Source: Chloroflexota bacterium (GTDB lineage Bacteria; Chloroflexota; Anaerolineae; Anaerolineales; UBA11858). Taken from it: a stretch of DNA of 47,497 nucleotides. A program made the position numbers and the translations under genes. Positions 1 to 47,497 of the stretch are shown one piece after another. A model generated the notes under the pieces. That model saw only the letters and a program-made list of their open reading frames with translations. It was not told the DNA's origin and did not search any database. The stretch is from NCBI GenBank assembly GCA_018648225.1, contig JABGRQ010000121.1, positions 1 through 47,497 of the forward strand, read 5' to 3'. How positions within the stretch are numbered: position 1 is the first letter of the stretch; each line of letters begins with the position of its first letter.

Positions 1-358
1 CTAGCGTATCAAGAACCTGTGCGGCTTGCGAACCTATGAGCAGGATTTGCGCATATTTCGCGCTTTGATTTTCCAATTGGACATCATCATTGAAAAAGAT
101 GCGGCTGCGCAGATATTTTTCGGTCACCGGGACTCGCTCGGGGAGGGAGACAATTCCCAAAGATTCGCCTTCCCCAAAGACTCGGAATACATCCAGAATG
201 CGCGCTGTGGGCGATGTCAACACGGTCAGCCGGGCATCATCCGCGCCTAAATTGCGTAAGTCATTGCTCGTTTGGCGTTGTAAAAAATCAACCCGGCTAC
301 TGCCGGAAATCGATAAAAATCCAGCATCGGGGATTGAGTAAAAGAAAAAAGAATTCAT
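1..358 (-). CDS. YgfZ/GcvT-like folate-binding protein, N-terminal part (cut by window edge)
   Basis: The minus strand is open from an ATG at 358 to the window edge (119 codons, no stop). The start MNSFFFYSIPDAGFLSISG is followed by DFLQRQTSNDLRNL (residues about 24-37) and a segment ending ARILDVFRV. These match the amino-terminal folate-binding fold of the YgfZ/GcvT family (CAF17-like), where a D-F-L-Q-x-Q-x-(S/T)-N-D motif and a later G/A-R-I-L-x-x-F-R-V strand are typical. Family members act with folate in iron-sulfur protein maintenance and tRNA modification. An AGG sits about 9 bases before the ATG. The gene lies downstream of ftsH on the same strand but behind its terminator, so it probably has its own promoter. 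The C-terminal signature of the family lies outside the window, so YgfZ cannot be separated from a GcvT-like paralogue. Confidence 0.72.
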   Translation of the reverse strand, partial: MNSFFFYSIPDAGFLSISGSSRVDFLQRQTSNDLRNLGADDARLTVLTSPTARILDVFRVFGEGESLGIVSLPERVPVTEKYLRSRIFFNDDVQLENQSAKYAQILLIGSQAAQVLDTL

Positions 359-402
359 GATATTTTACCTGGAATAAAACAGAATATGCCCCCAAGCCAA
401 AA

Positions 403-431
403 GCCCCGCCCCCAACGATTGAGGGCGGGGC
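403..431 (-). terminator. Rho-independent terminator after ftsH
   Basis: A 9-bp perfect GC stem (GCCCCGCCC at 403-411 with GGGCGGGGC at 423-431) encloses an 11-base loop. On the minus strand it is followed by TTTTGG. It begins 10 bases past the ftsH stop codon, as expected for an intrinsic terminator of that gene. Confidence 0.8.
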
Positions 432-440
432 CATATTTAT

Positions 441-2303
441 TTATGCAGTTTGCGGAACCGGTGTTCCACCGGTTTTTTCCACGGGGGTCGGGAAAATTTC
501 TTCAAACTCTTCTCGACCAATGGTTTCTACTTCCATCAGGCGATCCGCCACCGCGTCCAATTTATCGCGATATTTGAGCAAAATTTGCTTGGCCTGCTCG
601 TAGGCCTCACCCACGGTACGGCGAACTTCCTGATCGATTTTCTCCGCAACAGCCTCAGAGTAATCGCGCTGCTCAGAAATTTCGCGGCCTAAAAAGATGA
701 GTTCTTCTTTCTGCCCATAGACCATTGGGCCGAGGTCGTCACTCATGCCCAGGCGTGTGATCATGGTGCGCGCCATACGAGTGACGCGTTCCAGATCGTT
801 GGATGCGCCCGAAGTAATATCATCGAAGACAATTTCCTCCGCAGCACGCCCGCCTAACAAGCCAACCATACTGGCAAAGAGTTTTTTCTTCGCCATCAGG
901 GTTCGGTCTTCCTCAGGGTATATCAAGGTATAGCCGCCAGCTTGTCCGCGGGCGGTGATCGAAACTTTATGAACCGGATCACCCTCGGGCAAGGCATTGG
1001 TCACCACAGCGTGGCCCGCTTCGTGATAGGCAATAATTCTCTTTTCGCCCTCACTAATCAGGCGGCTCTTGCGCTCCGGCCCGGCGATCACGCGTTCAAT
1101 CGCTTCTTCAAATTCAGACTGACCAATCTCTTTCTTATCACGCCGTGCGGCCAAAATTGCACCTTCATTGACCATGTTTTCAATATCTGCGCCCACAAAA
1201 CCAGGGGTAGCACGCGCCAACACGGTCAGATTAACATCGTTTGCCAAAGGTTTTCCGCGCACGTGAATTTTCAATATCGCCTCACGGCCACGCACATCGG
1301 GCTGGTCTAAAACGACCTGACGGTCAAAACGTCCCGGACGCAGCAGCGCGGGATCAAGCACATCGGGGCGGTTGGTAGCGGCAACGATGATTACATTTGT
1401 ATCCGTATCGAAGCCATCCATCTCGACCAACATCTGATTAAGGGTTTGCTCACGTTCGTCGTGACTGCCACCCAAACCGGCGCCACGCTGCCTGCCGACA
1501 GCATCAATCTCATCCACAAAAACAATACAGGGTGAATGACGTTTGGCCTGCTCGAACAAATCGCGCACGCGGCTGGCTCCCACGCCCACAAACATTTCTA
1601 CAAATTCTGAGCCGGAAATGGAGAAGAATGGCACACCCGCTTCCCCAGAAACGGCCTTCGCCAACAAGGTTTTGCCGGTTCCAGGAGGGCCAACCAACAG
1701 CACACCCTTCGGGATGCGCGCGCCTAAAGCGATGAATTTTTCCGGTTCTTGTAAAAATTCGACTACTTCTTCCAATTCGAACTTGGCTTCTTCCACACCA
1801 GCTACATCGTCAAATGTTACTGTGGGCTGATCGCCAGTAAACATACGCGCTCGCGATTTACCGAATGCCATCGCTGCGTTATTACCACCTTGCGCCTGAC
1901 GGAATATAAACCAGAACATCGCACCCAGCAAAACCACCGGGCCAAGATAACTTAAAATCGTGACAACACCAACCCACTGATTGGGCGGTTCAATTTCGAC
2001 TTTAATATTCTGAGGGTTTAAATCTTCCGCTGTAACACCTAATTCGAGCAATTGCGCTACCAAAGTGGATGCAAGTTCTTTCTGAGCAGTGCCTTCGGTA
2101 CCATCGCTATAAACTACGCGCACTTCTTTATCAGCACCGACCACGCGCGCGACCTCGCCGCGGCGGATCTGCATTGCTAATTCATTAATCGACAAAATTT
2201 CTTGCGATTCGGTGCTTTGTCGATAGTTAAAGAAAAGCAATATGGCAATGCCAATGATGAAAAGGATATATATAAACGAAGATCGGTTTCTTGATGAATC
2301 CAC
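441..2303 (-). CDS. ftsH: ATP-dependent zinc metalloprotease FtsH
   Basis: Membrane-anchored AAA+ protease that degrades membrane and some cytosolic proteins. All family landmarks are present: TM helix 1 near residues 10-26, a periplasmic domain to about 110, TM helix 2 near 112-133, Walker A GPPGTGKT near 205-212, Walker [14 protein letters not shown], an SRH region with two arginines ([10 protein letters not shown]), and the zinc site HEAGH at about 427-431. Length is about 620 residues, normal for the family. The reading frame stays open to a TTG at 2315, but GGAGGT lies 4 bases upstream of the GTG at 2303 and overlaps the TTG codon. The GTG is therefore the better start. An extended -10 promoter lies about 40 bases upstream and a strong terminator follows, so the gene is probably transcribed on its own. 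Confidence 0.96.
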
Positions 2304-2343
2304 AAATACCTCCAACTGTATAAGCCTAAAAAAAGGCCTACGA

Positions 2344-2352
2344 ATTATACCA
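2344..2352 (-). promoter_or_regulatory. ftsH: Extended -10 promoter element for ftsH
   Basis: On the minus strand the sequence reads TGGTATAAT, a perfect TATAAT hexamer with the TGn extension. It lies about 40 bases upstream of the GTG start. No good -35 hexamer at 16-18 bp spacing is seen, consistent with an extended -10 promoter. Confidence 0.45.
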
Positions 2353-2409
2353 ATCTATCCACCATGCTGGTAGCAATTTAGACCAAAGTACGGGGAAATT
2401 AACGAGCTT

Positions 2410-3627
2410 CTAACGAAGCAATTGCAAACTTTCCATTATTTGCGCCATTTCAGCCGACAAAACACATCGATCAAATTTGGCTTCAATACAGGCGCGCCCC
2501 TTTTCGCCCATGATCTGCCTTTCTCGGCGGTGTCCGGCCAGATAACGAATCCCAGCCGCGAGGGCGTCCGCATCACCGGGCGGCACGAAGATGCCCGCTT
2601 CAGCCTGCTCCACCACAGTCCGCATCACGCCGTCAATCGCTAAAATCACCGGCCGACCGGCCGCCATATAGTCAAACACCTTGTTAGGGTACACCGTCTT
2701 ATACATTTCGATGGGCTTGAGGATCGCAATACAGGCATCCGCCGCGGCCAACGCCCCGCCCATCTCAGTTTTTGCTACCGAGGAAACAAAATGCACATTC
2801 GTCAAGCTCAGGCGCGCGGCATACTCCATCAAAGCGGGTTTCTCTTTGCCATCGCCCAGCAGTACAACGGCTATTTCAAGGGTATCGCGCAATTGTGCAG
2901 CCGCATCGAGCAGCACGACCAAATCATTCGACATACCATGTGCGCCCGCATATAAGGCCACAAACATGCCTTCCAAGCTATGCTGCTGACGGAATTTGTT
3001 CCCATTATCGGCGGGGTTGAACATTTGCGGATCGGCACCGTTAGGAACGAGGGCAATCTCGCGTCCGCCGCGCGCCTGAACATGCTCAATAAATCCGGGG
3101 GAATTGACCAACATCTGGTCGGCGCGGCGATAGAGGAAACGCTCCAGCCACTCGGATGCAATAATCAGGGGGCGATTTTTCAACACGCCAACCGCTACAG
3201 CGAAGGCAGGCCAGAGATCGCGGATTTCAAACAGAAATGGAACCCCTTTGAGCCGAGCCAATAACCAGGCGGTCACACCCTGGAAAATGGGTGGGGAGGT
3301 GCCCCAGACGAGATCTACATCCCGCACGCGCCACCCGGCCAAAAATGACGACACCATAAAGCTGAAGAAACTAAAGACACGATGAACGAAACTTTTGTGG
3401 AGAGCTGAGTAGGTATAAGCACGGATAACCCGAACGCCCAACTCGTCTTCCGCAGAGGCGTTGGTATCAGGCGTTAGGGTTGTGTCCCCAGTAAGATAGC
3501 TGACCGGACTGGCGATCACGGTTACATGATGCCCTGCTTGCACCAGATAGCGCGCAATTTCATGATGGCGGGTTCCGCCGGGCTCGTTGAGGGCGGCAAA
3601 TGCCTGATGGATCAATAATATGTGCAT
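2410..3627 (-). CDS. GT-B glycosyltransferase, family 4-like
   Basis: A 405-residue protein starting MHILLIHQAFAALNEPGGTR, which resembles WbuB-type group 1 (GT4) transferases that move a sugar from a nucleotide donor to a polysaccharide or lipid-linked acceptor. The N-terminal Rossmann domain includes WGTSPPIFQG and a FEIRDLWP segment typical of this subfamily. The C-terminal donor domain contains VPNGADPQMF, LLGDGKEKP and the E-x7-E-type region near YPNKVFDYMAAGRPVI. It overlaps the upstream kinase gene by 16 bases and belongs to the 2.4-8.5 kb minus-strand polysaccharide locus. Donor and acceptor sugars cannot be told from sequence. Confidence 0.88.
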   Translation of the reverse strand: MHILLIHQAFAALNEPGGTRHHEIARYLVQAGHHVTVIASPVSYLTGDTTLTPDTNASAEDELGVRVIRAYTYSALHKSFVHRVFSFFSFMVSSFLAGWRVRDVDLVWGTSPPIFQGVTAWLLARLKGVPFLFEIRDLWPAFAVAVGVLKNRPLIIASEWLERFLYRRADQMLVNSPGFIEHVQARGGREIALVPNGADPQMFNPADNGNKFRQQHSLEGMFVALYAGAHGMSNDLVVLLDAAAQLRDTLEIAVVLLGDGKEKPALMEYAARLSLTNVHFVSSVAKTEMGGALAAADACIAILKPIEMYKTVYPNKVFDYMAAGRPVILAIDGVMRTVVEQAEAGIFVPPGDADALAAGIRYLAGHRRERQIMGEKGRACIEAKFDRCVLSAEMAQIMESLQLLR

Positions 3628-4283
3628 AACGGATTTTCAAAATTAGTATTATCCCAAATCACGTCAGCGTGCTGACGCGGTTGGGCTTGCTGAAAATAAC
3701 GTTGCTGGCCGGGAACATAACGCGTTTGATAGCGTTTCAGAAGCGCCGTTTCGCTTTCATCAGCTCCGTTGCGCAGATCACGCTGCACGGCGCGGGGAAC
3801 CGACACCTGAAAATCTACCTCTACAAAGATACGAAAATCCCAATAGACCACCAGTTCCGGTCGCAGCAGAAAAACACCATCGCATAATAATACCGCATTG
3901 ACGGGCGCTGTGCGCGATGGTTCGACGAGGGCGGCATTTTCCCGGAAATCAAATTTGCAGGTTTGATAGATTCGATTCCCCTCCGGGCCGAGGGGTTGTA
4001 ACAAGCAATCCACCAGCGCCTGATTGTCGAAAGAGTCCTGATAATAGCCTGCGGGCGAATCAATGCCTTGACGATAGCGGTACTCACGCGGGTAATGAAA
4101 CCGGTCAATGGAGGCGCGGATTACCGGCCGGGAAGGCGCAATCAACGGAATCAACTCATCAGCCAGAAACGTCTTGCCCGCGCCATCTACGCCATCAATG
4201 GCAACCCGCAGGGGGCGCGTTGTTCTTTGAGCCAGAATGGATTCGGCTAATCGCTCAAGGGCCTGTCGCCGGTTACTCATCAT
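3612..4283 (-). CDS. Uridine-kinase-like P-loop kinase
   Basis: A 223-residue P-loop NTPase of the uridine kinase/phosphoribulokinase group. The Walker A motif GVDGAGKT is at residues 31-38, followed by LADEL and by SIDRFHYPREYRYRQG, the substrate-side region with the D-x-F-H/Y-x-P pattern of uridine kinases. A typical udk is about 210 residues, so length fits. The start ATG overlaps the heparinase-like stop codon (ATGA) and the 3' end overlaps the glycosyltransferase by 16 bases, so translation is coupled. Substrate is uncertain: it could be a true uridine kinase or a sugar or other small-molecule kinase serving the polysaccharide locus. Confidence 0.75.
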   Translation of the reverse strand: MMSNRRQALERLAESILAQRTTRPLRVAIDGVDGAGKTFLADELIPLIAPSRPVIRASIDRFHYPREYRYRQGIDSPAGYYQDSFDNQALVDCLLQPLGPEGNRIYQTCKFDFRENAALVEPSRTAPVNAVLLCDGVFLLRPELVVYWDFRIFVEVDFQVSVPRAVQRDLRNGADESETALLKRYQTRYVPGQQRYFQQAQPRQHADVIWDNTNFENPLCTYY

Positions 4284-6289
4284 GATTCATCCGGAAAGCG
4301 CCATTCACTAATAAATATAAACGGCAAAGCCGCATCGGCTTGAACACTCCACGAAAGTGCGGGAATTTTTTGGGCATAAGTTGGGGAAACCCAGCCCATA
4401 TACGGCGCGACTTCACCATCTCCGGTGAGCAATTCTCCCGCGCGGGCAAGTTGAAAGTTGAAAGTTGAAGGTTGAAGATCGTTCTCCACAGTAACCTGAA
4501 GAGTAATCCAGCCGTGGGGTGATTGGAGTTTCAGTTTCAGGTTCTCGCCATCAAGTTTCCACGCCCAATCGGGCAACAACCAATGCAAGCGCGCTAGAAC
4601 AGAAGACGATGGACGAAAAACTGGGATGAGTTCGTCGGCTACAGTCCAACCCGAATCGGCATGGACAGTGACTGTGCGACGATGCGTAAGGCCAATTTTG
4701 CGGTAACCGTTATGTTCGGCAATAGCACGATGCCAGGAGCCATCTTCGGCGCATTCAGTAGCGATGATTTTCGCCTGCGCTCGATCAAGGTAAAGGAAAC
4801 GCCCGGCGCGGGTCATTTGCTCAGTGCCATTGATCGTAACCGTGTTGTGAACCTGAGTGCGCGTCAGCGCGTTATCCCAGGGTGGTTCGGCGTTATAGCT
4901 GTATGTGCCTGCATCTTGGGCGATGTTCAGCCCCCGCCACCATAAATCCAGATGCAGTTGGTCGGCGTGACCAGGGCGGCCAGTGAAGTTCGCCGTGCGC
5001 AGGTAGGCCCAGGAGTTTTTCGCTCGCGAAGTGATCGGTTGATGAGGTTGAAGGTTGAAGGTTGAAGGTTCAACATTCAACTTTAAACCATCAACCTGCA
5101 ACCATGCCCCCATTTCATCCCACTCTCCTTGTCCAAAAGCCCGCTCACCCAAAAATGCTTGCGCTGCGGTCTGAAGCGTGGCACGATAATCGTCAAAGGG
5201 CTGCACGGTCAGCGGGAAGATATACGCGCCATCATTGGGGCCGAGGTTGGGAACACGACCAGTTTCGGGATCGATGAGGGCCAAAAGCCAGCGGGTAGCG
5301 AGTTGCAGATGAGGGGTTACAGATTCAAGGTTGAAGGTTAAAGGTTTACTTATTCGCCGCTCGCCGCTCGCCATTCGTTGGATCGCATTCACCCAGAGAG
5401 CCAGTTGCAGCATCAGGCGGTGATAATTGGCGCTATGCTGGCTATACGCACCATGGCGATCGATCTGCTGTATCAGGCCACGGTTGAACCACTTCCAGCC
5501 GAGTTTGGCCCAACGGCGCGCCTGCGGATGCTGCGGCAAGCAGGCCGCGGCGGTGATCAACCCGGCGGCTTCACTGAGCAGATGGTTATTGTTTTGGGCG
5601 CGGGCATACAGCAAGGATAGTGGAATACGAAGCGCGTGTTGGGCAATCGCGGCGACAAGTTGTGAATGGCGAATGGCGATTGAGTGATGAGAGGCTGAAA
5701 ATATCTGCCCGGCGAAGGCAAAGGCCAAAAGACGCAGGGCAACTTCCTGGGCGGATGCCCAATTAGGGCCGCGATTGGCCGGGTTGGCTGCCTGGAATTC
5801 TTCGAAATATGTCCAAAAAGCTGCGGGGTAACGCTCATCCCCGCTGAGGTAATAGGCGCGCCCTAACGTGAAAGCCCAACCAAAACGGGCTGGCTCCCAG
5901 ATGAATTTGGGATCCTCTACTCCCCAAGGTTGATGCCCAGATTCGTAGTCTGTCCAATGAGAAAGCGCTCCGGGGGGAGTCAGCTCTATGGGCGCAGGCA
6001 CCACGCCAAAGCGCCGGAAGTGACCCTCTACGATTTGATCAGCTTCAGCCAAAAGGTGCGCGATTTCCTCATTCCCCAATAACCGCATCAACTCATCTTT
6101 GTCTGGCAAGGACAAGATAGGATGGAGAACAAAAGACAGAGAACCGATTGTTTTGCCTGCCGGTCTTCGGTTTCCTATCTTCCAGTGTAAATAACCGGAA
6201 CGCAGCAAAATTTGATAGGCGGCGTACAAACCCACCTGTCGAAACCCCAACTCGCGCAGGGCTTTCGCGATCAGGGGCAGTCGGGGCAT
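4280..6289 (-). CDS. Heparinase II/III-like / alginate lyase-type protein
   Basis: A 669-residue protein with the two-part architecture of heparinase II/III-like proteins: an N-terminal alpha/alpha-toroid region (about 90-390; note NNNHLLSEAAGLI and GAYSQHSANYHRLMLQ) and a C-terminal beta-sandwich lyase-like domain (about 430-640; note GHADQLHLDLWWRG and AQDAGTYSYN). Such proteins act on uronic-acid polysaccharides and often sit beside a bi-domain oxidoreductase and GT4 transferases, as here. There is no clear signal peptide. The start ATG at 6289 has GAGGT 4 bases upstream and overlaps the end of the upstream gene by 19 bases. Unusually, three clusters of a heptanucleotide repeat lie inside the gene (4450-4478, 5046-5089, 5324-5346) and are translated as peptides such as VEPSTFNLQPHQP, at points where loops would be expected. 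Confidence 0.85.
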   Translation of the reverse strand: MPRLPLIAKALRELGFRQVGLYAAYQILLRSGYLHWKIGNRRPAGKTIGSLSFVLHPILSLPDKDELMRLLGNEEIAHLLAEADQIVEGHFRRFGVVPAPIELTPPGALSHWTDYESGHQPWGVEDPKFIWEPARFGWAFTLGRAYYLSGDERYPAAFWTYFEEFQAANPANRGPNWASAQEVALRLLAFAFAGQIFSASHHSIAIRHSQLVAAIAQHALRIPLSLLYARAQNNNHLLSEAAGLITAAACLPQHPQARRWAKLGWKWFNRGLIQQIDRHGAYSQHSANYHRLMLQLALWVNAIQRMASGERRISKPLTFNLESVTPHLQLATRWLLALIDPETGRVPNLGPNDGAYIFPLTVQPFDDYRATLQTAAQAFLGERAFGQGEWDEMGAWLQVDGLKLNVEPSTFNLQPHQPITSRAKNSWAYLRTANFTGRPGHADQLHLDLWWRGLNIAQDAGTYSYNAEPPWDNALTRTQVHNTVTINGTEQMTRAGRFLYLDRAQAKIIATECAEDGSWHRAIAEHNGYRKIGLTHRRTVTVHADSGWTVADELIPVFRPSSSVLARLHWLLPDWAWKLDGENLKLKLQSPHGWITLQVTVENDLQPSTFNFQLARAGELLTGDGEVAPYMGWVSPTYAQKIPALSWSVQADAALPFIFISEWRFPDES
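4450..4478. repeat. Heptanucleotide repeat (GTTGAAR)4 inside heparinase-like gene
   Basis: Four tandem copies of GTTGAAA/G. On the coding (minus) strand they read as TTCAACC/TTCAACT units and are translated as LQPSTFNFQL. Seven-base units return to frame every three copies. Confidence 0.8.
5046..5089. repeat. Heptanucleotide repeat with inverted end inside heparinase-like gene
   Basis: Three GGTTGAA units in a row run into GGTTCAACATTCAAC, so the 3' part is an inverted copy that could fold back on the first. It is translated on the minus strand as part of VEPSTFNLQPHQP. It separates the two structural domains of the host protein. Confidence 0.8.
5324..5346. repeat. Short heptanucleotide repeat inside heparinase-like gene
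   Basis: TTCAAGGTTGAAGGTTAAAGG is a degenerate two-to-three-unit copy of the GGTTGAA repeat, translated as part of KPLTFNLES on the minus strand. Confidence 0.65.
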
Positions 6290-8478
6290 TCGACCTCACT
6301 GCCAATTTCGATGGTTTTACGCGTGCGTAACGCCATAACCGCGGCGAAGGTGGCTTCGGTGACGCCAAAGATTTGTTCGTATGGGATGGGAGGCGGACCG
6401 CTCTGCGTAATTGCATGACTGAAGGCTTCCCAGATAGCACGGTGACCTTTATCTTGACGGAAGCGCGAACGTACCAGTTTGCGCGAGCCATTTTGCACCA
6501 TCTCTAGCGCACGGAAATCATCCAACACGGCGACACGCCCGCTAGCAAAGACTTCGACACGTTCTTTTGGAAACGCTTTATCCCCGTTTGCCAGATAGGT
6601 AAGTGTACCCAGTGAACCGTCCGGGAAGGTGTAGGTGATGACAATATTATCTTCAAGGTAGCGACCATCTTCAGGAATGGTGTGCGCGGTCACCGAGACC
6701 GGGGTTTGACCCACCAGAAAAATAAGAAAATCGACAAAGTGACAGCCTTCGCCAATAATGCGTCCGCCGCCTTCAGCCGGATCGTGCAGCCAGTGCGTTA
6801 GTGGAATATACCCGGCATTGACGCGGTAATGCGCCACGAGCGGCTCTTTGCGGTCTGCAATAAATGCGGCAAGCTGCTGTGCCAGCGGCGCAAATCGTCG
6901 ATTATACCCAGCCGTCAGTAACGTATTTTCGGTTTTGACTAATTGTGCTTTGATCGCGGATAACTGCTCGCGATTGATGGCTAATGGCTTTTCAACAAAG
7001 ACGTGTTTGCCCGCTTGTAGCGCGGCGATGACCTGATCGGCATGGAGATGGTGCCGGGTAAGGATGGCAACCGTATTGATATCGGGATCGTTGAGAATGC
7101 GGGTTTCATCATCGGTAGCGTAATTGAAATTAAATTTTCGGGCGGCGTGATGGGCGCTCAAACCCGAACCCGAAACAATGCCAACAAGATTCATGCCGGA
7201 AATTTTCTTAACCGCCGGGAGCATAACAGCACTGGCAAAATTACCCGCGCCAAAAACACCCAGGTTACACGATGAGAGTCGAGAATTGAAGGTTGAAGAT
7301 TGAAGGTTCACAGGCGCTTCGTTGGCAACCTTAAACTTGAAACCTTCAACGCCTACATCATCTTGCGGATAGGTCAGCAAAACACCCAGAAAATTCTCTT
7401 CTCTTTTCCCAGTAATCAACTCGTAGGCTTCGGGCGCGTCTTCAATCGAAAATCTGTGCGTCACCAGCGGTTTTACCTGCAAGCGGTCTTCAGCCAGCAA
7501 ATCAACAAAGGCTTCCAGATTACGGCCTTCGGTCCAGCGCACATAGCCGATGGGGTAATCGCAGCCCTTCTCTTCATATTTGGCATCATAACGCCCAGGA
7601 CCGTAAGAACGCGAATTGATAAAGCTCAATTCCTTTTCAAAATACAGCTTGCGGGGAATATTCAATCCTACTGCGCCAATCGCCACCACGTTAGCTCGGT
7701 CACGAGCCAACTCACCAGCCAAATTAACGGGATCATCTGAAGATGTATCAGCGCAGATTAACGCTGCATCGCAGCCATGACCGCGGGAGCATTTGCGCGC
7801 CGTCTCTACCGCCTGATCGCGCAGTACAGCTTCAAACCCCATGCTTTCCGCCAACGCCACACGGCGCGGGTCGAGATCGATCCCCAATACTTTGCAGCCC
7901 GCCGCGGAGGCAATCCCGGCTGCCAATAATCCCAAAATTCCCAGGCCAATCACAGCCACACGCTCCCCAAGTTGACTCTCCGAGAGGCGGAAACCATGCA
8001 AAGCAATTGCGCCCAAGGTGGCAAACGCCGCGGTTTCGAAATCGACATGATCGGGCAAATGCGTGAGTAGGTTTTTCGGCACAACCGCATACTCCGCGTG
8101 GACGGCATATCCGCCACCCGCACAGGCCACGCGATCGCCCACCTTAAAACCTTGCAAATCTTCCCCAACGGAAATGATCGTCCCTGCCGAAGAATAGCCC
8201 AAAGGCATTGGTTGATCGAGACGATTAAAAGTCGCATCCACCGTTGTCAGCACGCCCTCCCGGCGTGCTTTGTCGATGATCTGGCGCACCAAATCGGGCC
8301 GTGAACGAGCTTTGCCCACCAGATTTTTCTCGGCGAACTCAACAACCATGCGCTCAGTTCCAGCCGAGACCAGCGAAGCCGCCGTGCGCACGAGCGCAGT
8401 CCCTTGCTTGCAAGTAGGCGGCGGCACATCGGCAACAGAAGTTTCACCCGTGCGAAGATTTTGCAATAATTGTTTCAT
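6271..8478 (-). CDS. Bi-domain oxidoreductase (zinc-less ADH-like domain + Gfo/Idh/MocA domain)
   Basis: A 735-residue fusion. Residues 1-350 form a medium-chain dehydrogenase-like domain (LGYSSAGTIISVGEDLQGF, Rossmann VIGLGILGLLAAGIASAAG near 175-193). Residues about 410-735 form a Gfo/Idh/MocA oxidoreductase with NAD-binding LGVFGAGNFASAVMLP and the hallmark HVFVEKPLAI. Proteins of this type are found in exopolysaccharide loci next to heparinase-like proteins and are thought to oxidise or epimerise nucleotide sugars; the substrate is unknown. The linker between domains (about 375-408) is partly encoded by an inverted copy of the heptanucleotide repeat. The start has GGGAG about 4 bases upstream. 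First gene of the overlapping locus that runs down to 2410. Confidence 0.9.
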   Translation of the reverse strand: MKQLLQNLRTGETSVADVPPPTCKQGTALVRTAASLVSAGTERMVVEFAEKNLVGKARSRPDLVRQIIDKARREGVLTTVDATFNRLDQPMPLGYSSAGTIISVGEDLQGFKVGDRVACAGGGYAVHAEYAVVPKNLLTHLPDHVDFETAAFATLGAIALHGFRLSESQLGERVAVIGLGILGLLAAGIASAAGCKVLGIDLDPRRVALAESMGFEAVLRDQAVETARKCSRGHGCDAALICADTSSDDPVNLAGELARDRANVVAIGAVGLNIPRKLYFEKELSFINSRSYGPGRYDAKYEEKGCDYPIGYVRWTEGRNLEAFVDLLAEDRLQVKPLVTHRFSIEDAPEAYELITGKREENFLGVLLTYPQDDVGVEGFKFKVANEAPVNLQSSTFNSRLSSCNLGVFGAGNFASAVMLPAVKKISGMNLVGIVSGSGLSAHHAARKFNFNYATDDETRILNDPDINTVAILTRHHLHADQVIAALQAGKHVFVEKPLAINREQLSAIKAQLVKTENTLLTAGYNRRFAPLAQQLAAFIADRKEPLVAHYRVNAGYIPLTHWLHDPAEGGGRIIGEGCHFVDFLIFLVGQTPVSVTAHTIPEDGRYLEDNIVITYTFPDGSLGTLTYLANGDKAFPKERVEVFASGRVAVLDDFRALEMVQNGSRKLVRSRFRQDKGHRAIWEAFSHAITQSGPPPIPYEQIFGVTEATFAAVMALRTRKTIEIGSEVECPDCP
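7284..7350. repeat. Inverted heptanucleotide repeat in the domain linker of the bi-domain oxidoreductase
   Basis: ATTGAAGGTTGAAGATTGAA at 7284-7303 is followed, after about 25 bases, by AACCTTAAACTTGAAACC and TTCAAC, an approximate inverted copy. The pair is translated as linker (for example NLQSSTFNSRL) between the two enzyme domains. Confidence 0.7.
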
Positions 8479-8621
8479 AGAGCTCCCAGCATTCGTTTTA
8501 GGTCGTTTTGATGTCTCAGGCCTATGCCCTTGAAGAGAGATTTCCCAGTATACCGCGACTTACACCATCAGGGTACACCAGGGGAAATTTGTACTTTTTT
8601 ATAACCGCTACCTACGCCCTA

Positions 8622-8630
8622 TGATATAAT
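8622..8630 (+). promoter_or_regulatory. Extended -10 promoter of the M29 aminopeptidase
   Basis: TGATATAAT: a perfect -10 hexamer at 8625-8630 with the TGn extension. The predicted transcript would start near 8637, leaving a leader of about 25 bases containing the AGGAG ribosome site. This also argues against an upstream TTG at 8632 as the start codon. Confidence 0.5.
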
Positions 8631-8661
8631 TTTGCACGCTAAATCGAGTCAGGAGCATCAC

Positions 8662-9771
8662 TTGTCAGACCCACGCATTGAAAAATTCGCCCACATACTG
8701 GTCAACCACTCCGCCAAAATACAACCCGGAGACCGCGTGCTGATCGAAGCTTCCACCGCGGCCGCACCGCTGGTCAAAGCACTCTACGCCAATATCCTTG
8801 AGCGCGGCGGGCATCCACATTTGCAACTCGATTTTCCCGATCAGGCGGCTGTTTTTTATACGCACGCCAACCAGGCCCAGCTCGACTTCACCCCCACCTT
8901 CCGCAAACTGGCTTATGACGATTTCGAATCGCGCATCCGTATTCATTCCGAAACCAACCCGCGGGCATTGACCGACATCTCGCCCGACAAGCAAGCACGC
9001 CATCAAAAGGCGCTGGCTTCCATTCTGGCCGCTCAAATGCGGCGCGGCGCGGCCAAAGAATTCAAATGGGTTACGACACTTTATCCCACCGAAGCTTACG
9101 CCGAAGAAGCCAAAATGGACTATGAGTCCTATAAGGATTTTATCTATCAGGCCTGCTTTGCCGATGAAAATACCCCCGACCCTGTGGCAGCCTGGAAAGA
9201 ATTTGAAACCCGGCAGCAGAAAATTATTCAGCAGATTGAAGGGCATGACAAAGTGGAATTACGCGGCCCGAATGTAGATTTGACGCTCTCGATCCAGGGA
9301 CGCACGTTCAAAAATTCGTTTGGGGAACATAATATGCCCGATGGAGAGATTTACACCGGCCCGGTGGAATCATCGCTTAATGGGTGGGTGCGCTACACCT
9401 ACCCTGCAATCACGGGTGGGCGCGTGGTCGAAGGCGTGGAACTCACCTTCGAAGAGGGCCGCGTGACAAAAGCCACTGCCCAAACCAACCAGGGTTTCCT
9501 CAACGAGATGCTCAATACCGACCCTGGGGCGCGTTATATCGGCGAATTCGCCATTGGCACCAACTATAATATTGACCGTTTCATCGGTCACATTCTCTTT
9601 GACGAGAAAATCGGCGGCACCTTCCATATGGCTCTGGGCGCGGGCTACCCGGAAACTGGCAGCCAAAACAAAAGCGCCATTCACTGGGATATGATCTGCG
9701 ATTTACAACACGATTCAGAAATTCTAGTAGACGGTGAACTCGTCTATAAAAACGGTCAATTCACCATTTAA
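8662..9771 (+). CDS. Aminopeptidase, peptidase family M29
   Basis: A 369-residue cytosolic metallo-aminopeptidase of the AmpS/AmpT (M29, thermophilic leucyl aminopeptidase) family, which removes N-terminal residues from peptides. The family metal-binding landmarks are visible: a Glu in EGVELTFEEG, Glu in YIGEFAIGTN, His in TFHMALGAGYP, and His and Asp in SAIHWDMICD. YGRVLIEAS-like N-terminal text (GDRVLIEASTAAAPLVKAL) and length are normal. The start is a TTG at 8662, with AGGAG 6 bases upstream; an in-frame TTG 30 bases earlier has no ribosome site and lies before the expected transcript start. The gene stands alone on plus, facing UPF0316 across a shared terminator. Confidence 0.93.
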   Translation: MSDPRIEKFAHILVNHSAKIQPGDRVLIEASTAAAPLVKALYANILERGGHPHLQLDFPDQAAVFYTHANQAQLDFTPTFRKLAYDDFESRIRIHSETNPRALTDISPDKQARHQKALASILAAQMRRGAAKEFKWVTTLYPTEAYAEEAKMDYESYKDFIYQACFADENTPDPVAAWKEFETRQQKIIQQIEGHDKVELRGPNVDLTLSIQGRTFKNSFGEHNMPDGEIYTGPVESSLNGWVRYTYPAITGGRVVEGVELTFEEGRVTKATAQTNQGFLNEMLNTDPGARYIGEFAIGTNYNIDRFIGHILFDEKIGGTFHMALGAGYPETGSQNKSAIHWDMICDLQHDSEILVDGELVYKNGQFTI

Positions 9772-9784
9772 TTCACCCCAAAAC

Positions 9785-9826
9785 AAAAAAAGAGTGGGCT
9801 GGTGAGAACCAGCCCGCTCTTTTTTT
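9785..9826. terminator. Bidirectional terminator between the aminopeptidase and UPF0316 genes
   Basis: A GGGCTGG/CCAGCCC stem with a TGAGAA loop is extended by AAAAAAAGAG on the left and CTCTTTTTTT on the right. It therefore has a U-tract in both directions, and it sits between two convergent stop codons (9771 and 9828). Confidence 0.88.
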
Positions 9827-9827
9827 G

Positions 9828-10355
9828 TTAAGACCGCCAAAATCCCCGCAAAACAGGGCGCACGTCTTCAGCCGTCACAAAGGCTGTTTCATCGACTTCT
9901 CGTACAATTCGATCCACTGCGACGACACTTTTGCGACGCACACTGCAACTAATCAGTGTGACCATGCCATCCTTGCCGCGCGCTGGAATTTCAGTTACGG
10001 CGTAACCCTCACCACGAAGACGCTCAATAATGGCAGCGCCGCGCCGCGGACTGACAATGCTCAGGTGCGTATGCCCTACAGCCAGACGCTCTTCAATTAA
10101 CATGCCCACCACGTTACCCGTGGCAAACCCCGAAGCATAACCAATAATATTCAGAGGGTTATCCAGATTGCTGAGTACGGACGTAATCGCCAGTACAAAA
10201 ATACCCGACTGGAAAAATCCAAGAATCCAGGCTGCAACTTTACGCCCGCGCATCACAAATAGCACGCGCAAGGTATCCAAACTCATGTCGGAAACGCGCA
10301 ACGAAAATATCAGCAGCGCGCCCAGTAATGCCTGGGGGCCAAAGTCAAATACCAT
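9828..10355 (-). CDS. UPF0316 membrane protein with C-terminal DUF2179 domain
   Basis: A 175-residue protein with about three N-terminal membrane segments (roughly residues 8-25, 38-60 and 66-88, including LGFFQSGIFVLAITSVLSNL and YASGFATGNVVGMLIEERLA) followed by a soluble alpha/beta DUF2179-like domain (about 98-165, with HLSIVSPRRGAAIIERLR and DGMVTLISCSVRRK). The whole matches the UPF0316 family, whose function is not established. It begins 3 bases after the tsaD stop, so the two are cotranscribed, which is a contextual link only. Confidence 0.85.
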   Translation of the reverse strand: MVFDFGPQALLGALLIFSLRVSDMSLDTLRVLFVMRGRKVAAWILGFFQSGIFVLAITSVLSNLDNPLNIIGYASGFATGNVVGMLIEERLAVGHTHLSIVSPRRGAAIIERLRGEGYAVTEIPARGKDGMVTLISCSVRRKSVVAVDRIVREVDETAFVTAEDVRPVLRGFWRS

Positions 10356-10358
10356 CTT

Positions 10359-11387
10359 CTATTCCAGTTCCGAAAGCGGCCAATTCGGCATCGCATCCAT
10401 ATCCAGCGCATCGCGTCGACCGGAGCTAAACCGAAAACAGCCTGCCCCAGCGATCATGGCAGCATTATCGGTGCATAGTGAGATATGCGGAATATGCACC
10501 GGGAGCTTGGCTTCCGTTAAAATTCGTTCACGCAGGGCTTTGTTGGCCGAAACCCCGCCCGCCACCAGTAATTCTTTGGCGCCAAATTCTTCGGCAGCAG
10601 CAAACATCTTTTGCGCCAGCACATCTACCACTGCTTCCTGAAAACTGGCGGCCACATCCGCTACCGGGAGTTCTTCACCGTTAGCTTCAAGTTCGCGCAC
10701 CAGACGCAGCACCGCGGTTTTCAGGCCGCTGAACGAGAAATTCCAGGTGCCCGGCAGCCAGGCACGCGGCAGTTTCTGCGCCTGCGGGTCGCCATCTGCC
10801 GCGGCGCGTTGAATCGCTGGGCCACCCGGGTAGGCCAACCCTAGCAGGCGCGCTACTTTGTCGAAGGCTTCTCCGGCAGCATCATCGAGCGTCGCACCTA
10901 AGCGCCGGTAGCTGTGGTGGGCGTCCATCAAAACCAATTCGGTGTGCCCGCCCGAAACGATCAGCGCCAGCAATGGAAATTGCGGCTCAGTGGGCAGGTC
11001 TGCGCCCTGGTTGTGCAGCCACGCTGAGTACAGATGCCCTTCAAGATGGTTGATTCCCAATAGAGGCAAGCCACTCCCCAAGGACAAACCCTTGGCAGCG
11101 TTGATGCCGACCACCAACGAGCCAGGTAAGCCCGGCCCGCGCGTCACAGCGATTCCATCCACTTCTTGCAAAGAGATGTGCGCATCCCGCAGCGCGGCGT
11201 TGATAATCGGGTATATGCTGCGAATATGCTGGCGCGAGGCCACTTCGGGGAAAACGCCACCATACTGGGCGTGCAAATCAATCTGCGAAGCTACTGCGCT
11301 CGATAAAATCACGCGCCCATTCTCAACCACCGCAGCGGCGGTTTCATCACAGGAGGTTTCAATGCCTAAAATTCGGATTGTTTCCAT
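10359..11387 (-). CDS. tsaD: tRNA N6-adenosine threonylcarbamoyltransferase TsaD
   Basis: Transfers the threonylcarbamoyl group to A37 of ANN-decoding tRNAs, working with TsaB and TsaE. The 342-residue sequence opens with [16 protein letters not shown] (ASKHA nucleotide-binding loop), has the metal-binding HLEGH at 114-118, and [24 protein letters not shown] and [13 protein letters not shown] motifs in the expected order. Length is normal. tsaB and tsaE are not in the window. It is followed at once by the UPF0316 gene and preceded, across a 62-base gap holding a repeat hairpin, by an M24 peptidase on the same strand. Confidence 0.96.
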
Positions 11388-11403
11388 AAGCCTTCAGTTG
11401 AAG

Positions 11404-11446
11404 ATTGAAGGTTAAAAGTTCGGGCGCTCAACTTTCTACCTTCAAT
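11404..11446. repeat. Inverted heptanucleotide-type repeat between M24 peptidase and tsaD
   Basis: ATTGAAGGTTAAAAGTT (11404-11420) and AACTTTCTACCTTCAAT (11430-11446) are nearly complementary 17-base arms around a 9-base loop. The sequence belongs to the same GGTTGAA family that enters the heparinase-like and bi-domain oxidoreductase genes. Here it is intergenic, with a further TTGAAG unit at about 11398. Confidence 0.75.
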
Positions 11447-11449
11447 TTG

Positions 11450-12688
11450 CTAACGTTTAATTGGAATGACCAAATCGAGCGGAAAATCGGCCAAAATTTC
11501 CATCTTGCCATCGCCGGTTACATAGACTGTATCTTCCAGGCGGCAGCCCATGCCTTTTTCGGGATAATATAGCCCCGGCTCGATGGTGACAACGACCCCC
11601 GGGGCAAGGGTGTCTGCTTGGGAGGCATTGCTCCCAGCCCAGGGGCGCTCATGCACATGCAGTCCCAGCCCATGCCCCAGACTGTGGACATAGCCTTCCT
11701 GCAAAGAATCGTTTGACTTGATCGTCGGGTGCCCTTGTGCTTCAAAAAGTTCGCAAGTACGATCCTGATACTGCGCAAAGGAGGCATTAACCTGCAACTC
11801 ACCCATCACCTTTTGGTAAACGGCGTAGACATCATCATAGAGGGCCTGCGCGGCATCAGGGGCGTAGCCCAAACACCAGGTACGCGTGAAATCGTAATAG
11901 TAGCCGCCGCCAGCCTGACAGGGGAAAATATCAAAGACGATAGTCTGTCCCAGACGCAGCAGATCGCTGACCGTACCAGAACTGTGCGGCACGCCAGCAT
12001 CGCGCCCAATGGCGAAGATGGTGCCCTCGGGATTTTCTGCGCCCAATTCAGCCAGCCACAGGTTGATGCGTCGCTTGACATCCCCAATCGTCCACGGCTG
12101 TCCATCGGGCTGCACCAAAACTTCGTTTTTGGCCTTTTGTGCGCCAAGAAACTCGGCCACTCGCCCGACGATTTCGGTGGTGATTTGCCCCATCTGACGA
12201 ATATGTGCGATCTCGGCTTCGTCTTTGGTTGCCATGGCTTGCAGCAATAACGAATCGCGCGAAGTTTCAGGCACAATTTCTAAATCTGGCATTATTTTCT
12301 GCAAGGCGGCAAAGAGTGCATAACCCGCGCCCACATCCATCTTGCCGTAAAGTGCCATGCGCCCGGCAGTCAGGCCGTGTTCGGAGAGCATTTGTTTGTA
12401 GCGCAGCGCCACCGCACGAACAGTATCACCATCGGTTTGTTTGAGCAATTCTTTTAAATTGTAGTCGGTCAGATTTTTTGTCTGCAATCCGGTGGCGGCG
12501 GCTTCGTCGCGCTCCATGGGGTTGTAGAATAGCACAGGGGCTTTTCCGCGCGCTTTAATCAAATCGGCGCTGGTGAGATGCCCGCCGCCGGTCATATAAT
12601 ACATGGCCGGGTTGTGCTGCGCCGGGCCAGTGACAAGTATGGCATCGATATTTTTTTCTTGCATCAAACGGTCAAGGTCGGACTTCAT
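11450..12688 (-). CDS. M24 family metallopeptidase (Xaa-Pro peptidase-like)
   Basis: A 412-residue creatinase/aminopeptidase-P-type protein. The N-terminal half (1-165) is the creatinase N-like domain. The C-terminal half has the pita-bread fold with metal ligands visible in order: Asp in IVFDIFPC, Asp in YYYDFTRTW, His in VHSLGHGLGLHVHE, Glu in VVTIEPGLYYP and Glu in CRLEDTVYV. Members cleave the bond before proline in peptides. The start has GAGGT 8 bases upstream. It lies upstream of tsaD on the same strand. Whether it is an Xaa-Pro dipeptidase, aminopeptidase P or a relative with another substrate is not decidable here. Confidence 0.9.
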   Translation of the reverse strand: MKSDLDRLMQEKNIDAILVTGPAQHNPAMYYMTGGGHLTSADLIKARGKAPVLFYNPMERDEAAATGLQTKNLTDYNLKELLKQTDGDTVRAVALRYKQMLSEHGLTAGRMALYGKMDVGAGYALFAALQKIMPDLEIVPETSRDSLLLQAMATKDEAEIAHIRQMGQITTEIVGRVAEFLGAQKAKNEVLVQPDGQPWTIGDVKRRINLWLAELGAENPEGTIFAIGRDAGVPHSSGTVSDLLRLGQTIVFDIFPCQAGGGYYYDFTRTWCLGYAPDAAQALYDDVYAVYQKVMGELQVNASFAQYQDRTCELFEAQGHPTIKSNDSLQEGYVHSLGHGLGLHVHERPWAGSNASQADTLAPGVVVTIEPGLYYPEKGMGCRLEDTVYVTGDGKMEILADFPLDLVIPIKR

Positions 12689-12776
12689 ATTTGATTACCT
12701 CATCTGTTTTTTATTCGTCATCAGTATCAAATTCGTTTTCAACCGTGAATTTCACGAGTGTTTTTCTCTAGTTTCT

Positions 12777-12870
12777 ATTCGCGTCATTCGTTTATTCGCG
12801 CTATTCGCGTTCCGCCTCACACTTTGTTCATTTTTAGCGCGAATGTCGCGAATGGGCGAATAACGCGAAT
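12777..12870. repeat. Hairpin built from ATTCGCG units
   Basis: The left arm (12777-12809) holds four ATTCG(CG) units and the right arm (12838-12870) holds four CGAAT units, spaced alike. The two 33-base arms are about 80% complementary around a 28-base loop. The element occupies most of the 206-base gap between the GxxExxY gene and the M24 peptidase gene; nothing else recognisable is in that gap. Confidence 0.8.
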
Positions 12871-12894
12871 ATTTTTTCTTGTTTTCTATTCACG

Positions 12895-13290
12895 CTAATC
12901 ACGTTTTGTATTTACAACTCGCGCCGCTTGAACTCTTCGTACACCAAAATTAATCACAATCGCTAGAGGCATTCTCGTTGCTCTTAAATACGAAAGCGCC
13001 TGTTGTTTGTGAATAGGAATAATTTCTGATACAGCCTTCAATTCCAGGATGATTTTTCCGTCAACAACCAGATCAATGCGATGTTCGCCGACGATTTGGT
13101 CACGATAGCTGACCTTGACAATTCGCTGTTGCTCAATTGCATGTCCCAGTAACTGAAGTTCTATTGCCAGCGCGCGTTCATAGATCGATTCTAAAAATCC
13201 CGGTCCCAAAGAGTTATGAACAGCATGCGCTGCCTGCATAACAATGTATGATAATTCTTTTTCGACAATTTCAGATGTTGTAGATGTCAT
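12895..13290 (-). CDS. GxxExxY family protein
   Basis: A 131-residue protein with the eponymous signature GFLESIY (residues about 33-39, in SLGPGFLESIYERAL) and the downstream HRIDLVVDGKIILELKA segment. The acidic and lysine residues there resemble a PD-(D/E)xK nuclease-like core. Family function is unknown. The ATG at 13290 (MTSTTSEIVEKEL) is preferred because longer in-frame starts lie inside selA and give a sequence unlike the family. It overlaps the selA 3' end by 20 bases in another frame. Confidence 0.82.
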   Translation of the reverse strand: MTSTTSEIVEKELSYIVMQAAHAVHNSLGPGFLESIYERALAIELQLLGHAIEQQRIVKVSYRDQIVGEHRIDLVVDGKIILELKAVSEIIPIHKQQALSYLRATRMPLAIVINFGVRRVQAARVVNTKRD

Positions 13291-14629
13291 ATAAAGAATC
13301 CAACAGCATTTTTTCCTGATTCGGTAAAACCGTGCGCGGGTCAAAGACGGCTTTGCCATCCTGAATGCGACCAATAATGGGTGTAGGCAAAGCGCGCAAT
13401 TTTTGCATCAATTTATCGGGGTGAGGGTGATCGAGCGCCAGCAACGAAGTCGGCAGGGATTCGCCTGGAAGGCTGCCGCCGCCCACAGTGGATTCGCCGG
13501 GGACGACCGTACCATGCCCGAGATGGGCAACCCAACTCTGGGCGCGTGCTTGTAGTTCAGGCTGGGATGCGGAAATCATGCCCCAAACGGGAATCTCGCT
13601 TTCGGCTTCATCTTTCAGATAGTGCAACAACGTTGCCGAGAGCGCCGCCAATGCCAGTTTATCGGCGCGCACAGCCCGCGCCAAAGGGTGTTTTTTGAGT
13701 TTGGCAACCAGATCACCGCGCCCCACGATAATGCCGGCCTGCGGCCCGCCGAGCAATTTATCACCCGAAAAACAGACCAGATCGGCGCCAGCGGCCAACG
13801 ATTCCTGAACGGTGGGTTCGTGCAGCAGGCCATATTGGGCCGTATCGATCAGCGTGCCGGAGCCAAGATCGTCCAACACAGGAATTTGAACAGAACGCGC
13901 CACACCCACAATTTCGGCCAGAGTAGGTTCGGTGGTAAAACCAACGATGGCAAAATTGGAGCGATGGGCGCGCATCACCAGTTTAATGGGCTGTTCGTCG
14001 ATGGCTTGCTGATAATCGCGCAGATGCACACGGTTGGTAGCGCCAATCTCGACCAATTTTGCGCCGGATTGCTTCATCACATCAGGGATACGGAAGCCGC
14101 CGCCAATTTCGACCAGTTGCGAGCGGGCAATCAGCACGCGGCGGCGCTGCGCCAGAGCGCTCAGCGCCAGCAGCACGGCAGCAGCGTTATTGTTGACCAC
14201 CAGAGCATCTTCTGCACCGGTGAGGCGCGTTAGCAGCGCGGCGGCGTGAGCCAGGCGCGAACCACGCTGGCCCTTGTCGAGATCGTATTCCAGATTCGAG
14301 TAGCTCGTCGAGACCGATTGCGCCGCCGCGAGGGCCGCGGCACTCAAAGGGGCGCGACCCAAATTAGTATGCACAATCACACCCGAGGCGTTGATCAGGC
14401 CAATTAGGGTAGGTGCAACCCAATTTTGCAGTTTCGCTTCAGCATCTCCGAGGATAGAATCCACCTCAGGCAAGGCGCCCCCATCGAGAACGGATTTTCG
14501 CACATCATCCAAAACTATTCGTAAAGCATCTAAGGTAAGTGAACGGCCATATTCAGAAATCCACGCCTGCGGCTGGGATTCATTCAGTAATTTATCAATC
14601 GAAGGAAGATTTCGCAGATCGGAAGTCAT
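13271..14629 (-). CDS. selA: L-seryl-tRNA(Sec) selenium transferase SelA
   Basis: A PLP enzyme that converts seryl-tRNA(Sec) to selenocysteinyl-tRNA(Sec) using selenophosphate. The 452-residue sequence has the family features NASGVIVHTNLGRAPLS, VNNNAAAVLLAL, SQLVEIGGGFRIPDVMKQSGA and the PLP lysine in SGDKLLGGPQAGI (about K291). Length is normal for bacterial SelA. This implies that the organism makes selenoproteins, but selB, selC and selD are not in this window and no clear in-frame UGA was recognised in the genes read here. Its 3' end overlaps the GxxExxY gene, which takes the position where selB often sits. Confidence 0.95.
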   Translation of the reverse strand: MTSDLRNLPSIDKLLNESQPQAWISEYGRSLTLDALRIVLDDVRKSVLDGGALPEVDSILGDAEAKLQNWVAPTLIGLINASGVIVHTNLGRAPLSAAALAAAQSVSTSYSNLEYDLDKGQRGSRLAHAAALLTRLTGAEDALVVNNNAAAVLLALSALAQRRRVLIARSQLVEIGGGFRIPDVMKQSGAKLVEIGATNRVHLRDYQQAIDEQPIKLVMRAHRSNFAIVGFTTEPTLAEIVGVARSVQIPVLDDLGSGTLIDTAQYGLLHEPTVQESLAAGADLVCFSGDKLLGGPQAGIIVGRGDLVAKLKKHPLARAVRADKLALAALSATLLHYLKDEAESEIPVWGMISASQPELQARAQSWVAHLGHGTVVPGESTVGGGSLPGESLPTSLLALDHPHPDKLMQKLRALPTPIIGRIQDGKAVFDPRTVLPNQEKMLLDSLYDIYNI

Positions 14630-14640
14630 GAGCGTTGTGA

Positions 14641-15033
14641 TTAGGGATTCCAGCGGCTGCGTTCACGCAAACGAATGAGCAATTCAACCCCGCCAATGCT
14701 CAGCCCAAATAATATGACCAGCGCCGGTGTGAGCACGCGCCCAATCTGAAGCCAGATCAGCGCGGCTGCAAAAAAAGCCACCAGAAGGGCTTCGCGGATA
14801 ACTGTAAACACAGTGGCCGGTGGTTTTGACGGAAATCGGCGATTTAGGTACGCAGATATGGGAAGTACAAGACCACTGACCCCCAAAACCAATAAAAAGA
14901 AAAATAACCAGCGTGGGCCAAGTGTGGGCAGTGTATAGTAGATTACAGCCAACAACCCGCCCCAGCCGCCAATAGAGAGTATGATGGCTGCCGGGATGTA
15001 GAAGCCAACCGAAGGGGTGTTATTCTGATTCAT
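14641..15033 (-). CDS. Small polytopic membrane protein, unknown function
   Basis: About 130 residues with four hydrophobic segments (IPAAIILSIGGWGGLLAVIY, WLFFFLLVLGVSGLVLPISA, EALLVAFFAAALIWLQIG, LTPALVILFGLSIGGVELLI) and a basic C-terminus (RLRERSRWNP). I do not recognise a named family. The ATG at 15033 (MNQNNTPSV) is chosen; a GTG at 15054 would add seven residues, and neither has a strong ribosome site. It lies between the deacetylase and selA genes with short gaps (27 and 11 bases), so it is probably cotranscribed with them. Confidence 0.72.
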   Translation of the reverse strand: MNQNNTPSVGFYIPAAIILSIGGWGGLLAVIYYTLPTLGPRWLFFFLLVLGVSGLVLPISAYLNRRFPSKPPATVFTVIREALLVAFFAAALIWLQIGRVLTPALVILFGLSIGGVELLIRLRERSRWNP

Positions 15034-15060
15034 GATTTGATGCGATTCTAACACACGGCT

Positions 15061-15789
15061 TTAGGGGTGGCTGCCATTTCGGTCCACCAATTCAGACAAT
15101 GTCACCACCTGATAGCCGCGGCGCGCCAACGCGGGCAGGATAATTTCCAACGCTTTGGCCGTGCGTGCGCCACGCGTGCCGTGATCGTGAAGAATGATGA
15201 CCGAACCGGGTTTTATTTTCCACAAGACGTAAAAAGCCGAAAACCAATGGATATTAATTTGCGGGTCATAAGGATACACCGAACCCAGAACGCATTGATA
15301 ATCGTATTCCGCGATCACTTCCAACATCTCATCGTTATACCAGCCCGAACCGGGACGCAGCCAGTGCGTTTCAGCATATTGCGAGAGGACGCGGTCGGCC
15401 TGGAGCAATTTATCCTCAAATACATCTATCGGAAGCTGGATACTTGGTTCATCGGCAGTTAGATGATTGCCCAGTTCGTGCCCCTCGGCGATCATTTGTC
15501 TGAGTATGCCTTCGTTACCTGAAATATGATCGGTAATGACGAAGAATGTGGCGTGAGCATCATACTCGTTGAGGACGCGCAAAATTTTTTGAGAATCTTC
15601 GGCATCGGGACCGTCATCAATCGTCATTGCCACAATCGGTTGTTGGGTTTCTATAGAATATAGCACTTCTGGCGAACTGCGCCGTAAACGAGGAATCAGC
15701 CACTCTGGATTCAACCAGACCAGCGCGCCAAAGATAAGAAGAAGCGTTGGGGTTGTTATCGCTAGAATTTGCACAATTCGAGGGAGCAT
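15061..15789 (-). CDS. NodB-like polysaccharide deacetylase family protein, membrane-anchored
   Basis: About 242 residues. An N-terminal membrane anchor (about 2-24, IVQILAITTPTLLLIFGALV) is followed by a NodB homology domain with motif 1 VAMTIDDGPDAED, whose paired Asp residues normally hold the metal and the catalytic base. The motif 2 region reads GHELGNHLTADEPS, so only the first His of the usual HxxxH is present. LRPGSGWYND and IILHDHG fill motifs 3 and 5. The frame is open to an ATG at 15876, but residues from there (including AFSVRSVAKP) are encoded by a dispersed inverted repeat, so the ATG at 15789 is preferred although its ribosome site is weak. The substrate is unknown. Confidence 0.8.
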   Translation of the reverse strand: MLPRIVQILAITTPTLLLIFGALVWLNPEWLIPRLRRSSPEVLYSIETQQPIVAMTIDDGPDAEDSQKILRVLNEYDAHATFFVITDHISGNEGILRQMIAEGHELGNHLTADEPSIQLPIDVFEDKLLQADRVLSQYAETHWLRPGSGWYNDEMLEVIAEYDYQCVLGSVYPYDPQINIHWFSAFYVLWKIKPGSVIILHDHGTRGARTAKALEIILPALARRGYQVVTLSELVDRNGSHP

Positions 15790-15832
15790 TGGTTTTTCAA
15801 AGTTTCTTTCAGTCACGCGTTCATCAGGTTTA

Positions 15833-15893
15833 GCCACAGAGCGCACCGAGAACGCGGAGAGATTTTCTCCATGCACGCTGTGTTCTCTGTGGC
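15833..15893. repeat. Inverted repeat of the CACAGAG type
   Basis: GCCACAGAG at 15833-15841 and CTCTGTGGC at 15885-15893 are perfect inverted ends. The inner sequence keeps imperfect complementarity down to a short ATTTT loop, giving arms of nearly 30 bases. It lies between the deacetylase and the hydrolase-ligase gene and produces a false N-terminal extension of the deacetylase frame. Confidence 0.75.
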
Positions 15894-15900
15894 AATAATA

Positions 15901-18402
15901 TTATTCTTCAACCAACATTCGGCGCAGCACCTTGCCGACAAATGATTTGGGTAAATCTTCACGGAATTCAATTTCCCAGGGGACTGCGTACGCCTCCAGG
16001 CGTTTGCGGCACAAGTCCAGCAGTTCATCTTGTGAAAGATTCGTTCCCGGACGCGGCACAACAAACGCCTTGATCTTCTGTCCGCCCGCGCCAGCAGGGA
16101 TGCCAACTACGGCGACTTCGAGCACTTTGCTGTTTTCGTAGAGCACTTCTTCCACATCGCGCGGGTACACACTAAACTCACCGGCCATGATGGTATCACG
16201 TTTGCGGCTGATAATGGTAAAAAATCCGTCAGCGTCCATCACAGCCACATCGCCGGTATGCAGCCAGCCATCTTCGAGTACAGTTTCTGGCTCGGCAAGC
16301 GCATCCGGCTGCCAATACCCCGGCATCACCTGTGGGCCTTTGACCAATAATTCGCCAATCTGACCCGGCGGCAGGTCTTCTCCGCTCACCAGGTTGACGA
16401 TTTTCGCATCGGTGTTTGGGATGGGGATGCCAATCGAACCGGCGCGGTCCATGCCGTTGAGCGGATTGGCATGGGTCACCGGCGCCGACTCGGTAAGGCC
16501 ATATCCTTCCACTAATCGGCTGCGCGTCAACTTCTCGAAGGCTTCCTTAACTTCCACTGGCAGCGGAGCGGCTCCGCTGATACAGGCTTTAATCGAAGAC
16601 AGGCCATAATTGCGCACCCCGGGAGCCTGATTGATCAAGGCATAGATCGAGGGCACACCAGGGAATATCGTCGGTTTATATTCCTGGATATGCTGCAAAA
16701 CCTGTTCAAGTTCAAAGACCGGCAGCAGCACAACCGTCGCCCCGATACAAATGGGGATATTCATGGCCGTGGTCATGCCATAACTGTGCGTCAGGGGAAT
16801 GACAGCCAGGAAAGTCTCCTCACCGTACTGCACATCGGGAATCCAGTGGCGAGTTTGCAATGCGTTAGCCACCAGATTGGCGTGCGTCAGACAAACGCCT
16901 TTTGGCTCATCGGTGGTGCCACTGGTATAGAGGATTGCAGCCATATCGTCAAAATCGGCCTGATAATCAGGCGGTTCCCAGGGCGCGTCCATCATTTGGC
17001 GATCCATCATGGAGTAATCCAGCCCTGGAGGCGCTTCTTCGTGCAGTTGAAAACCGGCGGCTTGCCAACGCGCCATCAACTGCTTATAAACCCGCACAGA
17101 AAGTACAGTGCGAATATCGGCCAGAATCACTTTGAGGGGGATCTGCTGTTGGATGACGCGCGCCAACTCGCCAAATTCATTCAGCGTTATCAGAACTTTG
17201 GCATCCGTCTGCCGGATTTGTTTCAAAATCTGGGCGGCATCAGCTTCGGGGTTCGAGAGTACCACCACACCACCAATCTTCAGCGTAGCGTAATAGGCCA
17301 TCATCATCTGGGGCATATTGGGCAAGACCACCATCACATGATCGCCGGGCTGCACGCCCATACCGTGCAAGGCATGCGCAAACTGATTAACGCGCCGATC
17401 GAGTTGGCGATAGGTTAGTTTTGAGCCGTAGAAGATCGTAGCAATCTGGTTCGGCACCTGCTCGGCGGCAATCTCCAAAAAACGTGGCAAAGGCTGACGT
17501 GGAATAGGGCAGGTAAAGGGTGTGAATTTGCCATAGCTGTTCAGCCAGGGTCGGCTGCGCATCAGTTGCGATTTACCACCCTGCTCACGCCATGACATCC
17601 GCCGCCCTTCATCGGTCTGTTGAATAAAACGTTCAATGGCGCGGTTCACCGCCTGATGGCGCTCCAGTTGAACCTTGTGTTTCGACGCGCCAATATCCAT
17701 CACCTCGGCACCGGGCACAGCCTCGCTGGCACGATCAAAAGCCCAGCGCGGAAAATAGCGATCGCGCTCGCCGGTAATCACCAGCGAGGGCGTTGAGATT
17801 TTCGCCAGCACATCCCACCCTTTCCACTTGCGCAGATTATTGAGCATCATGCGTTTCATCACATGGACTTCGGCGTTCCAGCGCGGGCGATATTTCCAAA
17901 GGGGTTGGAATACGGCTACGGGGACGCGCGACAACAAGGCTGCGCTCCTGGGGAGGGGATATTCCCCGGCGGTGGCGATCAGGACGAGCTTTTCCAAGCG
18001 TTCGGGGTGTGCGGCGGCATACTCGGCGCAGATCGAACCCCCGAAGGAATGCCCCACCAACACGAATTTTTCGGGCAGATTCAGCGCGTCGGCAATGGCG
18101 TTGATGTCCGCCACCAGTTCGGGCATGGTGTATTCCGTAAAGGGGGCATCGCTCTGACCATGCCCGCGCAGATCAGGAACCACAACCCGATACTGATGGC
18201 TGAAATGGTTAATTTGATACTCCCAGGTTTCAGCACATCCCGCGTAACCATGCACCAGCACCAGGGTCTGTTCTGCCCCATCCGGAAAAACATCAATCAC
18301 ACTCAGCGATACATCCGCCAGTGCAGGAATCGGCACCCTCACCCGGTACAGATTCAAATCTAGTTGAACTTCCCTGTTTTTAAGCCCGCGCGGTTTCTTC
18401 AT
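15901..18402 (-). CDS. Fusion of an alpha/beta hydrolase and an AMP-forming acyl-CoA synthetase
   Basis: A protein of 833 residues. The N-terminal region (about 20-270) is an alpha/beta hydrolase with LVLVHGYAG, DLRGHGQSD and the nucleophile elbow GHSFGGS. The C-terminal region (about 300-830) is an ANL-superfamily acyl-CoA ligase with A3 motif LYTSGTTDEPKGV, A5 VEGYGLTE, A7 WLHTGD, the A8 hinge and a C-terminal catalytic Lys in SFVGKVLRRM. A plausible role is release of an acyl group from an ester followed by activation with CoA. GGAGG lies 7 bases before the third codon of the longest frame (MGM), so the second Met at 18402 is preferred. It stands at the head of a minus-strand run toward the deacetylase and selA. 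Confidence 0.9.
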   Translation of the reverse strand: MKKPRGLKNREVQLDLNLYRVRVPIPALADVSLSVIDVFPDGAEQTLVLVHGYAGCAETWEYQINHFSHQYRVVVPDLRGHGQSDAPFTEYTMPELVADINAIADALNLPEKFVLVGHSFGGSICAEYAAAHPERLEKLVLIATAGEYPLPRSAALLSRVPVAVFQPLWKYRPRWNAEVHVMKRMMLNNLRKWKGWDVLAKISTPSLVITGERDRYFPRWAFDRASEAVPGAEVMDIGASKHKVQLERHQAVNRAIERFIQQTDEGRRMSWREQGGKSQLMRSRPWLNSYGKFTPFTCPIPRQPLPRFLEIAAEQVPNQIATIFYGSKLTYRQLDRRVNQFAHALHGMGVQPGDHVMVVLPNMPQMMMAYYATLKIGGVVVLSNPEADAAQILKQIRQTDAKVLITLNEFGELARVIQQQIPLKVILADIRTVLSVRVYKQLMARWQAAGFQLHEEAPPGLDYSMMDRQMMDAPWEPPDYQADFDDMAAILYTSGTTDEPKGVCLTHANLVANALQTRHWIPDVQYGEETFLAVIPLTHSYGMTTAMNIPICIGATVVLLPVFELEQVLQHIQEYKPTIFPGVPSIYALINQAPGVRNYGLSSIKACISGAAPLPVEVKEAFEKLTRSRLVEGYGLTESAPVTHANPLNGMDRAGSIGIPIPNTDAKIVNLVSGEDLPPGQIGELLVKGPQVMPGYWQPDALAEPETVLEDGWLHTGDVAVMDADGFFTIISRKRDTIMAGEFSVYPRDVEEVLYENSKVLEVAVVGIPAGAGGQKIKAFVVPRPGTNLSQDELLDLCRKRLEAYAVPWEIEFREDLPKSFVGKVLRRMLVEE

Positions 18403-18676
18403 CCCCATGCCTCCTTTGATAACAATAAAGAACGGATATTACCGTAATATGCACGCCACCAAACCACTATGCCTATTATAAACCAGAATGCCCCCATACT
18501 GTGCGTTGTGGAGACGCGGTTCCCCAACAATCACACTATAAACATTATCTATTGGTTGCTATTGAATATCCTTATACCGCTGATGACATTACATACTGAC
18601 TTACTCGGGGCGAAGGCGATATATATTGTACAGTCTCGCAATTAAGCAATTTGATGATTGTTTTCAGGAAATTCTG

Positions 18677-18997
18677 ATGGATGAAGCCGTAAGAAAATTG
18701 GCCCGCAAGCGAGCTTCTTTTTGCAGTATTTTTGGCAATACACGCCGGGTACTCATCGCTTGGACACTCGGCGAAGATGAGATGTCGGTCGGCGATATTG
18801 CCAAAACACTTGATATTTCCTTGCAAAATACATCTCAACATTTACGCCTGATGAAAGACAAGGGCATTCTCAGCGCACGGCGGGATGGCAAAACAATCTT
18901 CTATCGCATTGCCGAGAATGAGTTAACCGATTCCTGTCCAATTATGCTACATACACAATATTCAGAGCCACTTAATAAGGAGCCTAAAAATGACTGA
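18677..18997 (+). CDS. ArsR-family winged-helix regulator (first gene of the sulfur operon)
   Basis: A 106-residue ArsR/SmtB-type repressor. The winged-helix region includes MSVGDIAKTLDISLQNTSQH (recognition helix) and the wing SARRDGKTIFYRI. Cys16 (RASFCSIFG) and Cys87 (TDSCPIM) are the only cysteines. Two cysteines of this general layout are used by SqrR/BigR-type regulators to sense persulfide, but the positions are not an obvious match, so that is inference. The ATG at 18677 has AGGAA 6 bases upstream; an upstream in-frame start lacks a site. The stop overlaps tusA by 8 bases, so this gene leads the operon and probably controls it. The 274-base gap upstream shows no convincing promoter or operator to me. 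Confidence 0.85.
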   Translation: MDEAVRKLARKRASFCSIFGNTRRVLIAWTLGEDEMSVGDIAKTLDISLQNTSQHLRLMKDKGILSARRDGKTIFYRIAENELTDSCPIMLHTQYSEPLNKEPKND

Positions 18998-19238
18998 TCT
19001 AACTACACTCGAAGCTGCAAAAATTGTCGATGCGCGCGCTATGGCCTGCCCTGGTCCGCTGCTAGAAGCCAAGAAAAGCATTGGCAGCGTCAAAGTAAAT
19101 GAAGTGCTTGAAATCTGGGCTGGCGACCCCAACACCAAGAACGACATGCCGCGCTGGTGTCAGAAGGTTGGGCATGAGTATCTCGGCGATTTGGTTGCCG
19201 ATGGCTACGAGCGACTATTCCTTAAACGACTGAAGTAG
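18990..19238 (+). CDS. TusA-family sulfur carrier protein
   Basis: An 82-residue TusA/SirA-like protein that carries sulfur as a persulfide. The hallmark CPGP is at residues 20-23 in DARAMACPGPLLEAKKSI, with Cys20 as the carrier; a second Cys57 (PRWCQKVGH) is present. The fold pattern and the late hydrophobic strand are normal. The ATG lies inside the end of the arsR gene. In dissimilatory sulfur oxidisers TusA hands sulfur to DsrE-type proteins and to Hdr-like complexes; the neighbours here (MvhD/Hdr/DsrE) fit that role. Confidence 0.9.
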   Translation: MTDLTTLEAAKIVDARAMACPGPLLEAKKSIGSVKVNEVLEIWAGDPNTKNDMPRWCQKVGHEYLGDLVADGYERLFLKRLK

Positions 19239-19249
19239 TGTCAAAGTTG

Positions 19250-19293
19250 AGGTGACAGCCACCTAAAACGACGCGAATAGGTGACTGTCACCT
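19250..19293. repeat. Pair of 15-bp palindromes between tusA and the mvhD-like gene
   Basis: AGGTGACAGCCACCT (19250-19264) and AGGTGACTGTCACCT (19279-19293) are direct near-copies 29 bases apart. The second is a perfect palindrome about its central T. The two can also pair with each other (14 of 15) around a 14-base loop. There is no T-tract, so this is not a standard terminator. It could be a tandem operator, an mRNA processing or stability hairpin, or a REP-like repeat. Confidence 0.8.
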
Positions 19294-19326
19294 ACACATA
19301 CACAACACGCAATTAAGGACAACCTT

Positions 19327-19764
19327 ATGGCAGAAAACCCCACAAGACACAGACCTAAAATACTAATTTTGGCGACCATATCAGGAGGCTACGCAGGCGC
19401 AGATTCGGTGGGACAGTTGCACGCTGACTACCCCACGAACAGCTATATCTTACCCGTTTTATGCCCCTGTATGTTCCCCGAAGAATTTTATATGCGCTGC
19501 TTCGAGCAGGGCATTGACGCAATTTTAGTGATGTACAGCGGCACCGACAGCTCCTATAAAGGCGGACCCGAACGAGCTGCCATGCTGGTTAACCAAACTT
19601 ATCCGCTGATGAAAGAGCGCGGCATTGACACTCGTCGGTTGCGACTGGCAGCAATTTGCACCGTTTGCACCAAACCCTTCCTGAAAGAAGTCAAGCAAAT
19701 AGATAAATTACTTGATGGGATCGGTTTTGTCCGCGACGAGATGACCAGCCCGGTGGCGGTGTGA
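19327..19764 (+). CDS. MvhD/FlpD-like (hydrogenase iron-sulfur subunit family) protein
   Basis: A 145-residue protein matching the MvhD/FlpD family, whose members carry a [2Fe-2S] cluster and pass electrons to HdrA; QmoB contains such a domain at its C-terminus. Visible family features are KILILATISGGYAGADSVGQ, the ILPVLCPCMFPEEF strand-helix, FEQGIDAILVMY and the closing GID..RLRLAAICTVCTKPF. Cysteines are at 46, 48, 58, 111 and 114. The usual family stretch of the C-H-P-G-D-C-H type is replaced by YSGTDSSYKGG with no Cys, so cluster ligation must differ. AAGGA lies 7 bases before the ATG. The next gene starts one base past its stop. Confidence 0.78.
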   Translation: MAENPTRHRPKILILATISGGYAGADSVGQLHADYPTNSYILPVLCPCMFPEEFYMRCFEQGIDAILVMYSGTDSSYKGGPERAAMLVNQTYPLMKERGIDTRRLRLAAICTVCTKPFLKEVKQIDKLLDGIGFVRDEMTSPVAV

Positions 19765-19765
19765 T

Positions 19766-21142
19766 ATGGAGACTACCTTGAACACTCTTCAAGTTGACGC
19801 TCTGGTGATGGGCGGCGGCATCGCGGGGATGCAATCTGCGTTAGACCTTGCAGATCAAGGCTACCAAGTTGCGCTGGTGGAGAAAGAAGCCAGCATCGGC
19901 GGAAAGATGATTGCCCTCAGCAAGGTTTTTCCCACGCTGGATTGCTGTAGCTGCATCACAACCCCAAAAATGTCGGCCGTAGCCCACCACGAAAATATCC
20001 AACTTTTCACTTATTGCGAGGTGCAGGCGGTTGAAGAAAATGGTGATGGCTTTACGACCACCATTTTGCAAAAACCACGCTACCTCGACGCAGATGCTTG
20101 CACAGGTTGTCGAATGTGCGAATATGCCTGCCCGATTGACCTTCGCAACCCCTTTGACCTAAATATGGGCGCAACCCGCGCCGTGCGCGTCCCCTTTTCG
20201 ACAGCCGTGCCGCAAATCGCTGTTTTGGATATGGAAAACTGCATCCTCTGCGGCAAATGCGAAAAAGCCTGCCCGGTTGGTTGTATTGACTTTGGCCAGC
20301 AGCCCGAAACTTTCGAGTTGCAAACAGATTCGATTATTCTGGCAACGGGGTTTGAGACCACGCCGCGCGATGCCAAAAAAGAATATGGCGCGGGCGAACT
20401 GCATAACGTAATTGATGGGCTGATGATGGAACGTCTGCTGGCTCCAACGGGACCTTATGGACGCATCCTGCGCCCAGGCGATGGCAAAGAGCCCGACTCG
20501 ATAGCCTATGTGCAGTGTGCTGGCTCCCGTGACCAAACATTGGGTGTGGAGTATTGCTCCCGCGTGTGCTGCATGTACGCGATCAAACAAGCAATGCTCA
20601 TCTCTGGCTCTTTACCGCTTGCCGACATCACCATTTATTACATGGACATCCGCGCTTTTGGCAAGGGTTATGAGCAGTTCTATCAGAATGCCAAAGCAAT
20701 GGGCGTGGAATTTATACGCGGCAAAGTGGCGCAAATCACACAAGATGAACATCAAAACCCGGTTGTAAAATTGGAAGCTATTGACAACGGTTCGAAAATC
20801 GTTGAGCGGACACACGATATGATCGTTCTTTCGGTGGGGATGTTACCGAGCTACGACACTGTGCCTATTTACCGAATCCCGGCTGGGGATGATGGCTTTG
20901 TCTATGTGCCAGAGCCAAATTCCGCCCCTTGCGTGACCGATCGCGAAGGAATCTTCGTAACCGGCGCAGCGGCGGGACCGATGGATATCGTAGACAGCAT
21001 TGTTATGGCGGGGGCAGCGGCAATGGAATCGGCAGCGTATATGGCTGAAAAACGGGAGCAAGTCCAAATCCATACCTTACGCTCCGCTCCAGACACAGGC
21101 GCGCAAGCCGAAGAAACAGAAATGGAGGTGGCGCATGTCTGA
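19766..21142 (+). CDS. HdrA/QmoA-like flavoprotein with two ferredoxin clusters
   Basis: A 458-residue HdrA-family FAD protein closest in size and layout to QmoA. It has the FAD-binding GGGIAG at 16-21 with IGGKMIALSKVFPTLDCC following, and two [4Fe-4S] motifs with Cys 112/115/118/122 and 159/162/165/169. The family signature VQCAGSRD then YCSRVCCMYAIKQA and the C-terminal FAD motif GIFVTGAAAGP follow. In Qmo, QmoA and QmoB pass electrons between cytosolic partners and the membrane subunit QmoC. The order here (this gene, a second HdrA, a QmoC-like gene) is that of qmoABC. No aprAB is seen. The start at 19766 sits 1 base after the previous stop; a TTG four codons later is possible. Confidence 0.88.
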   Translation: METTLNTLQVDALVMGGGIAGMQSALDLADQGYQVALVEKEASIGGKMIALSKVFPTLDCCSCITTPKMSAVAHHENIQLFTYCEVQAVEENGDGFTTTILQKPRYLDADACTGCRMCEYACPIDLRNPFDLNMGATRAVRVPFSTAVPQIAVLDMENCILCGKCEKACPVGCIDFGQQPETFELQTDSIILATGFETTPRDAKKEYGAGELHNVIDGLMMERLLAPTGPYGRILRPGDGKEPDSIAYVQCAGSRDQTLGVEYCSRVCCMYAIKQAMLISGSLPLADITIYYMDIRAFGKGYEQFYQNAKAMGVEFIRGKVAQITQDEHQNPVVKLEAIDNGSKIVERTHDMIVLSVGMLPSYDTVPIYRIPAGDDGFVYVPEPNSAPCVTDREGIFVTGAAAGPMDIVDSIVMAGAAAMESAAYMAEKREQVQIHTLRSAPDTGAQAEETEMEVAHV

Positions 21143-23174
21143 ATCCACCAATCCTAAAAAGAGAGCTGAAGAAATCCGCATTGGCGTTTATACCTGCTAT
21201 TGCGGCGGAAATATCAGTGATGTGGTTGATTGTGAGCATGTTTCAAAAGTAATGGGCGATATGCCAAATGTGGTCATCTCGCGAACAGATATGTCGATGT
21301 GCTCGGATGCGGGGCAAGCACTGATAGAGAAAGACATCGCCGGAAAAGGTATCAACCGCGTGATTGTGGGGGCGTGTGCGCCCTCGCTGCATGAGCAAAC
21401 TTTTCGGGGAACAGTGGCTCGTGCGGGGCTGAATCCATATCTTTACCACCACGTTGGTTTGCGTGAGCAGGATAGCTGGGTTTCAAAATGCGACTGTGAT
21501 GGTGCGACTTGCAAAGCTCTGAATCTGATGGCGGCGGGCATTGCCAAAACACGGCTGCTCGAACCGCTTGAGCCAATCCGCTTGGCGGCAGAACAACACG
21601 CACTGGTCATCGGCGGCGGCGTGGCGGGGTTACGCACTGCGCTGGATACAGCACGGCGCGGCATTCGCGTCACGTTGATTGAAAAATCACCCTTTTTAGG
21701 TGGACGCATGGCGCAGCTTAGCAAGATTTTCCCAACCGATGAAGATGCCTGTACCACGCTAGAAACGCTGATCCAAAAAGTGGTTTCGCATCCCAAAATC
21801 ACGATCTTTACCCAAGCAGAAGTGACCGGTGTTTCTGGTTATGTGGGCGATTATCAAATCAAAATCCAAGAGCAATCGCGCGGTATTCGTGAAGATATTG
21901 CCGAAGCCGTGCTGGATGCAAATATGCCAAAAGTCCCCGATGCCTTCAATTATGGATTGACCGAGCGCAAGGTGATTTACAAGGCTTATCCGGGCTGCTA
22001 CCCGCCCACCCCCGCGGTGGATTGGGAGAACTACGATGGCGAGCCGATTGTCATCAATGGGCAGCCGACCACCTTTTATAACGAACCCAAGAATTTCGAC
22101 TTGAAAGTCGGCGCAATCGTCGTGGCAACCGGATTTACACCCTATGAACCGCGCCTTGGGGAATATGGCTACAAGGAACTCCCCGAGGTGGTCACGCTGC
22201 CCCAATTGATTCGCCATTTGGCATTGGATAAGACGACACCCACCCTGACCTGGGCTGGACGCGCGGTTAACGACATCGCCCTGATCCATTGCGTGGGCAG
22301 CCGAGAACTCGAAGGCGTTCACAAACCCCAGGCGGATGGGCAAGTCAACAACTACTGCTCCCGCGTTTGCTGCACGGCAACTTTACACATGGCAAACGAG
22401 CTACGTGAGCGTTTCCCCGACACCAATATTTACGATTTCTACGAAGACATCCGCACCTACGGGCGTGGACATGAAACCTATTATCAAGAAGCTCTCGAAG
22501 GCATGGTGCGCTTCCTGCGCTTCCACGGTAACGAGCGTCCCGAAGTGGTCGCCGCCCCTGCCGGAGATACTCATCCCGTGCTGGTACGCGCTAAAGATCA
22601 TCTGACCTGGGGCGAAGAATTGGAAGTCCCTGTTGATTTAGTTGTATTGGCAGTCGGCATGTTGCCAACGCAAATTGACGACCTTGTAAAAATGCTCAAA
22701 GTCTCGCGCAGCGTAGATCGTTTCCTCGCAGAAGTGCATCCCAAATTGAAACCAGTCGAGACCGCCGTCAATGGCGTGATTTTGGCTGGCACAGCGCAAG
22801 GACCAATGACTATTCAAGAAAGTGTTGCGGCAGCTTCGGCGGCGGCGGTGAAAGTTTCCGTTTTGCTAGGGCAGGGAGAAGTGCAACTCGATCCATTTGT
22901 TGCCTATGTTGACCCATCAAAATGCGACGGGACGGGAGACTGCATCGAAGTCTGTAAGTACGAGGATGCGATAACGATGGAAACGGTCAACGTCAACGGA
23001 AAAGATGTGAGACGCGCTGTCGTCACCCCTGCAAATTGTGCGGGATGTGGCGGATGCGTGAGCGCCTGCCCGAATCGGGCTATCGACATCCAAGGCTGGA
23101 CATTGGATCAATACGATGCCATGGTAGACGCTATCGCCCTTGATCTATGGGAATTGATGGAGGTGCCAGCATGA
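21135..23174 (+). CDS. HdrA/QmoB-like flavoprotein with C-terminal ferredoxin domain
   Basis: A 679-residue HdrA-type flavoprotein. The N-terminal HdrA domain includes GVYTCYCGGNISDVVD and MCSDAGQALIEKD. The FAD domain begins LVIGGGVAGLRTALDTARRG, with HCVGSREL, YCSRVCCTATLHMAN and GVILAGTAQGP later. A C-terminal ferredoxin domain follows. Its first motif has Cys597, Cys603 and Cys607, but Thr600 where the second Cys is expected and Lys608 in place of Pro, so that site may hold a [3Fe-4S] cluster or none. The second motif is intact (Cys 635/638/641/645). Unlike canonical QmoB there is no fused MvhD domain; the MvhD-like protein is encoded separately upstream. The ATG has GGAGG 6 bases upstream and overlaps the previous gene by 8 bases. 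Confidence 0.88.
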   Translation: MSESTNPKKRAEEIRIGVYTCYCGGNISDVVDCEHVSKVMGDMPNVVISRTDMSMCSDAGQALIEKDIAGKGINRVIVGACAPSLHEQTFRGTVARAGLNPYLYHHVGLREQDSWVSKCDCDGATCKALNLMAAGIAKTRLLEPLEPIRLAAEQHALVIGGGVAGLRTALDTARRGIRVTLIEKSPFLGGRMAQLSKIFPTDEDACTTLETLIQKVVSHPKITIFTQAEVTGVSGYVGDYQIKIQEQSRGIREDIAEAVLDANMPKVPDAFNYGLTERKVIYKAYPGCYPPTPAVDWENYDGEPIVINGQPTTFYNEPKNFDLKVGAIVVATGFTPYEPRLGEYGYKELPEVVTLPQLIRHLALDKTTPTLTWAGRAVNDIALIHCVGSRELEGVHKPQADGQVNNYCSRVCCTATLHMANELRERFPDTNIYDFYEDIRTYGRGHETYYQEALEGMVRFLRFHGNERPEVVAAPAGDTHPVLVRAKDHLTWGEELEVPVDLVVLAVGMLPTQIDDLVKMLKVSRSVDRFLAEVHPKLKPVETAVNGVILAGTAQGPMTIQESVAAASAAAVKVSVLLGQGEVQLDPFVAYVDPSKCDGTGDCIEVCKYEDAITMETVNVNGKDVRRAVVTPANCAGCGGCVSACPNRAIDIQGWTLDQYDAMVDAIALDLWELMEVPA

Positions 23175-23467
23175 ATAAAGTAGAAGCCCGCGCACGCGCT
23201 GAGATGCTAAAAAACTTGCGCAAAGAACATAGCGTAACCGTAAAGTACACTCAAGCTCTGCTCAAAGAGCATAAGCGCATCCATCGTGAGATTTGTAAGG
23301 CGATCCGAGATACGCCCAAGACCGTGCCCGAGATCGCCGTGGCAGTTGAGATGCCCACTCATCAGGTTTTGTGGCATATCACTGCCCTAAAAAAATATGA
23401 CGTGGTCGCCGAAGAAGGTATGTGTGGCGAATATATTTTGTATAAACGTGCAGAGGAGAAAGCGTAA
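23171..23467 (+). CDS. Small winged-helix protein between qmoB-like and qmoC-like genes
   Basis: A 98-residue protein. A basic, helical N-terminus (MNKVEARARAEMLKNLRKE) is followed by a winged-helix-like region, with KTVPEIAVAVEMPTHQVLWH as the probable helix-turn-helix and ALKKYDVVAEEGMCGEYILY as the wing. Small wHTH proteins in this position are known from Hdr-type operons, but their role (DNA binding or complex assembly) is not settled. The ATG overlaps the previous stop (ATGA) and has GGAGG 8 bases upstream; the next gene also starts by overlapping its stop codon, so all three are translationally coupled. Confidence 0.78.
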   Translation: MNKVEARARAEMLKNLRKEHSVTVKYTQALLKEHKRIHREICKAIRDTPKTVPEIAVAVEMPTHQVLWHITALKKYDVVAEEGMCGEYILYKRAEEKA

Positions 23468-24642
23468 TGGCAACTCGAGTTGACCCTACTCTTCTGAAAG
23501 AATTGAAAAAATTCGGCGCAATCGGCGTTGAGAAATGCTTCAACTGCGGCAACTGTACCGCCATCTGCCCGCTCACCAGCGATGAATACGCTTTTCCACG
23601 CAACATGATCCGCATGGTACAGATCGGGCATAAAGAACGAATGTCGCAAAGCCTCGATCCGTGGCTCTGCTATTACTGCGGCGATTGTTCGGAGACCTGC
23701 CCGAAAGGCGCAGAACCTGGCGAAACGATGATGGCTGCCCGCCGCTGGCTAACCGCTCGATACGATTGGACGGGGCTGGCAGGAAAGTTCTATACCTCCA
23801 AAGTCTGGGAATTCGGCTCGATGATTTTACTTGCCATTCTCGTCATGCTGGCTTTCGTCTTCTTTAGCGGACCAATGGTGACGGATAGCGTGGAACTCAA
23901 CACCTTTGCCCCGCTCCACGTCGTCCACATGGCAGATTGGATCATGGCAGGCTTCCTGCTGCTCTTCATCGGCGGCAATATCCTGACCATGTACAAGAAA
24001 GTCATGCTTTCTGGCAATCAGACCGCTATCCCGCTCTCAATTTATATCTCAGAAGCCTGGCAATTGATTGTTCACGGGCTGACCCAAAAAGAATGGGATA
24101 CCTGCGTAGAAGAAGATGTTGAAAATAAAGAGATGACGCAGGAACGCATCGCCCGCATTACCCACCTGCTGCTTGTCAGCGGCTACGGGCTGATGCTCGT
24201 GCTGATCATCTTCTTCCTCTCCTGGTTCCAGACCGACAATATCTATCCGCTCTACCATCCGCAGCGTTGGCTCGGCTATTACGCCACTATCGTCTTGCTT
24301 TGGGGCGCGGGATATGCCCTCTGGGGACGCATTAAAAAGGGAATTCAAGCGCATCGCTTCTCGCACGCCAGCGATTGGATCTTCCCTGTGCTGCTCTTCG
24401 CAGTCGCCCTCACCGGCATCCTGCTGCACATCTTCCGCTATATGGGGCTGCCACTGCCAACCTATTACATCTACATCATCCACATGGCATTCACCGCTCC
24501 GATGCTCATTCTCGAAGTTCCCTTCGGCAAATGGGCACACCTCTACTACCGTCCACTGGCAATTTATTTCAAGGCGGTCAAAGTTAGAGCGGAAGAACAT
24601 AACCGAGAACTAGCTGGGGCAGTAGCCGCAGCAGCCGATTAG
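23467..24642 (+). CDS. QmoC/HdrC-like ferredoxin fused to a membrane cytochrome b domain
   Basis: A 391-residue protein with the QmoC layout: an HdrC-like dicluster ferredoxin domain at the N-terminus (Cys 24/27/30/34 and Cys 68/71/74/78), then about six membrane helices from residue 112 on (LLAILVMLAFVFF, WIMAGFLLLFIGG, HLLLVSGYGLMLVLIIFFL and so on). Histidines in or near helices (HMADWIM, THLLLVSG, LLHIFRYMGL, IIHMAF, KWAHLYYRP) are candidate haem b ligands, as in NarI/QmoC. It would link the soluble Hdr/Qmo subunits to the quinone pool. No HdrB-type CCG domain protein is in the operon, so heterodisulfide chemistry of the HdrB kind is not indicated. Confidence 0.9.
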   Translation: MATRVDPTLLKELKKFGAIGVEKCFNCGNCTAICPLTSDEYAFPRNMIRMVQIGHKERMSQSLDPWLCYYCGDCSETCPKGAEPGETMMAARRWLTARYDWTGLAGKFYTSKVWEFGSMILLAILVMLAFVFFSGPMVTDSVELNTFAPLHVVHMADWIMAGFLLLFIGGNILTMYKKVMLSGNQTAIPLSIYISEAWQLIVHGLTQKEWDTCVEEDVENKEMTQERIARITHLLLVSGYGLMLVLIIFFLSWFQTDNIYPLYHPQRWLGYYATIVLLWGAGYALWGRIKKGIQAHRFSHASDWIFPVLLFAVALTGILLHIFRYMGLPLPTYYIYIIHMAFTAPMLILEVPFGKWAHLYYRPLAIYFKAVKVRAEEHNRELAGAVAAAAD

Positions 24643-24683
24643 AAAAATATAGTTTTTTTTACACTTAATTTAGGAGGTGAGTT

Positions 24684-25052
24684 TTGTCTGAAGATATTGG
24701 CAAAATGGTGGTTGTTCTCAACCACGACGACGCCCAAAGCGTCATGGCCGCGCTGGTTATGGCGGCTTCCATCGCCACGAGCGGGGAAGAAGTGTTCATG
24801 TTCTTCCAGCCTGGTGCGGCAAAAGTTTTGGTGAAGGGCGAACTGGAGAAATTCCAGGGGCTAAAAGGCCAGCCCGATCCGCTACACCTGTATGAATCCA
24901 TTCAAGTACTTGATGGCCGCATAATCTTATGCGAACTCGGTATGCCCATTCATGACATCAACGCAGAAGACTTGCGCGAAGGCGTAGAAATCATGATGGC
25001 ATCCACATTCATGTTCGAAATTGAAGGCGCATCACTCGCCTTCAGCTACTAA
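24684..25052 (+). CDS. DsrE-like protein, copy 1
   Basis: A 122-residue DsrE/DsrF-like fold protein (KMVVVLNHDDAQSVMAALVM start; EEVFMFFQPGAAKVLV second strand). The only Cys is Cys83 in RIILCELGMP, the likely persulfide site. The start is a TTG at 24684 with a near-perfect AGGAGGTGA ribosome site. It lies 41 bases after the qmoC-like gene and 19 bases before a TusA gene. DsrE-type proteins exchange sulfur with TusA. A second protein of the same type, with the same LCEL motif, lies three genes on (26405). Confidence 0.83.
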   Translation: MSEDIGKMVVVLNHDDAQSVMAALVMAASIATSGEEVFMFFQPGAAKVLVKGELEKFQGLKGQPDPLHLYESIQVLDGRIILCELGMPIHDINAEDLREGVEIMMASTFMFEIEGASLAFSY

Positions 25053-25071
25053 CACTTTGGAGAACAAACTT

Positions 25072-25323
25072 ATGGAAGAAATAATCACCCCCACAAAAAC
25101 CCTTGATGTATGCGGAAAAATTTGCCCCTATCCCGATATGGATACCATCACCACGCTCAAAAAGATGGGGAAGGGAGAAATCCTGGAAGTGCTGCTGGAT
25201 TACCCGATGTCTGTCGAGCGGATTCCTCGCAATTTAAAGAAGCAAGGCCATAAGCTCTTGTCGACGGAACAAATCGATGGACCTAACCACCGCATGTTAA
25301 TTGAAGCATACGGACTCAAATAA
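25072..25323 (+). CDS. TusA-family sulfur carrier, copy 2
   Basis: An 83-residue TusA-like protein with LDVCGKICPYPDMDTITTLK; the carrier Cys is Cys18 of CPYP, and Cys14 lies four residues before. This CPYP form is common for TusA proteins encoded next to YeeE/YedE transporters, as here. The ATG at 25072 is preceded by GGAG 9 bases upstream; a longer frame starting inside the previous gene has no site. An alternative association is selenium handling: YedF, a partner of YedE in selenium metabolism, has a TusA-like domain, and selA lies elsewhere in the window. Confidence 0.87.
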   Translation: MEEIITPTKTLDVCGKICPYPDMDTITTLKKMGKGEILEVLLDYPMSVERIPRNLKKQGHKLLSTEQIDGPNHRMLIEAYGLK

Positions 25324-25351
25324 AACACTAGCTATATTTGGAGGATTATCA

Positions 25352-26389
25352 ATGACTACTGCCGTAATATCTGGTCTGATCGTAGGGATCATCTTTGGCT
25401 TCGTTATGCAACGGGGCCGCTTCTGTATGAATTCTGCAATTCGAGATACTGCCTTACTGCAAGATTACACTTTACTCAAATCAGTCGGTATCGCCATCCT
25501 GGTTGAAATGGTAGGCTTTGCCATTATGGACGCTGCCGGGCTGATAACTATCAACCCCAAGCCCTTGTTTTGGGGAGCAAACCTGGTGGGAAGTTTCATC
25601 TTTGGCATCGGCATGGTCATCGCTGGCGGTTGCGCCAGCGGCATCACCTACCGGGTGGGTGAAGGCATGATGGGTGCGCTGGCCGCCGTCATCGGTCTGG
25701 CTACAACCGGAACCCTGACCGCAATGGGATTTTTGAAGCCAATCAAAGATTCTTTGCAAACCAGCACCATCGTAAAGACAGCAGATGATGCAAATTTGAC
25801 CCTGGCGAATATTCTCGGCGTGCCCTATTGGATTTTAGCTTTGATCATCGCCCTGCTGGCAGGGGCGATTTGGTATCTGATGGCCCGCAAAAATGGGGCT
25901 GATGATCTGGCTGTCAACAAATCAGTGTCTTTTTTCAAGAGGCCTTGGAACTGGCTGACTACCGGAATTGCAATTGGCATCGTGGGCATCATTTCTTTCC
26001 CTGTATCCGCTGCTGCCGGCCGCAATTATCCCCTAGGCATCACCGCAGGCTGGATCCAATGGGTCAAGGTGGTCATCCTAAGAGTCGAAGACCAGGCCGT
26101 CAACTGGATTGCCGCAATGGTCTTGGGGATCGTCATTGGCGCTTTCATCGCCGCCTTGATCGCGGGCGAATTCAAGTTCCGCTTCCCCAAACCGGCCATG
26201 ATCGGCCAGGCCTTCTTAGGCGGTCTGATTATGGGCTTCGGAGCCGTCACATCGGGCGGTTGCAATGTCACCCATATCTTGAGTGGCATTCCCCAGCTTT
26301 CCATTGGGTCTTTTGTAGCCGCGATCGCGATTGCATTAGGTGCCTGGCTTACTGCCTACCTGATTTTTGTGAAACCGCAAAACAATTAG
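25352..26389 (+). CDS. YeeE/YedE-family sulfur (thiosulfate-type) transporter
   Basis: A 345-residue membrane protein of the YeeE/YedE (TsuA) family, with nine or so hydrophobic helices and the three conserved Cys-containing motifs GRFCMNSAIRD (N-terminal), GGCASGITYRVGEG (middle) and SGGCNVTHILSG (C-terminal). In characterised members these cysteines relay thiosulfate through the membrane. GGAGG precedes the ATG by 7 bases. It lies between tusA copy 2 and a DsrE-like gene, so imported sulfur is probably handed to these carriers. Some YedE proteins are assigned to selenium transport, which cannot be excluded. Confidence 0.9.
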   Translation: MTTAVISGLIVGIIFGFVMQRGRFCMNSAIRDTALLQDYTLLKSVGIAILVEMVGFAIMDAAGLITINPKPLFWGANLVGSFIFGIGMVIAGGCASGITYRVGEGMMGALAAVIGLATTGTLTAMGFLKPIKDSLQTSTIVKTADDANLTLANILGVPYWILALIIALLAGAIWYLMARKNGADDLAVNKSVSFFKRPWNWLTTGIAIGIVGIISFPVSAAAGRNYPLGITAGWIQWVKVVILRVEDQAVNWIAAMVLGIVIGAFIAALIAGEFKFRFPKPAMIGQAFLGGLIMGFGAVTSGGCNVTHILSGIPQLSIGSFVAAIAIALGAWLTAYLIFVKPQNN

Positions 26390-26404
26390 CAAAAGGAGAT
26401 TAGC

Positions 26405-26764
26405 GTGGAAAAAATGGCGATTGTCTGCAATGGCGATACACCCGCCAGCATCATGCCAACGTTGATATTCTCAACATCGGGCCTGAGTCTGGATTATGAG
26501 GTGCATGTTTTCATCTGCCCTGCTGGCGCCAAATGGGTTCTCAAGGGGGAATTGGAAAAACTCGGCACCCCCAAAGGTTTGCCCAACCCGGTTGGGTTGT
26601 TCAACGATATTCTGGACTTGGGTGGCGAGATCGTGCTCTGTGAGTTGGCTCTGGAAAATAAGGGCATCTCCCCCAAAGATTTGCGCGATGAGCGCATCCT
26701 GATAAAAAAGGCTCCGCCATATTTGATGGATATCGAAGGCGCCGCACAGACATTTACATTCTGA
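26405..26764 (+). CDS. DsrE-like protein, copy 2
   Basis: A 119-residue DsrE-like protein that starts with GTG (GGAG 6 bases upstream). It shares with copy 1 the layout KxxIVxN, VHVFICPAGAKWVLKGELEK and the putative active Cys79 in EIVLCELALENKGI. Cys8 and Cys38 are extra. It differs from copy 1 enough to be an old paralogue rather than a recent duplicate. Position after the YeeE gene suggests it accepts sulfur on the cytosolic side. Confidence 0.82.
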   Translation: MEKMAIVCNGDTPASIMPTLIFSTSGLSLDYEVHVFICPAGAKWVLKGELEKLGTPKGLPNPVGLFNDILDLGGEIVLCELALENKGISPKDLRDERILIKKAPPYLMDIEGAAQTFTF

Positions 26765-26778
26765 TGAAGGAGGAGGCA

Positions 26779-26895
26779 ATGAGTTTATTTATCATCACCG
26801 CATTGATAGCAGGCGTGGCCATCGGTTTTGTGGTTGGTTTTGCTGCTATCTGGATGTATTGCTGCAACAAGGATAAAGAAACACCTATCACCTAA
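26779..26895 (+). CDS. 38-residue single-span membrane peptide
   Basis: An ATG with an excellent AGGAGGAGG ribosome site opens a 38-codon frame: one hydrophobic span (FIITALIAGVAIGFVVGFAA), then WMYCCNKDKETPIT. It is the last gene before the operon terminator, 14 bases after the DsrE-like stop. A vicinal Cys pair follows the membrane span. I do not recognise a family. The strong ribosome site and tight spacing argue for expression; a small subunit of the transporter or Qmo-like complex is a guess. Confidence 0.62.
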   Translation: MSLFIITALIAGVAIGFVVGFAAIWMYCCNKDKETPIT

Positions 26896-26917
26896 GGCGA
26901 CAATTAATTCCATATAA

Positions 26918-26959
26918 ACGAGGCCCCTCTCCACGTTTGGAAAGGAGCCTCGTCTTTTT
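26918..26959 (+). terminator. Terminator of the main sulfur operon
   Basis: ACGAGGC (26918-26924) pairs with GCCTCGT (26947-26953), with further pairing inside, and is followed by CTTTTT. It lies between the plus-strand operon and the stop codon of the convergent lysR-type gene and may also slow minus-strand transcription. Confidence 0.8.
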
Positions 26960-27884
26960 AACGGGCATCGGCTAACTGAAGCAAATCTAAATTTGCAGAA
27001 TCATGTACAAATCCCCAGAAAGCCTCCTGTGGTCGATGTGGGGGTGCCAAACGTTTGCGCGCCATATAAATTTTGCGGCTAAGTTCCAATCCCTCAACAT
27101 GAACACTAACTACCTTACCACTCTCTAAGAGGCACTCAGTCGCCAATGACGAGACAAATGAAATCCCATATCCAGCCGCGACGGTGCGCACAATTGCTTC
27201 TGCATTACCTAATTGCATGAAAATATTTAAATCTTCTAGGCTAATATCATGCTTCGCCAATTCCGATAGCACCACCCGCCGCGTTCCTGCCGTTTCTTCA
27301 CGCATTAATATCGGTTCGCCAATCACTTCTGAAGGCTGGATTGATGAACGCAAAGCCCAAGGGTGATCTGAAGCTACTACCATTGTAATAGCATCTTCAA
27401 AGAACTCTTGCAATTCCATCTCTTCTGAATACATTTCGTAACTGACAACGCCCAAGTTGGCTTCGCCATCCAGCAATCGGGGAACAATATGCTCAGGCGT
27501 ACAACGCAAAATACTTACCTGAATACCCGGGTAGCGCTGCGAAAAACGCGCTGCTAATTGAGGCAGAACGTATTTCCCAGCGGTAGTGCTACACGCAATT
27601 CGCAAATCACCAACTACGCCATCATGTAGTGCGTCCATCATCCCTTTAAGTTCAATCGAATCGCGTAGCACTTTTCTTGCCCAGGGTAAAAGCAAACGCC
27701 CAGCCTCGGTCAAGCGCAATCCTGCTCCAGTACGATCAAACAATTGAACATCTAGTTCTTTTTCCAGCGCCTTAATATGGTGGCTGACCGTGGGCTGAGT
27801 TATATGCAAGTGGCGCGCGGCCTCAGAGAAACTGAGTTCATCGGCCGCATAGATAAATGTTTTAAGACGTGTAAGCTCAATCAT
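26958..27884 (-). CDS. LysR-family transcriptional regulator
   Basis: A 308-residue LTTR. The N-terminal winged helix reads FSEAARHLHITQPTVSHHIK (recognition helix) and the linker and periplasmic-binding-like effector domain follow (from about 90, VGDLRIACSTTAGKYVLPQL). The effector domain resembles the CysB/CysL-like group in the general run of strands (ITMVVASDHPWA, GEPILMREETAGTR), whose members often sense sulfur or related small molecules; the ligand here is unknown. It is transcribed away from the second arsR operon across a 258-base divergent region and towards the main sulfur operon, so it probably regulates one or both. Confidence 0.9.
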   Translation of the reverse strand: MIELTRLKTFIYAADELSFSEAARHLHITQPTVSHHIKALEKELDVQLFDRTGAGLRLTEAGRLLLPWARKVLRDSIELKGMMDALHDGVVGDLRIACSTTAGKYVLPQLAARFSQRYPGIQVSILRCTPEHIVPRLLDGEANLGVVSYEMYSEEMELQEFFEDAITMVVASDHPWALRSSIQPSEVIGEPILMREETAGTRRVVLSELAKHDISLEDLNIFMQLGNAEAIVRTVAAGYGISFVSSLATECLLESGKVVSVHVEGLELSRKIYMARKRLAPPHRPQEAFWGFVHDSANLDLLQLADAR

Positions 27885-27945
27885 ATGTACTTATCTCATT
27901 TCTCGTTTTTTCTAGCGCGAGATGCTCAAGTAATTATACGCCAAA

Positions 27946-27969
27946 CACGAATAGTATGCCCCATTCGTG
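27946..27969. promoter_or_regulatory. Candidate LysR-type operator
   Basis: A perfect 7-bp inverted repeat, CACGAAT-N10-ATTCGTG, lies about 60-85 bases upstream of the lysR-type start in the divergent region. It has the inner T-N10-A shape close to the T-N11-A rule for LysR operators. Confidence 0.5.
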
Positions 27970-28040
27970 ACATTTAACTGACAAAATTAACTTTGCTGTA
28001 ATTTGACATAATATATCTAAATTACATTCATCTCCTCGTA

Positions 28041-28058
28041 TTGTGATTTACATCACTT
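28041..28058. promoter_or_regulatory. CRP/FNR-family (HcpR-like) binding site candidate
   Basis: TTGTGATTTACATCACTT: half-sites TTGTGA and TCACTT around six bases, close to the TTGTGA-N6-TCACAA palindrome of CRP/HcpR-type regulators. It lies about 90 bases upstream of the second arsR start and could activate that operon. No gene for such a regulator is in the window. Confidence 0.5.
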
Positions 28059-28142
28059 AGTGAACTATGCAGGCTCTGTTAAAGTATGCTTACCTTATTC
28101 AAATAGGCGCATAGCTTCATAAGTTGAAACAGGTAGAAATAT

Positions 28143-28469
28143 ATGTCATCTTTACGAGCAGAAATCAATCGTTTACATGCCCAAATCTGTAACGGGCTTG
28201 CGGACCCGAACCGAATTCTGATTTTATACACCCTTCACGAAAAACCGCACAATGTTGGCGAGCTTGGCGAGGTACTCAATATCCCCCAACCCACGGTGTC
28301 GCGCCATCTAAAGGTGTTACGCGAGCGTCAAATGGTATTAGCACAGCGTGAAGGACAAGCCGTTTATTATTCGCTTAGCGATCAACGAATTATCGAAGCC
28401 CTGGACTTACTACGCGCTGTACTCGCCAGCCGCTTGCAAGACCAGAGTGAACTTGCAGAATCCGTTTAG
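28143..28469 (+). CDS. ArsR-family regulator (second sulfur operon)
   Basis: A 108-residue ArsR-type winged-helix protein (HNVGELGEVLNIPQPTVSRH recognition region; wing AQREGQAVYYSL). The single Cys is Cys16 (HAQICNGLADPNR), which aligns with Cys16 of the first ArsR (RASFCSIFGNTRR). It leads an operon with the SQR-like, DUF1641, DsrC-like and DsrE2-like genes and probably autoregulates it. TTCAA (28098) and TTGAA (28124) just upstream form a weak, widely spaced dyad that may be part of its operator. AGG lies about 12 bases before the ATG. Confidence 0.85.
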   Translation: MSSLRAEINRLHAQICNGLADPNRILILYTLHEKPHNVGELGEVLNIPQPTVSRHLKVLRERQMVLAQREGQAVYYSLSDQRIIEALDLLRAVLASRLQDQSELAESV

Positions 28470-28505
28470 CAACAGTTATATTAATATCCATACAGGAGTT
28501 TCCAT

Positions 28506-29738
28506 ATGAAGACTTTCTTAATTCTCGGGGCTGGCACCGGTGGCACAATGGTCGCCAACAAAATGGCCCACGAGCTTGACCCTTCCGAATGGCGCATCAT
28601 CATTGTCGATAAATATGAGACCCACTACTATCAGCCCGGGTTCTTGTTTATCCCTTTCGGCATTTACAGCCCTAGTGATGTTGTCAAACCCAAACGGGAT
28701 TTCATCCCCCATAATGTCGAATTCATTCTATCGGATATCGAGATTATTGAACCCGACCAAAATCGCGTCAAACTGACCAAAGAAAACCGAGTGATCAACT
28801 ACGATTATTTGGTTGTCTCCACCGGAACGCAGACTCATCCTGAAGAAACCGAAGGCATGATTGAGGATGGTTGGTACGAAGATAAATTCGATTTTTATAC
28901 AATCGAAGGCGCTACCGCATTGAGCCGCTTCCTGAAATTCTGGAAGGGCGGGCGTATGGTATTGAATATCACCGAGATGCCCATCAAATGCCCGGTCGCT
29001 CCACTTGAGTTTTTATTCCTTGCCGATTGGTTTTTCCACGAGCGCGGCATTCGCGACGATGTTGAAATCGTATTTGCTACCCCGCTCGATGGCGCTTTCA
29101 CCAAACCGCGCGCTTCATCTGTTCTGGGCGATATGCTGGAGCAAAAAGGTATCATCCTGGAGCCGGATTTCAATATCGGAGCCGTGGACAACGAGAAAAA
29201 AGTCATCCGTTCATGGGATGAGCGCGAGATCAATTACGACTTGCTTATCACGATTCCAACCAATATGGGGTCTGAGGTCATCGAACGCTCTGGCATGGGC
29301 GACGAACTTAACTACATTCCGATTGACAAACACACACTGCAATCGGACAAATGGGAAAATATCTGGGTAATTGGCGATGCCGGAAACGCTCCCACCTCCA
29401 AAGCCGGATCGGTGGCGCACTTTATGCTGGATGTAATGATTGAGAATATCTTACGTCACATGGAAGGGTTGCAACCGCTGCCAAAATTTGACGGGCATGC
29501 CAACTGCTATATTGAATCGGGTTTTGAAAAAGGCATCTTGATTGATTTCAATTACGATGTCGAACCGCTGCCCGGCAAGTTCCCGCTGCCCGGATTTGGG
29601 CCATTCTCATTACTTAAGGAATCGGCTGCTAATCACTGGGGCAAGATGGCCTTCCGCTGGATTTACTGGAATATCTTGCTCAAAGGCGGCGAAATGCCCT
29701 TTGAATCCCAGATGACGATGGCCGGTAAGTGGGCCTAA
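28506..29738 (+). CDS. Sulfide:quinone oxidoreductase-like FAD protein
   Basis: A 410-residue NDH-2/SQR-family flavoprotein. FAD motifs: LILGAGTGGTMVANKM at the N-terminus, YLVVSTGTQTHPEE mid-way, and WVIGDAGNAPTSKAGSVAH near 287-305. Two cysteines sit where SQR has its redox pair: Cys162 (MPIKCPVAP) and Cys334 (HANCYIESG). These are the only cysteines; the third one of many SQRs, near residue 127, is absent. The C-terminal region (LKESAANHWGKMAFRWIYWN) is amphipathic and could bind the membrane. It would oxidise sulfide or a related species and reduce quinone. Neighbouring DUF1641, DsrC-like and DsrE2-like genes support a sulfur role. AGGAG lies 7 bases upstream of the ATG. Confidence 0.88.
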   Translation: MKTFLILGAGTGGTMVANKMAHELDPSEWRIIIVDKYETHYYQPGFLFIPFGIYSPSDVVKPKRDFIPHNVEFILSDIEIIEPDQNRVKLTKENRVINYDYLVVSTGTQTHPEETEGMIEDGWYEDKFDFYTIEGATALSRFLKFWKGGRMVLNITEMPIKCPVAPLEFLFLADWFFHERGIRDDVEIVFATPLDGAFTKPRASSVLGDMLEQKGIILEPDFNIGAVDNEKKVIRSWDEREINYDLLITIPTNMGSEVIERSGMGDELNYIPIDKHTLQSDKWENIWVIGDAGNAPTSKAGSVAHFMLDVMIENILRHMEGLQPLPKFDGHANCYIESGFEKGILIDFNYDVEPLPGKFPLPGFGPFSLLKESAANHWGKMAFRWIYWNILLKGGEMPFESQMTMAGKWA

Positions 29739-29750
29739 AAGGAGCACAAT

Positions 29751-30431
29751 ATGGCTGATGATCTGGCCCTACTTCACCAAAAAATTGACGCGCTGACCGA
29801 ACAGGTCGCTGCGCTGACTTCGTATGCTGTAATTCAACAGAAACGACTGCAGGAATTCGAAGAGCTGAAGAATGATGTCATTCCGATGGTCAATCACATG
29901 ATTAAACTGACCATCGACGAATTGGCAGAGATTGGCACCGAATTCGCGGTAGAAGACCTGTTCTTCCTGCTCAAAAGAGTCATCCGCAACACGCATCTTT
30001 GGCTGGGCATGTTAGACCGCATCGAAGCCCTGATGGGCGTGACGGACGAAGCCGAGTTACTCGGCAAGCAAGTCTTCAATGTGGCCGTCGAACAGCTTGA
30101 CCAATTTGAACGCAATGGTTATTTTGAATTTGCTCGCGAAGGTTGGCGAATTGTCGAGCGCATCGTCACCGATTTTAGCCAGGAAGATGTTCAGGCGCTG
30201 GGCGACAATATTGTGATTATTCTAAACACTGTTCGCAATATGACCCAGCCTGAGATTATGGCTCTGGCAAATAATGCGGTGGGTGCCATCCAGGAAGACA
30301 TTCCTGATCATGGTGAGGTTTCCACCTGGGCATTGCTGCGTGAGCTTGGCAACCCCAAAGTCCGCCGCGGCATGGCACGACTTATCAATTTACTCAAAGC
30401 ACTAGATGCTCAATCCAACACACAAAACTAA
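29751..30431 (+). CDS. DUF1641 domain protein
   Basis: A 226-residue mostly helical protein with an N-terminal coiled-coil region (residues about 5-40, HQKIDALTEQVAALTSYAV) and the DUF1641 core toward the C-terminus (ALLRELGNPKVRRGMARLINLLKAL). DUF1641 proteins are often encoded next to SQR-like flavoproteins and DsrE/TusA genes and are of unknown function; an accessory or anchoring role for the SQR is possible. AAGGAG lies 7 bases before the ATG, 12 bases after the SQR stop. Confidence 0.83.
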   Translation: MADDLALLHQKIDALTEQVAALTSYAVIQQKRLQEFEELKNDVIPMVNHMIKLTIDELAEIGTEFAVEDLFFLLKRVIRNTHLWLGMLDRIEALMGVTDEAELLGKQVFNVAVEQLDQFERNGYFEFAREGWRIVERIVTDFSQEDVQALGDNIVIILNTVRNMTQPEIMALANNAVGAIQEDIPDHGEVSTWALLRELGNPKVRRGMARLINLLKALDAQSNTQN

Positions 30432-30442
30432 AGGAGAAAATT

Positions 30443-30748
30443 ATGTCTGTCTTAGATAATGTTAATATCAACGAAGAAGGTTTCATGACTGATCCAGGTC
30501 AGTGGAGCAAGGAAATTGCTACAGAAATCGCCAAGGGCGAAGGCATTGCGGAACTGACCCCCGAGCATTGGAAAGTCATCGAGTTCTGCCGCGCCACCGC
30601 GGAGGATTCCGGCGCAGCCCCTACATTGCGCCAGATCACCAAAGGGACGGGGATCTCCACAAAAGAACTGTTTGCGCTTTATCCAAAAGGTCCCGCCAAG
30701 AAAGTTGCTAAAGTTTCGGGACTTGGAAAACCTGAAGGCTGTGTATAA
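30443..30748 (+). CDS. DsrC/TusE-family protein with one redox cysteine
   Basis: A 101-residue DsrC/TusE-like protein. The start VNINEEGFMTDPGQWSKEIA and the C-terminal arm GLGKPEGCV are diagnostic. The penultimate Cys100 (CysA) is kept, but the position 11 residues earlier, CysB in DsrC of sulfate reducers, is Ala89 in KKVAKVSG. DsrC with both cysteines forms the trisulfide substrate of DsrMKJOP; single-Cys members (TusE type) act only as sulfur relays. Cys49 (VIEFCRA) is internal. Together with the absence of dsrAB this suggests a sulfur-transfer role. GGAG lies 7 bases before the ATG. Confidence 0.9.
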   Translation: MSVLDNVNINEEGFMTDPGQWSKEIATEIAKGEGIAELTPEHWKVIEFCRATAEDSGAAPTLRQITKGTGISTKELFALYPKGPAKKVAKVSGLGKPEGCV

Positions 30749-30790
30749 CCGCCTAATCAATAGAAATTGCACCATATAAAAGGATTAAAA

Positions 30791-31294
30791 ATGACAAACG
30801 AAAACCGACATATTGCTTTCATCTGCTCAAAAGGTGATCTGGACATGGCCTACCCGGCGTTGGTAATGGGCTGGGCAGCGCTTGGTAATGGCATCGACGT
30901 GACCATTTTCTTCACCTTCTGGGGCATGGATATCATCAACAAGAAACGGCAGAAACGTCTTGAGCTTTCTCCGATTACGAAAACCAGCATGAAAATGAGC
31001 TTGATGGGATTGCCAACTGGAAATCTGGGTATTCCCAATATCCTGAGCATTATACCCGGCATGACTGCGTTTACATCCTGGTTTATGAAGAAAAAGATTG
31101 CCGAAGTGCAGGCCCCCCCGGTTGACGAGTATATCGAAATGCTCGTTGATGGCGGTGCGAATTTGTATGCGTGCAAGATGTCTGTAGATATGTTCGGCCA
31201 GAGCATGGATGATTTCGTTGATGGTGTTCAGGGAATTGTCACCGCGAGCGATTTCATGGATATGACTGAAGGTGCGCAGATCGTCTTTATCTAA
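30791..31294 (+). CDS. DsrE2-like (DsrE/DsrF/DrsH family) sulfur-transfer protein
   Basis: A 167-residue protein of the DsrE2 / peroxiredoxin-like family. HIAFICSKGDLDMAYPALVM carries Cys12, and the conserved second site is Cys128 in NLYACKMSVDMFG. Hydrophobic middle segments (LGNGIDVTIFFTFWGMD; IPNILSIIPGMTAF) suggest membrane association, as in other DsrE2 proteins. DsrE2 passes sulfur to TusA in sulfur oxidisers. AGGA lies about 7 bases before the ATG; an upstream in-frame start has no ribosome site. Last gene of the SQR operon. Confidence 0.85.
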   Translation: MTNENRHIAFICSKGDLDMAYPALVMGWAALGNGIDVTIFFTFWGMDIINKKRQKRLELSPITKTSMKMSLMGLPTGNLGIPNILSIIPGMTAFTSWFMKKKIAEVQAPPVDEYIEMLVDGGANLYACKMSVDMFGQSMDDFVDGVQGIVTASDFMDMTEGAQIVFI

Positions 31295-31300
31295 ATATTT

Positions 31301-31351
31301 ACTAGAATCAATATGGGTCAGGATAATATCCTGACCCATATTGATTCTAGT
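31301..31351. repeat. 51-base near-perfect palindrome after the SQR operon
   Basis: Positions 31301-31325 and 31327-31351 are exact inverted copies (25 bp each) around a single base, with outer ends ACTAGAATCA and TGATTCTAGT. It starts 7 bases after the DsrE2-like stop. There is no T-tract on either side, so a standard rho-independent terminator is not indicated, although a transcript would fold into a very long hairpin. Confidence 0.88.
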
Positions 31352-31386
31352 ATTCTGCCACCGAATTTGTTGTAATTATTTCAAAT

Positions 31387-31415
31387 TTGACAAATCTTTG
31401 CGTAACTTATATGCT
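31387..31415 (+). promoter_or_regulatory. Sigma70-type promoter of the 56-residue membrane protein
   Basis: A perfect -35 TTGACA (31387-31392) is 17 bases from a -10-like TATGCT (31410-31415). The start would be near 31422, about 57 bases before the ATG at 31479. Confidence 0.55.
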
Positions 31416-31478
31416 GATATAGGGTTTTAATAACCGACAATTTCCTTCCCGTATTATTATTCAAAAGGAGAAATAATT

Positions 31479-31649
31479 ATGAAGCTCAATCCACCAAAGA
31501 ACATTACTTTCTATATTTCTGTTGTGCTGGCAGCCCTGGGCTTGATTGGCAGTTTTGTTAGCATCCCCGTTGTATCAGGTTTGGCCTTTTGGTTTGTGGT
31601 CGTTGGCTTCGTTCTTTTGGCAGCCGGCCTGCTCGTCAAAGGTTTATAA
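31479..31649 (+). CDS. 56-residue two-span membrane protein (MKLNPPKN type)
   Basis: An ATG with AAGGAG 8 bases upstream opens a 56-codon frame. A short polar start MKLNPPKNITFY is followed by two hydrophobic helices (ISVVLAALGLIGSFVSIPVV and LAFWFVVVGFVLLAAGLLV). Small proteins beginning this way are, from memory, common in Anaerolineae; the function is unknown. It has its own promoter and terminator and stands alone between the sulfur island and the minus-strand signalling operon. Confidence 0.7.
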   Translation: MKLNPPKNITFYISVVLAALGLIGSFVSIPVVSGLAFWFVVVGFVLLAAGLLVKGL

Positions 31650-31668
31650 AGTACTACTTTGCTCTTCA

Positions 31669-31704
31669 GCGCCCTGGTGTAAACCAGGGCGCTTTTCTTT
31701 TTAA
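31669..31704 (+). terminator. Terminator after the 56-residue membrane protein
   Basis: GCGCCCTGG and CCAGGGCGC form a perfect 9-bp stem with a TGTAAA loop, followed by TTTTCTTTTT. Confidence 0.9.
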
Positions 31705-31750
31705 AGCACTAATCGCAACGGGAAGAACCACTTCATTGCGGGGGGAGATT

Positions 31751-32704
31751 TTATCCACGATCTGAGCGAGCTGCCTCCCATCTACGTTTTTTTTCTTGGA
31801 ATAATAACTCTTCCACAAAATTGCGGTTATAGCTTACCAATTTGGCAATCACCCCCAGGCTAAAGAGAATACCAGCCAACGAAAATCCGATGGCTGAGAT
31901 AATCAGGGACTGGATATGGCCGCCTTGTCCGTGAAAATAAAATGATAAAAAGCGCACCAAAAGATAAGCAGCTGGAGCCAGAAAAAACAAGGCGGCTGTA
32001 TTAAAGGTTTTAAACGGCTCATGCACAATATAGACCCACAGAATATTATGACTGGAGCGGAAAATATACTGAAAAATATTTTTATATAAACGAGACGACC
32101 GCGTTGGCACGTTGACGTTGATCGGCACCGACAAAATTTGTAATCCCTTTCTGGCTGCCTGCACAAGCGTATCGAGCGTGTATGAAAAGCCAATTGTCGG
32201 TTGCAGCCGCATTAACGCATAGGCTGAGTAAGCGCGAAAACCCGAAATCGTATCGGGAATGGGTGTGTCAATCAGTTGGTTGACAAGAAAATTTCCCACC
32301 CTTTGGAAAAAACGTTTTATAAAGCTGAAATGTTGGAGCGCCCACGGTTTCCGGTTGCCTATGACAATATCGGCCCGGGAATCGAGAATTGGCTGGATAA
32401 GGTCGGGAATATAGGCAGCGGGGTATTGATTGTCGCCGTCTGTATTCACAAAAATATCGCACCCGCTGGATATGGCTGCTTCCACGCCGGTTTTGAAGGC
32501 ATGGCCAAGTCCGCGATTTCGCTTGTGCTGAATGAGTTTTGCACAGTAGCGCCGGGCAATCTCGGCGGTTTTGTCAGTAGAGCCATCATCAATGATTTGC
32601 ACTGTAATTTTCGAGATACCTGGCAATTCCCTGGGGATGCTTTCAAGAACCTGCGGCAAGGTTTGCTCTTCGTTGTGGCAATTGATGTTGATGATCAGTT
32701 TCAT
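31751..32704 (-). CDS. GT2-family glycosyltransferase (dolichol-phosphate sugar synthase-like)
   Basis: A 317-residue GT-A transferase. The start MKLIININCHNEEQTLPQVL and the D-x-D type motif in FVNTDGDNQYPA (near 92-103) are typical, as is QIIDDGSTDKTAEIARRY. C-terminal membrane helices follow (AALFFLAPAAYLLVRFLSFY and LIISAIGFSLAGILFSLGVI). Such proteins transfer a sugar to a polyprenyl phosphate. The ATG at 32704 fits the family start better than a codon 15 bases earlier. It is the last gene of the long minus-strand run from pssA and starts 20 bases after the FGE-like gene. Confidence 0.88.
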   Translation of the reverse strand: MKLIININCHNEEQTLPQVLESIPRELPGISKITVQIIDDGSTDKTAEIARRYCAKLIQHKRNRGLGHAFKTGVEAAISSGCDIFVNTDGDNQYPAAYIPDLIQPILDSRADIVIGNRKPWALQHFSFIKRFFQRVGNFLVNQLIDTPIPDTISGFRAYSAYALMRLQPTIGFSYTLDTLVQAARKGLQILSVPINVNVPTRSSRLYKNIFQYIFRSSHNILWVYIVHEPFKTFNTAALFFLAPAAYLLVRFLSFYFHGQGGHIQSLIISAIGFSLAGILFSLGVIAKLVSYNRNFVEELLFQEKKRRWEAARSDRG

Positions 32705-32723
32705 ATTTCCCGCTAACACCTAA

Positions 32724-34358
32724 TTAGTGCGAAAACTCCAATAAAGCCCATTTTTCCGGCAGAAAATTGAGTTGCTCAGGAAACCCGCCCGGCGTTGGTT
32801 TGATGCAATCATCTTCCAGATTTGCAGGCCAGGGGATTTTTTTAGTGGGATTCGATGCTCTGAGAAAGCTCGCCGCAAGGCGCAGGGGTTGATCTGTAAT
32901 TTCGAGTTGATACTCCAATTCTTCGGGGGTTCCCATACGAGAATTAGCTGCTACCCAACCTTCATCCTGAAGGAAAACGTAACGCTCTGCCCTGGCGGCA
33001 TCACTGCTGCTGGTTTGACGGCATTGCCAATCAAAATCCTGAGCTTGTAGCCAATAATCATCAGCTTGCCGATAGATGGCAGTCCCCAGCGCAGCGGATG
33101 AATGCAGGATCAAAATATCACGATCACGCTGGATAAAAACATTGCCCGCAATCATTTCGGGCGTGTTGGCGCGGATACCCAAATAGAGGTAGCCATCTGC
33201 ATGCATCAAGAATAATTCACTACCATCGGCAAAAGCTTCAATGCGGGCTACATCCCATTCGCCGGAGGTCAAGGTCCCATCCATTACCGGAGCTATACCC
33301 GCTGGCACTGCGATTATATTCGAAACGATGGCTGTATCTGTTTCGGTTTCCTGAGTTTGAGAAGCGGCACAGCGAAAGCCTAAATAATTGAAACGTGTGT
33401 CTGGATTAATGGACGGGCGTAATGCTCCCCGGCAATAGGCCGGGGGAGAAAACCAACTGCATCCTTTCGCGATTTTTTCACTTCCTGCTAATGGGCCAGC
33501 AGGGTTTGTGTCAGCCGCGGGAGAATAATCAGCCAGCCAATCGGACACCCATTCAAATACATTGCCACCCAAATCGAGCACACCCGACCAGCTTACCCCT
33601 TGAGGGTAGCTCCCCACAGGCGCGGTCTGCGAGTATCCATCATCAAAGCGGTAATCTGCATGTAATTCGCTGCAATTGGCATCGCAGTAGTTGAGTTTAG
33701 CGCCATCGAATTCACCGCCTGTCGGGAAGATCACCCCAGCTTCGCCGCGAAACGCATACTCCCATTCGGCTTCGGTCGGCAATCGCGCTCCTGCCCATGT
33801 GCAATATTCCTGCGCTTCATCCCAACTGACGCAAACTACCGGATGTTCAGCTTTGTCCGGGTCGGCATACGTCGGCGCTCCCTTTTTACAGGTCAGCGGT
33901 TCGACACAAATACCAGCATCTACACAAAGCCGATATTGAGCATTGCTGATCTCGGTTTGATCCAGCCAGAACGCATCCAGAGAAACGGGATGCTGAGGGC
34001 CTTCTCTGGCATAATACCAGCGATTGCAAATTGGATAGTGCTCCCGGCATAATGCAAGTGCAGCTTCAATTTCGGCCTCCGTACTGCCCATCTGAAACTC
34101 GCCCGCGGGGATATAACGCATTGGCATTCCATCCGCGGGACGCAGCCATAATTCTTGCGGGGGTATTTGGGCCGCGGCATTGGCTGGCTCATCTTGTAGC
34201 CGAGTGTTGGTGGTATTGATAAATTCATTGCCACCATAGCCCGAAATGGCACACGTAAAACAGGCAGCAACAATCAGGAATGTGAATAGATAGTGAGTTT
34301 TCCGTTTCGCTAAAAGCTCCCGGGATGTTTTTGTGAGAGAGGTCGGTTTTCTATCCAT
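32724..34358 (-). CDS. FGE-sulfatase-like (SUMF1) domain + CBM9-like domain, probable lipoprotein
   Basis: A 544-residue protein. The N-terminus has a hydrophobic stretch ending in a lipobox-like VAAC (Cys33). Residues about 55-335 are a formylglycine-generating-enzyme-like domain (PAGEFQMGSTEAEI, DQTEISNAQYRLCV, ARLPTEAEWEYAFRG, LDLGGNVFEWVSDW, GCSWFSPPAYCRGALR, YLGFRCA). The active-site pair of true FGE is incomplete: the Cys of AYCRGA is present but the one five residues before is Ser. So it is probably not a sulfatase activator. The C-terminal part contains a CBM9/DOMON-like start (APVMDGTLTSGEWDVA). It lies at the tail of the signalling operon, and an extracytoplasmic binding function is a guess. 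Confidence 0.8.
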   Translation of the reverse strand: MDRKPTSLTKTSRELLAKRKTHYLFTFLIVAACFTCAISGYGGNEFINTTNTRLQDEPANAAAQIPPQELWLRPADGMPMRYIPAGEFQMGSTEAEIEAALALCREHYPICNRWYYAREGPQHPVSLDAFWLDQTEISNAQYRLCVDAGICVEPLTCKKGAPTYADPDKAEHPVVCVSWDEAQEYCTWAGARLPTEAEWEYAFRGEAGVIFPTGGEFDGAKLNYCDANCSELHADYRFDDGYSQTAPVGSYPQGVSWSGVLDLGGNVFEWVSDWLADYSPAADTNPAGPLAGSEKIAKGCSWFSPPAYCRGALRPSINPDTRFNYLGFRCAASQTQETETDTAIVSNIIAVPAGIAPVMDGTLTSGEWDVARIEAFADGSELFLMHADGYLYLGIRANTPEMIAGNVFIQRDRDILILHSSAALGTAIYRQADDYWLQAQDFDWQCRQTSSSDAARAERYVFLQDEGWVAANSRMGTPEELEYQLEITDQPLRLAASFLRASNPTKKIPWPANLEDDCIKPTPGGFPEQLNFLPEKWALLEFSH

Positions 34359-34466
34359 AACATATTTGATGAGTGGAAATCCTTAGAGCGTGGCTATCTG
34401 CTTGAGAACCTGTATCAGGCTGTTCGGCTGATCCGTCGGGCGTACTCCCCTCACCGCCAGTAGTCG

Positions 34467-35327
34467 TCAATTTTCCAAGTTTTGCTGTTCTTCTCGCATG
34501 GTGAAAACTTCTGCCTGAGAGATTAAATCTGCCTGGCGAACAGCAATTTCAGCAGCCATATTCAGAAATACTTCGGCCAGTTTTCCCATTTCATCGGTTC
34601 GTTGAGCTATACGGTTAAGTATTTCCGGATCAAAACGTTCTTCTCGCAAAGCGGAAATGGCCGCTGAAATATGAAATATTGGTTGATAAACGCGACTGGA
34701 TACCAACACGACCACAACTAAGCTAATTACAATAAATAACACGAACGCGCCCAGGCCAATTTGCATTAAAACTTGAGCATAACGCACTGCCTCTGCATTG
34801 GCGGCAAGGGTAAGTTCATTATTTAAATCCAGCAATTGACTCGTTTGTGCATACAACGTCTCTGTACTTTGCTGCATACTGCCACGTAGACCGGCATAAA
34901 CCGGGTAATTAATATTCTCTCTGCCTTTCTCATTTTCCGATAGCGTCTTTGCATAAAGCTGGTCATAATTTTCTTTTTCCAGGAGAAGGCTTTCCAATAT
35001 CTGTTGCTCTTGCGGCAAAGTTGAAGCGATATATTCGCGCGCCAAAAAAGAATCCAGGAGGGCATTGTATTCTTCGAAGGTACTTTGTCCATTCTCGTCG
35101 AAACGATCTAACAAAGCTCGTTGGGAAAGATCCATTTTCTGCAAATAGGTTTCGGCCTGGTAGGCGGCTTCGAGTTTCTCGATTTGCAGAAACATATTCT
35201 GGGTTTCTTGCTGCATTTGTAATAAATACAAAATAGACACACTAATAGCCAACGCGCTGACGATTGCCACAATACCATTAAGGATAAACAACCAGGATTG
35301 CAAGTTTGTGCGCCGCTTATTCTTCAT
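34467..35327 (-). CDS. HAMP-domain membrane sensor without output domain
   Basis: A 286-residue protein with an MCP/kinase-like sensor layout. TM1 (about 14-36, LNGIVAIVSALAISVSILYLL), an extracytoplasmic helical bundle (about 37-185), TM2 (about 187-215, LGAFVLFIVISLVVVVLVSS) and a HAMP-like segment (YQPIFHISAAISALREERFD ... DEMGKLAEVFLNMAAEI) end in a short coiled coil. There is no kinase, cyclase or methyl-accepting domain. The ATG at 35327 has GGAGAG 4 bases upstream and overlaps the previous gene by 11 bases. The HAMP resembles those of the next gene and the cyclase. It may form hetero-oligomers with them, which is inference. Confidence 0.78.
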   Translation of the reverse strand: MKNKRRTNLQSWLFILNGIVAIVSALAISVSILYLLQMQQETQNMFLQIEKLEAAYQAETYLQKMDLSQRALLDRFDENGQSTFEEYNALLDSFLAREYIASTLPQEQQILESLLLEKENYDQLYAKTLSENEKGRENINYPVYAGLRGSMQQSTETLYAQTSQLLDLNNELTLAANAEAVRYAQVLMQIGLGAFVLFIVISLVVVVLVSSRVYQPIFHISAAISALREERFDPEILNRIAQRTDEMGKLAEVFLNMAAEIAVRQADLISQAEVFTMREEQQNLEN

Positions 35328-36378
35328 CTTGCTCTCCACGAAAACTCTCTTCAAGAACTTGATGCGTGAAATTTAATTTTTGGCGTCGTTCTTGCCGTTC
35401 TTTCTCTTGTAATACGGTTACTTCTTGTTGTAATTGTGTTTCTTTTGATATCACTTCACGAGCGAAGACATCAAATTCACGCGCCGCGCGCCCTAACCGA
35501 TCTTTGCGTGAAATCACATCAGATATTAATCCGGGGCGATATTGATTGCCCTGCAATGCAACCACAGCATTAATCAGAGCCAGAATGGGCGCAGTGATCC
35601 GCCCGGTTTTTATGAACACCCCGGTCGTTATCAACGCCAAAAATACCAGGCTGGCTACACCGATTAAGACCGCATTTTGCACACTTATAATACTTTCTTG
35701 AAGAGCCTGATGTAATTCTCTTTCAAGACCCAGTTTTATGGCGTTTATTTGTTCCTGGATTTGTTGTTTCTGTAATGCAGTAGTGTCAAGAAGCCCCATA
35801 AACTCAGATAAGAACTGGGGTTCAACCAAATTCTCGAACAAAGTTTGACGGTCTGGAGATTTATTCAATAATGATTCAATCGCACTGGATAATTGGCTGA
35901 AAGTCAATGTATAGCTATCATGCAGGGTTAATAACTGCTCGAGATGTTCCGGTTTTGTAGCCGGATGGTTCACCAGGTATTCAAGCTCGCTGGCTAATAA
36001 TTGGCTAAATTCCTGGACTGTCAGCAGTTGCTGACAGATTTGGCTGACTTCATCGATTTCGATTTGTCTTTCATAAACTGGGTCCTCATACGACAGATTT
36101 GTCAGCGCGCTACAAATATGCGCTGAATTTTGCTCAAAATTCCCTATTTCGGCCTTAAAAGAATCTGAGAAAAATTCGATGTCTTGATTATATTCTTCCG
36201 GAAAAATAGTGGGAGTTGGCGTTGGATCATCGCCATTTTGCCCCGCTGTAAGAAACCTGTCCGTTGGAAAATTGGCCGCATGGATTGGCGGCAGCAAGAC
36301 GCTGCCAAAACTAGCAACCCCTATCGTAAGGAGAGCTGCTAGCGTCCATTTTGCAAAACGATTTTCGCGAAACAACAT
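35317..36378 (-). CDS. Second HAMP-type membrane protein without output domain
   Basis: A 353-residue protein. A signal-like N-terminus (WTLAALLTIGVASFGSVLLP then HA|A) leads to a Pro/Thr-rich stretch (DDPTPTPTIFPEE), a helical extracytoplasmic region with Cys about 88 and 114, a TM helix (about 238-262, VLIGVASLVFLALITTGVFI), a HAMP-like segment (ITAPILALINAVVALQGNQYRP ... DRLGRAAREFDVFAREV) and a charged coiled coil. No catalytic output domain. GGAG lies 6 bases upstream of the ATG. It belongs to the same paralogous set as the HAMP protein downstream and the cyclase upstream. Confidence 0.76.
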   Translation of the reverse strand: MLFRENRFAKWTLAALLTIGVASFGSVLLPPIHAANFPTDRFLTAGQNGDDPTPTPTIFPEEYNQDIEFFSDSFKAEIGNFEQNSAHICSALTNLSYEDPVYERQIEIDEVSQICQQLLTVQEFSQLLASELEYLVNHPATKPEHLEQLLTLHDSYTLTFSQLSSAIESLLNKSPDRQTLFENLVEPQFLSEFMGLLDTTALQKQQIQEQINAIKLGLERELHQALQESIISVQNAVLIGVASLVFLALITTGVFIKTGRITAPILALINAVVALQGNQYRPGLISDVISRKDRLGRAAREFDVFAREVISKETQLQQEVTVLQEKERQERRQKLNFTHQVLEESFRGEQDEE

Positions 36379-36422
36379 TAATTACTCCATCTAGCCCAAG
36401 ATGAATTCTTTCCTAATGATCA

Positions 36423-37316
36423 CTAAAAATCGGGCAATCCACCACCCGGATCAGGAATCTCAACCGGTAGGTCTTCCACATCTGGTAAATCTTCCATATC
36501 TGGCAAATCTTCGAAACCCGGCAGGTCGATTCCATCCCCTCCTGAGGAGCCAGATGCTGATCCAGCGCCGGCGTTCAGCGCTTCCTCCAACATCCGTTGT
36601 GCCTTTGCTTCCAGTGCCACCAATTTCTCGAAATTTTCTTCGGTAAATTGTTCAGATAATACCAGTGAGCATCCAGACGAATCGGGATACACTTCGCAGT
36701 AATCTTGCACACGTTCATAGCCAGCCACCAACTCTGCGCAACCCGGCGATTGAGGATATTCATCACAGTAATCCAGAGGGCTGCCATAACCGGATAAGAG
36801 TTGTTCGCAGCCCGGTGATCCGGGATATGCATCACAATAGGCATAAAGATTATCATAACCCAGCAATATTTCTGAACAGCCAAGCATATCAGGGTTTTCT
36901 GTGCAATAATTTTGCGCGCTATCGTATGAAACTCCCGCCATAACCAGGAGATTCCCCATGTCATCCCCAGCATCGGCAGCGATCCAATTTTCTTGCAGTG
37001 CCGCCAGACAAGCCGCATCCTGACAATCAGCGACGGCCTGCAACCAGGCATCCAATTCGTCACGGTTGCCAAAAGGCGTATTCGCCAACAATACACCAAC
37101 CACGGCTTCCTCGGCTAATTGCTGTCCCAGCAGGCTAGATTCCACGGACGCAAATAACTTAATTTCGTCAGTTAGTTCGAAAATACGCTCTACAGACTGG
37201 TTAAAATCATAAATTCGGTATACCGACCAAGACAACAACAAAACACACAAGGTCAGAAACATACCAAAAGCCCCCAAGGAAAAAAGCGATTGAAATGCGT
37301 ACCCGATTTTTTTCAT
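36423..37316 (-). CDS. Membrane-anchored protein with four 23-residue Cys repeats
   Basis: A 297-residue protein with one N-terminal membrane helix (about 12-34, FSLGAFGMFLTLCVLLLSW). Residues 131-222 are four consecutive 23-residue units (131-153, 154-176, 177-199, 200-222). Each has Tyr at 1, Cys at 8, Pro at 12 and Gly-Cys at 16-17 (for example YCDAYPGSPGC). The eight cysteines could form one disulfide per repeat outside the cell. The C-terminus is Gly/Ser-rich and then an acidic DLP repeat (FEDLPDMEDLPDVEDLP). I know no matching family. The ATG at 37316 is preferred over a TTG three codons earlier. It starts 10 bases after the cyclase stop, so it is cotranscribed with it. Confidence 0.75.
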   Translation of the reverse strand: MKKIGYAFQSLFSLGAFGMFLTLCVLLLSWSVYRIYDFNQSVERIFELTDEIKLFASVESSLLGQQLAEEAVVGVLLANTPFGNRDELDAWLQAVADCQDAACLAALQENWIAADAGDDMGNLLVMAGVSYDSAQNYCTENPDMLGCSEILLGYDNLYAYCDAYPGSPGCEQLLSGYGSPLDYCDEYPQSPGCAELVAGYERVQDYCEVYPDSSGCSLVLSEQFTEENFEKLVALEAKAQRMLEEALNAGAGSASGSSGGDGIDLPGFEDLPDMEDLPDVEDLPVEIPDPGGGLPDF

Positions 37317-37326
37317 GATACCCAAC

Positions 37327-38994
37327 TCACTTTTGTGTCATTATTTCTACGCCTTGCCAGCCATCCGGCGCACCCTTTTTAGCCATATCCCGCGAGCGCT
37401 GCTGATAATACGCAGCCGCCTTATCTTCAGGATGAATTTGCAGAACTGCCTCAAAATTTTGGCGCGCTTTTGAAAAATCTCCGGCGATATAATCGCCTAG
37501 TCCACGCTCAAACAAATCCAGAAATTCAATCTTCAGCGAAAATAAATTGGGAGGATCGCCGTCAAACAGCTCATACAAGGTCAACGGCAGAAGTTTGCCC
37601 TTCACCTGGGCCTTACCCAAAAGACGAGACCGATAATATAAGCGATCAGCAACTTGCGATAGCGCTTCTTCCGTGACGATGAGTGAAACACCATAGAATT
37701 TCGTCAGCCCTTCAACCCGTGCTGTCAGGTTGATACTGTCTGAAAAAGCATCCCCCTGCATCCGGCGCGCTTCGCCAACGATACCCACCATCATACCGCC
37801 GCTATGGATGCCAATCCCAACCGAAATGGGCGGTTGCTGATTCGCAAGGCGTTTCGCATTATATATATTCAACAATTTCTGCTTGGCGATTCCCGCCAGA
37901 ATAGCATCATCCACCCCATAGGGGAAGATTGCCATCATGCCATCCCCCAGAAATTTGACCACAAAGCCATGATGCTCTTTAATCAACGGGCTGACCAACA
38001 TCAGATATTCATTCACAAAATCAAAATTCTCTTGCGGGGTCATTTTCTCAGACATAGTTGTGAAAGAACGAATATCGGAAAACATAATCGCCATTTCAGC
38101 GCTAATATGATCACCCAGGTTCATTTCGGTAATGTCACTTTTGTCCAGAAACTCCAGAAATTCGGTAGGCACAAAGCGATTGGCGGCGTCCAAAAAGCGT
38201 TCTTTTTCTTCGACAGAGCGCGTTATCGAGCCCGCCATACTCTGTATTGCGCGTGCCAATTGCCCCATTTCATTTTCACCACGGACATATTCACCCAACA
38301 AATCATCCTGATAAGCATTATTTTCGAAAGAAACGACAGCATTGGTCAAATAAAGCAGCGGTTCGGCGATCTGATTCAAAATAATGGCAGCAAAAACAGA
38401 GAATATGGATATTAACAACATCCCCACAATATTTCCAATAATGGTGTGCTGAACTTGCTGGTCTATTTGAACACTCTCAGCCCGAAGAGAAACCTGACCT
38501 GCAAAAACCATGGTATCAAACTGCGACAAAACCGCCGACGCATTTTTGTCGGCGGTGGGCATTATGAAAGCAACCTTTTCAATATCCCGCACCTGCCAGG
38601 ATTTAAACATTTTTAATGCCGCATCATTATATGCACCTAATGCCGTCTGAAGATACTGTAAATCTTCTTGCGTTTCCCCTGCGCCTGCTTGCAGCAACAG
38701 ATAATCCATATCCTGACTGATCTGTGCATAGCTGACTGAATAGCTCACGCGCAGGTTTTTATCATTTGTAAGTAAATAATTTTTTAGATCCACAACCGAC
38801 TGTTGAAAAAGCAATCGGCTCGCTTCAAGTCTGGAAATTTGTTCGTTGTTTGTTCGAATTTCTTTCGTTTGGTTATTGATTTGAATCAGATAATAGATAT
38901 TCCACCCAGCGAGGGCCAAACCAATCATCACAATACAAATCATGATAACCATTAAATTATTTTTTACTTTCAAACGACTCAGAAAGTTCAACAC
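37327..38994 (-). CDS. Membrane-bound class III adenylate cyclase with HAMP domain
   Basis: A 555-residue protein with TM1 near 14-36, an extracytoplasmic 4-helix-bundle sensor, TM2 near 185-206, a HAMP segment (about 211-265) and a class III cyclase domain (about 290-470). Catalytic residues are complete: metal-binding Asp307 (MFSDIRSF) and Asp351 (FLGDGMMAIF), adenine-contacting Lys347 (VVKF) and Asp415 (QGDAFSD), transition-state Asn422 and Arg426 (SINLTARVE). The Lys/Asp pair predicts ATP rather than GTP as substrate, so the product should be cAMP. A short TPR-like C-terminus follows. The GTG at 38994 has AGGAG 8 bases upstream. It lies directly downstream of two genes whose products carry cyclic-nucleotide-binding domains. 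Confidence 0.92.
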   Translation of the reverse strand: MLNFLSRLKVKNNLMVIMICIVMIGLALAGWNIYYLIQINNQTKEIRTNNEQISRLEASRLLFQQSVVDLKNYLLTNDKNLRVSYSVSYAQISQDMDYLLLQAGAGETQEDLQYLQTALGAYNDAALKMFKSWQVRDIEKVAFIMPTADKNASAVLSQFDTMVFAGQVSLRAESVQIDQQVQHTIIGNIVGMLLISIFSVFAAIILNQIAEPLLYLTNAVVSFENNAYQDDLLGEYVRGENEMGQLARAIQSMAGSITRSVEEKERFLDAANRFVPTEFLEFLDKSDITEMNLGDHISAEMAIMFSDIRSFTTMSEKMTPQENFDFVNEYLMLVSPLIKEHHGFVVKFLGDGMMAIFPYGVDDAILAGIAKQKLLNIYNAKRLANQQPPISVGIGIHSGGMMVGIVGEARRMQGDAFSDSINLTARVEGLTKFYGVSLIVTEEALSQVADRLYYRSRLLGKAQVKGKLLPLTLYELFDGDPPNLFSLKIEFLDLFERGLGDYIAGDFSKARQNFEAVLQIHPEDKAAAYYQQRSRDMAKKGAPDGWQGVEIMTQK

Positions 38995-39056
38995 TTTAGA
39001 ATCTCCTAGAGCTTGCACGATTGCAATCGTAGATACCCCACACCCTTGTCTTGGGA

Positions 39057-42000
39057 TTATTCCTCATCGATCATACCGCGCATTTTTTGAGAAAGCACCT
39101 GGATAACACCACGAGCAATTTCAGAACGAGTATCTACGGCTTCGTAGAATGGATCATGATCCAAACACAACAGGCGGGTATCTTCACTTGCCGTGATCGA
39201 AGCAGACCTGGGGGCCGGATCCAGGAGCGCCATTTCGCCGAATACATCACGGTCGCTGAGTTCATTCAATGTGCGATCCCCATCATGCACACGCACTTTG
39301 CCGGCAACGATAATATACATGCTGTCACCCGGATCGCCCTTTTCGAAGATCACCTGCCCGGCAGCAACATCCCTTTCTTCCAGATAAACAGCCAGTTCTG
39401 CCAGTAAATCATCCGGCGTTTCAGCAAAAATACTCACCGTTTTCAGGATCAGCACTTTTTCAATTGTCAGCATCATGGGGAAATCTCCATCAACCGTATT
39501 ATGTCTACACAACACGCCCTGAGCGGTTTGGCGCACTATCTCTTCCGGATGCTGCCGAGCAGATTCAAGAATTGTATTGGCAGCTTCAGGAGCCAGTTGC
39601 GGAAGCGCGTAGAGCACGCAGGCCGCTAACCAGTTATTCTTCAATTGGCTATTATCTTGCGTATATAAAGCGCGTAGCTGTTCCGCTATCCCACTCGCAG
39701 GAGCAGAAAAATGTTTCGCCAGGTCTGCTATTGTTTGTGCGGTAATCATTGGTACCAGGCGATCGCGCAATCTCCGATCCTGGGAGAGAATCACATCCAA
39801 CACTTCGGTGGCATTGGCGCGCTTGTCTTTTTGTTCGGATAAAAGATTCGTCTGCACGCGCAGGATGTCTTGTGCGTCGTACACCAGGGCCAGCAAATTG
39901 AAGATGCGCACACGCCCGCGCGCGCGCATTTGAGTCAGGATGCCGCTCAATGGCTGAACTGCATGGGAGAGTTGGTTCGGCAACTCAATGGACATCTGAA
40001 CGAGTTGGCCTAGCGCTGCAATTTCAGCATCTACCTGCTCAAAAATAGCAGGACGCATCTCTGGTTCAGCCCGGTAGTGATTGCGCGCCAATACGTGCAA
40101 GACTTCGCTGCGCACGCGCTCGCGCGGAGTAGCGATCAACGTTTGTAGAATCGGATTCACGCGCGGGCCGCCGATCTGACCACATATACGGATCAAGTCA
40201 TGGGTCACGGGCGCAGCATCCACCTGATGGAGTTTATCGGCAATCACAGGCAACGCGCTTTCGCCTCCAGCGATCAGCGCCTTGCGCGCCTCGGAGCGTG
40301 TATCCGCCGAGTGAAGCGCATCCAGTACCAACGGCCAGAGCTGCGCATGATGGACGTTTTGGCAAGCCCGCAAGGCTTCCTGTCGAACGATGATCTCCGA
40401 GTCGTTGAGTAATGATAGTAGATTTCGATGGAATCCAACATTACCAACGGCGCCAATAACCCGCGCAGCAAAACAACGCATTTCCGGAGATGAGTCGTTC
40501 TGCGCCGCGGACAAAATATCACCGGCTGCGAGAATGACTTCAAGCGAATGACTTTGTAACGCGCCCACCACCCCCGCGAAACGGAGTTCAATATTGGAAT
40601 CCGATAAATACGCTGGCAATATTTGCGCGGCGGATTCCCCCATACTGGCGAGGCGTTGCAAAGCTGCTGCGCGTACTTCGATGGGTTGCAATACGTCTTG
40701 AGCTAACACTTCCAACCAGGGCAACGCATCCTCATTCTGAGATGTAAGCTGCTGAACAGCTGTCAGACGTACCGCTGCGTTAGCATGGGTCAACAAATGG
40801 GGCAAGGCGTTCACCAAAATTGCCGGGTCGTTTTGTGCCAGCATCTCGATGGCAAATAGAATATCCCTGGGATTTTCGCTTTGGAGATGTTTTTCCAGTG
40901 CGGCCAGACCAGCGCTTTCAGCAAAAATATCAACTTCACTGCCATCCAAATAGCGCCTGTCGAGCGCATTTTGCAGCGCACCGTAATATTGCCGCCCCAA
41001 TAGAATGCCCATCAACAACCAGCCCACCAGAATGACCGCCAGAATATAAACCGCCTGCAACGGCGTCAGATTCCACAGTGCCGTGAATAGCAGTAATAGT
41101 CCGCCTGAAATGCCCATCGAAAGCGGGGCGACAACCGACTCGACTGTAGTTTGCACGCGCGAACGCGCATGCTGCGGCAGCGGCTGGTACATAATGCGCA
41201 CCGAGGTATTATTCATCGCCACCACACTGACTTCATCCGACATTTTGGTAGCCACCACCACCCAAAAGATGATCCCCGCCATATCGGGAAAATTCGAGAG
41301 CAGAATCACCCCCAGAGTTCCCAGCGCCACCAGAATGGGGTCTACCAGCAAACCACCACGCACACCAAAACGCCTAAAAAATCGGTTCGAGATTAACAGC
41401 AGGACAACGAGCGTCACCAGCGTGCTAACCCCCATATAGCTCCCAAAAAACTTGCTCAGTTGATCGGCATCCGTCAGTTTTGCGCCAGCCTGCCCGATAA
41501 AAGCATAATCCAGCACATACGTACCGATAGTAGATAATATGGTGAACAGAAATATGAACCAGACATAGCGATCTCGGAAAATGGGCTTCCCCCGCGGTTG
41601 GTCGGGCTTGGATATTGTCTTTGACTCCGCTTCAGGCAACGCCAGCGCAGCTTTAAAGCGGCGCGTCGTCACCACCAACAGCCAGAACGCAGCCAGCAAA
41701 CTGGCCGACGTAACCCATAACAGATTGGGAGTCCCAAACCAGCGAATCAGGCTGCTATTTAAAAAGCCAACCAAAATAATCGAGAGTACGCCTCCGGCCA
41801 TAATCAATGAGAACAGCCGCTTACCCTGCCGGCTGGTGAACAAACGCCCGGCGAGCGTCCACAGCCCGAGGTTGCCCAGTACCCATAACACTCGCACCCA
41901 CACCAACATAAAAAAGTAAATCCAGTGCGCGCTCGACCATGCTAAAAGTAGGCGCAGCGCTGTAATCATGAGGAACATCAATCCCAGGTTGCCAATCAGC

Positions 42001-42284
42001 AAAGTAGAAAAAGGCAAGCTGGATTGTAGCCGCAGGAAAATTAGCCCGGCAGAGATGATGATCGCCGCGGCAATCATATACACATAAGGCAGTTTTTGGG
42101 CACTAAAGTGAGAAAGGAATAAAGCGTTGGCGCTGCTGTAATAGGTAATCAACGCAATGCCGAGGAAAAAAGACTGGCCAAATAACAGCGAGAAAGCAAC
42201 CCCCTCGCCATCGTGAATACCCGCGCCGCGCACCAAACGTTGCCAGAAGCCCGGCTGCCGGGTGATCGTTTCTGTCTGTATCAT
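39057..42284 (-). CDS. ADP/ATP-carrier-like (MFS-type) membrane protein with HEAT repeats and a cyclic-nucleotide-binding domain
   Basis: A 1075-residue fusion. Residues about 20-430 form some 12 membrane helices that resemble the bacterial nucleotide transporter (Npt/Tlc) and MFS group (EGVAFSLLFGQSFFLGIALI; GKRLFSLIMAGGVLSIILVG). Residues about 450-900 are helical HEAT-like repeats (for example VRLTAVQQLTSQNEDALPWL, EIVRQEALRACQNVHHAQLW). A CRP/PKA-type cyclic-nucleotide-binding domain fills about 930-1070, with an intact phosphate-binding cassette VFGEMALLDPAPRSASI including its Glu and Arg. It may be a transporter or translocase-derived sensor gated by cAMP. The ATG overlaps the phospholipase stop (ATGA), so the two are translationally coupled. 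Confidence 0.85.
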   Translation of the reverse strand: MIQTETITRQPGFWQRLVRGAGIHDGEGVAFSLLFGQSFFLGIALITYYSSANALFLSHFSAQKLPYVYMIAAAIIISAGLIFLRLQSSLPFSTLLIGNLGLMFLMITALRLLLAWSSAHWIYFFMLVWVRVLWVLGNLGLWTLAGRLFTSRQGKRLFSLIMAGGVLSIILVGFLNSSLIRWFGTPNLLWVTSASLLAAFWLLVVTTRRFKAALALPEAESKTISKPDQPRGKPIFRDRYVWFIFLFTILSTIGTYVLDYAFIGQAGAKLTDADQLSKFFGSYMGVSTLVTLVVLLLISNRFFRRFGVRGGLLVDPILVALGTLGVILLSNFPDMAGIIFWVVVATKMSDEVSVVAMNNTSVRIMYQPLPQHARSRVQTTVESVVAPLSMGISGGLLLLFTALWNLTPLQAVYILAVILVGWLLMGILLGRQYYGALQNALDRRYLDGSEVDIFAESAGLAALEKHLQSENPRDILFAIEMLAQNDPAILVNALPHLLTHANAAVRLTAVQQLTSQNEDALPWLEVLAQDVLQPIEVRAAALQRLASMGESAAQILPAYLSDSNIELRFAGVVGALQSHSLEVILAAGDILSAAQNDSSPEMRCFAARVIGAVGNVGFHRNLLSLLNDSEIIVRQEALRACQNVHHAQLWPLVLDALHSADTRSEARKALIAGGESALPVIADKLHQVDAAPVTHDLIRICGQIGGPRVNPILQTLIATPRERVRSEVLHVLARNHYRAEPEMRPAIFEQVDAEIAALGQLVQMSIELPNQLSHAVQPLSGILTQMRARGRVRIFNLLALVYDAQDILRVQTNLLSEQKDKRANATEVLDVILSQDRRLRDRLVPMITAQTIADLAKHFSAPASGIAEQLRALYTQDNSQLKNNWLAACVLYALPQLAPEAANTILESARQHPEEIVRQTAQGVLCRHNTVDGDFPMMLTIEKVLILKTVSIFAETPDDLLAELAVYLEERDVAAGQVIFEKGDPGDSMYIIVAGKVRVHDGDRTLNELSDRDVFGEMALLDPAPRSASITASEDTRLLCLDHDPFYEAVDTRSEIARGVIQVLSQKMRGMIDEE

Positions 42285-44503
42285 AGTTGATCCTGCCATT
42301 CATCGAGGGCTTTTTTCCCGGCCTGATAGCCCAACTCGATAAGCTGGTCAATATTATCAAACTGAAAAATATTGACCCCCTCCACATCGGGGCGAATGAT
42401 ATAGTCGGTGATGGCATATTGTTTGTGCTTCTGACGCACACTGCTGAACTCGTTGATTCGCATAATCAGGTTCATAATCCCAGGTAGATGTGGCTGCGCT
42501 TGCCGACCTCGGAGAGGGTTCAGTTTTCTCCAAAACATTGGCCACCCCGACAGGCCAGGATCAAAATCGTAACCTTCCGGCAGGGCCGATTCGCTGCTGA
42601 CATCTACGCCAATAATCGTACAGTCGGCGCAAATCTTACGCATGACTTCGAGCGGCAAATTATTGACCAACACCCCATCAACCAGTAAATCGCCTTCATC
42701 AGTCATCGGCGGGAAGAAGGGCGACAAAGCGCTGCTGGCACGGATATATTTCCACAACGGACCGCGCCTGTGAATGACCTGCCGCGCCCTGGTTAGATTA
42801 GCAGAAACACAGAAATACTCAATCCAGGTATCTTCAATCTTTTGGCTGCCAAAGAGGTCTTTCAGCAAGGCGATTAACGATTTCCCAGAAATTAGGGAAA
42901 CAGCCGGGAATGTATAGTCGAGCAGTTTTTTGTCTTTCAACCCATTTTTCGTCAACTTGCCAATCTGACGCCAATTCATGCCCAGCGCGAAAGCGGCGGC
43001 GATAATCGAGCCAATGCTGTTGCCGCCAACCATATCAATCTCCAGACCAGCTTCTTCGATGGCGCGTAGCACGCCAATGTGAGCAAAACCGCGCGCGCCG
43101 CCGCCGCCTAAAACTAACCCAATGGATTTCCCTGCCAAAATGCGCGCTACACGCTGATAGTCGGCATTATGGTGTGTGCGAAGATGATAGTGACGGCGAA
43201 TATCGCCAATCTGTTCCAGCCAGTGATCAGTGCCCGACGGCTTCGGTTTCAATTCATCATAGAGTAAAACAAGCTCTTTGTGAATAGTGCTATTGTCATA
43301 ATCGGGCATCATGGCGCGCAGGAATTCGGCGTTGAATTCGGTACCCGAATGGCCGATGAAGATCACGCGGTCGGCGCGCTGGATGCAACGGGATGTCCAG
43401 TTCGAGGGGGTAGAATCCACCTCGTAAATGCTGCTAATGCCCGAGTGTCGTTTCTCTTGCTCGTCCAGCCAAGTGACCAACCTGATTTCGTTCAGGTCAT
43501 CCCTCGGGGTTTGGGAAATCCCAACTTGTTGCAATACATCATCCACCGAAGCGCTGCTAAAGTGTAACGTGTGCAAATATTGGGAAATAAGTTCGGTCAA
43601 TCGGTTGGCGAAATCCGCCAGAAGAATATCGGGGCTGAGCGGCACCAGGGCAATGCACAGCGACATAGAGGGGGTTTTGTCAATCAACGTGCGATGCAAG
43701 CGGGTGATAACCTGCTTGGTAAACTGAAATGTAGATTGGGGCAATTCGCACTGGACGGCGTAAAAACTCTCGCGTGAAAATCGAACCGCATCTGTATCTC
43801 GCAGCGCAATTATGTTAGCCGATCTCGGCTCGCCGGTAAAAAAACCCATCTCGCCTACATTTTCTCCGGCCAATATATCACCAACGATTTGTTCATTGCC
43901 ATCCTGATCCGGGATACTTACCTGAACTCGACCGTTGATAAGAATACAAAAATCATCACTGGGATCTTGATAGCGCATCAGCGCCTGCTCCCGTTTCAGG
44001 TGTACCCATTCAATTTCATTTTCAATGGCCCCCATTTGCGCCAGGCTTAATTCGCCAAAATAATTCGGCAGGATTCTAAAGAGTTGATTACGTCGCTGGC
44101 GCTGGCGAATTACTGCGCCCAGCAAGGATAATATCTGTGGTGTCTCTGCTGCAAGTCGATCAAATTCGGATTTTGACAGGAATAAAAGCTGAGTATCGTC
44201 TAAAGCCATAACATTGGCTGTGCGTGCCTGACCTGTCAGCAACTGGATCTCCCCCACCGATTCTCCTGGCCCAATTTTTCCCACAATTATTTTTTCGTCA
44301 TCTTCCCCACAAATAGATACTTGTAATTCTCCCGCGATTACGATATATAAACCGCTGTTCCGGGTTTCGCCCTGCCGGAATAAATATTCATCAGCCTGGA
44401 TAGAGAATCTCGCAACCAGCTTAGCTGTTTTTTGCACAATCTGACGATCAAATGAAGAAAACAATTCAGTGGATGTCAGAAATGCAGCCAGATGTTCATC
44501 CAT
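42281..44503 (-). CDS. Patatin-like phospholipase with two cyclic-nucleotide-binding domains (NTE-like)
   Basis: A 740-residue protein with the order CNB1 (about 10-130), CNB2 (about 145-265), a linker region (about 280-455) and a patatin domain (about 460-660), the layout of neuropathy-target-esterase relatives. Both phosphate-binding cassettes keep Glu and Arg (SVGEIQLLTGQARTA with E85/R94; NVGEMGFFTGEPRSA with E218/R227). The patatin domain has the oxyanion loop GGGGARGFAHIG, the nucleophile Ser496 in GGNSIGS and Asp609 in VDGVLVNN as the dyad. It should hydrolyse phospholipids under cyclic-nucleotide control. The ATG at 44503 overlaps the pssA end by 8 bases; longer in-frame starts would lie inside pssA and are less likely. 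Confidence 0.9.
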   Translation of the reverse strand: MDEHLAAFLTSTELFSSFDRQIVQKTAKLVARFSIQADEYLFRQGETRNSGLYIVIAGELQVSICGEDDEKIIVGKIGPGESVGEIQLLTGQARTANVMALDDTQLLFLSKSEFDRLAAETPQILSLLGAVIRQRQRRNQLFRILPNYFGELSLAQMGAIENEIEWVHLKREQALMRYQDPSDDFCILINGRVQVSIPDQDGNEQIVGDILAGENVGEMGFFTGEPRSANIIALRDTDAVRFSRESFYAVQCELPQSTFQFTKQVITRLHRTLIDKTPSMSLCIALVPLSPDILLADFANRLTELISQYLHTLHFSSASVDDVLQQVGISQTPRDDLNEIRLVTWLDEQEKRHSGISSIYEVDSTPSNWTSRCIQRADRVIFIGHSGTEFNAEFLRAMMPDYDNSTIHKELVLLYDELKPKPSGTDHWLEQIGDIRRHYHLRTHHNADYQRVARILAGKSIGLVLGGGGARGFAHIGVLRAIEEAGLEIDMVGGNSIGSIIAAAFALGMNWRQIGKLTKNGLKDKKLLDYTFPAVSLISGKSLIALLKDLFGSQKIEDTWIEYFCVSANLTRARQVIHRRGPLWKYIRASSALSPFFPPMTDEGDLLVDGVLVNNLPLEVMRKICADCTIIGVDVSSESALPEGYDFDPGLSGWPMFWRKLNPLRGRQAQPHLPGIMNLIMRINEFSSVRQKHKQYAITDYIIRPDVEGVNIFQFDNIDQLIELGYQAGKKALDEWQDQL

Positions 44504-45254
44504 CTTGCATCCGTTCATATACGTTTGTCGTGCGCCGGAAAAGAGCGTAGACGATGTGTGCATAAATATAAATCGCGCAAACAAAAATAAAAAATATTGC
44601 CAGCGCCGCTCCAAAAGATTTTAGAAAAATATAGACGAGTACCCCCGCTATAATTGAAATTACAAATTGTATGATTATGCCCCGTATTCCCCAACGATAA
44701 AATATGATCTTGCTGCGTATCATTAAGTAGGCATGAAAGAATGCGAATAATAAAACAAGGACTAAAACAAAAGGCGTATATAATTTTTCTGGATAAAAAT
44801 TCACCAGGGACATCACGGCCACATTGAATCCAGCCGGGGGTGCAATCCCAAGCCCGACAAAGCCTTGGCTGCGCTCTCGGTCACTTTGGGAGGTAATAAA
44901 ACGCGTTTCGCGCAACAACCCTGCAGTGGTATAGCCAATCCCCGCAATCCAGGCTGCGCTGCTCAGGATCAGGCTTTCACCTGGAGCCAACTGATAAAAC
45001 AGGTACAACCCAACCCCAGGCAAAACGGCAAAAGAAACGACATCGGCAAGCATGTCAATGGCGCCCCCAATCTCGCTTTTTACATTCAGTTTGGATGCAA
45101 CCATACCATCAACAGCGTCAAAAATAACGGCCAAAAACATCCACCACATACCCTGAACAAATTTTTCATCAACCAGGAGCATCATTGCCACAAAACCACA
45201 AGCGACGTTTGTGAATGTTAAGAAATTGGGGATGTGGTTTTTGATTGAATTCAT
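44496..45254 (-). CDS. pssA: CDP-alcohol phosphatidyltransferase (phosphatidylserine synthase-like)
   Basis: A 252-residue polytopic membrane enzyme of the CDP-alcohol phosphatidyltransferase family. The start NHIPNFLTFTNVACGFVAMM and the motif FDAVDGMVASKLNVKSEIGG (D-x2-D-G-x2-A... with Ser where Arg is usual), then AIDMLADVVSF, give the metal/CDP-binding site. It resembles PssA, which makes phosphatidylserine from CDP-diacylglycerol and serine. The A-R to A-S change weakens the assignment of substrate. It is the first gene of the minus-strand run and overlaps the phospholipase gene, so synthesis and turnover of phospholipid are coded together. Confidence 0.85.
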   Translation of the reverse strand: MNSIKNHIPNFLTFTNVACGFVAMMLLVDEKFVQGMWWMFLAVIFDAVDGMVASKLNVKSEIGGAIDMLADVVSFAVLPGVGLYLFYQLAPGESLILSSAAWIAGIGYTTAGLLRETRFITSQSDRERSQGFVGLGIAPPAGFNVAVMSLVNFYPEKLYTPFVLVLVLLFAFFHAYLMIRSKIIFYRWGIRGIIIQFVISIIAGVLVYIFLKSFGAALAIFFIFVCAIYIYAHIVYALFRRTTNVYERMQDG

Positions 45255-45343
45255 GAGTCTTCTATCCTGACCTAGTTACATTTTCCCAGCGTTTTCCTAC
45301 TATGCGACAAAAGCCCTACGCCGAAATTTATACCATCCCCCTG

Positions 45344-45372
45344 TTGTTCGCGCTCACACAATACACTATAAT
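45344..45372 (+). promoter_or_regulatory. Sigma70-type promoter of the YqaA-like gene
   Basis: TTGTTC (45344-45349) is 17 bases from a perfect TATAAT (45367-45372). The start would be near 45379, about 75 bases before the ATG. It lies in the 199-base divergent region between pssA and this gene. Confidence 0.5.
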
Positions 45373-45453
45373 TACGATATTCGCACTTTGGGAATTATAT
45401 CACGCATGGTTGGTTGATTGTGTTTAAAAAGACGGGATGCCCACGGAACAACA

Positions 45454-45900
45454 ATGACTGAGAGTATTTTCTTTCAGTATGGTTATGCCGGACTTTTCGC
45501 GGTTAGTTTCCTTTCGGCCACATTATTACCATTGGCCTCAGAGGCTTTTGTAGCTTTGATGCCGGGCGCGGGCTATAACATTTGGTGGGTGTTGATCTTT
45601 GCTACAGTCGGAAACTTTCTGGGGTCGTTGACAAATTACTTTATCGGCAAATGGGGCAGCAATTTTGTACTGGCGCGCTTCGTCCGCACCGATGAAAAGA
45701 AAATGCAACGCGCCAAGGAACTTTTTAACCGCTGGGGCACGCCGGTATTATTCTTCTCCTGGATTCCAATCATCGGGGATCCGTTAACTGTTGTGGGTGG
45801 CATTATGGATATTCGCCTCACCACGTTTACTCTTTGGGTGCTTTCCGGAAAAGTGTTGCGTTATCTGATTATATTGAGTTTAGTTCAGTTTGTTGTGTAA
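45454..45900 (+). CDS. YqaA/DedA-family (VTT-domain) membrane protein
   Basis: A 148-residue membrane protein. It has the SNARE-associated/VTT-type pattern of the YqaA branch: LSATLLPLASEAFVALMPG, VGNFLGSLTNYFIGKWG, a charged loop (FVRTDEKKMQRAKELFNRWG) and FFSWIPIIGDPLTVVGGIM. Members are thought to move lipids or solutes across the inner membrane. The ATG at 45454 fits the family; an upstream TTG-type start would add 12 unlikely residues. Divergent from pssA, so it may share membrane-lipid regulation. Confidence 0.83.
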   Translation: MTESIFFQYGYAGLFAVSFLSATLLPLASEAFVALMPGAGYNIWWVLIFATVGNFLGSLTNYFIGKWGSNFVLARFVRTDEKKMQRAKELFNRWGTPVLFFSWIPIIGDPLTVVGGIMDIRLTTFTLWVLSGKVLRYLIILSLVQFVV

Positions 45901-45975
45901 AAGGTTTACTATCATCGCATCCCCGGCAGATTCCACTGTCGGCGAAATGCGCATAGTACTGACAGGGAGATACAA

Positions 45976-46629
45976 ATGGAATTCATTAATATCCCAACCG
46001 AACAGACAACTGCAGCAACGAACGCTGTCATTGTCGTATTTATGCTAGCCTTTATTGCGTATTTCCGGCGCTTTGGCAATAAAGATCGCTGGAAGGTCAA
46101 TCTCTGGCTGTGGGCGGCTGGTTTGCAATGTGTGGCAGTTTTTTTTGGGGTCATTGTTCATGGCGTCAAATTGGCGGATACGACAAAATTCATCCTCTGG
46201 CAGCCGATCTATTTTTCGCTGGGCTTGCTGGTGGCGATCTTTGTTGTGGCGGCAATCTATGATGTTTGGGGGCAATCCGCCGCTCGGCGGATGCTGCCAA
46301 TCATGCTTGTCATCGGCGTGGCTTTTTTTGGAGTTACCCTGATCTGGACCAATAGTTTTCTTGTGTTTGTCATTTACCAGGCCGCAGCCATGCTTTTTGC
46401 CTTGGGAGGTTATATCTGGCTGGCATCTAAAAAACGCCTTGAGGGTGCCTGGTGGATGGCAGCAGGGATATTGACATCCATTGTCGCCTCTGGAATACAG
46501 GCCAGTAAAGCCGTGTCTTTCACCTTCATTTGGCCCTTTGACCATAACGGCACTTTCCATCTCATTCTAATCGTTGGTTTTCTCTTCCTGACGATTGGAT
46601 TACGAAGCGCATTTCTTGCTGATGAGTAG
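45976..46629 (+). CDS. Polytopic membrane protein, unknown function
   Basis: A 217-residue protein with about seven hydrophobic segments (for example NAVIVVFMLAFIAYFRRFG, WLWAAGLQCVAVFFGVIVHG, FSLGLLVAIFVVAAIYDVW, FVIYQAAAMLFALGGYIWL). The C-terminal PFDHNGTFHLILIVG has the His pair of CREST-type membrane hydrolases (ceramidase/PAQR-like), and VHG at about 62 supplies another His. That is only a resemblance. GGGAG lies 7-8 bases before the ATG. The gap to the previous gene (75 bases) contains a weak dyad but no terminator. Confidence 0.68.
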   Translation: MEFINIPTEQTTAATNAVIVVFMLAFIAYFRRFGNKDRWKVNLWLWAAGLQCVAVFFGVIVHGVKLADTTKFILWQPIYFSLGLLVAIFVVAAIYDVWGQSAARRMLPIMLVIGVAFFGVTLIWTNSFLVFVIYQAAAMLFALGGYIWLASKKRLEGAWWMAAGILTSIVASGIQASKAVSFTFIWPFDHNGTFHLILIVGFLFLTIGLRSAFLADE

Positions 46630-46663
46630 TTCACTGCTATTATAGGTATTGGAGAAATAAATT

Positions 46664-47497
46664 ATGGCGCACCACACGATAAAATCAAGCTACGAACAAC
46701 TGGTCGATCGTCTCAACCGCTTTCCTCAAGGCGCACCGCCTTCTGATGTACTTTACGCAATTCTCAAAATGCTCTTCAGCGAGAAAGAAGCCAGTTTAGT
46801 TGCGCTATTGCCGATCAAGCCTTTTACGGTAGAGAAAGCCGCCCAGATTTGGAAGACAAATATTACCGACGCGCAAAAAACGCTGGATGCGCTCGCCAGC
46901 CGCGCCATCTTGATTGATTTTCACTATCACGATGGAAAAACAACCTATGTCTTACCCCCTCCCATGGCAGGTTTTTTCGAATTCTCGATGATGCGCCTGC
47001 GCGGCGATCTTGACCAAAAAGTACTCGGCGAACTTTTTTATCAGTATATGAATATTGAAGAAGATTTTATCCGTGAGTTGTTTACGCGCGGTGATACGCA
47101 GCCGGGGCGCACTTTCGTACAAGAAGCTGTTCTTCCGCCCGACAACGCCATTCACGTGCTGGATTATGAACGCGCCAGCGAAGTTATTAAAACGGCATCT
47201 CACCGGGGCGTAGGCGTGTGTTATTGCCGCCACAAAATGGAGCATGTCGATAAAAATTGCGGTGCGCCGATGAATATTTGTATGACTTTCAACAACTCAG
47301 CGGCATCGCTAATTCGGCACGATTACGCTCGCGAGATCGACGTTGCCGAAGGGCTTGACCTTCTGCAACAGGCCCAAGAGCATAATCTGGTTCAGTTTGG
47401 CGAGAATGTACGTGAAGGGGTATCCTTCATTTGTAATTGCTGTGGTTGTTGCTGCGAAGCCATGATCGCCGCGCGGCGTTTCGGCTGGTTGAACCCG
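46664..47497 (+). CDS. Winged-helix/4Fe-4S Cys-rich protein, N-terminal part (cut by window edge)
   Basis: Open from an ATG at 46664 to the window end (278 codons, no stop). The N-terminal 100 residues look like a winged helix (KPFTVEKAAQIWKTN; LDALASRAILIDFHYHDGK). Then a Cys-rich domain follows: VCYCRHKMEHVDKNCGAPMN (Cys at about 186, 188, 199), ICMTFN, and FICNCCGCCCEAMIAARRFG near the edge. The last motif is found before ferredoxin motifs in a family of 4Fe-4S proteins of unknown function in anaerobes. GGAG lies about 10 bases upstream. The C-terminal clusters are outside the window. Confidence 0.75.
   Translation, partial: MAHHTIKSSYEQLVDRLNRFPQGAPPSDVLYAILKMLFSEKEASLVALLPIKPFTVEKAAQIWKTNITDAQKTLDALASRAILIDFHYHDGKTTYVLPPPMAGFFEFSMMRLRGDLDQKVLGELFYQYMNIEEDFIRELFTRGDTQPGRTFVQEAVLPPDNAIHVLDYERASEVIKTASHRGVGVCYCRHKMEHVDKNCGAPMNICMTFNNSAASLIRHDYAREIDVAEGLDLLQQAQEHNLVQFGENVREGVSFICNCCGCCCEAMIAARRFGWLNP

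Follow-up and report, generated by a model that had tools for sequence, protein, structure and literature searches.

Intrinsic (Rho-independent) terminators are recognized by a stable, G+C-rich hairpin past the last gene of an operon, followed directly by a U-rich tract of about 8 nt. A stable stem could also halt the exonucleases that trim back messages ended by Rho, and stem-loops that protect mRNA 3' ends include the REP elements, which are defined by many related copies within a genome. Remnants of MITEs or insertion sequences, finally, are recognized by terminal repeats that have counterparts at other genomic places, and by an empty site in a close relative. PMC4824070 reports that the ribosome represses an E. 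coli terminator almost completely when it is placed a few bases past the stop codon, and that terminator activity climbs to its maximum past about 30 bp from the stop codon. In PMC13155455, inverted repeats are described as enriched in bacteria 50-80 bp past stop codons, and PMC5381666 describes compensatory change as well as terminators shared by convergent genes; both fit the 3'-end hairpin reading favoured below.

Analysis of the window (the whole stretch of DNA under study, 47,497 nucleotides) revealed a perfect palindrome of 53 bases close behind a group of sulfur-related genes (Table 1). Its arms (31300-31325 and 31327-31352) are 26 bp each and 100% complementary, with a one-base centre at 31326. 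The first-pass annotation had described an exact 25-bp repeat at 31301-31351 with a one-base centre; the exactness and the centre stand, while the length must be extended, as the outermost T/A pair belongs to the repeat. Among the 12 inverted repeats listed for the window it ranks first and is the only one with complete complementarity. As RNA, either strand folds with an energy of -40.2 kcal/mol, a stability that none of 200 shuffles equalled; the segment 31313-31352 folded alone, with the outer 5' arm absent, yields -19.7 kcal/mol. The palindrome begins at the sixth base past the stop codon of the DsrE-like ORF, leaving a gap of 5 bases. It is G+C-rich in its inner stem only, and this is followed by the 3' outer arm AUAUUGAUUCUAGUA, which is weakly U-rich. 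The missing U-tract, already pointed out, is borne out: the 8 bases 3' of the stem, TTCTGCCA, hold three T, and the palindrome does not appear in the output of a terminator scan that looks for a hairpin plus U-tract. Rfam gave no match in the window at the gathering score.

Table 1. Coordinates of the palindrome, of its neighbours in the window and of dispersed palindromes in the own genome and in G006
Feature	Coordinates	Strand	Remarks
Perfect palindrome	31300..31352	.	As RNA: 25-bp stem + 3-nt loop
Inner 12-bp stem, more G+C-rich, 3-nt loop	31313..31339	+	18 nt past stop codon
DsrC-like gene, same cluster as the DsrE-like gene	30443..30748	+	PF04358, E 4.3e-30
DsrE/DsrF/DrsH-like gene	30767..31294	+	PF13686, E 1.1e-32; closes the sulfur cluster on that strand
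Promoter-like TTGACA-17-TATGCT	31387..31415	+	10/12 matches; between palindrome and 56-aa ORF
56-aa hydrophobic ORF	31479..31649	+	AAAGGAG in front; no Pfam match
Canonical terminator-like hairpin, T-rich tail	31668..31693	+	3' of 56-aa ORF; -23 kcal/mol
Dispersed palindromes, CCGAAAAAAGGGGTGTGC...GCACACCCCTTTTTTCGG type, own genome	L082:11875-11930, L103:8404-8459, L076:4380-4436, L081:12028-12084
Dispersed palindromes, CCGAAAAAAGGGGTGTGC...GCACACCCCTTTTTTCGG type, G006	L044:7234-7296, L048:4250-4306

Ahead of the DsrE-like gene, the same strand carries the DsrC-like gene and genes for a DUF1641 protein, a pyridine nucleotide-disulphide oxidoreductase-like protein and an ArsR-type regulator; farther left lie a LysR-type regulator on the opposite strand, a second, weak DsrE match and a Sulf_transp protein. 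Given this gene content, "sulfur island" is a fair label for the gene set left of the palindrome. The earlier placement of the palindrome at the right border of this island, after its last gene, is likewise correct, the DsrE-like ORF ending at 31294 and Pfam confirming the cluster. The promoter-like site to the right of the palindrome constitutes weak evidence, since the region holds 26 such sites in total against 20.2 in shuffles. Right of the terminator-like hairpin, a glycosyltransferase gene follows on the opposite strand.

A DsrE search of genome_contigs confirmed 194 stretches. The best 80 of these were taken, almost all of them assigned to Anaerolineales or other Chloroflexota; 78 of the 80 offer at least 120 nt past the match end and its stop codon, L168 and L175 dropping out because of a contig end. 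Within 100 nt past the stop, 56 of these 78 loci possess a hairpin whose arms measure 8 bp or more; for 10 bp or more the count is 47, for 12 bp or more 37, for 16 bp or more 13 and for 20 bp or more three. In 31 of the 78 loci, no hairpin reaches an arm length of 10 bp within this distance. Folding past the dsrE stop reached z ≤ -3 at 44 of the 78 loci (mean -3.24), compared with 1 of 78 for control segments inside the gene (mean -0.24) and 0 of 71 for control segments 500-600 nt downstream (mean -0.08). The 47 hairpins that reach this arm length start at a median of the 25th base, two of them by the 6th base, and 31 have fewer than five T in the next 8 bases. In a set of 18 genomes (own included), which partly overlaps with the 78 loci and leaves out the fragments L007, L012 and L090 as well as the paralogue L089, 14 possess an arm, 9 bp or longer, that begins no more than 55 nt from the stop. 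The hairpins after dsrE differ in sequence from one another. Because many relatives' loci carry hairpins of such unlike sequence, the site past dsrE is conserved as a hairpin position and not as a sequence. The contig of sister genome G003 stops 79 nt past the dsrE stop, in an apparent single arm of a dispersed palindrome. The comparison with relatives for an empty site met the other hairpins just described; in G005, the nearest relative by its DsrC fragment, the contig ends inside dsrC, and no dsrE match at orthologous identity was found.

Long palindromes were counted in an own-genome sample of 101 sequences (the first 20 kb of each of contigs C1-C100, plus the window; 1,328,310 bases), in which 20 sequences consist of N only and the called bases number 1,283,059 (~1.28 Mb). 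If one mismatch and a loop of up to 8 are allowed, this 1.28-Mb sample contains 62 palindromes whose arms measure 18 bp or more, the arms reaching 26 bp in 15 of them, the 31300-31352 palindrome included; with exact arms, 42 have at least 18 bp and 12, again including this one, at least 26 bp. The longest arm in three dinucleotide shuffles of the sample, at the same mismatch and loop limits, was 16 bp. The palindrome is far beyond chance, yet its kind is not rare in the genome. Its perfection had been regarded as unstable and hence remarkable, a view that fails in this genome, where those 42 exact palindromes persist despite an encoded SbcD homologue. The latter was identified by a profile match, as in 17 of 21 genomes, and a missing palindrome nuclease is thereby ruled out as the cause of the many palindromes. 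Missing Rho as the cause of strong hairpins is ruled out in the same way, since Rho scores above the cut-off in 6 of 7 genus genomes and also in the own genome.

These palindromes favour gene ends. Based on crude ORF calls (at least 90 aa, longest first), 47 of the 62 are found no more than 60 nt past the predicted 3' end of a gene, versus 4.1% of 45470 random placements; outside ORFs, the figures are 45 of 54 palindromes versus 29% of 4000 random placements. Half of the palindromes outside ORFs (27 of 54) stand between convergent ORFs, versus 409 of 4000 random placements. Among all 62, 28 are listed as convergent, the 31300-31352 palindrome among them since the 56-aa ORF falls below the size limit; counting that ORF, its setting is tandem. 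By the 60-nt rule, fifteen of the 62 lie away from any 3' end, and five of the 62 fall inside crude ORFs. A T/A run of at least four is absent in 14 of the 62, one of which (L157) has T7 deeper in its arm. In 10 of 37 cases in the own genome, hairpin onset is as near the stop codon as that of the palindrome studied here. Among hairpins at gene 3' ends, long perfect ones thus form a common, genome-wide class in this organism, which comes close to the "common terminator type in this genome" that the first-pass annotation had named as a reason to abandon its view. Elsewhere in the window, positions 9782-9829 hold a 22-bp near-perfect hairpin with A7/T7 within the stem and two flanking gene ends, resembling a bidirectional terminator.

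We favour, with a probability of roughly 0.8, the reading of the palindrome as the 3'-end hairpin of a sulfur-transfer (DsrC/DsrE) operon, stopping transcription or protecting the mRNA. This choice is made because the palindrome stands after the last gene, because many relatives carry other hairpins at this position and because gene-end hairpins form a genome-wide class; among the options offered initially, it fits best. Transcription of the operon would run through the palindrome, which would then act as RNA: once transcribed, it would fold into its 25-bp stem and fix the 3' end of the message. In a termination mode, RNA polymerase would be helped to stop by the 12-bp inner stem, rich in G+C, together with the weakly U-rich arm behind it, and 31313-31339 may accordingly represent the terminator core. 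The distance of this inner stem from the stop codon matters here because of the repression of terminators near stop codons reported in PMC4824070. In a protection mode, the stem would block 3'-to-5' exonucleases once Rho-dependent termination has occurred farther on. Lacking a U-tract and lying so close to the stop codon, the palindrome may act in either mode, stopping or protecting. Counting against the favoured reading are this same lack, the 5-base distance of the stem from the stop, the fact that relatives' hairpins start farther off (although 10 of 37 in the own genome start as near) and the 31 of 78 relatives' loci whose hairpins, if any, stay below 10-bp arms. Apart from its length, the palindrome is an ordinary feature. 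A broader proposal, which we consider unlikely, is that operon ends in this Anaerolineales genus are a slot repeatedly refilled by long exact hairpins, some from a dispersed family, with a template-switching-like process keeping the arms perfect; the 31300 palindrome would then be a product private in sequence.

Near-perfect palindromes of a dispersed type, CCGAAAAAAGGGGTGTGC...GCACACCCCTTTTTTCGG, whose inner arms vary with matching changes, were also encountered (Table 1). The arm pattern, at no more than two mismatches, occurs at 29+38 places in G000, 120+127 in G003, 47+44 in G004, 33+31 in G006, 20+22 in G005, 4+2 in G001 and 1+3 in G002, with 0-3 per strand in controls. A second dispersed type, GGCATATATGGGGGTGCG...CGCACCCCCATATATGCC, is present in G006 (L044:9010-9066, L046:18123-18179 and L054:2348-2404). 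In G003, ten listed places, on contigs C38, C54, C105, C153, C174, C184 and others, begin within the first 25 contig bases, and for this reason the dispersed palindromes probably break assemblies. Membership of the 31300-31352 palindrome in the dispersed CGAAAAAAGGGGTGTG family is ruled out by its sequence.

The exact 26-bp arms, both ending in TA at their outer side, could suggest a MITE-like remnant of two abutting terminal inverted repeats, for example TA-flanked (TA-CTAG...CTAG-TA), and other palindromes in the genus are indeed dispersed in many copies. No transposase gene lies between the arms, however, and the sequence of the dispersed family differs from that of 31300-31352. The search for further copies proposed at the outset yielded none: at up to three mismatches, neither the 26-base arm nor the outer 18 bases has another place in the own genome besides the two arms themselves, and 22 bases of the palindrome are absent from 20 further family genomes. 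Exact searches of genome_contigs and of viral contigs gave zero matches each (the own genome may be left out there), and short blastn in sampled DNA found nothing beyond 12 bases (best E 1.2). The palindrome thus has neither the related copies of a dispersed repeat nor terminal repeats matched elsewhere in the genome, and the mobile-insertion trace or recombination site suggested by the first-pass annotation loses its footing; we consider a mobile origin very unlikely.

A role at the DNA level, as a site for protein binding or recombination or as a cruciform insulating the operon from the next promoter, would suit the both-strand symmetry and the position between the operon and the promoter-like site at 31387. 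DNA-level palindromes do exist in this genome, as illustrated by the 17-bp palindrome L064:2910-2943, whose core TGTTTCACGTGAAACA we take to resemble a parS site. The usual operator, however, needs less than 53 bp of exact symmetry, and this palindrome is single-copy at a position where relatives keep a hairpin without a common sequence, making such a role distinctly unlikely. An artefact, namely a read-assembly fold-back or a mis-join at the palindrome, might be suspected in a draft of 226 contigs, all the more as palindromes end contigs in G003 and as the right-hand neighbours (small ORF, glycosyltransferase and next ORF) recur at none of the best 80 of the 194 dsrE loci within the downstream sequence of at most 2 kb that each offers. 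In a fold-back, the left flank would reappear in reverse past the palindrome, yet the sequences immediately outside the two arms are unlike each other, and a hairpin is expected here from the relatives; we therefore give this explanation, raised earlier as grounds for doubt, hardly any credence. Apart from the symmetry, the TA ends and the fact that the assembly is a draft, nothing speaks positively for these alternatives.

The palindrome can hence be dropped from the list of suspected mobile or recombination sites. Since exact hairpins of 18-28 bp frequently mark gene ends in this organism, scans for long palindromes will mostly return 3'-end hairpins, and a rule of hairpin plus U-tract would overlook part of them. 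The dispersed palindromes of the genus may merit separate study.

Like mRNA 3'-protective stem-loops, the palindrome is a stable stem-loop, lies in the 3' untranslated region and could bar exonucleases; unlike REP elements, it is present here in a single copy and does not belong to the genus's family of dispersed palindromes. It differs from intrinsic terminators in its 25 pairs, its location very near the stop codon and the lack of a U-tract after the stem, and because of the latter two features we file it as an operon 3'-end hairpin instead of a canonical intrinsic terminator. With intrinsic terminators, including bidirectional ones, it nevertheless shares a stable hairpin directly 3' of the last gene of the operon, symmetry on both strands and a complementarity of the arms that is kept despite sequence change between species.

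Follow-up and report, generated by a model that had tools for sequence, protein, structure and literature searches.

Does the run of minus-strand genes at positions 31,751–45,254 of a Chloroflexota contig (JABGRQ010000121.1) form a signalling operon, in which cAMP made by a membrane cyclase would control two proteins carrying cyclic-nucleotide-binding (CNB) domains? The question was addressed in the window, meaning the whole stretch of 47,497 nucleotides that was analysed.

The gene run and its limits

The ORF list of the window contains nine consecutive ORFs between these positions, all on the minus strand and running, as the initial annotation had described, from a pssA-like gene to a GT2 gene. 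They are given below together with a neighbouring stem-loop (TM, transmembrane segment).

44496–45254, minus: CDP-alcohol phosphatidyltransferase, PssA/archaetidylserine-synthase-like, first gene of the run (PF01066, 6e-14)
42281–44503, minus: NTE-type phospholipase, 740 aa, with CNB1, CNB2, NTE_Ploop and patatin domains (Pfam; start placed at the ATG overlapping the pssA stop)
39057–42299, minus: NTT-HEAT-CNB protein, 1080 aa, with an NTT/MFS-type membrane domain, HEAT repeats and a C-terminal CNB (Pfam, profile and fold matches)
37327–39018, minus: membrane class III adenylate cyclase, TM, periplasmic helical region, TM, HAMP-like region, cyclase domain (PF00211, 6e-19; weak TarH match; two TMs)
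36423–37325, minus: g5, one TM and four Cys-pair repeats, no family (Pfam, TM prediction)
35317–36378, minus: g4, TM, helical region, TM, HAMP-like region, coiled coil, without output domain (TMs, phmmer)
34467–35354, minus: g3, TM, helical region, TM, HAMP-like region, without output domain (TMs, phmmer)
32724–34358, minus: protein with an FGE-sulfatase (SUMF1-like) domain and a single hydrophobic segment at the N-terminal end (PF03781, 3e-50)
31751–32719, minus: GT2 glycosyltransferase closing the run, two hydrophobic segments at its C-terminal end (PF00535, 8e-25)
31668–31693, no strand assigned: strong stem-loop, 11-bp stem with a T-tract on the plus strand

Pfam families were found for the GT2, FGE-sulfatase, Guanylate_cyc, MFS-like plus HEAT plus cNMP_binding, double cNMP_binding plus NTE_Ploop plus Patatin, and CDP-OH_P_transf proteins; the other three ORFs had none. 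The junctions are tight. The likely patatin start, an ATG at 44503, overlaps the stop codon of pssA, and the TTG start listed for patatin at 44614 is probably too early. The patatin and NTT genes overlap by about 19 bp, 38 bp separate the NTT gene from the cyclase gene, and the gaps are 1 bp from cyclase to g5 and 44 bp from g5 to g4. Genes g4 and g3 overlap, and are followed by gaps of 108 bp (g3 to FGE) and 4 bp (FGE to GT2). The nine genes probably form a single transcription unit, an apparent operon. The stem-loop lies directly beyond the last gene, between convergent units; it is intrinsic-terminator-like on the plus strand, and may be the shared end of both units.

The core consists of four genes, for the CDP-alcohol phosphatidyltransferase, the neuropathy-target-esterase (NTE)-type patatin with two CNB domains, the NTT-HEAT-CNB protein (NTT, the fold of ATP/ADP carriers) and the membrane class III cyclase. 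For the first, the name pssA holds at family level: the NCBIfam pssA score was 70.5 against a cut-off of 107, and the closest NCBIfam models were all under cut-off. The usual motif Arg is replaced by Ser, both in the operon copy and in that of a second genome of the genus, G005 (see below).

The cyclase and the CNB proteins

In all three signalling proteins, the residues examined for catalysis and for cyclic-nucleotide contact are intact. In the cyclase, the two metal Asp (D315, D359), the adenine pair (K355, D423) and N430/R434 are present, as expected of a class III adenylate cyclase, and the enzyme would make cAMP under the influence of a sensed ligand. The same metal, adenine and Asn/Arg residues are found in CyaC/CyaB-type membrane cyclases, from which the operon cyclase differs by being clustered with output-less HAMP-like relatives. 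In phmmer comparisons within a four-sequence database, g4 resembled the N-terminal half of the cyclase (3.7e-9), and g3 resembled both g4 (1.5e-9) and the cyclase. No relatives of g3, g4 or g5 were recognised in 60 genomes, where matches were confined to HAMP regions.

The phospholipase combines CNB, NTE_Ploop and a patatin domain with GxSxG and DG dyad motifs. CNB1 has E85 and R94, CNB2 has E218 and R227, and the patatin domain has oxyanion R471 and the Ser/Asp dyad S496/D609. Among the NTE-patatins scored, the CNB2 Glu was found in 64 of 65, the CNB2 Arg in 51 of 66, and the catalytic Ser in all 70. In the structure model (pLDDT 81.5, pTM 0.78), the tandem CNB resembled PKA regulatory subunits and the patatin part resembled PlpD. 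The model also resembled cAMP-independent Trypanosoma PKA-R proteins. Judged by its sequence, the protein is predicted to hydrolyse phospholipid or lysophospholipid. It shares CNB, NTE P-loop and patatin lipase in a single chain, dyad intact, with the NTE/PNPLA6/Swiss-cheese family and bacterial CNB-patatins (PF24179 plus PF01734). It differs in being bacterial, in having two rather than three CNB domains, and in its gene neighbours, an adenylate cyclase gene and one for an NTT-HEAT-CNB protein. A role of cAMP for NTE enzymes has been proposed in the literature and is unproven; for human NTE, esterase activity was unaltered by cAMP in vitro, and cAMP binding is unproven (PMC9319352).

The third protein unites an NTT membrane fold, HEAT_2 and cNMP_binding. 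In profile comparison its NTT domain matched AtNTT1 at 1e-17 and NTT1 of C. pneumoniae at 1e-16, its predicted structure matched 9j3n/9j3l, and the invariant K160 aligned with a Lys of both solved NTTs. Exchange of nucleotide, of ATP/ADP type, is its putative activity. The CNB carries E1022 and R1031, and among 24 NTT proteins the CNB Glu was invariant and the Arg was present in at least 90%. NTT-HEAT-cNBD fusions of identical three-part architecture were published earlier, with cAMP from adenylate cyclase already proposed as their regulator (PMC5381601). The difference here is that the cyclase gene lies 38 bp downstream and the CNB-phospholipase gene directly upstream. The initial annotation had listed a complete class III cyclase, a patatin with two intact CNB domains and an Npt-like/HEAT protein with one; these assignments all hold, the cyclase having a HAMP-like region.

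Conservation of the neighbourhood

The pssA-patatin-NTT-cyclase order was kept in 2 of 7 genomes of the genus, this one and G005, a second species, at 79–85% identity; the DedA and DUF6962 genes, which are divergent to the core, were retained as well. The genes g3 to GT2 could not be compared, because the G005 contig ends inside the cyclase gene. Synteny is known from these two genomes: no widely conserved three-gene system was found beyond them (G000/G005) among 400 genomes of the order and 400 of the phylum, and searching the families of G053 and G033 added no further locus.

Parts of the arrangement recur independently. Patatin-NTT pairs were found at L044 and L046, in two other genomes of another family, and patatin-cyclase neighbours at L042, L111, L118 and others. 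A cyclase lay within 2 kb at about 10% of NTE-patatin loci; these cyclases varied in architecture and their sensor parts were unrelated. Seven cyclases were counted in the 244 kb lying less than 2 kb from NTE-patatin genes, versus three in the approximately 730 kb at 2–10 kb (binomial 0.004). The L102 neighbour is doubtful as a cyclase, as Pfam gave FHA-type matches only and no Guanylate_cyc; the statistics are therefore given with and without it (binomial 0.01 without). No cyclase was present within 2 kb at about 90% of NTE-patatin loci and at nearly all NTT-HEAT-CNB loci. The G005 order, the patatin-NTT pairs, the patatin-cyclase neighbours and the cyclase enrichment speak for part of the interpretation in the initial annotation. 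A dedicated, conserved system is not supported: effectors lacking a neighbouring cyclase are largely the rule, the pattern which that annotation had itself named as counting against a system.

Rv2565 of Mycobacterium tuberculosis is a CNB-patatin. In the Rv2561-Rv2564-Rv2565 neighbourhood, a cyclase-like gene also lies near CNB genes and a functional association was predicted, but the cyclase-like protein is divergent and reported as cytosolic, and NTT-HEAT-CNB is not reported there (PMC4886424). Literature searches found no direct report of bacterial CNB-patatins with cyclases.

Readings of the locus

We favour, with a probability of roughly 0.55, the reading that the adenylate cyclase senses the envelope and, being co-expressed with two proteins gated through CNB domains, adjusts the turnover of phospholipids and the transport of nucleotides. 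The cyclase, with the fold and residues described above, would sense an extracytoplasmic or membrane state through its two-TM helical/HAMP-like region, and the cAMP made would bind to the phospholipase at its tandem CNB and to the NTT-HEAT protein at its single CNB; both proteins bear the binding signatures. Binding would alter phospholipid or lysophospholipid hydrolysis and ATP/ADP-type nucleotide exchange, beside a phospholipid head-group synthase, and lipid turnover of the membrane would thereby be matched to the envelope or energy state. As cyclase-like sensors without output domain, g3 and g4 could perhaps modulate the cyclase, and g5, FGE and GT2 might conceivably belong to the envelope feature being sensed or built. 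Against this reading stand the usual lack of a cyclase beside either effector, the synteny in two genomes and the in vitro result for human NTE; in addition, other genomic cyclases could feed the same effectors, and some CNB domains have a different ligand or no ligand at all.

The whole genome encodes six PF00211 cyclases, and has 16 CNB matches. Because there are five cyclases besides that of the operon, and further proteins with CNB domains, the module probably belongs to a shared cAMP network instead of forming a closed circuit. A dedicated envelope-stress circuit, in which the cyclase shares a membrane sensor layer with g3/g4 and is tuned by mixed assembly, cAMP jointly gating the phospholipase and the ATP/ADP-carrier-type protein, is unlikely. 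The genomic counts, the usual absence of a cyclase beside the effectors and the synteny in just two congeners speak for another reading, in which membrane-related genes were grouped recently and in a single lineage, and their CNB proteins answer the global cAMP pool of all cyclases with no private circuit. We regard this as possible, but the order and tight junctions kept at 79–85% identity, and the recurrence of patatin-NTT and patatin-cyclase neighbours, count against it. It is quite unlikely that the CNB domains have a structural role or a different ligand, like the nucleoside-binding kinetoplastid PKA regulatory subunits, and that the cyclase serves other targets. The likeness to Trypanosoma PKA-R and the lack of shown cAMP binding for human NTE point that way; nucleoside-binding PKA regulatory forms have, however, lost two residues of the phosphate-binding cassette, Glu and Arg, and both are present in all three operon CNB domains.

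A defence-like role had also been suggested by the initial annotation. In Pycsar (PMC9117128), cCMP or cUMP is made for effectors, PycTIR among them. Pycsar shares with the locus a class III-related cyclase and a cyclic-nucleotide-gated effector, but the operon has adenylate-type residues and an NTE-type patatin plus NTT instead. PADLOC recognised no defence system among the operon proteins and ten other proteins of the window. Its PycC matches covered the catalytic domain only, PycTIR matches were confined to CNB segments with no TIR domain, no CD-NTase match was obtained in the operon, and the CBASS_lipase score of 40.7 bits was below the cut-off of 200; assignment to Pycsar or CBASS was rejected. 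That infection raises a cyclic nucleotide and patatin kills the cell through membrane damage is very improbable. The patatin domain does resemble CBASS phospholipases and the CNB domains PycTIR, but all matches are partial and at domain level, no defence genes were recognised nearby, where the surrounding genes serve housekeeping or sulfur metabolism, and the patatin family, which carries an NTE P-loop domain, occurs widely across phyla. The defence reading finds no support in these results.

The locus points to membrane lipids and transport being under the control of cAMP, not to phage defence. It is a variant of known cAMP-CNB signalling, the NTT-HEAT-cNBD fusion and the idea of its tuning by cAMP being already published. 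Its main value is as a natural genetic linkage that is relevant to a possible cAMP response of the CNB domains in the NTE family. Two questions are concerned: the control by cyclic nucleotides of NTE-family phospholipases, among them the human disease protein PNPLA6, for which the literature gives neither proven binding nor an in vitro effect, and the role of the CNB in NTT-HEAT-cNBD proteins. An operon in which a complete adenylate cyclase is encoded next to the two proteins, together with the scattered patatin-cyclase neighbours, offers tractable soluble domains for both questions.

Layout of the nine-gene run

Nine minus-strand genes were found at the positions assigned to them by the initial annotation, whose anatomy of the region was right. 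The run and the features around it are as follows.

19766-31294, opposite strand: Fe-S/FAD oxidoreductases, Sulf_transp, DsrC and DsrE, a cluster converging on the stem-loop
31668-31693, T-tract on the plus strand: strong stem-loop between the nine-gene run and the convergent sulfur-metabolism genes
31751-45254, minus strand: pssA (CDP-OH_P_transf), patatin (two cNMP_binding, NTE_Ploop, Patatin), NTT (MFS-like, HEAT, cNMP_binding), cyclase (Guanylate_cyc), then g5, g4 and g3 (three ORFs without family), FGE (FGE-sulfatase) and GT2 (GT2)
45418-46629, divergent, upstream of pssA: DedA (VTT) and DUF6962, kept in G005, a second species of the genus

More widely, the run is flanked by FtsH, TsaD, SelA, glycosyl transferases, and Fe-S and sulfur-transfer genes. 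The listed start of the patatin gene, a TTG at 44614, is better replaced by the ATG at 44503, where the gene overlaps the stop codon of pssA. The pssA/patatin, patatin/NTT and g4/g3 junctions overlap, and intergenic gaps in the run are 1-108 bp. Promoter-like matches occur within it and give no evidence of separate units; the nine genes probably share a single transcript. In pssA (44496-45254, a family-level name) the CDP-alcohol phosphotransferase motif reads DGMVAS, with Ser at the usual Arg position, and the same holds in G005.

Residues and folds of the cyclase, effectors and sensor genes

The cyclase retains D315 and D359 as metal aspartates, K355 and D423 as its adenine pair, and also N430 and R434. 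The phospholipase has its oxyanion Arg, catalytic Ser and Asp, which were present in 70, 70 and 69, respectively, of 70 NTE-type relatives. In its second cyclic-nucleotide-binding (CNB) domain, Glu was conserved in 64/65 and Arg in 51/66 of the relatives with a residue at that position; the first CNB domain was found in fewer relatives and was more variable. In an AlphaFold2 model (pLDDT 81.5, pTM 0.78), the tandem CNB domains matched PKA regulatory subunits and the patatin part matched PlpD.

The CNB domain of the NTT protein, compared over 24 proteins, has an invariant Glu and an Arg at least 90% conserved. Its model (pLDDT 82.3) has a pTM of only 0.52, which gives low confidence in how the three domains are arranged relative to each other. 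Since the best structural matches were the ATP/ADP translocators of Chlamydia pneumoniae and Arabidopsis, and a membrane-domain profile recovered the same two by sequence (1e-16 to 1e-17), we assign it to the NTT family, rather than to a merely MFS-like one.

Both g3 and g4 encode two hydrophobic helices, an intervening region and a HAMP-like end, without an output domain. They resemble each other and the N-terminal half of the cyclase, in a four-sequence comparison whose E-values are indicative only. g5 (36423-37325), which belongs to no family, has one hydrophobic helix and four repeats of about 21 residues with paired cysteines. Among 60 relatives no recognised relative of g3-g5 was found, all matches being to the HAMP region.

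Recurrence of the effectors and their linkage to cyclases

Full-length phospholipase and NTT protein were found in 2 of 7 genomes of the genus, the other five being 80-94% complete. In G005, pssA, patatin, NTT and cyclase follow one another in this order, preceded by the divergent DUF6962 and DedA genes, and the two effectors are 79-85% identical to their counterparts here. Its contig stops in the cyclase gene, which limits the comparison to the half of the run up to that point; the rest of G005 gave no match to g3-g5. At order level, 16/400 genomes had an NTE-patatin in full or near-full form and 26/400 an NTT-HEAT-type relative; in the phylum sample, the NTE-patatin was present in 4/400. CNB-NTE-patatins are widespread in other phyla, and patatin-NTT pairs were found again in two compared genomes, G053 (locus L044) and G028 (L046).

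Cyclase genes were counted around 70 NTE-patatin loci: there were 7 within 2 kb (244 kb of flank in total) and 3 between 2 and 10 kb (about 730 kb), the window itself supplying one of the 3 (one-sided binomial, 0.004, rising to 0.01 when the doubtful L102 is dropped, for a modest sample assembled after the window had been seen). A cyclase next to an NTE-patatin is a minority pattern, and 17 further loci of the same scan (L162-L178), mostly plain patatins without CNB, gave no cyclase match. The cyclases close to NTE-patatins come in several architectures (Fer2-cyclase-Rieske, zinc-ribbon, TPR, AAA-TPR, CHASE2 and one plain). In L042, L111 and L118 patatin and cyclase share a strand, with the cyclase at most 200 bp downstream; in L213 and L160 the two are convergent. 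The products of the L042, L118 and L160 cyclases are uncertain, because canonical residues are missing (the adenine Lys in L042, deviations at the Asn position in the other two).

Several neighbourhoods deserve separate mention. The L042 gene (4437-5753, minus strand, G053) directly adjoins a CNB-NTE-patatin; this Fer2-class III cyclase-Rieske fusion, with Asn for the adenine-selecting Lys, is possibly a redox-sensing cyclase. Also in G053, a SulP-STAS-CNB transporter gene (L043:2819-5161, minus strand) lies 365 bp upstream of another CNB-NTE-patatin. L066 (319-7375, plus strand) has the gene of a 1242-aa cyclase-AAA-TPR protein, then, after a gap of 25 bp, an NTT-HEAT gene, and next a free-standing CNB gene. 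In genome G458 a further CNB-containing gene (455 aa) is directly upstream of a CNB-NTE-patatin (L255:8781-12217, minus strand).

The claim of a dedicated signalling system, and a proposed mechanism

The run had been read as a dedicated cAMP signalling system, a claim that would fail if the effectors generally occurred without the cyclase. Both effector families usually lack a neighbouring cyclase, and the claim is weakened accordingly. Control by cAMP is nevertheless compatible with a missing neighbour, as cAMP is diffusible and the same genome encodes five more cyclases of PF00211, with CNB matches numbering 16 overall. The suggested defence-like role is unsupported: PADLOC matched only the catalytic domain or CNB/patatin segments, and found nothing among ten other window proteins; the genes flanking the run are of housekeeping or sulfur-metabolism type.

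CNB domains occur in NTE-family enzymes. In HeLa cells, raised cAMP increased NTE level and activity (PMC9025805); direct cAMP binding to NTE was not shown, and in vitro cAMP was without effect (PMC9319352). NTT-HEAT-cNBD fusions are already published, with the suggestion of tuning by cAMP (PMC5381601), and M. tuberculosis has a cyclase-like gene near the CNB genes Rv2564 and Rv2565 (PMC4886424). A cyclase, NTE-patatin and NTT-HEAT-CNB in one operon was not found described in the open-licence papers searched. The combination would be a new form of the cAMP-CNB signalling already known.

For a mechanism, folds, residues, gene order and partial recurrence are shown, and we infer cAMP binding, the direction of regulation, the lipid substrate and the nucleotide transported. 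g3-g5, FGE and GT2 would have putative roles in it. Most likely, the cyclase would turn an envelope signal into cAMP, which would relieve or alter NTE-type phospholipase activity and NTT-type exchange, both effectors acting beside the head-group synthase of phospholipid synthesis (pssA).
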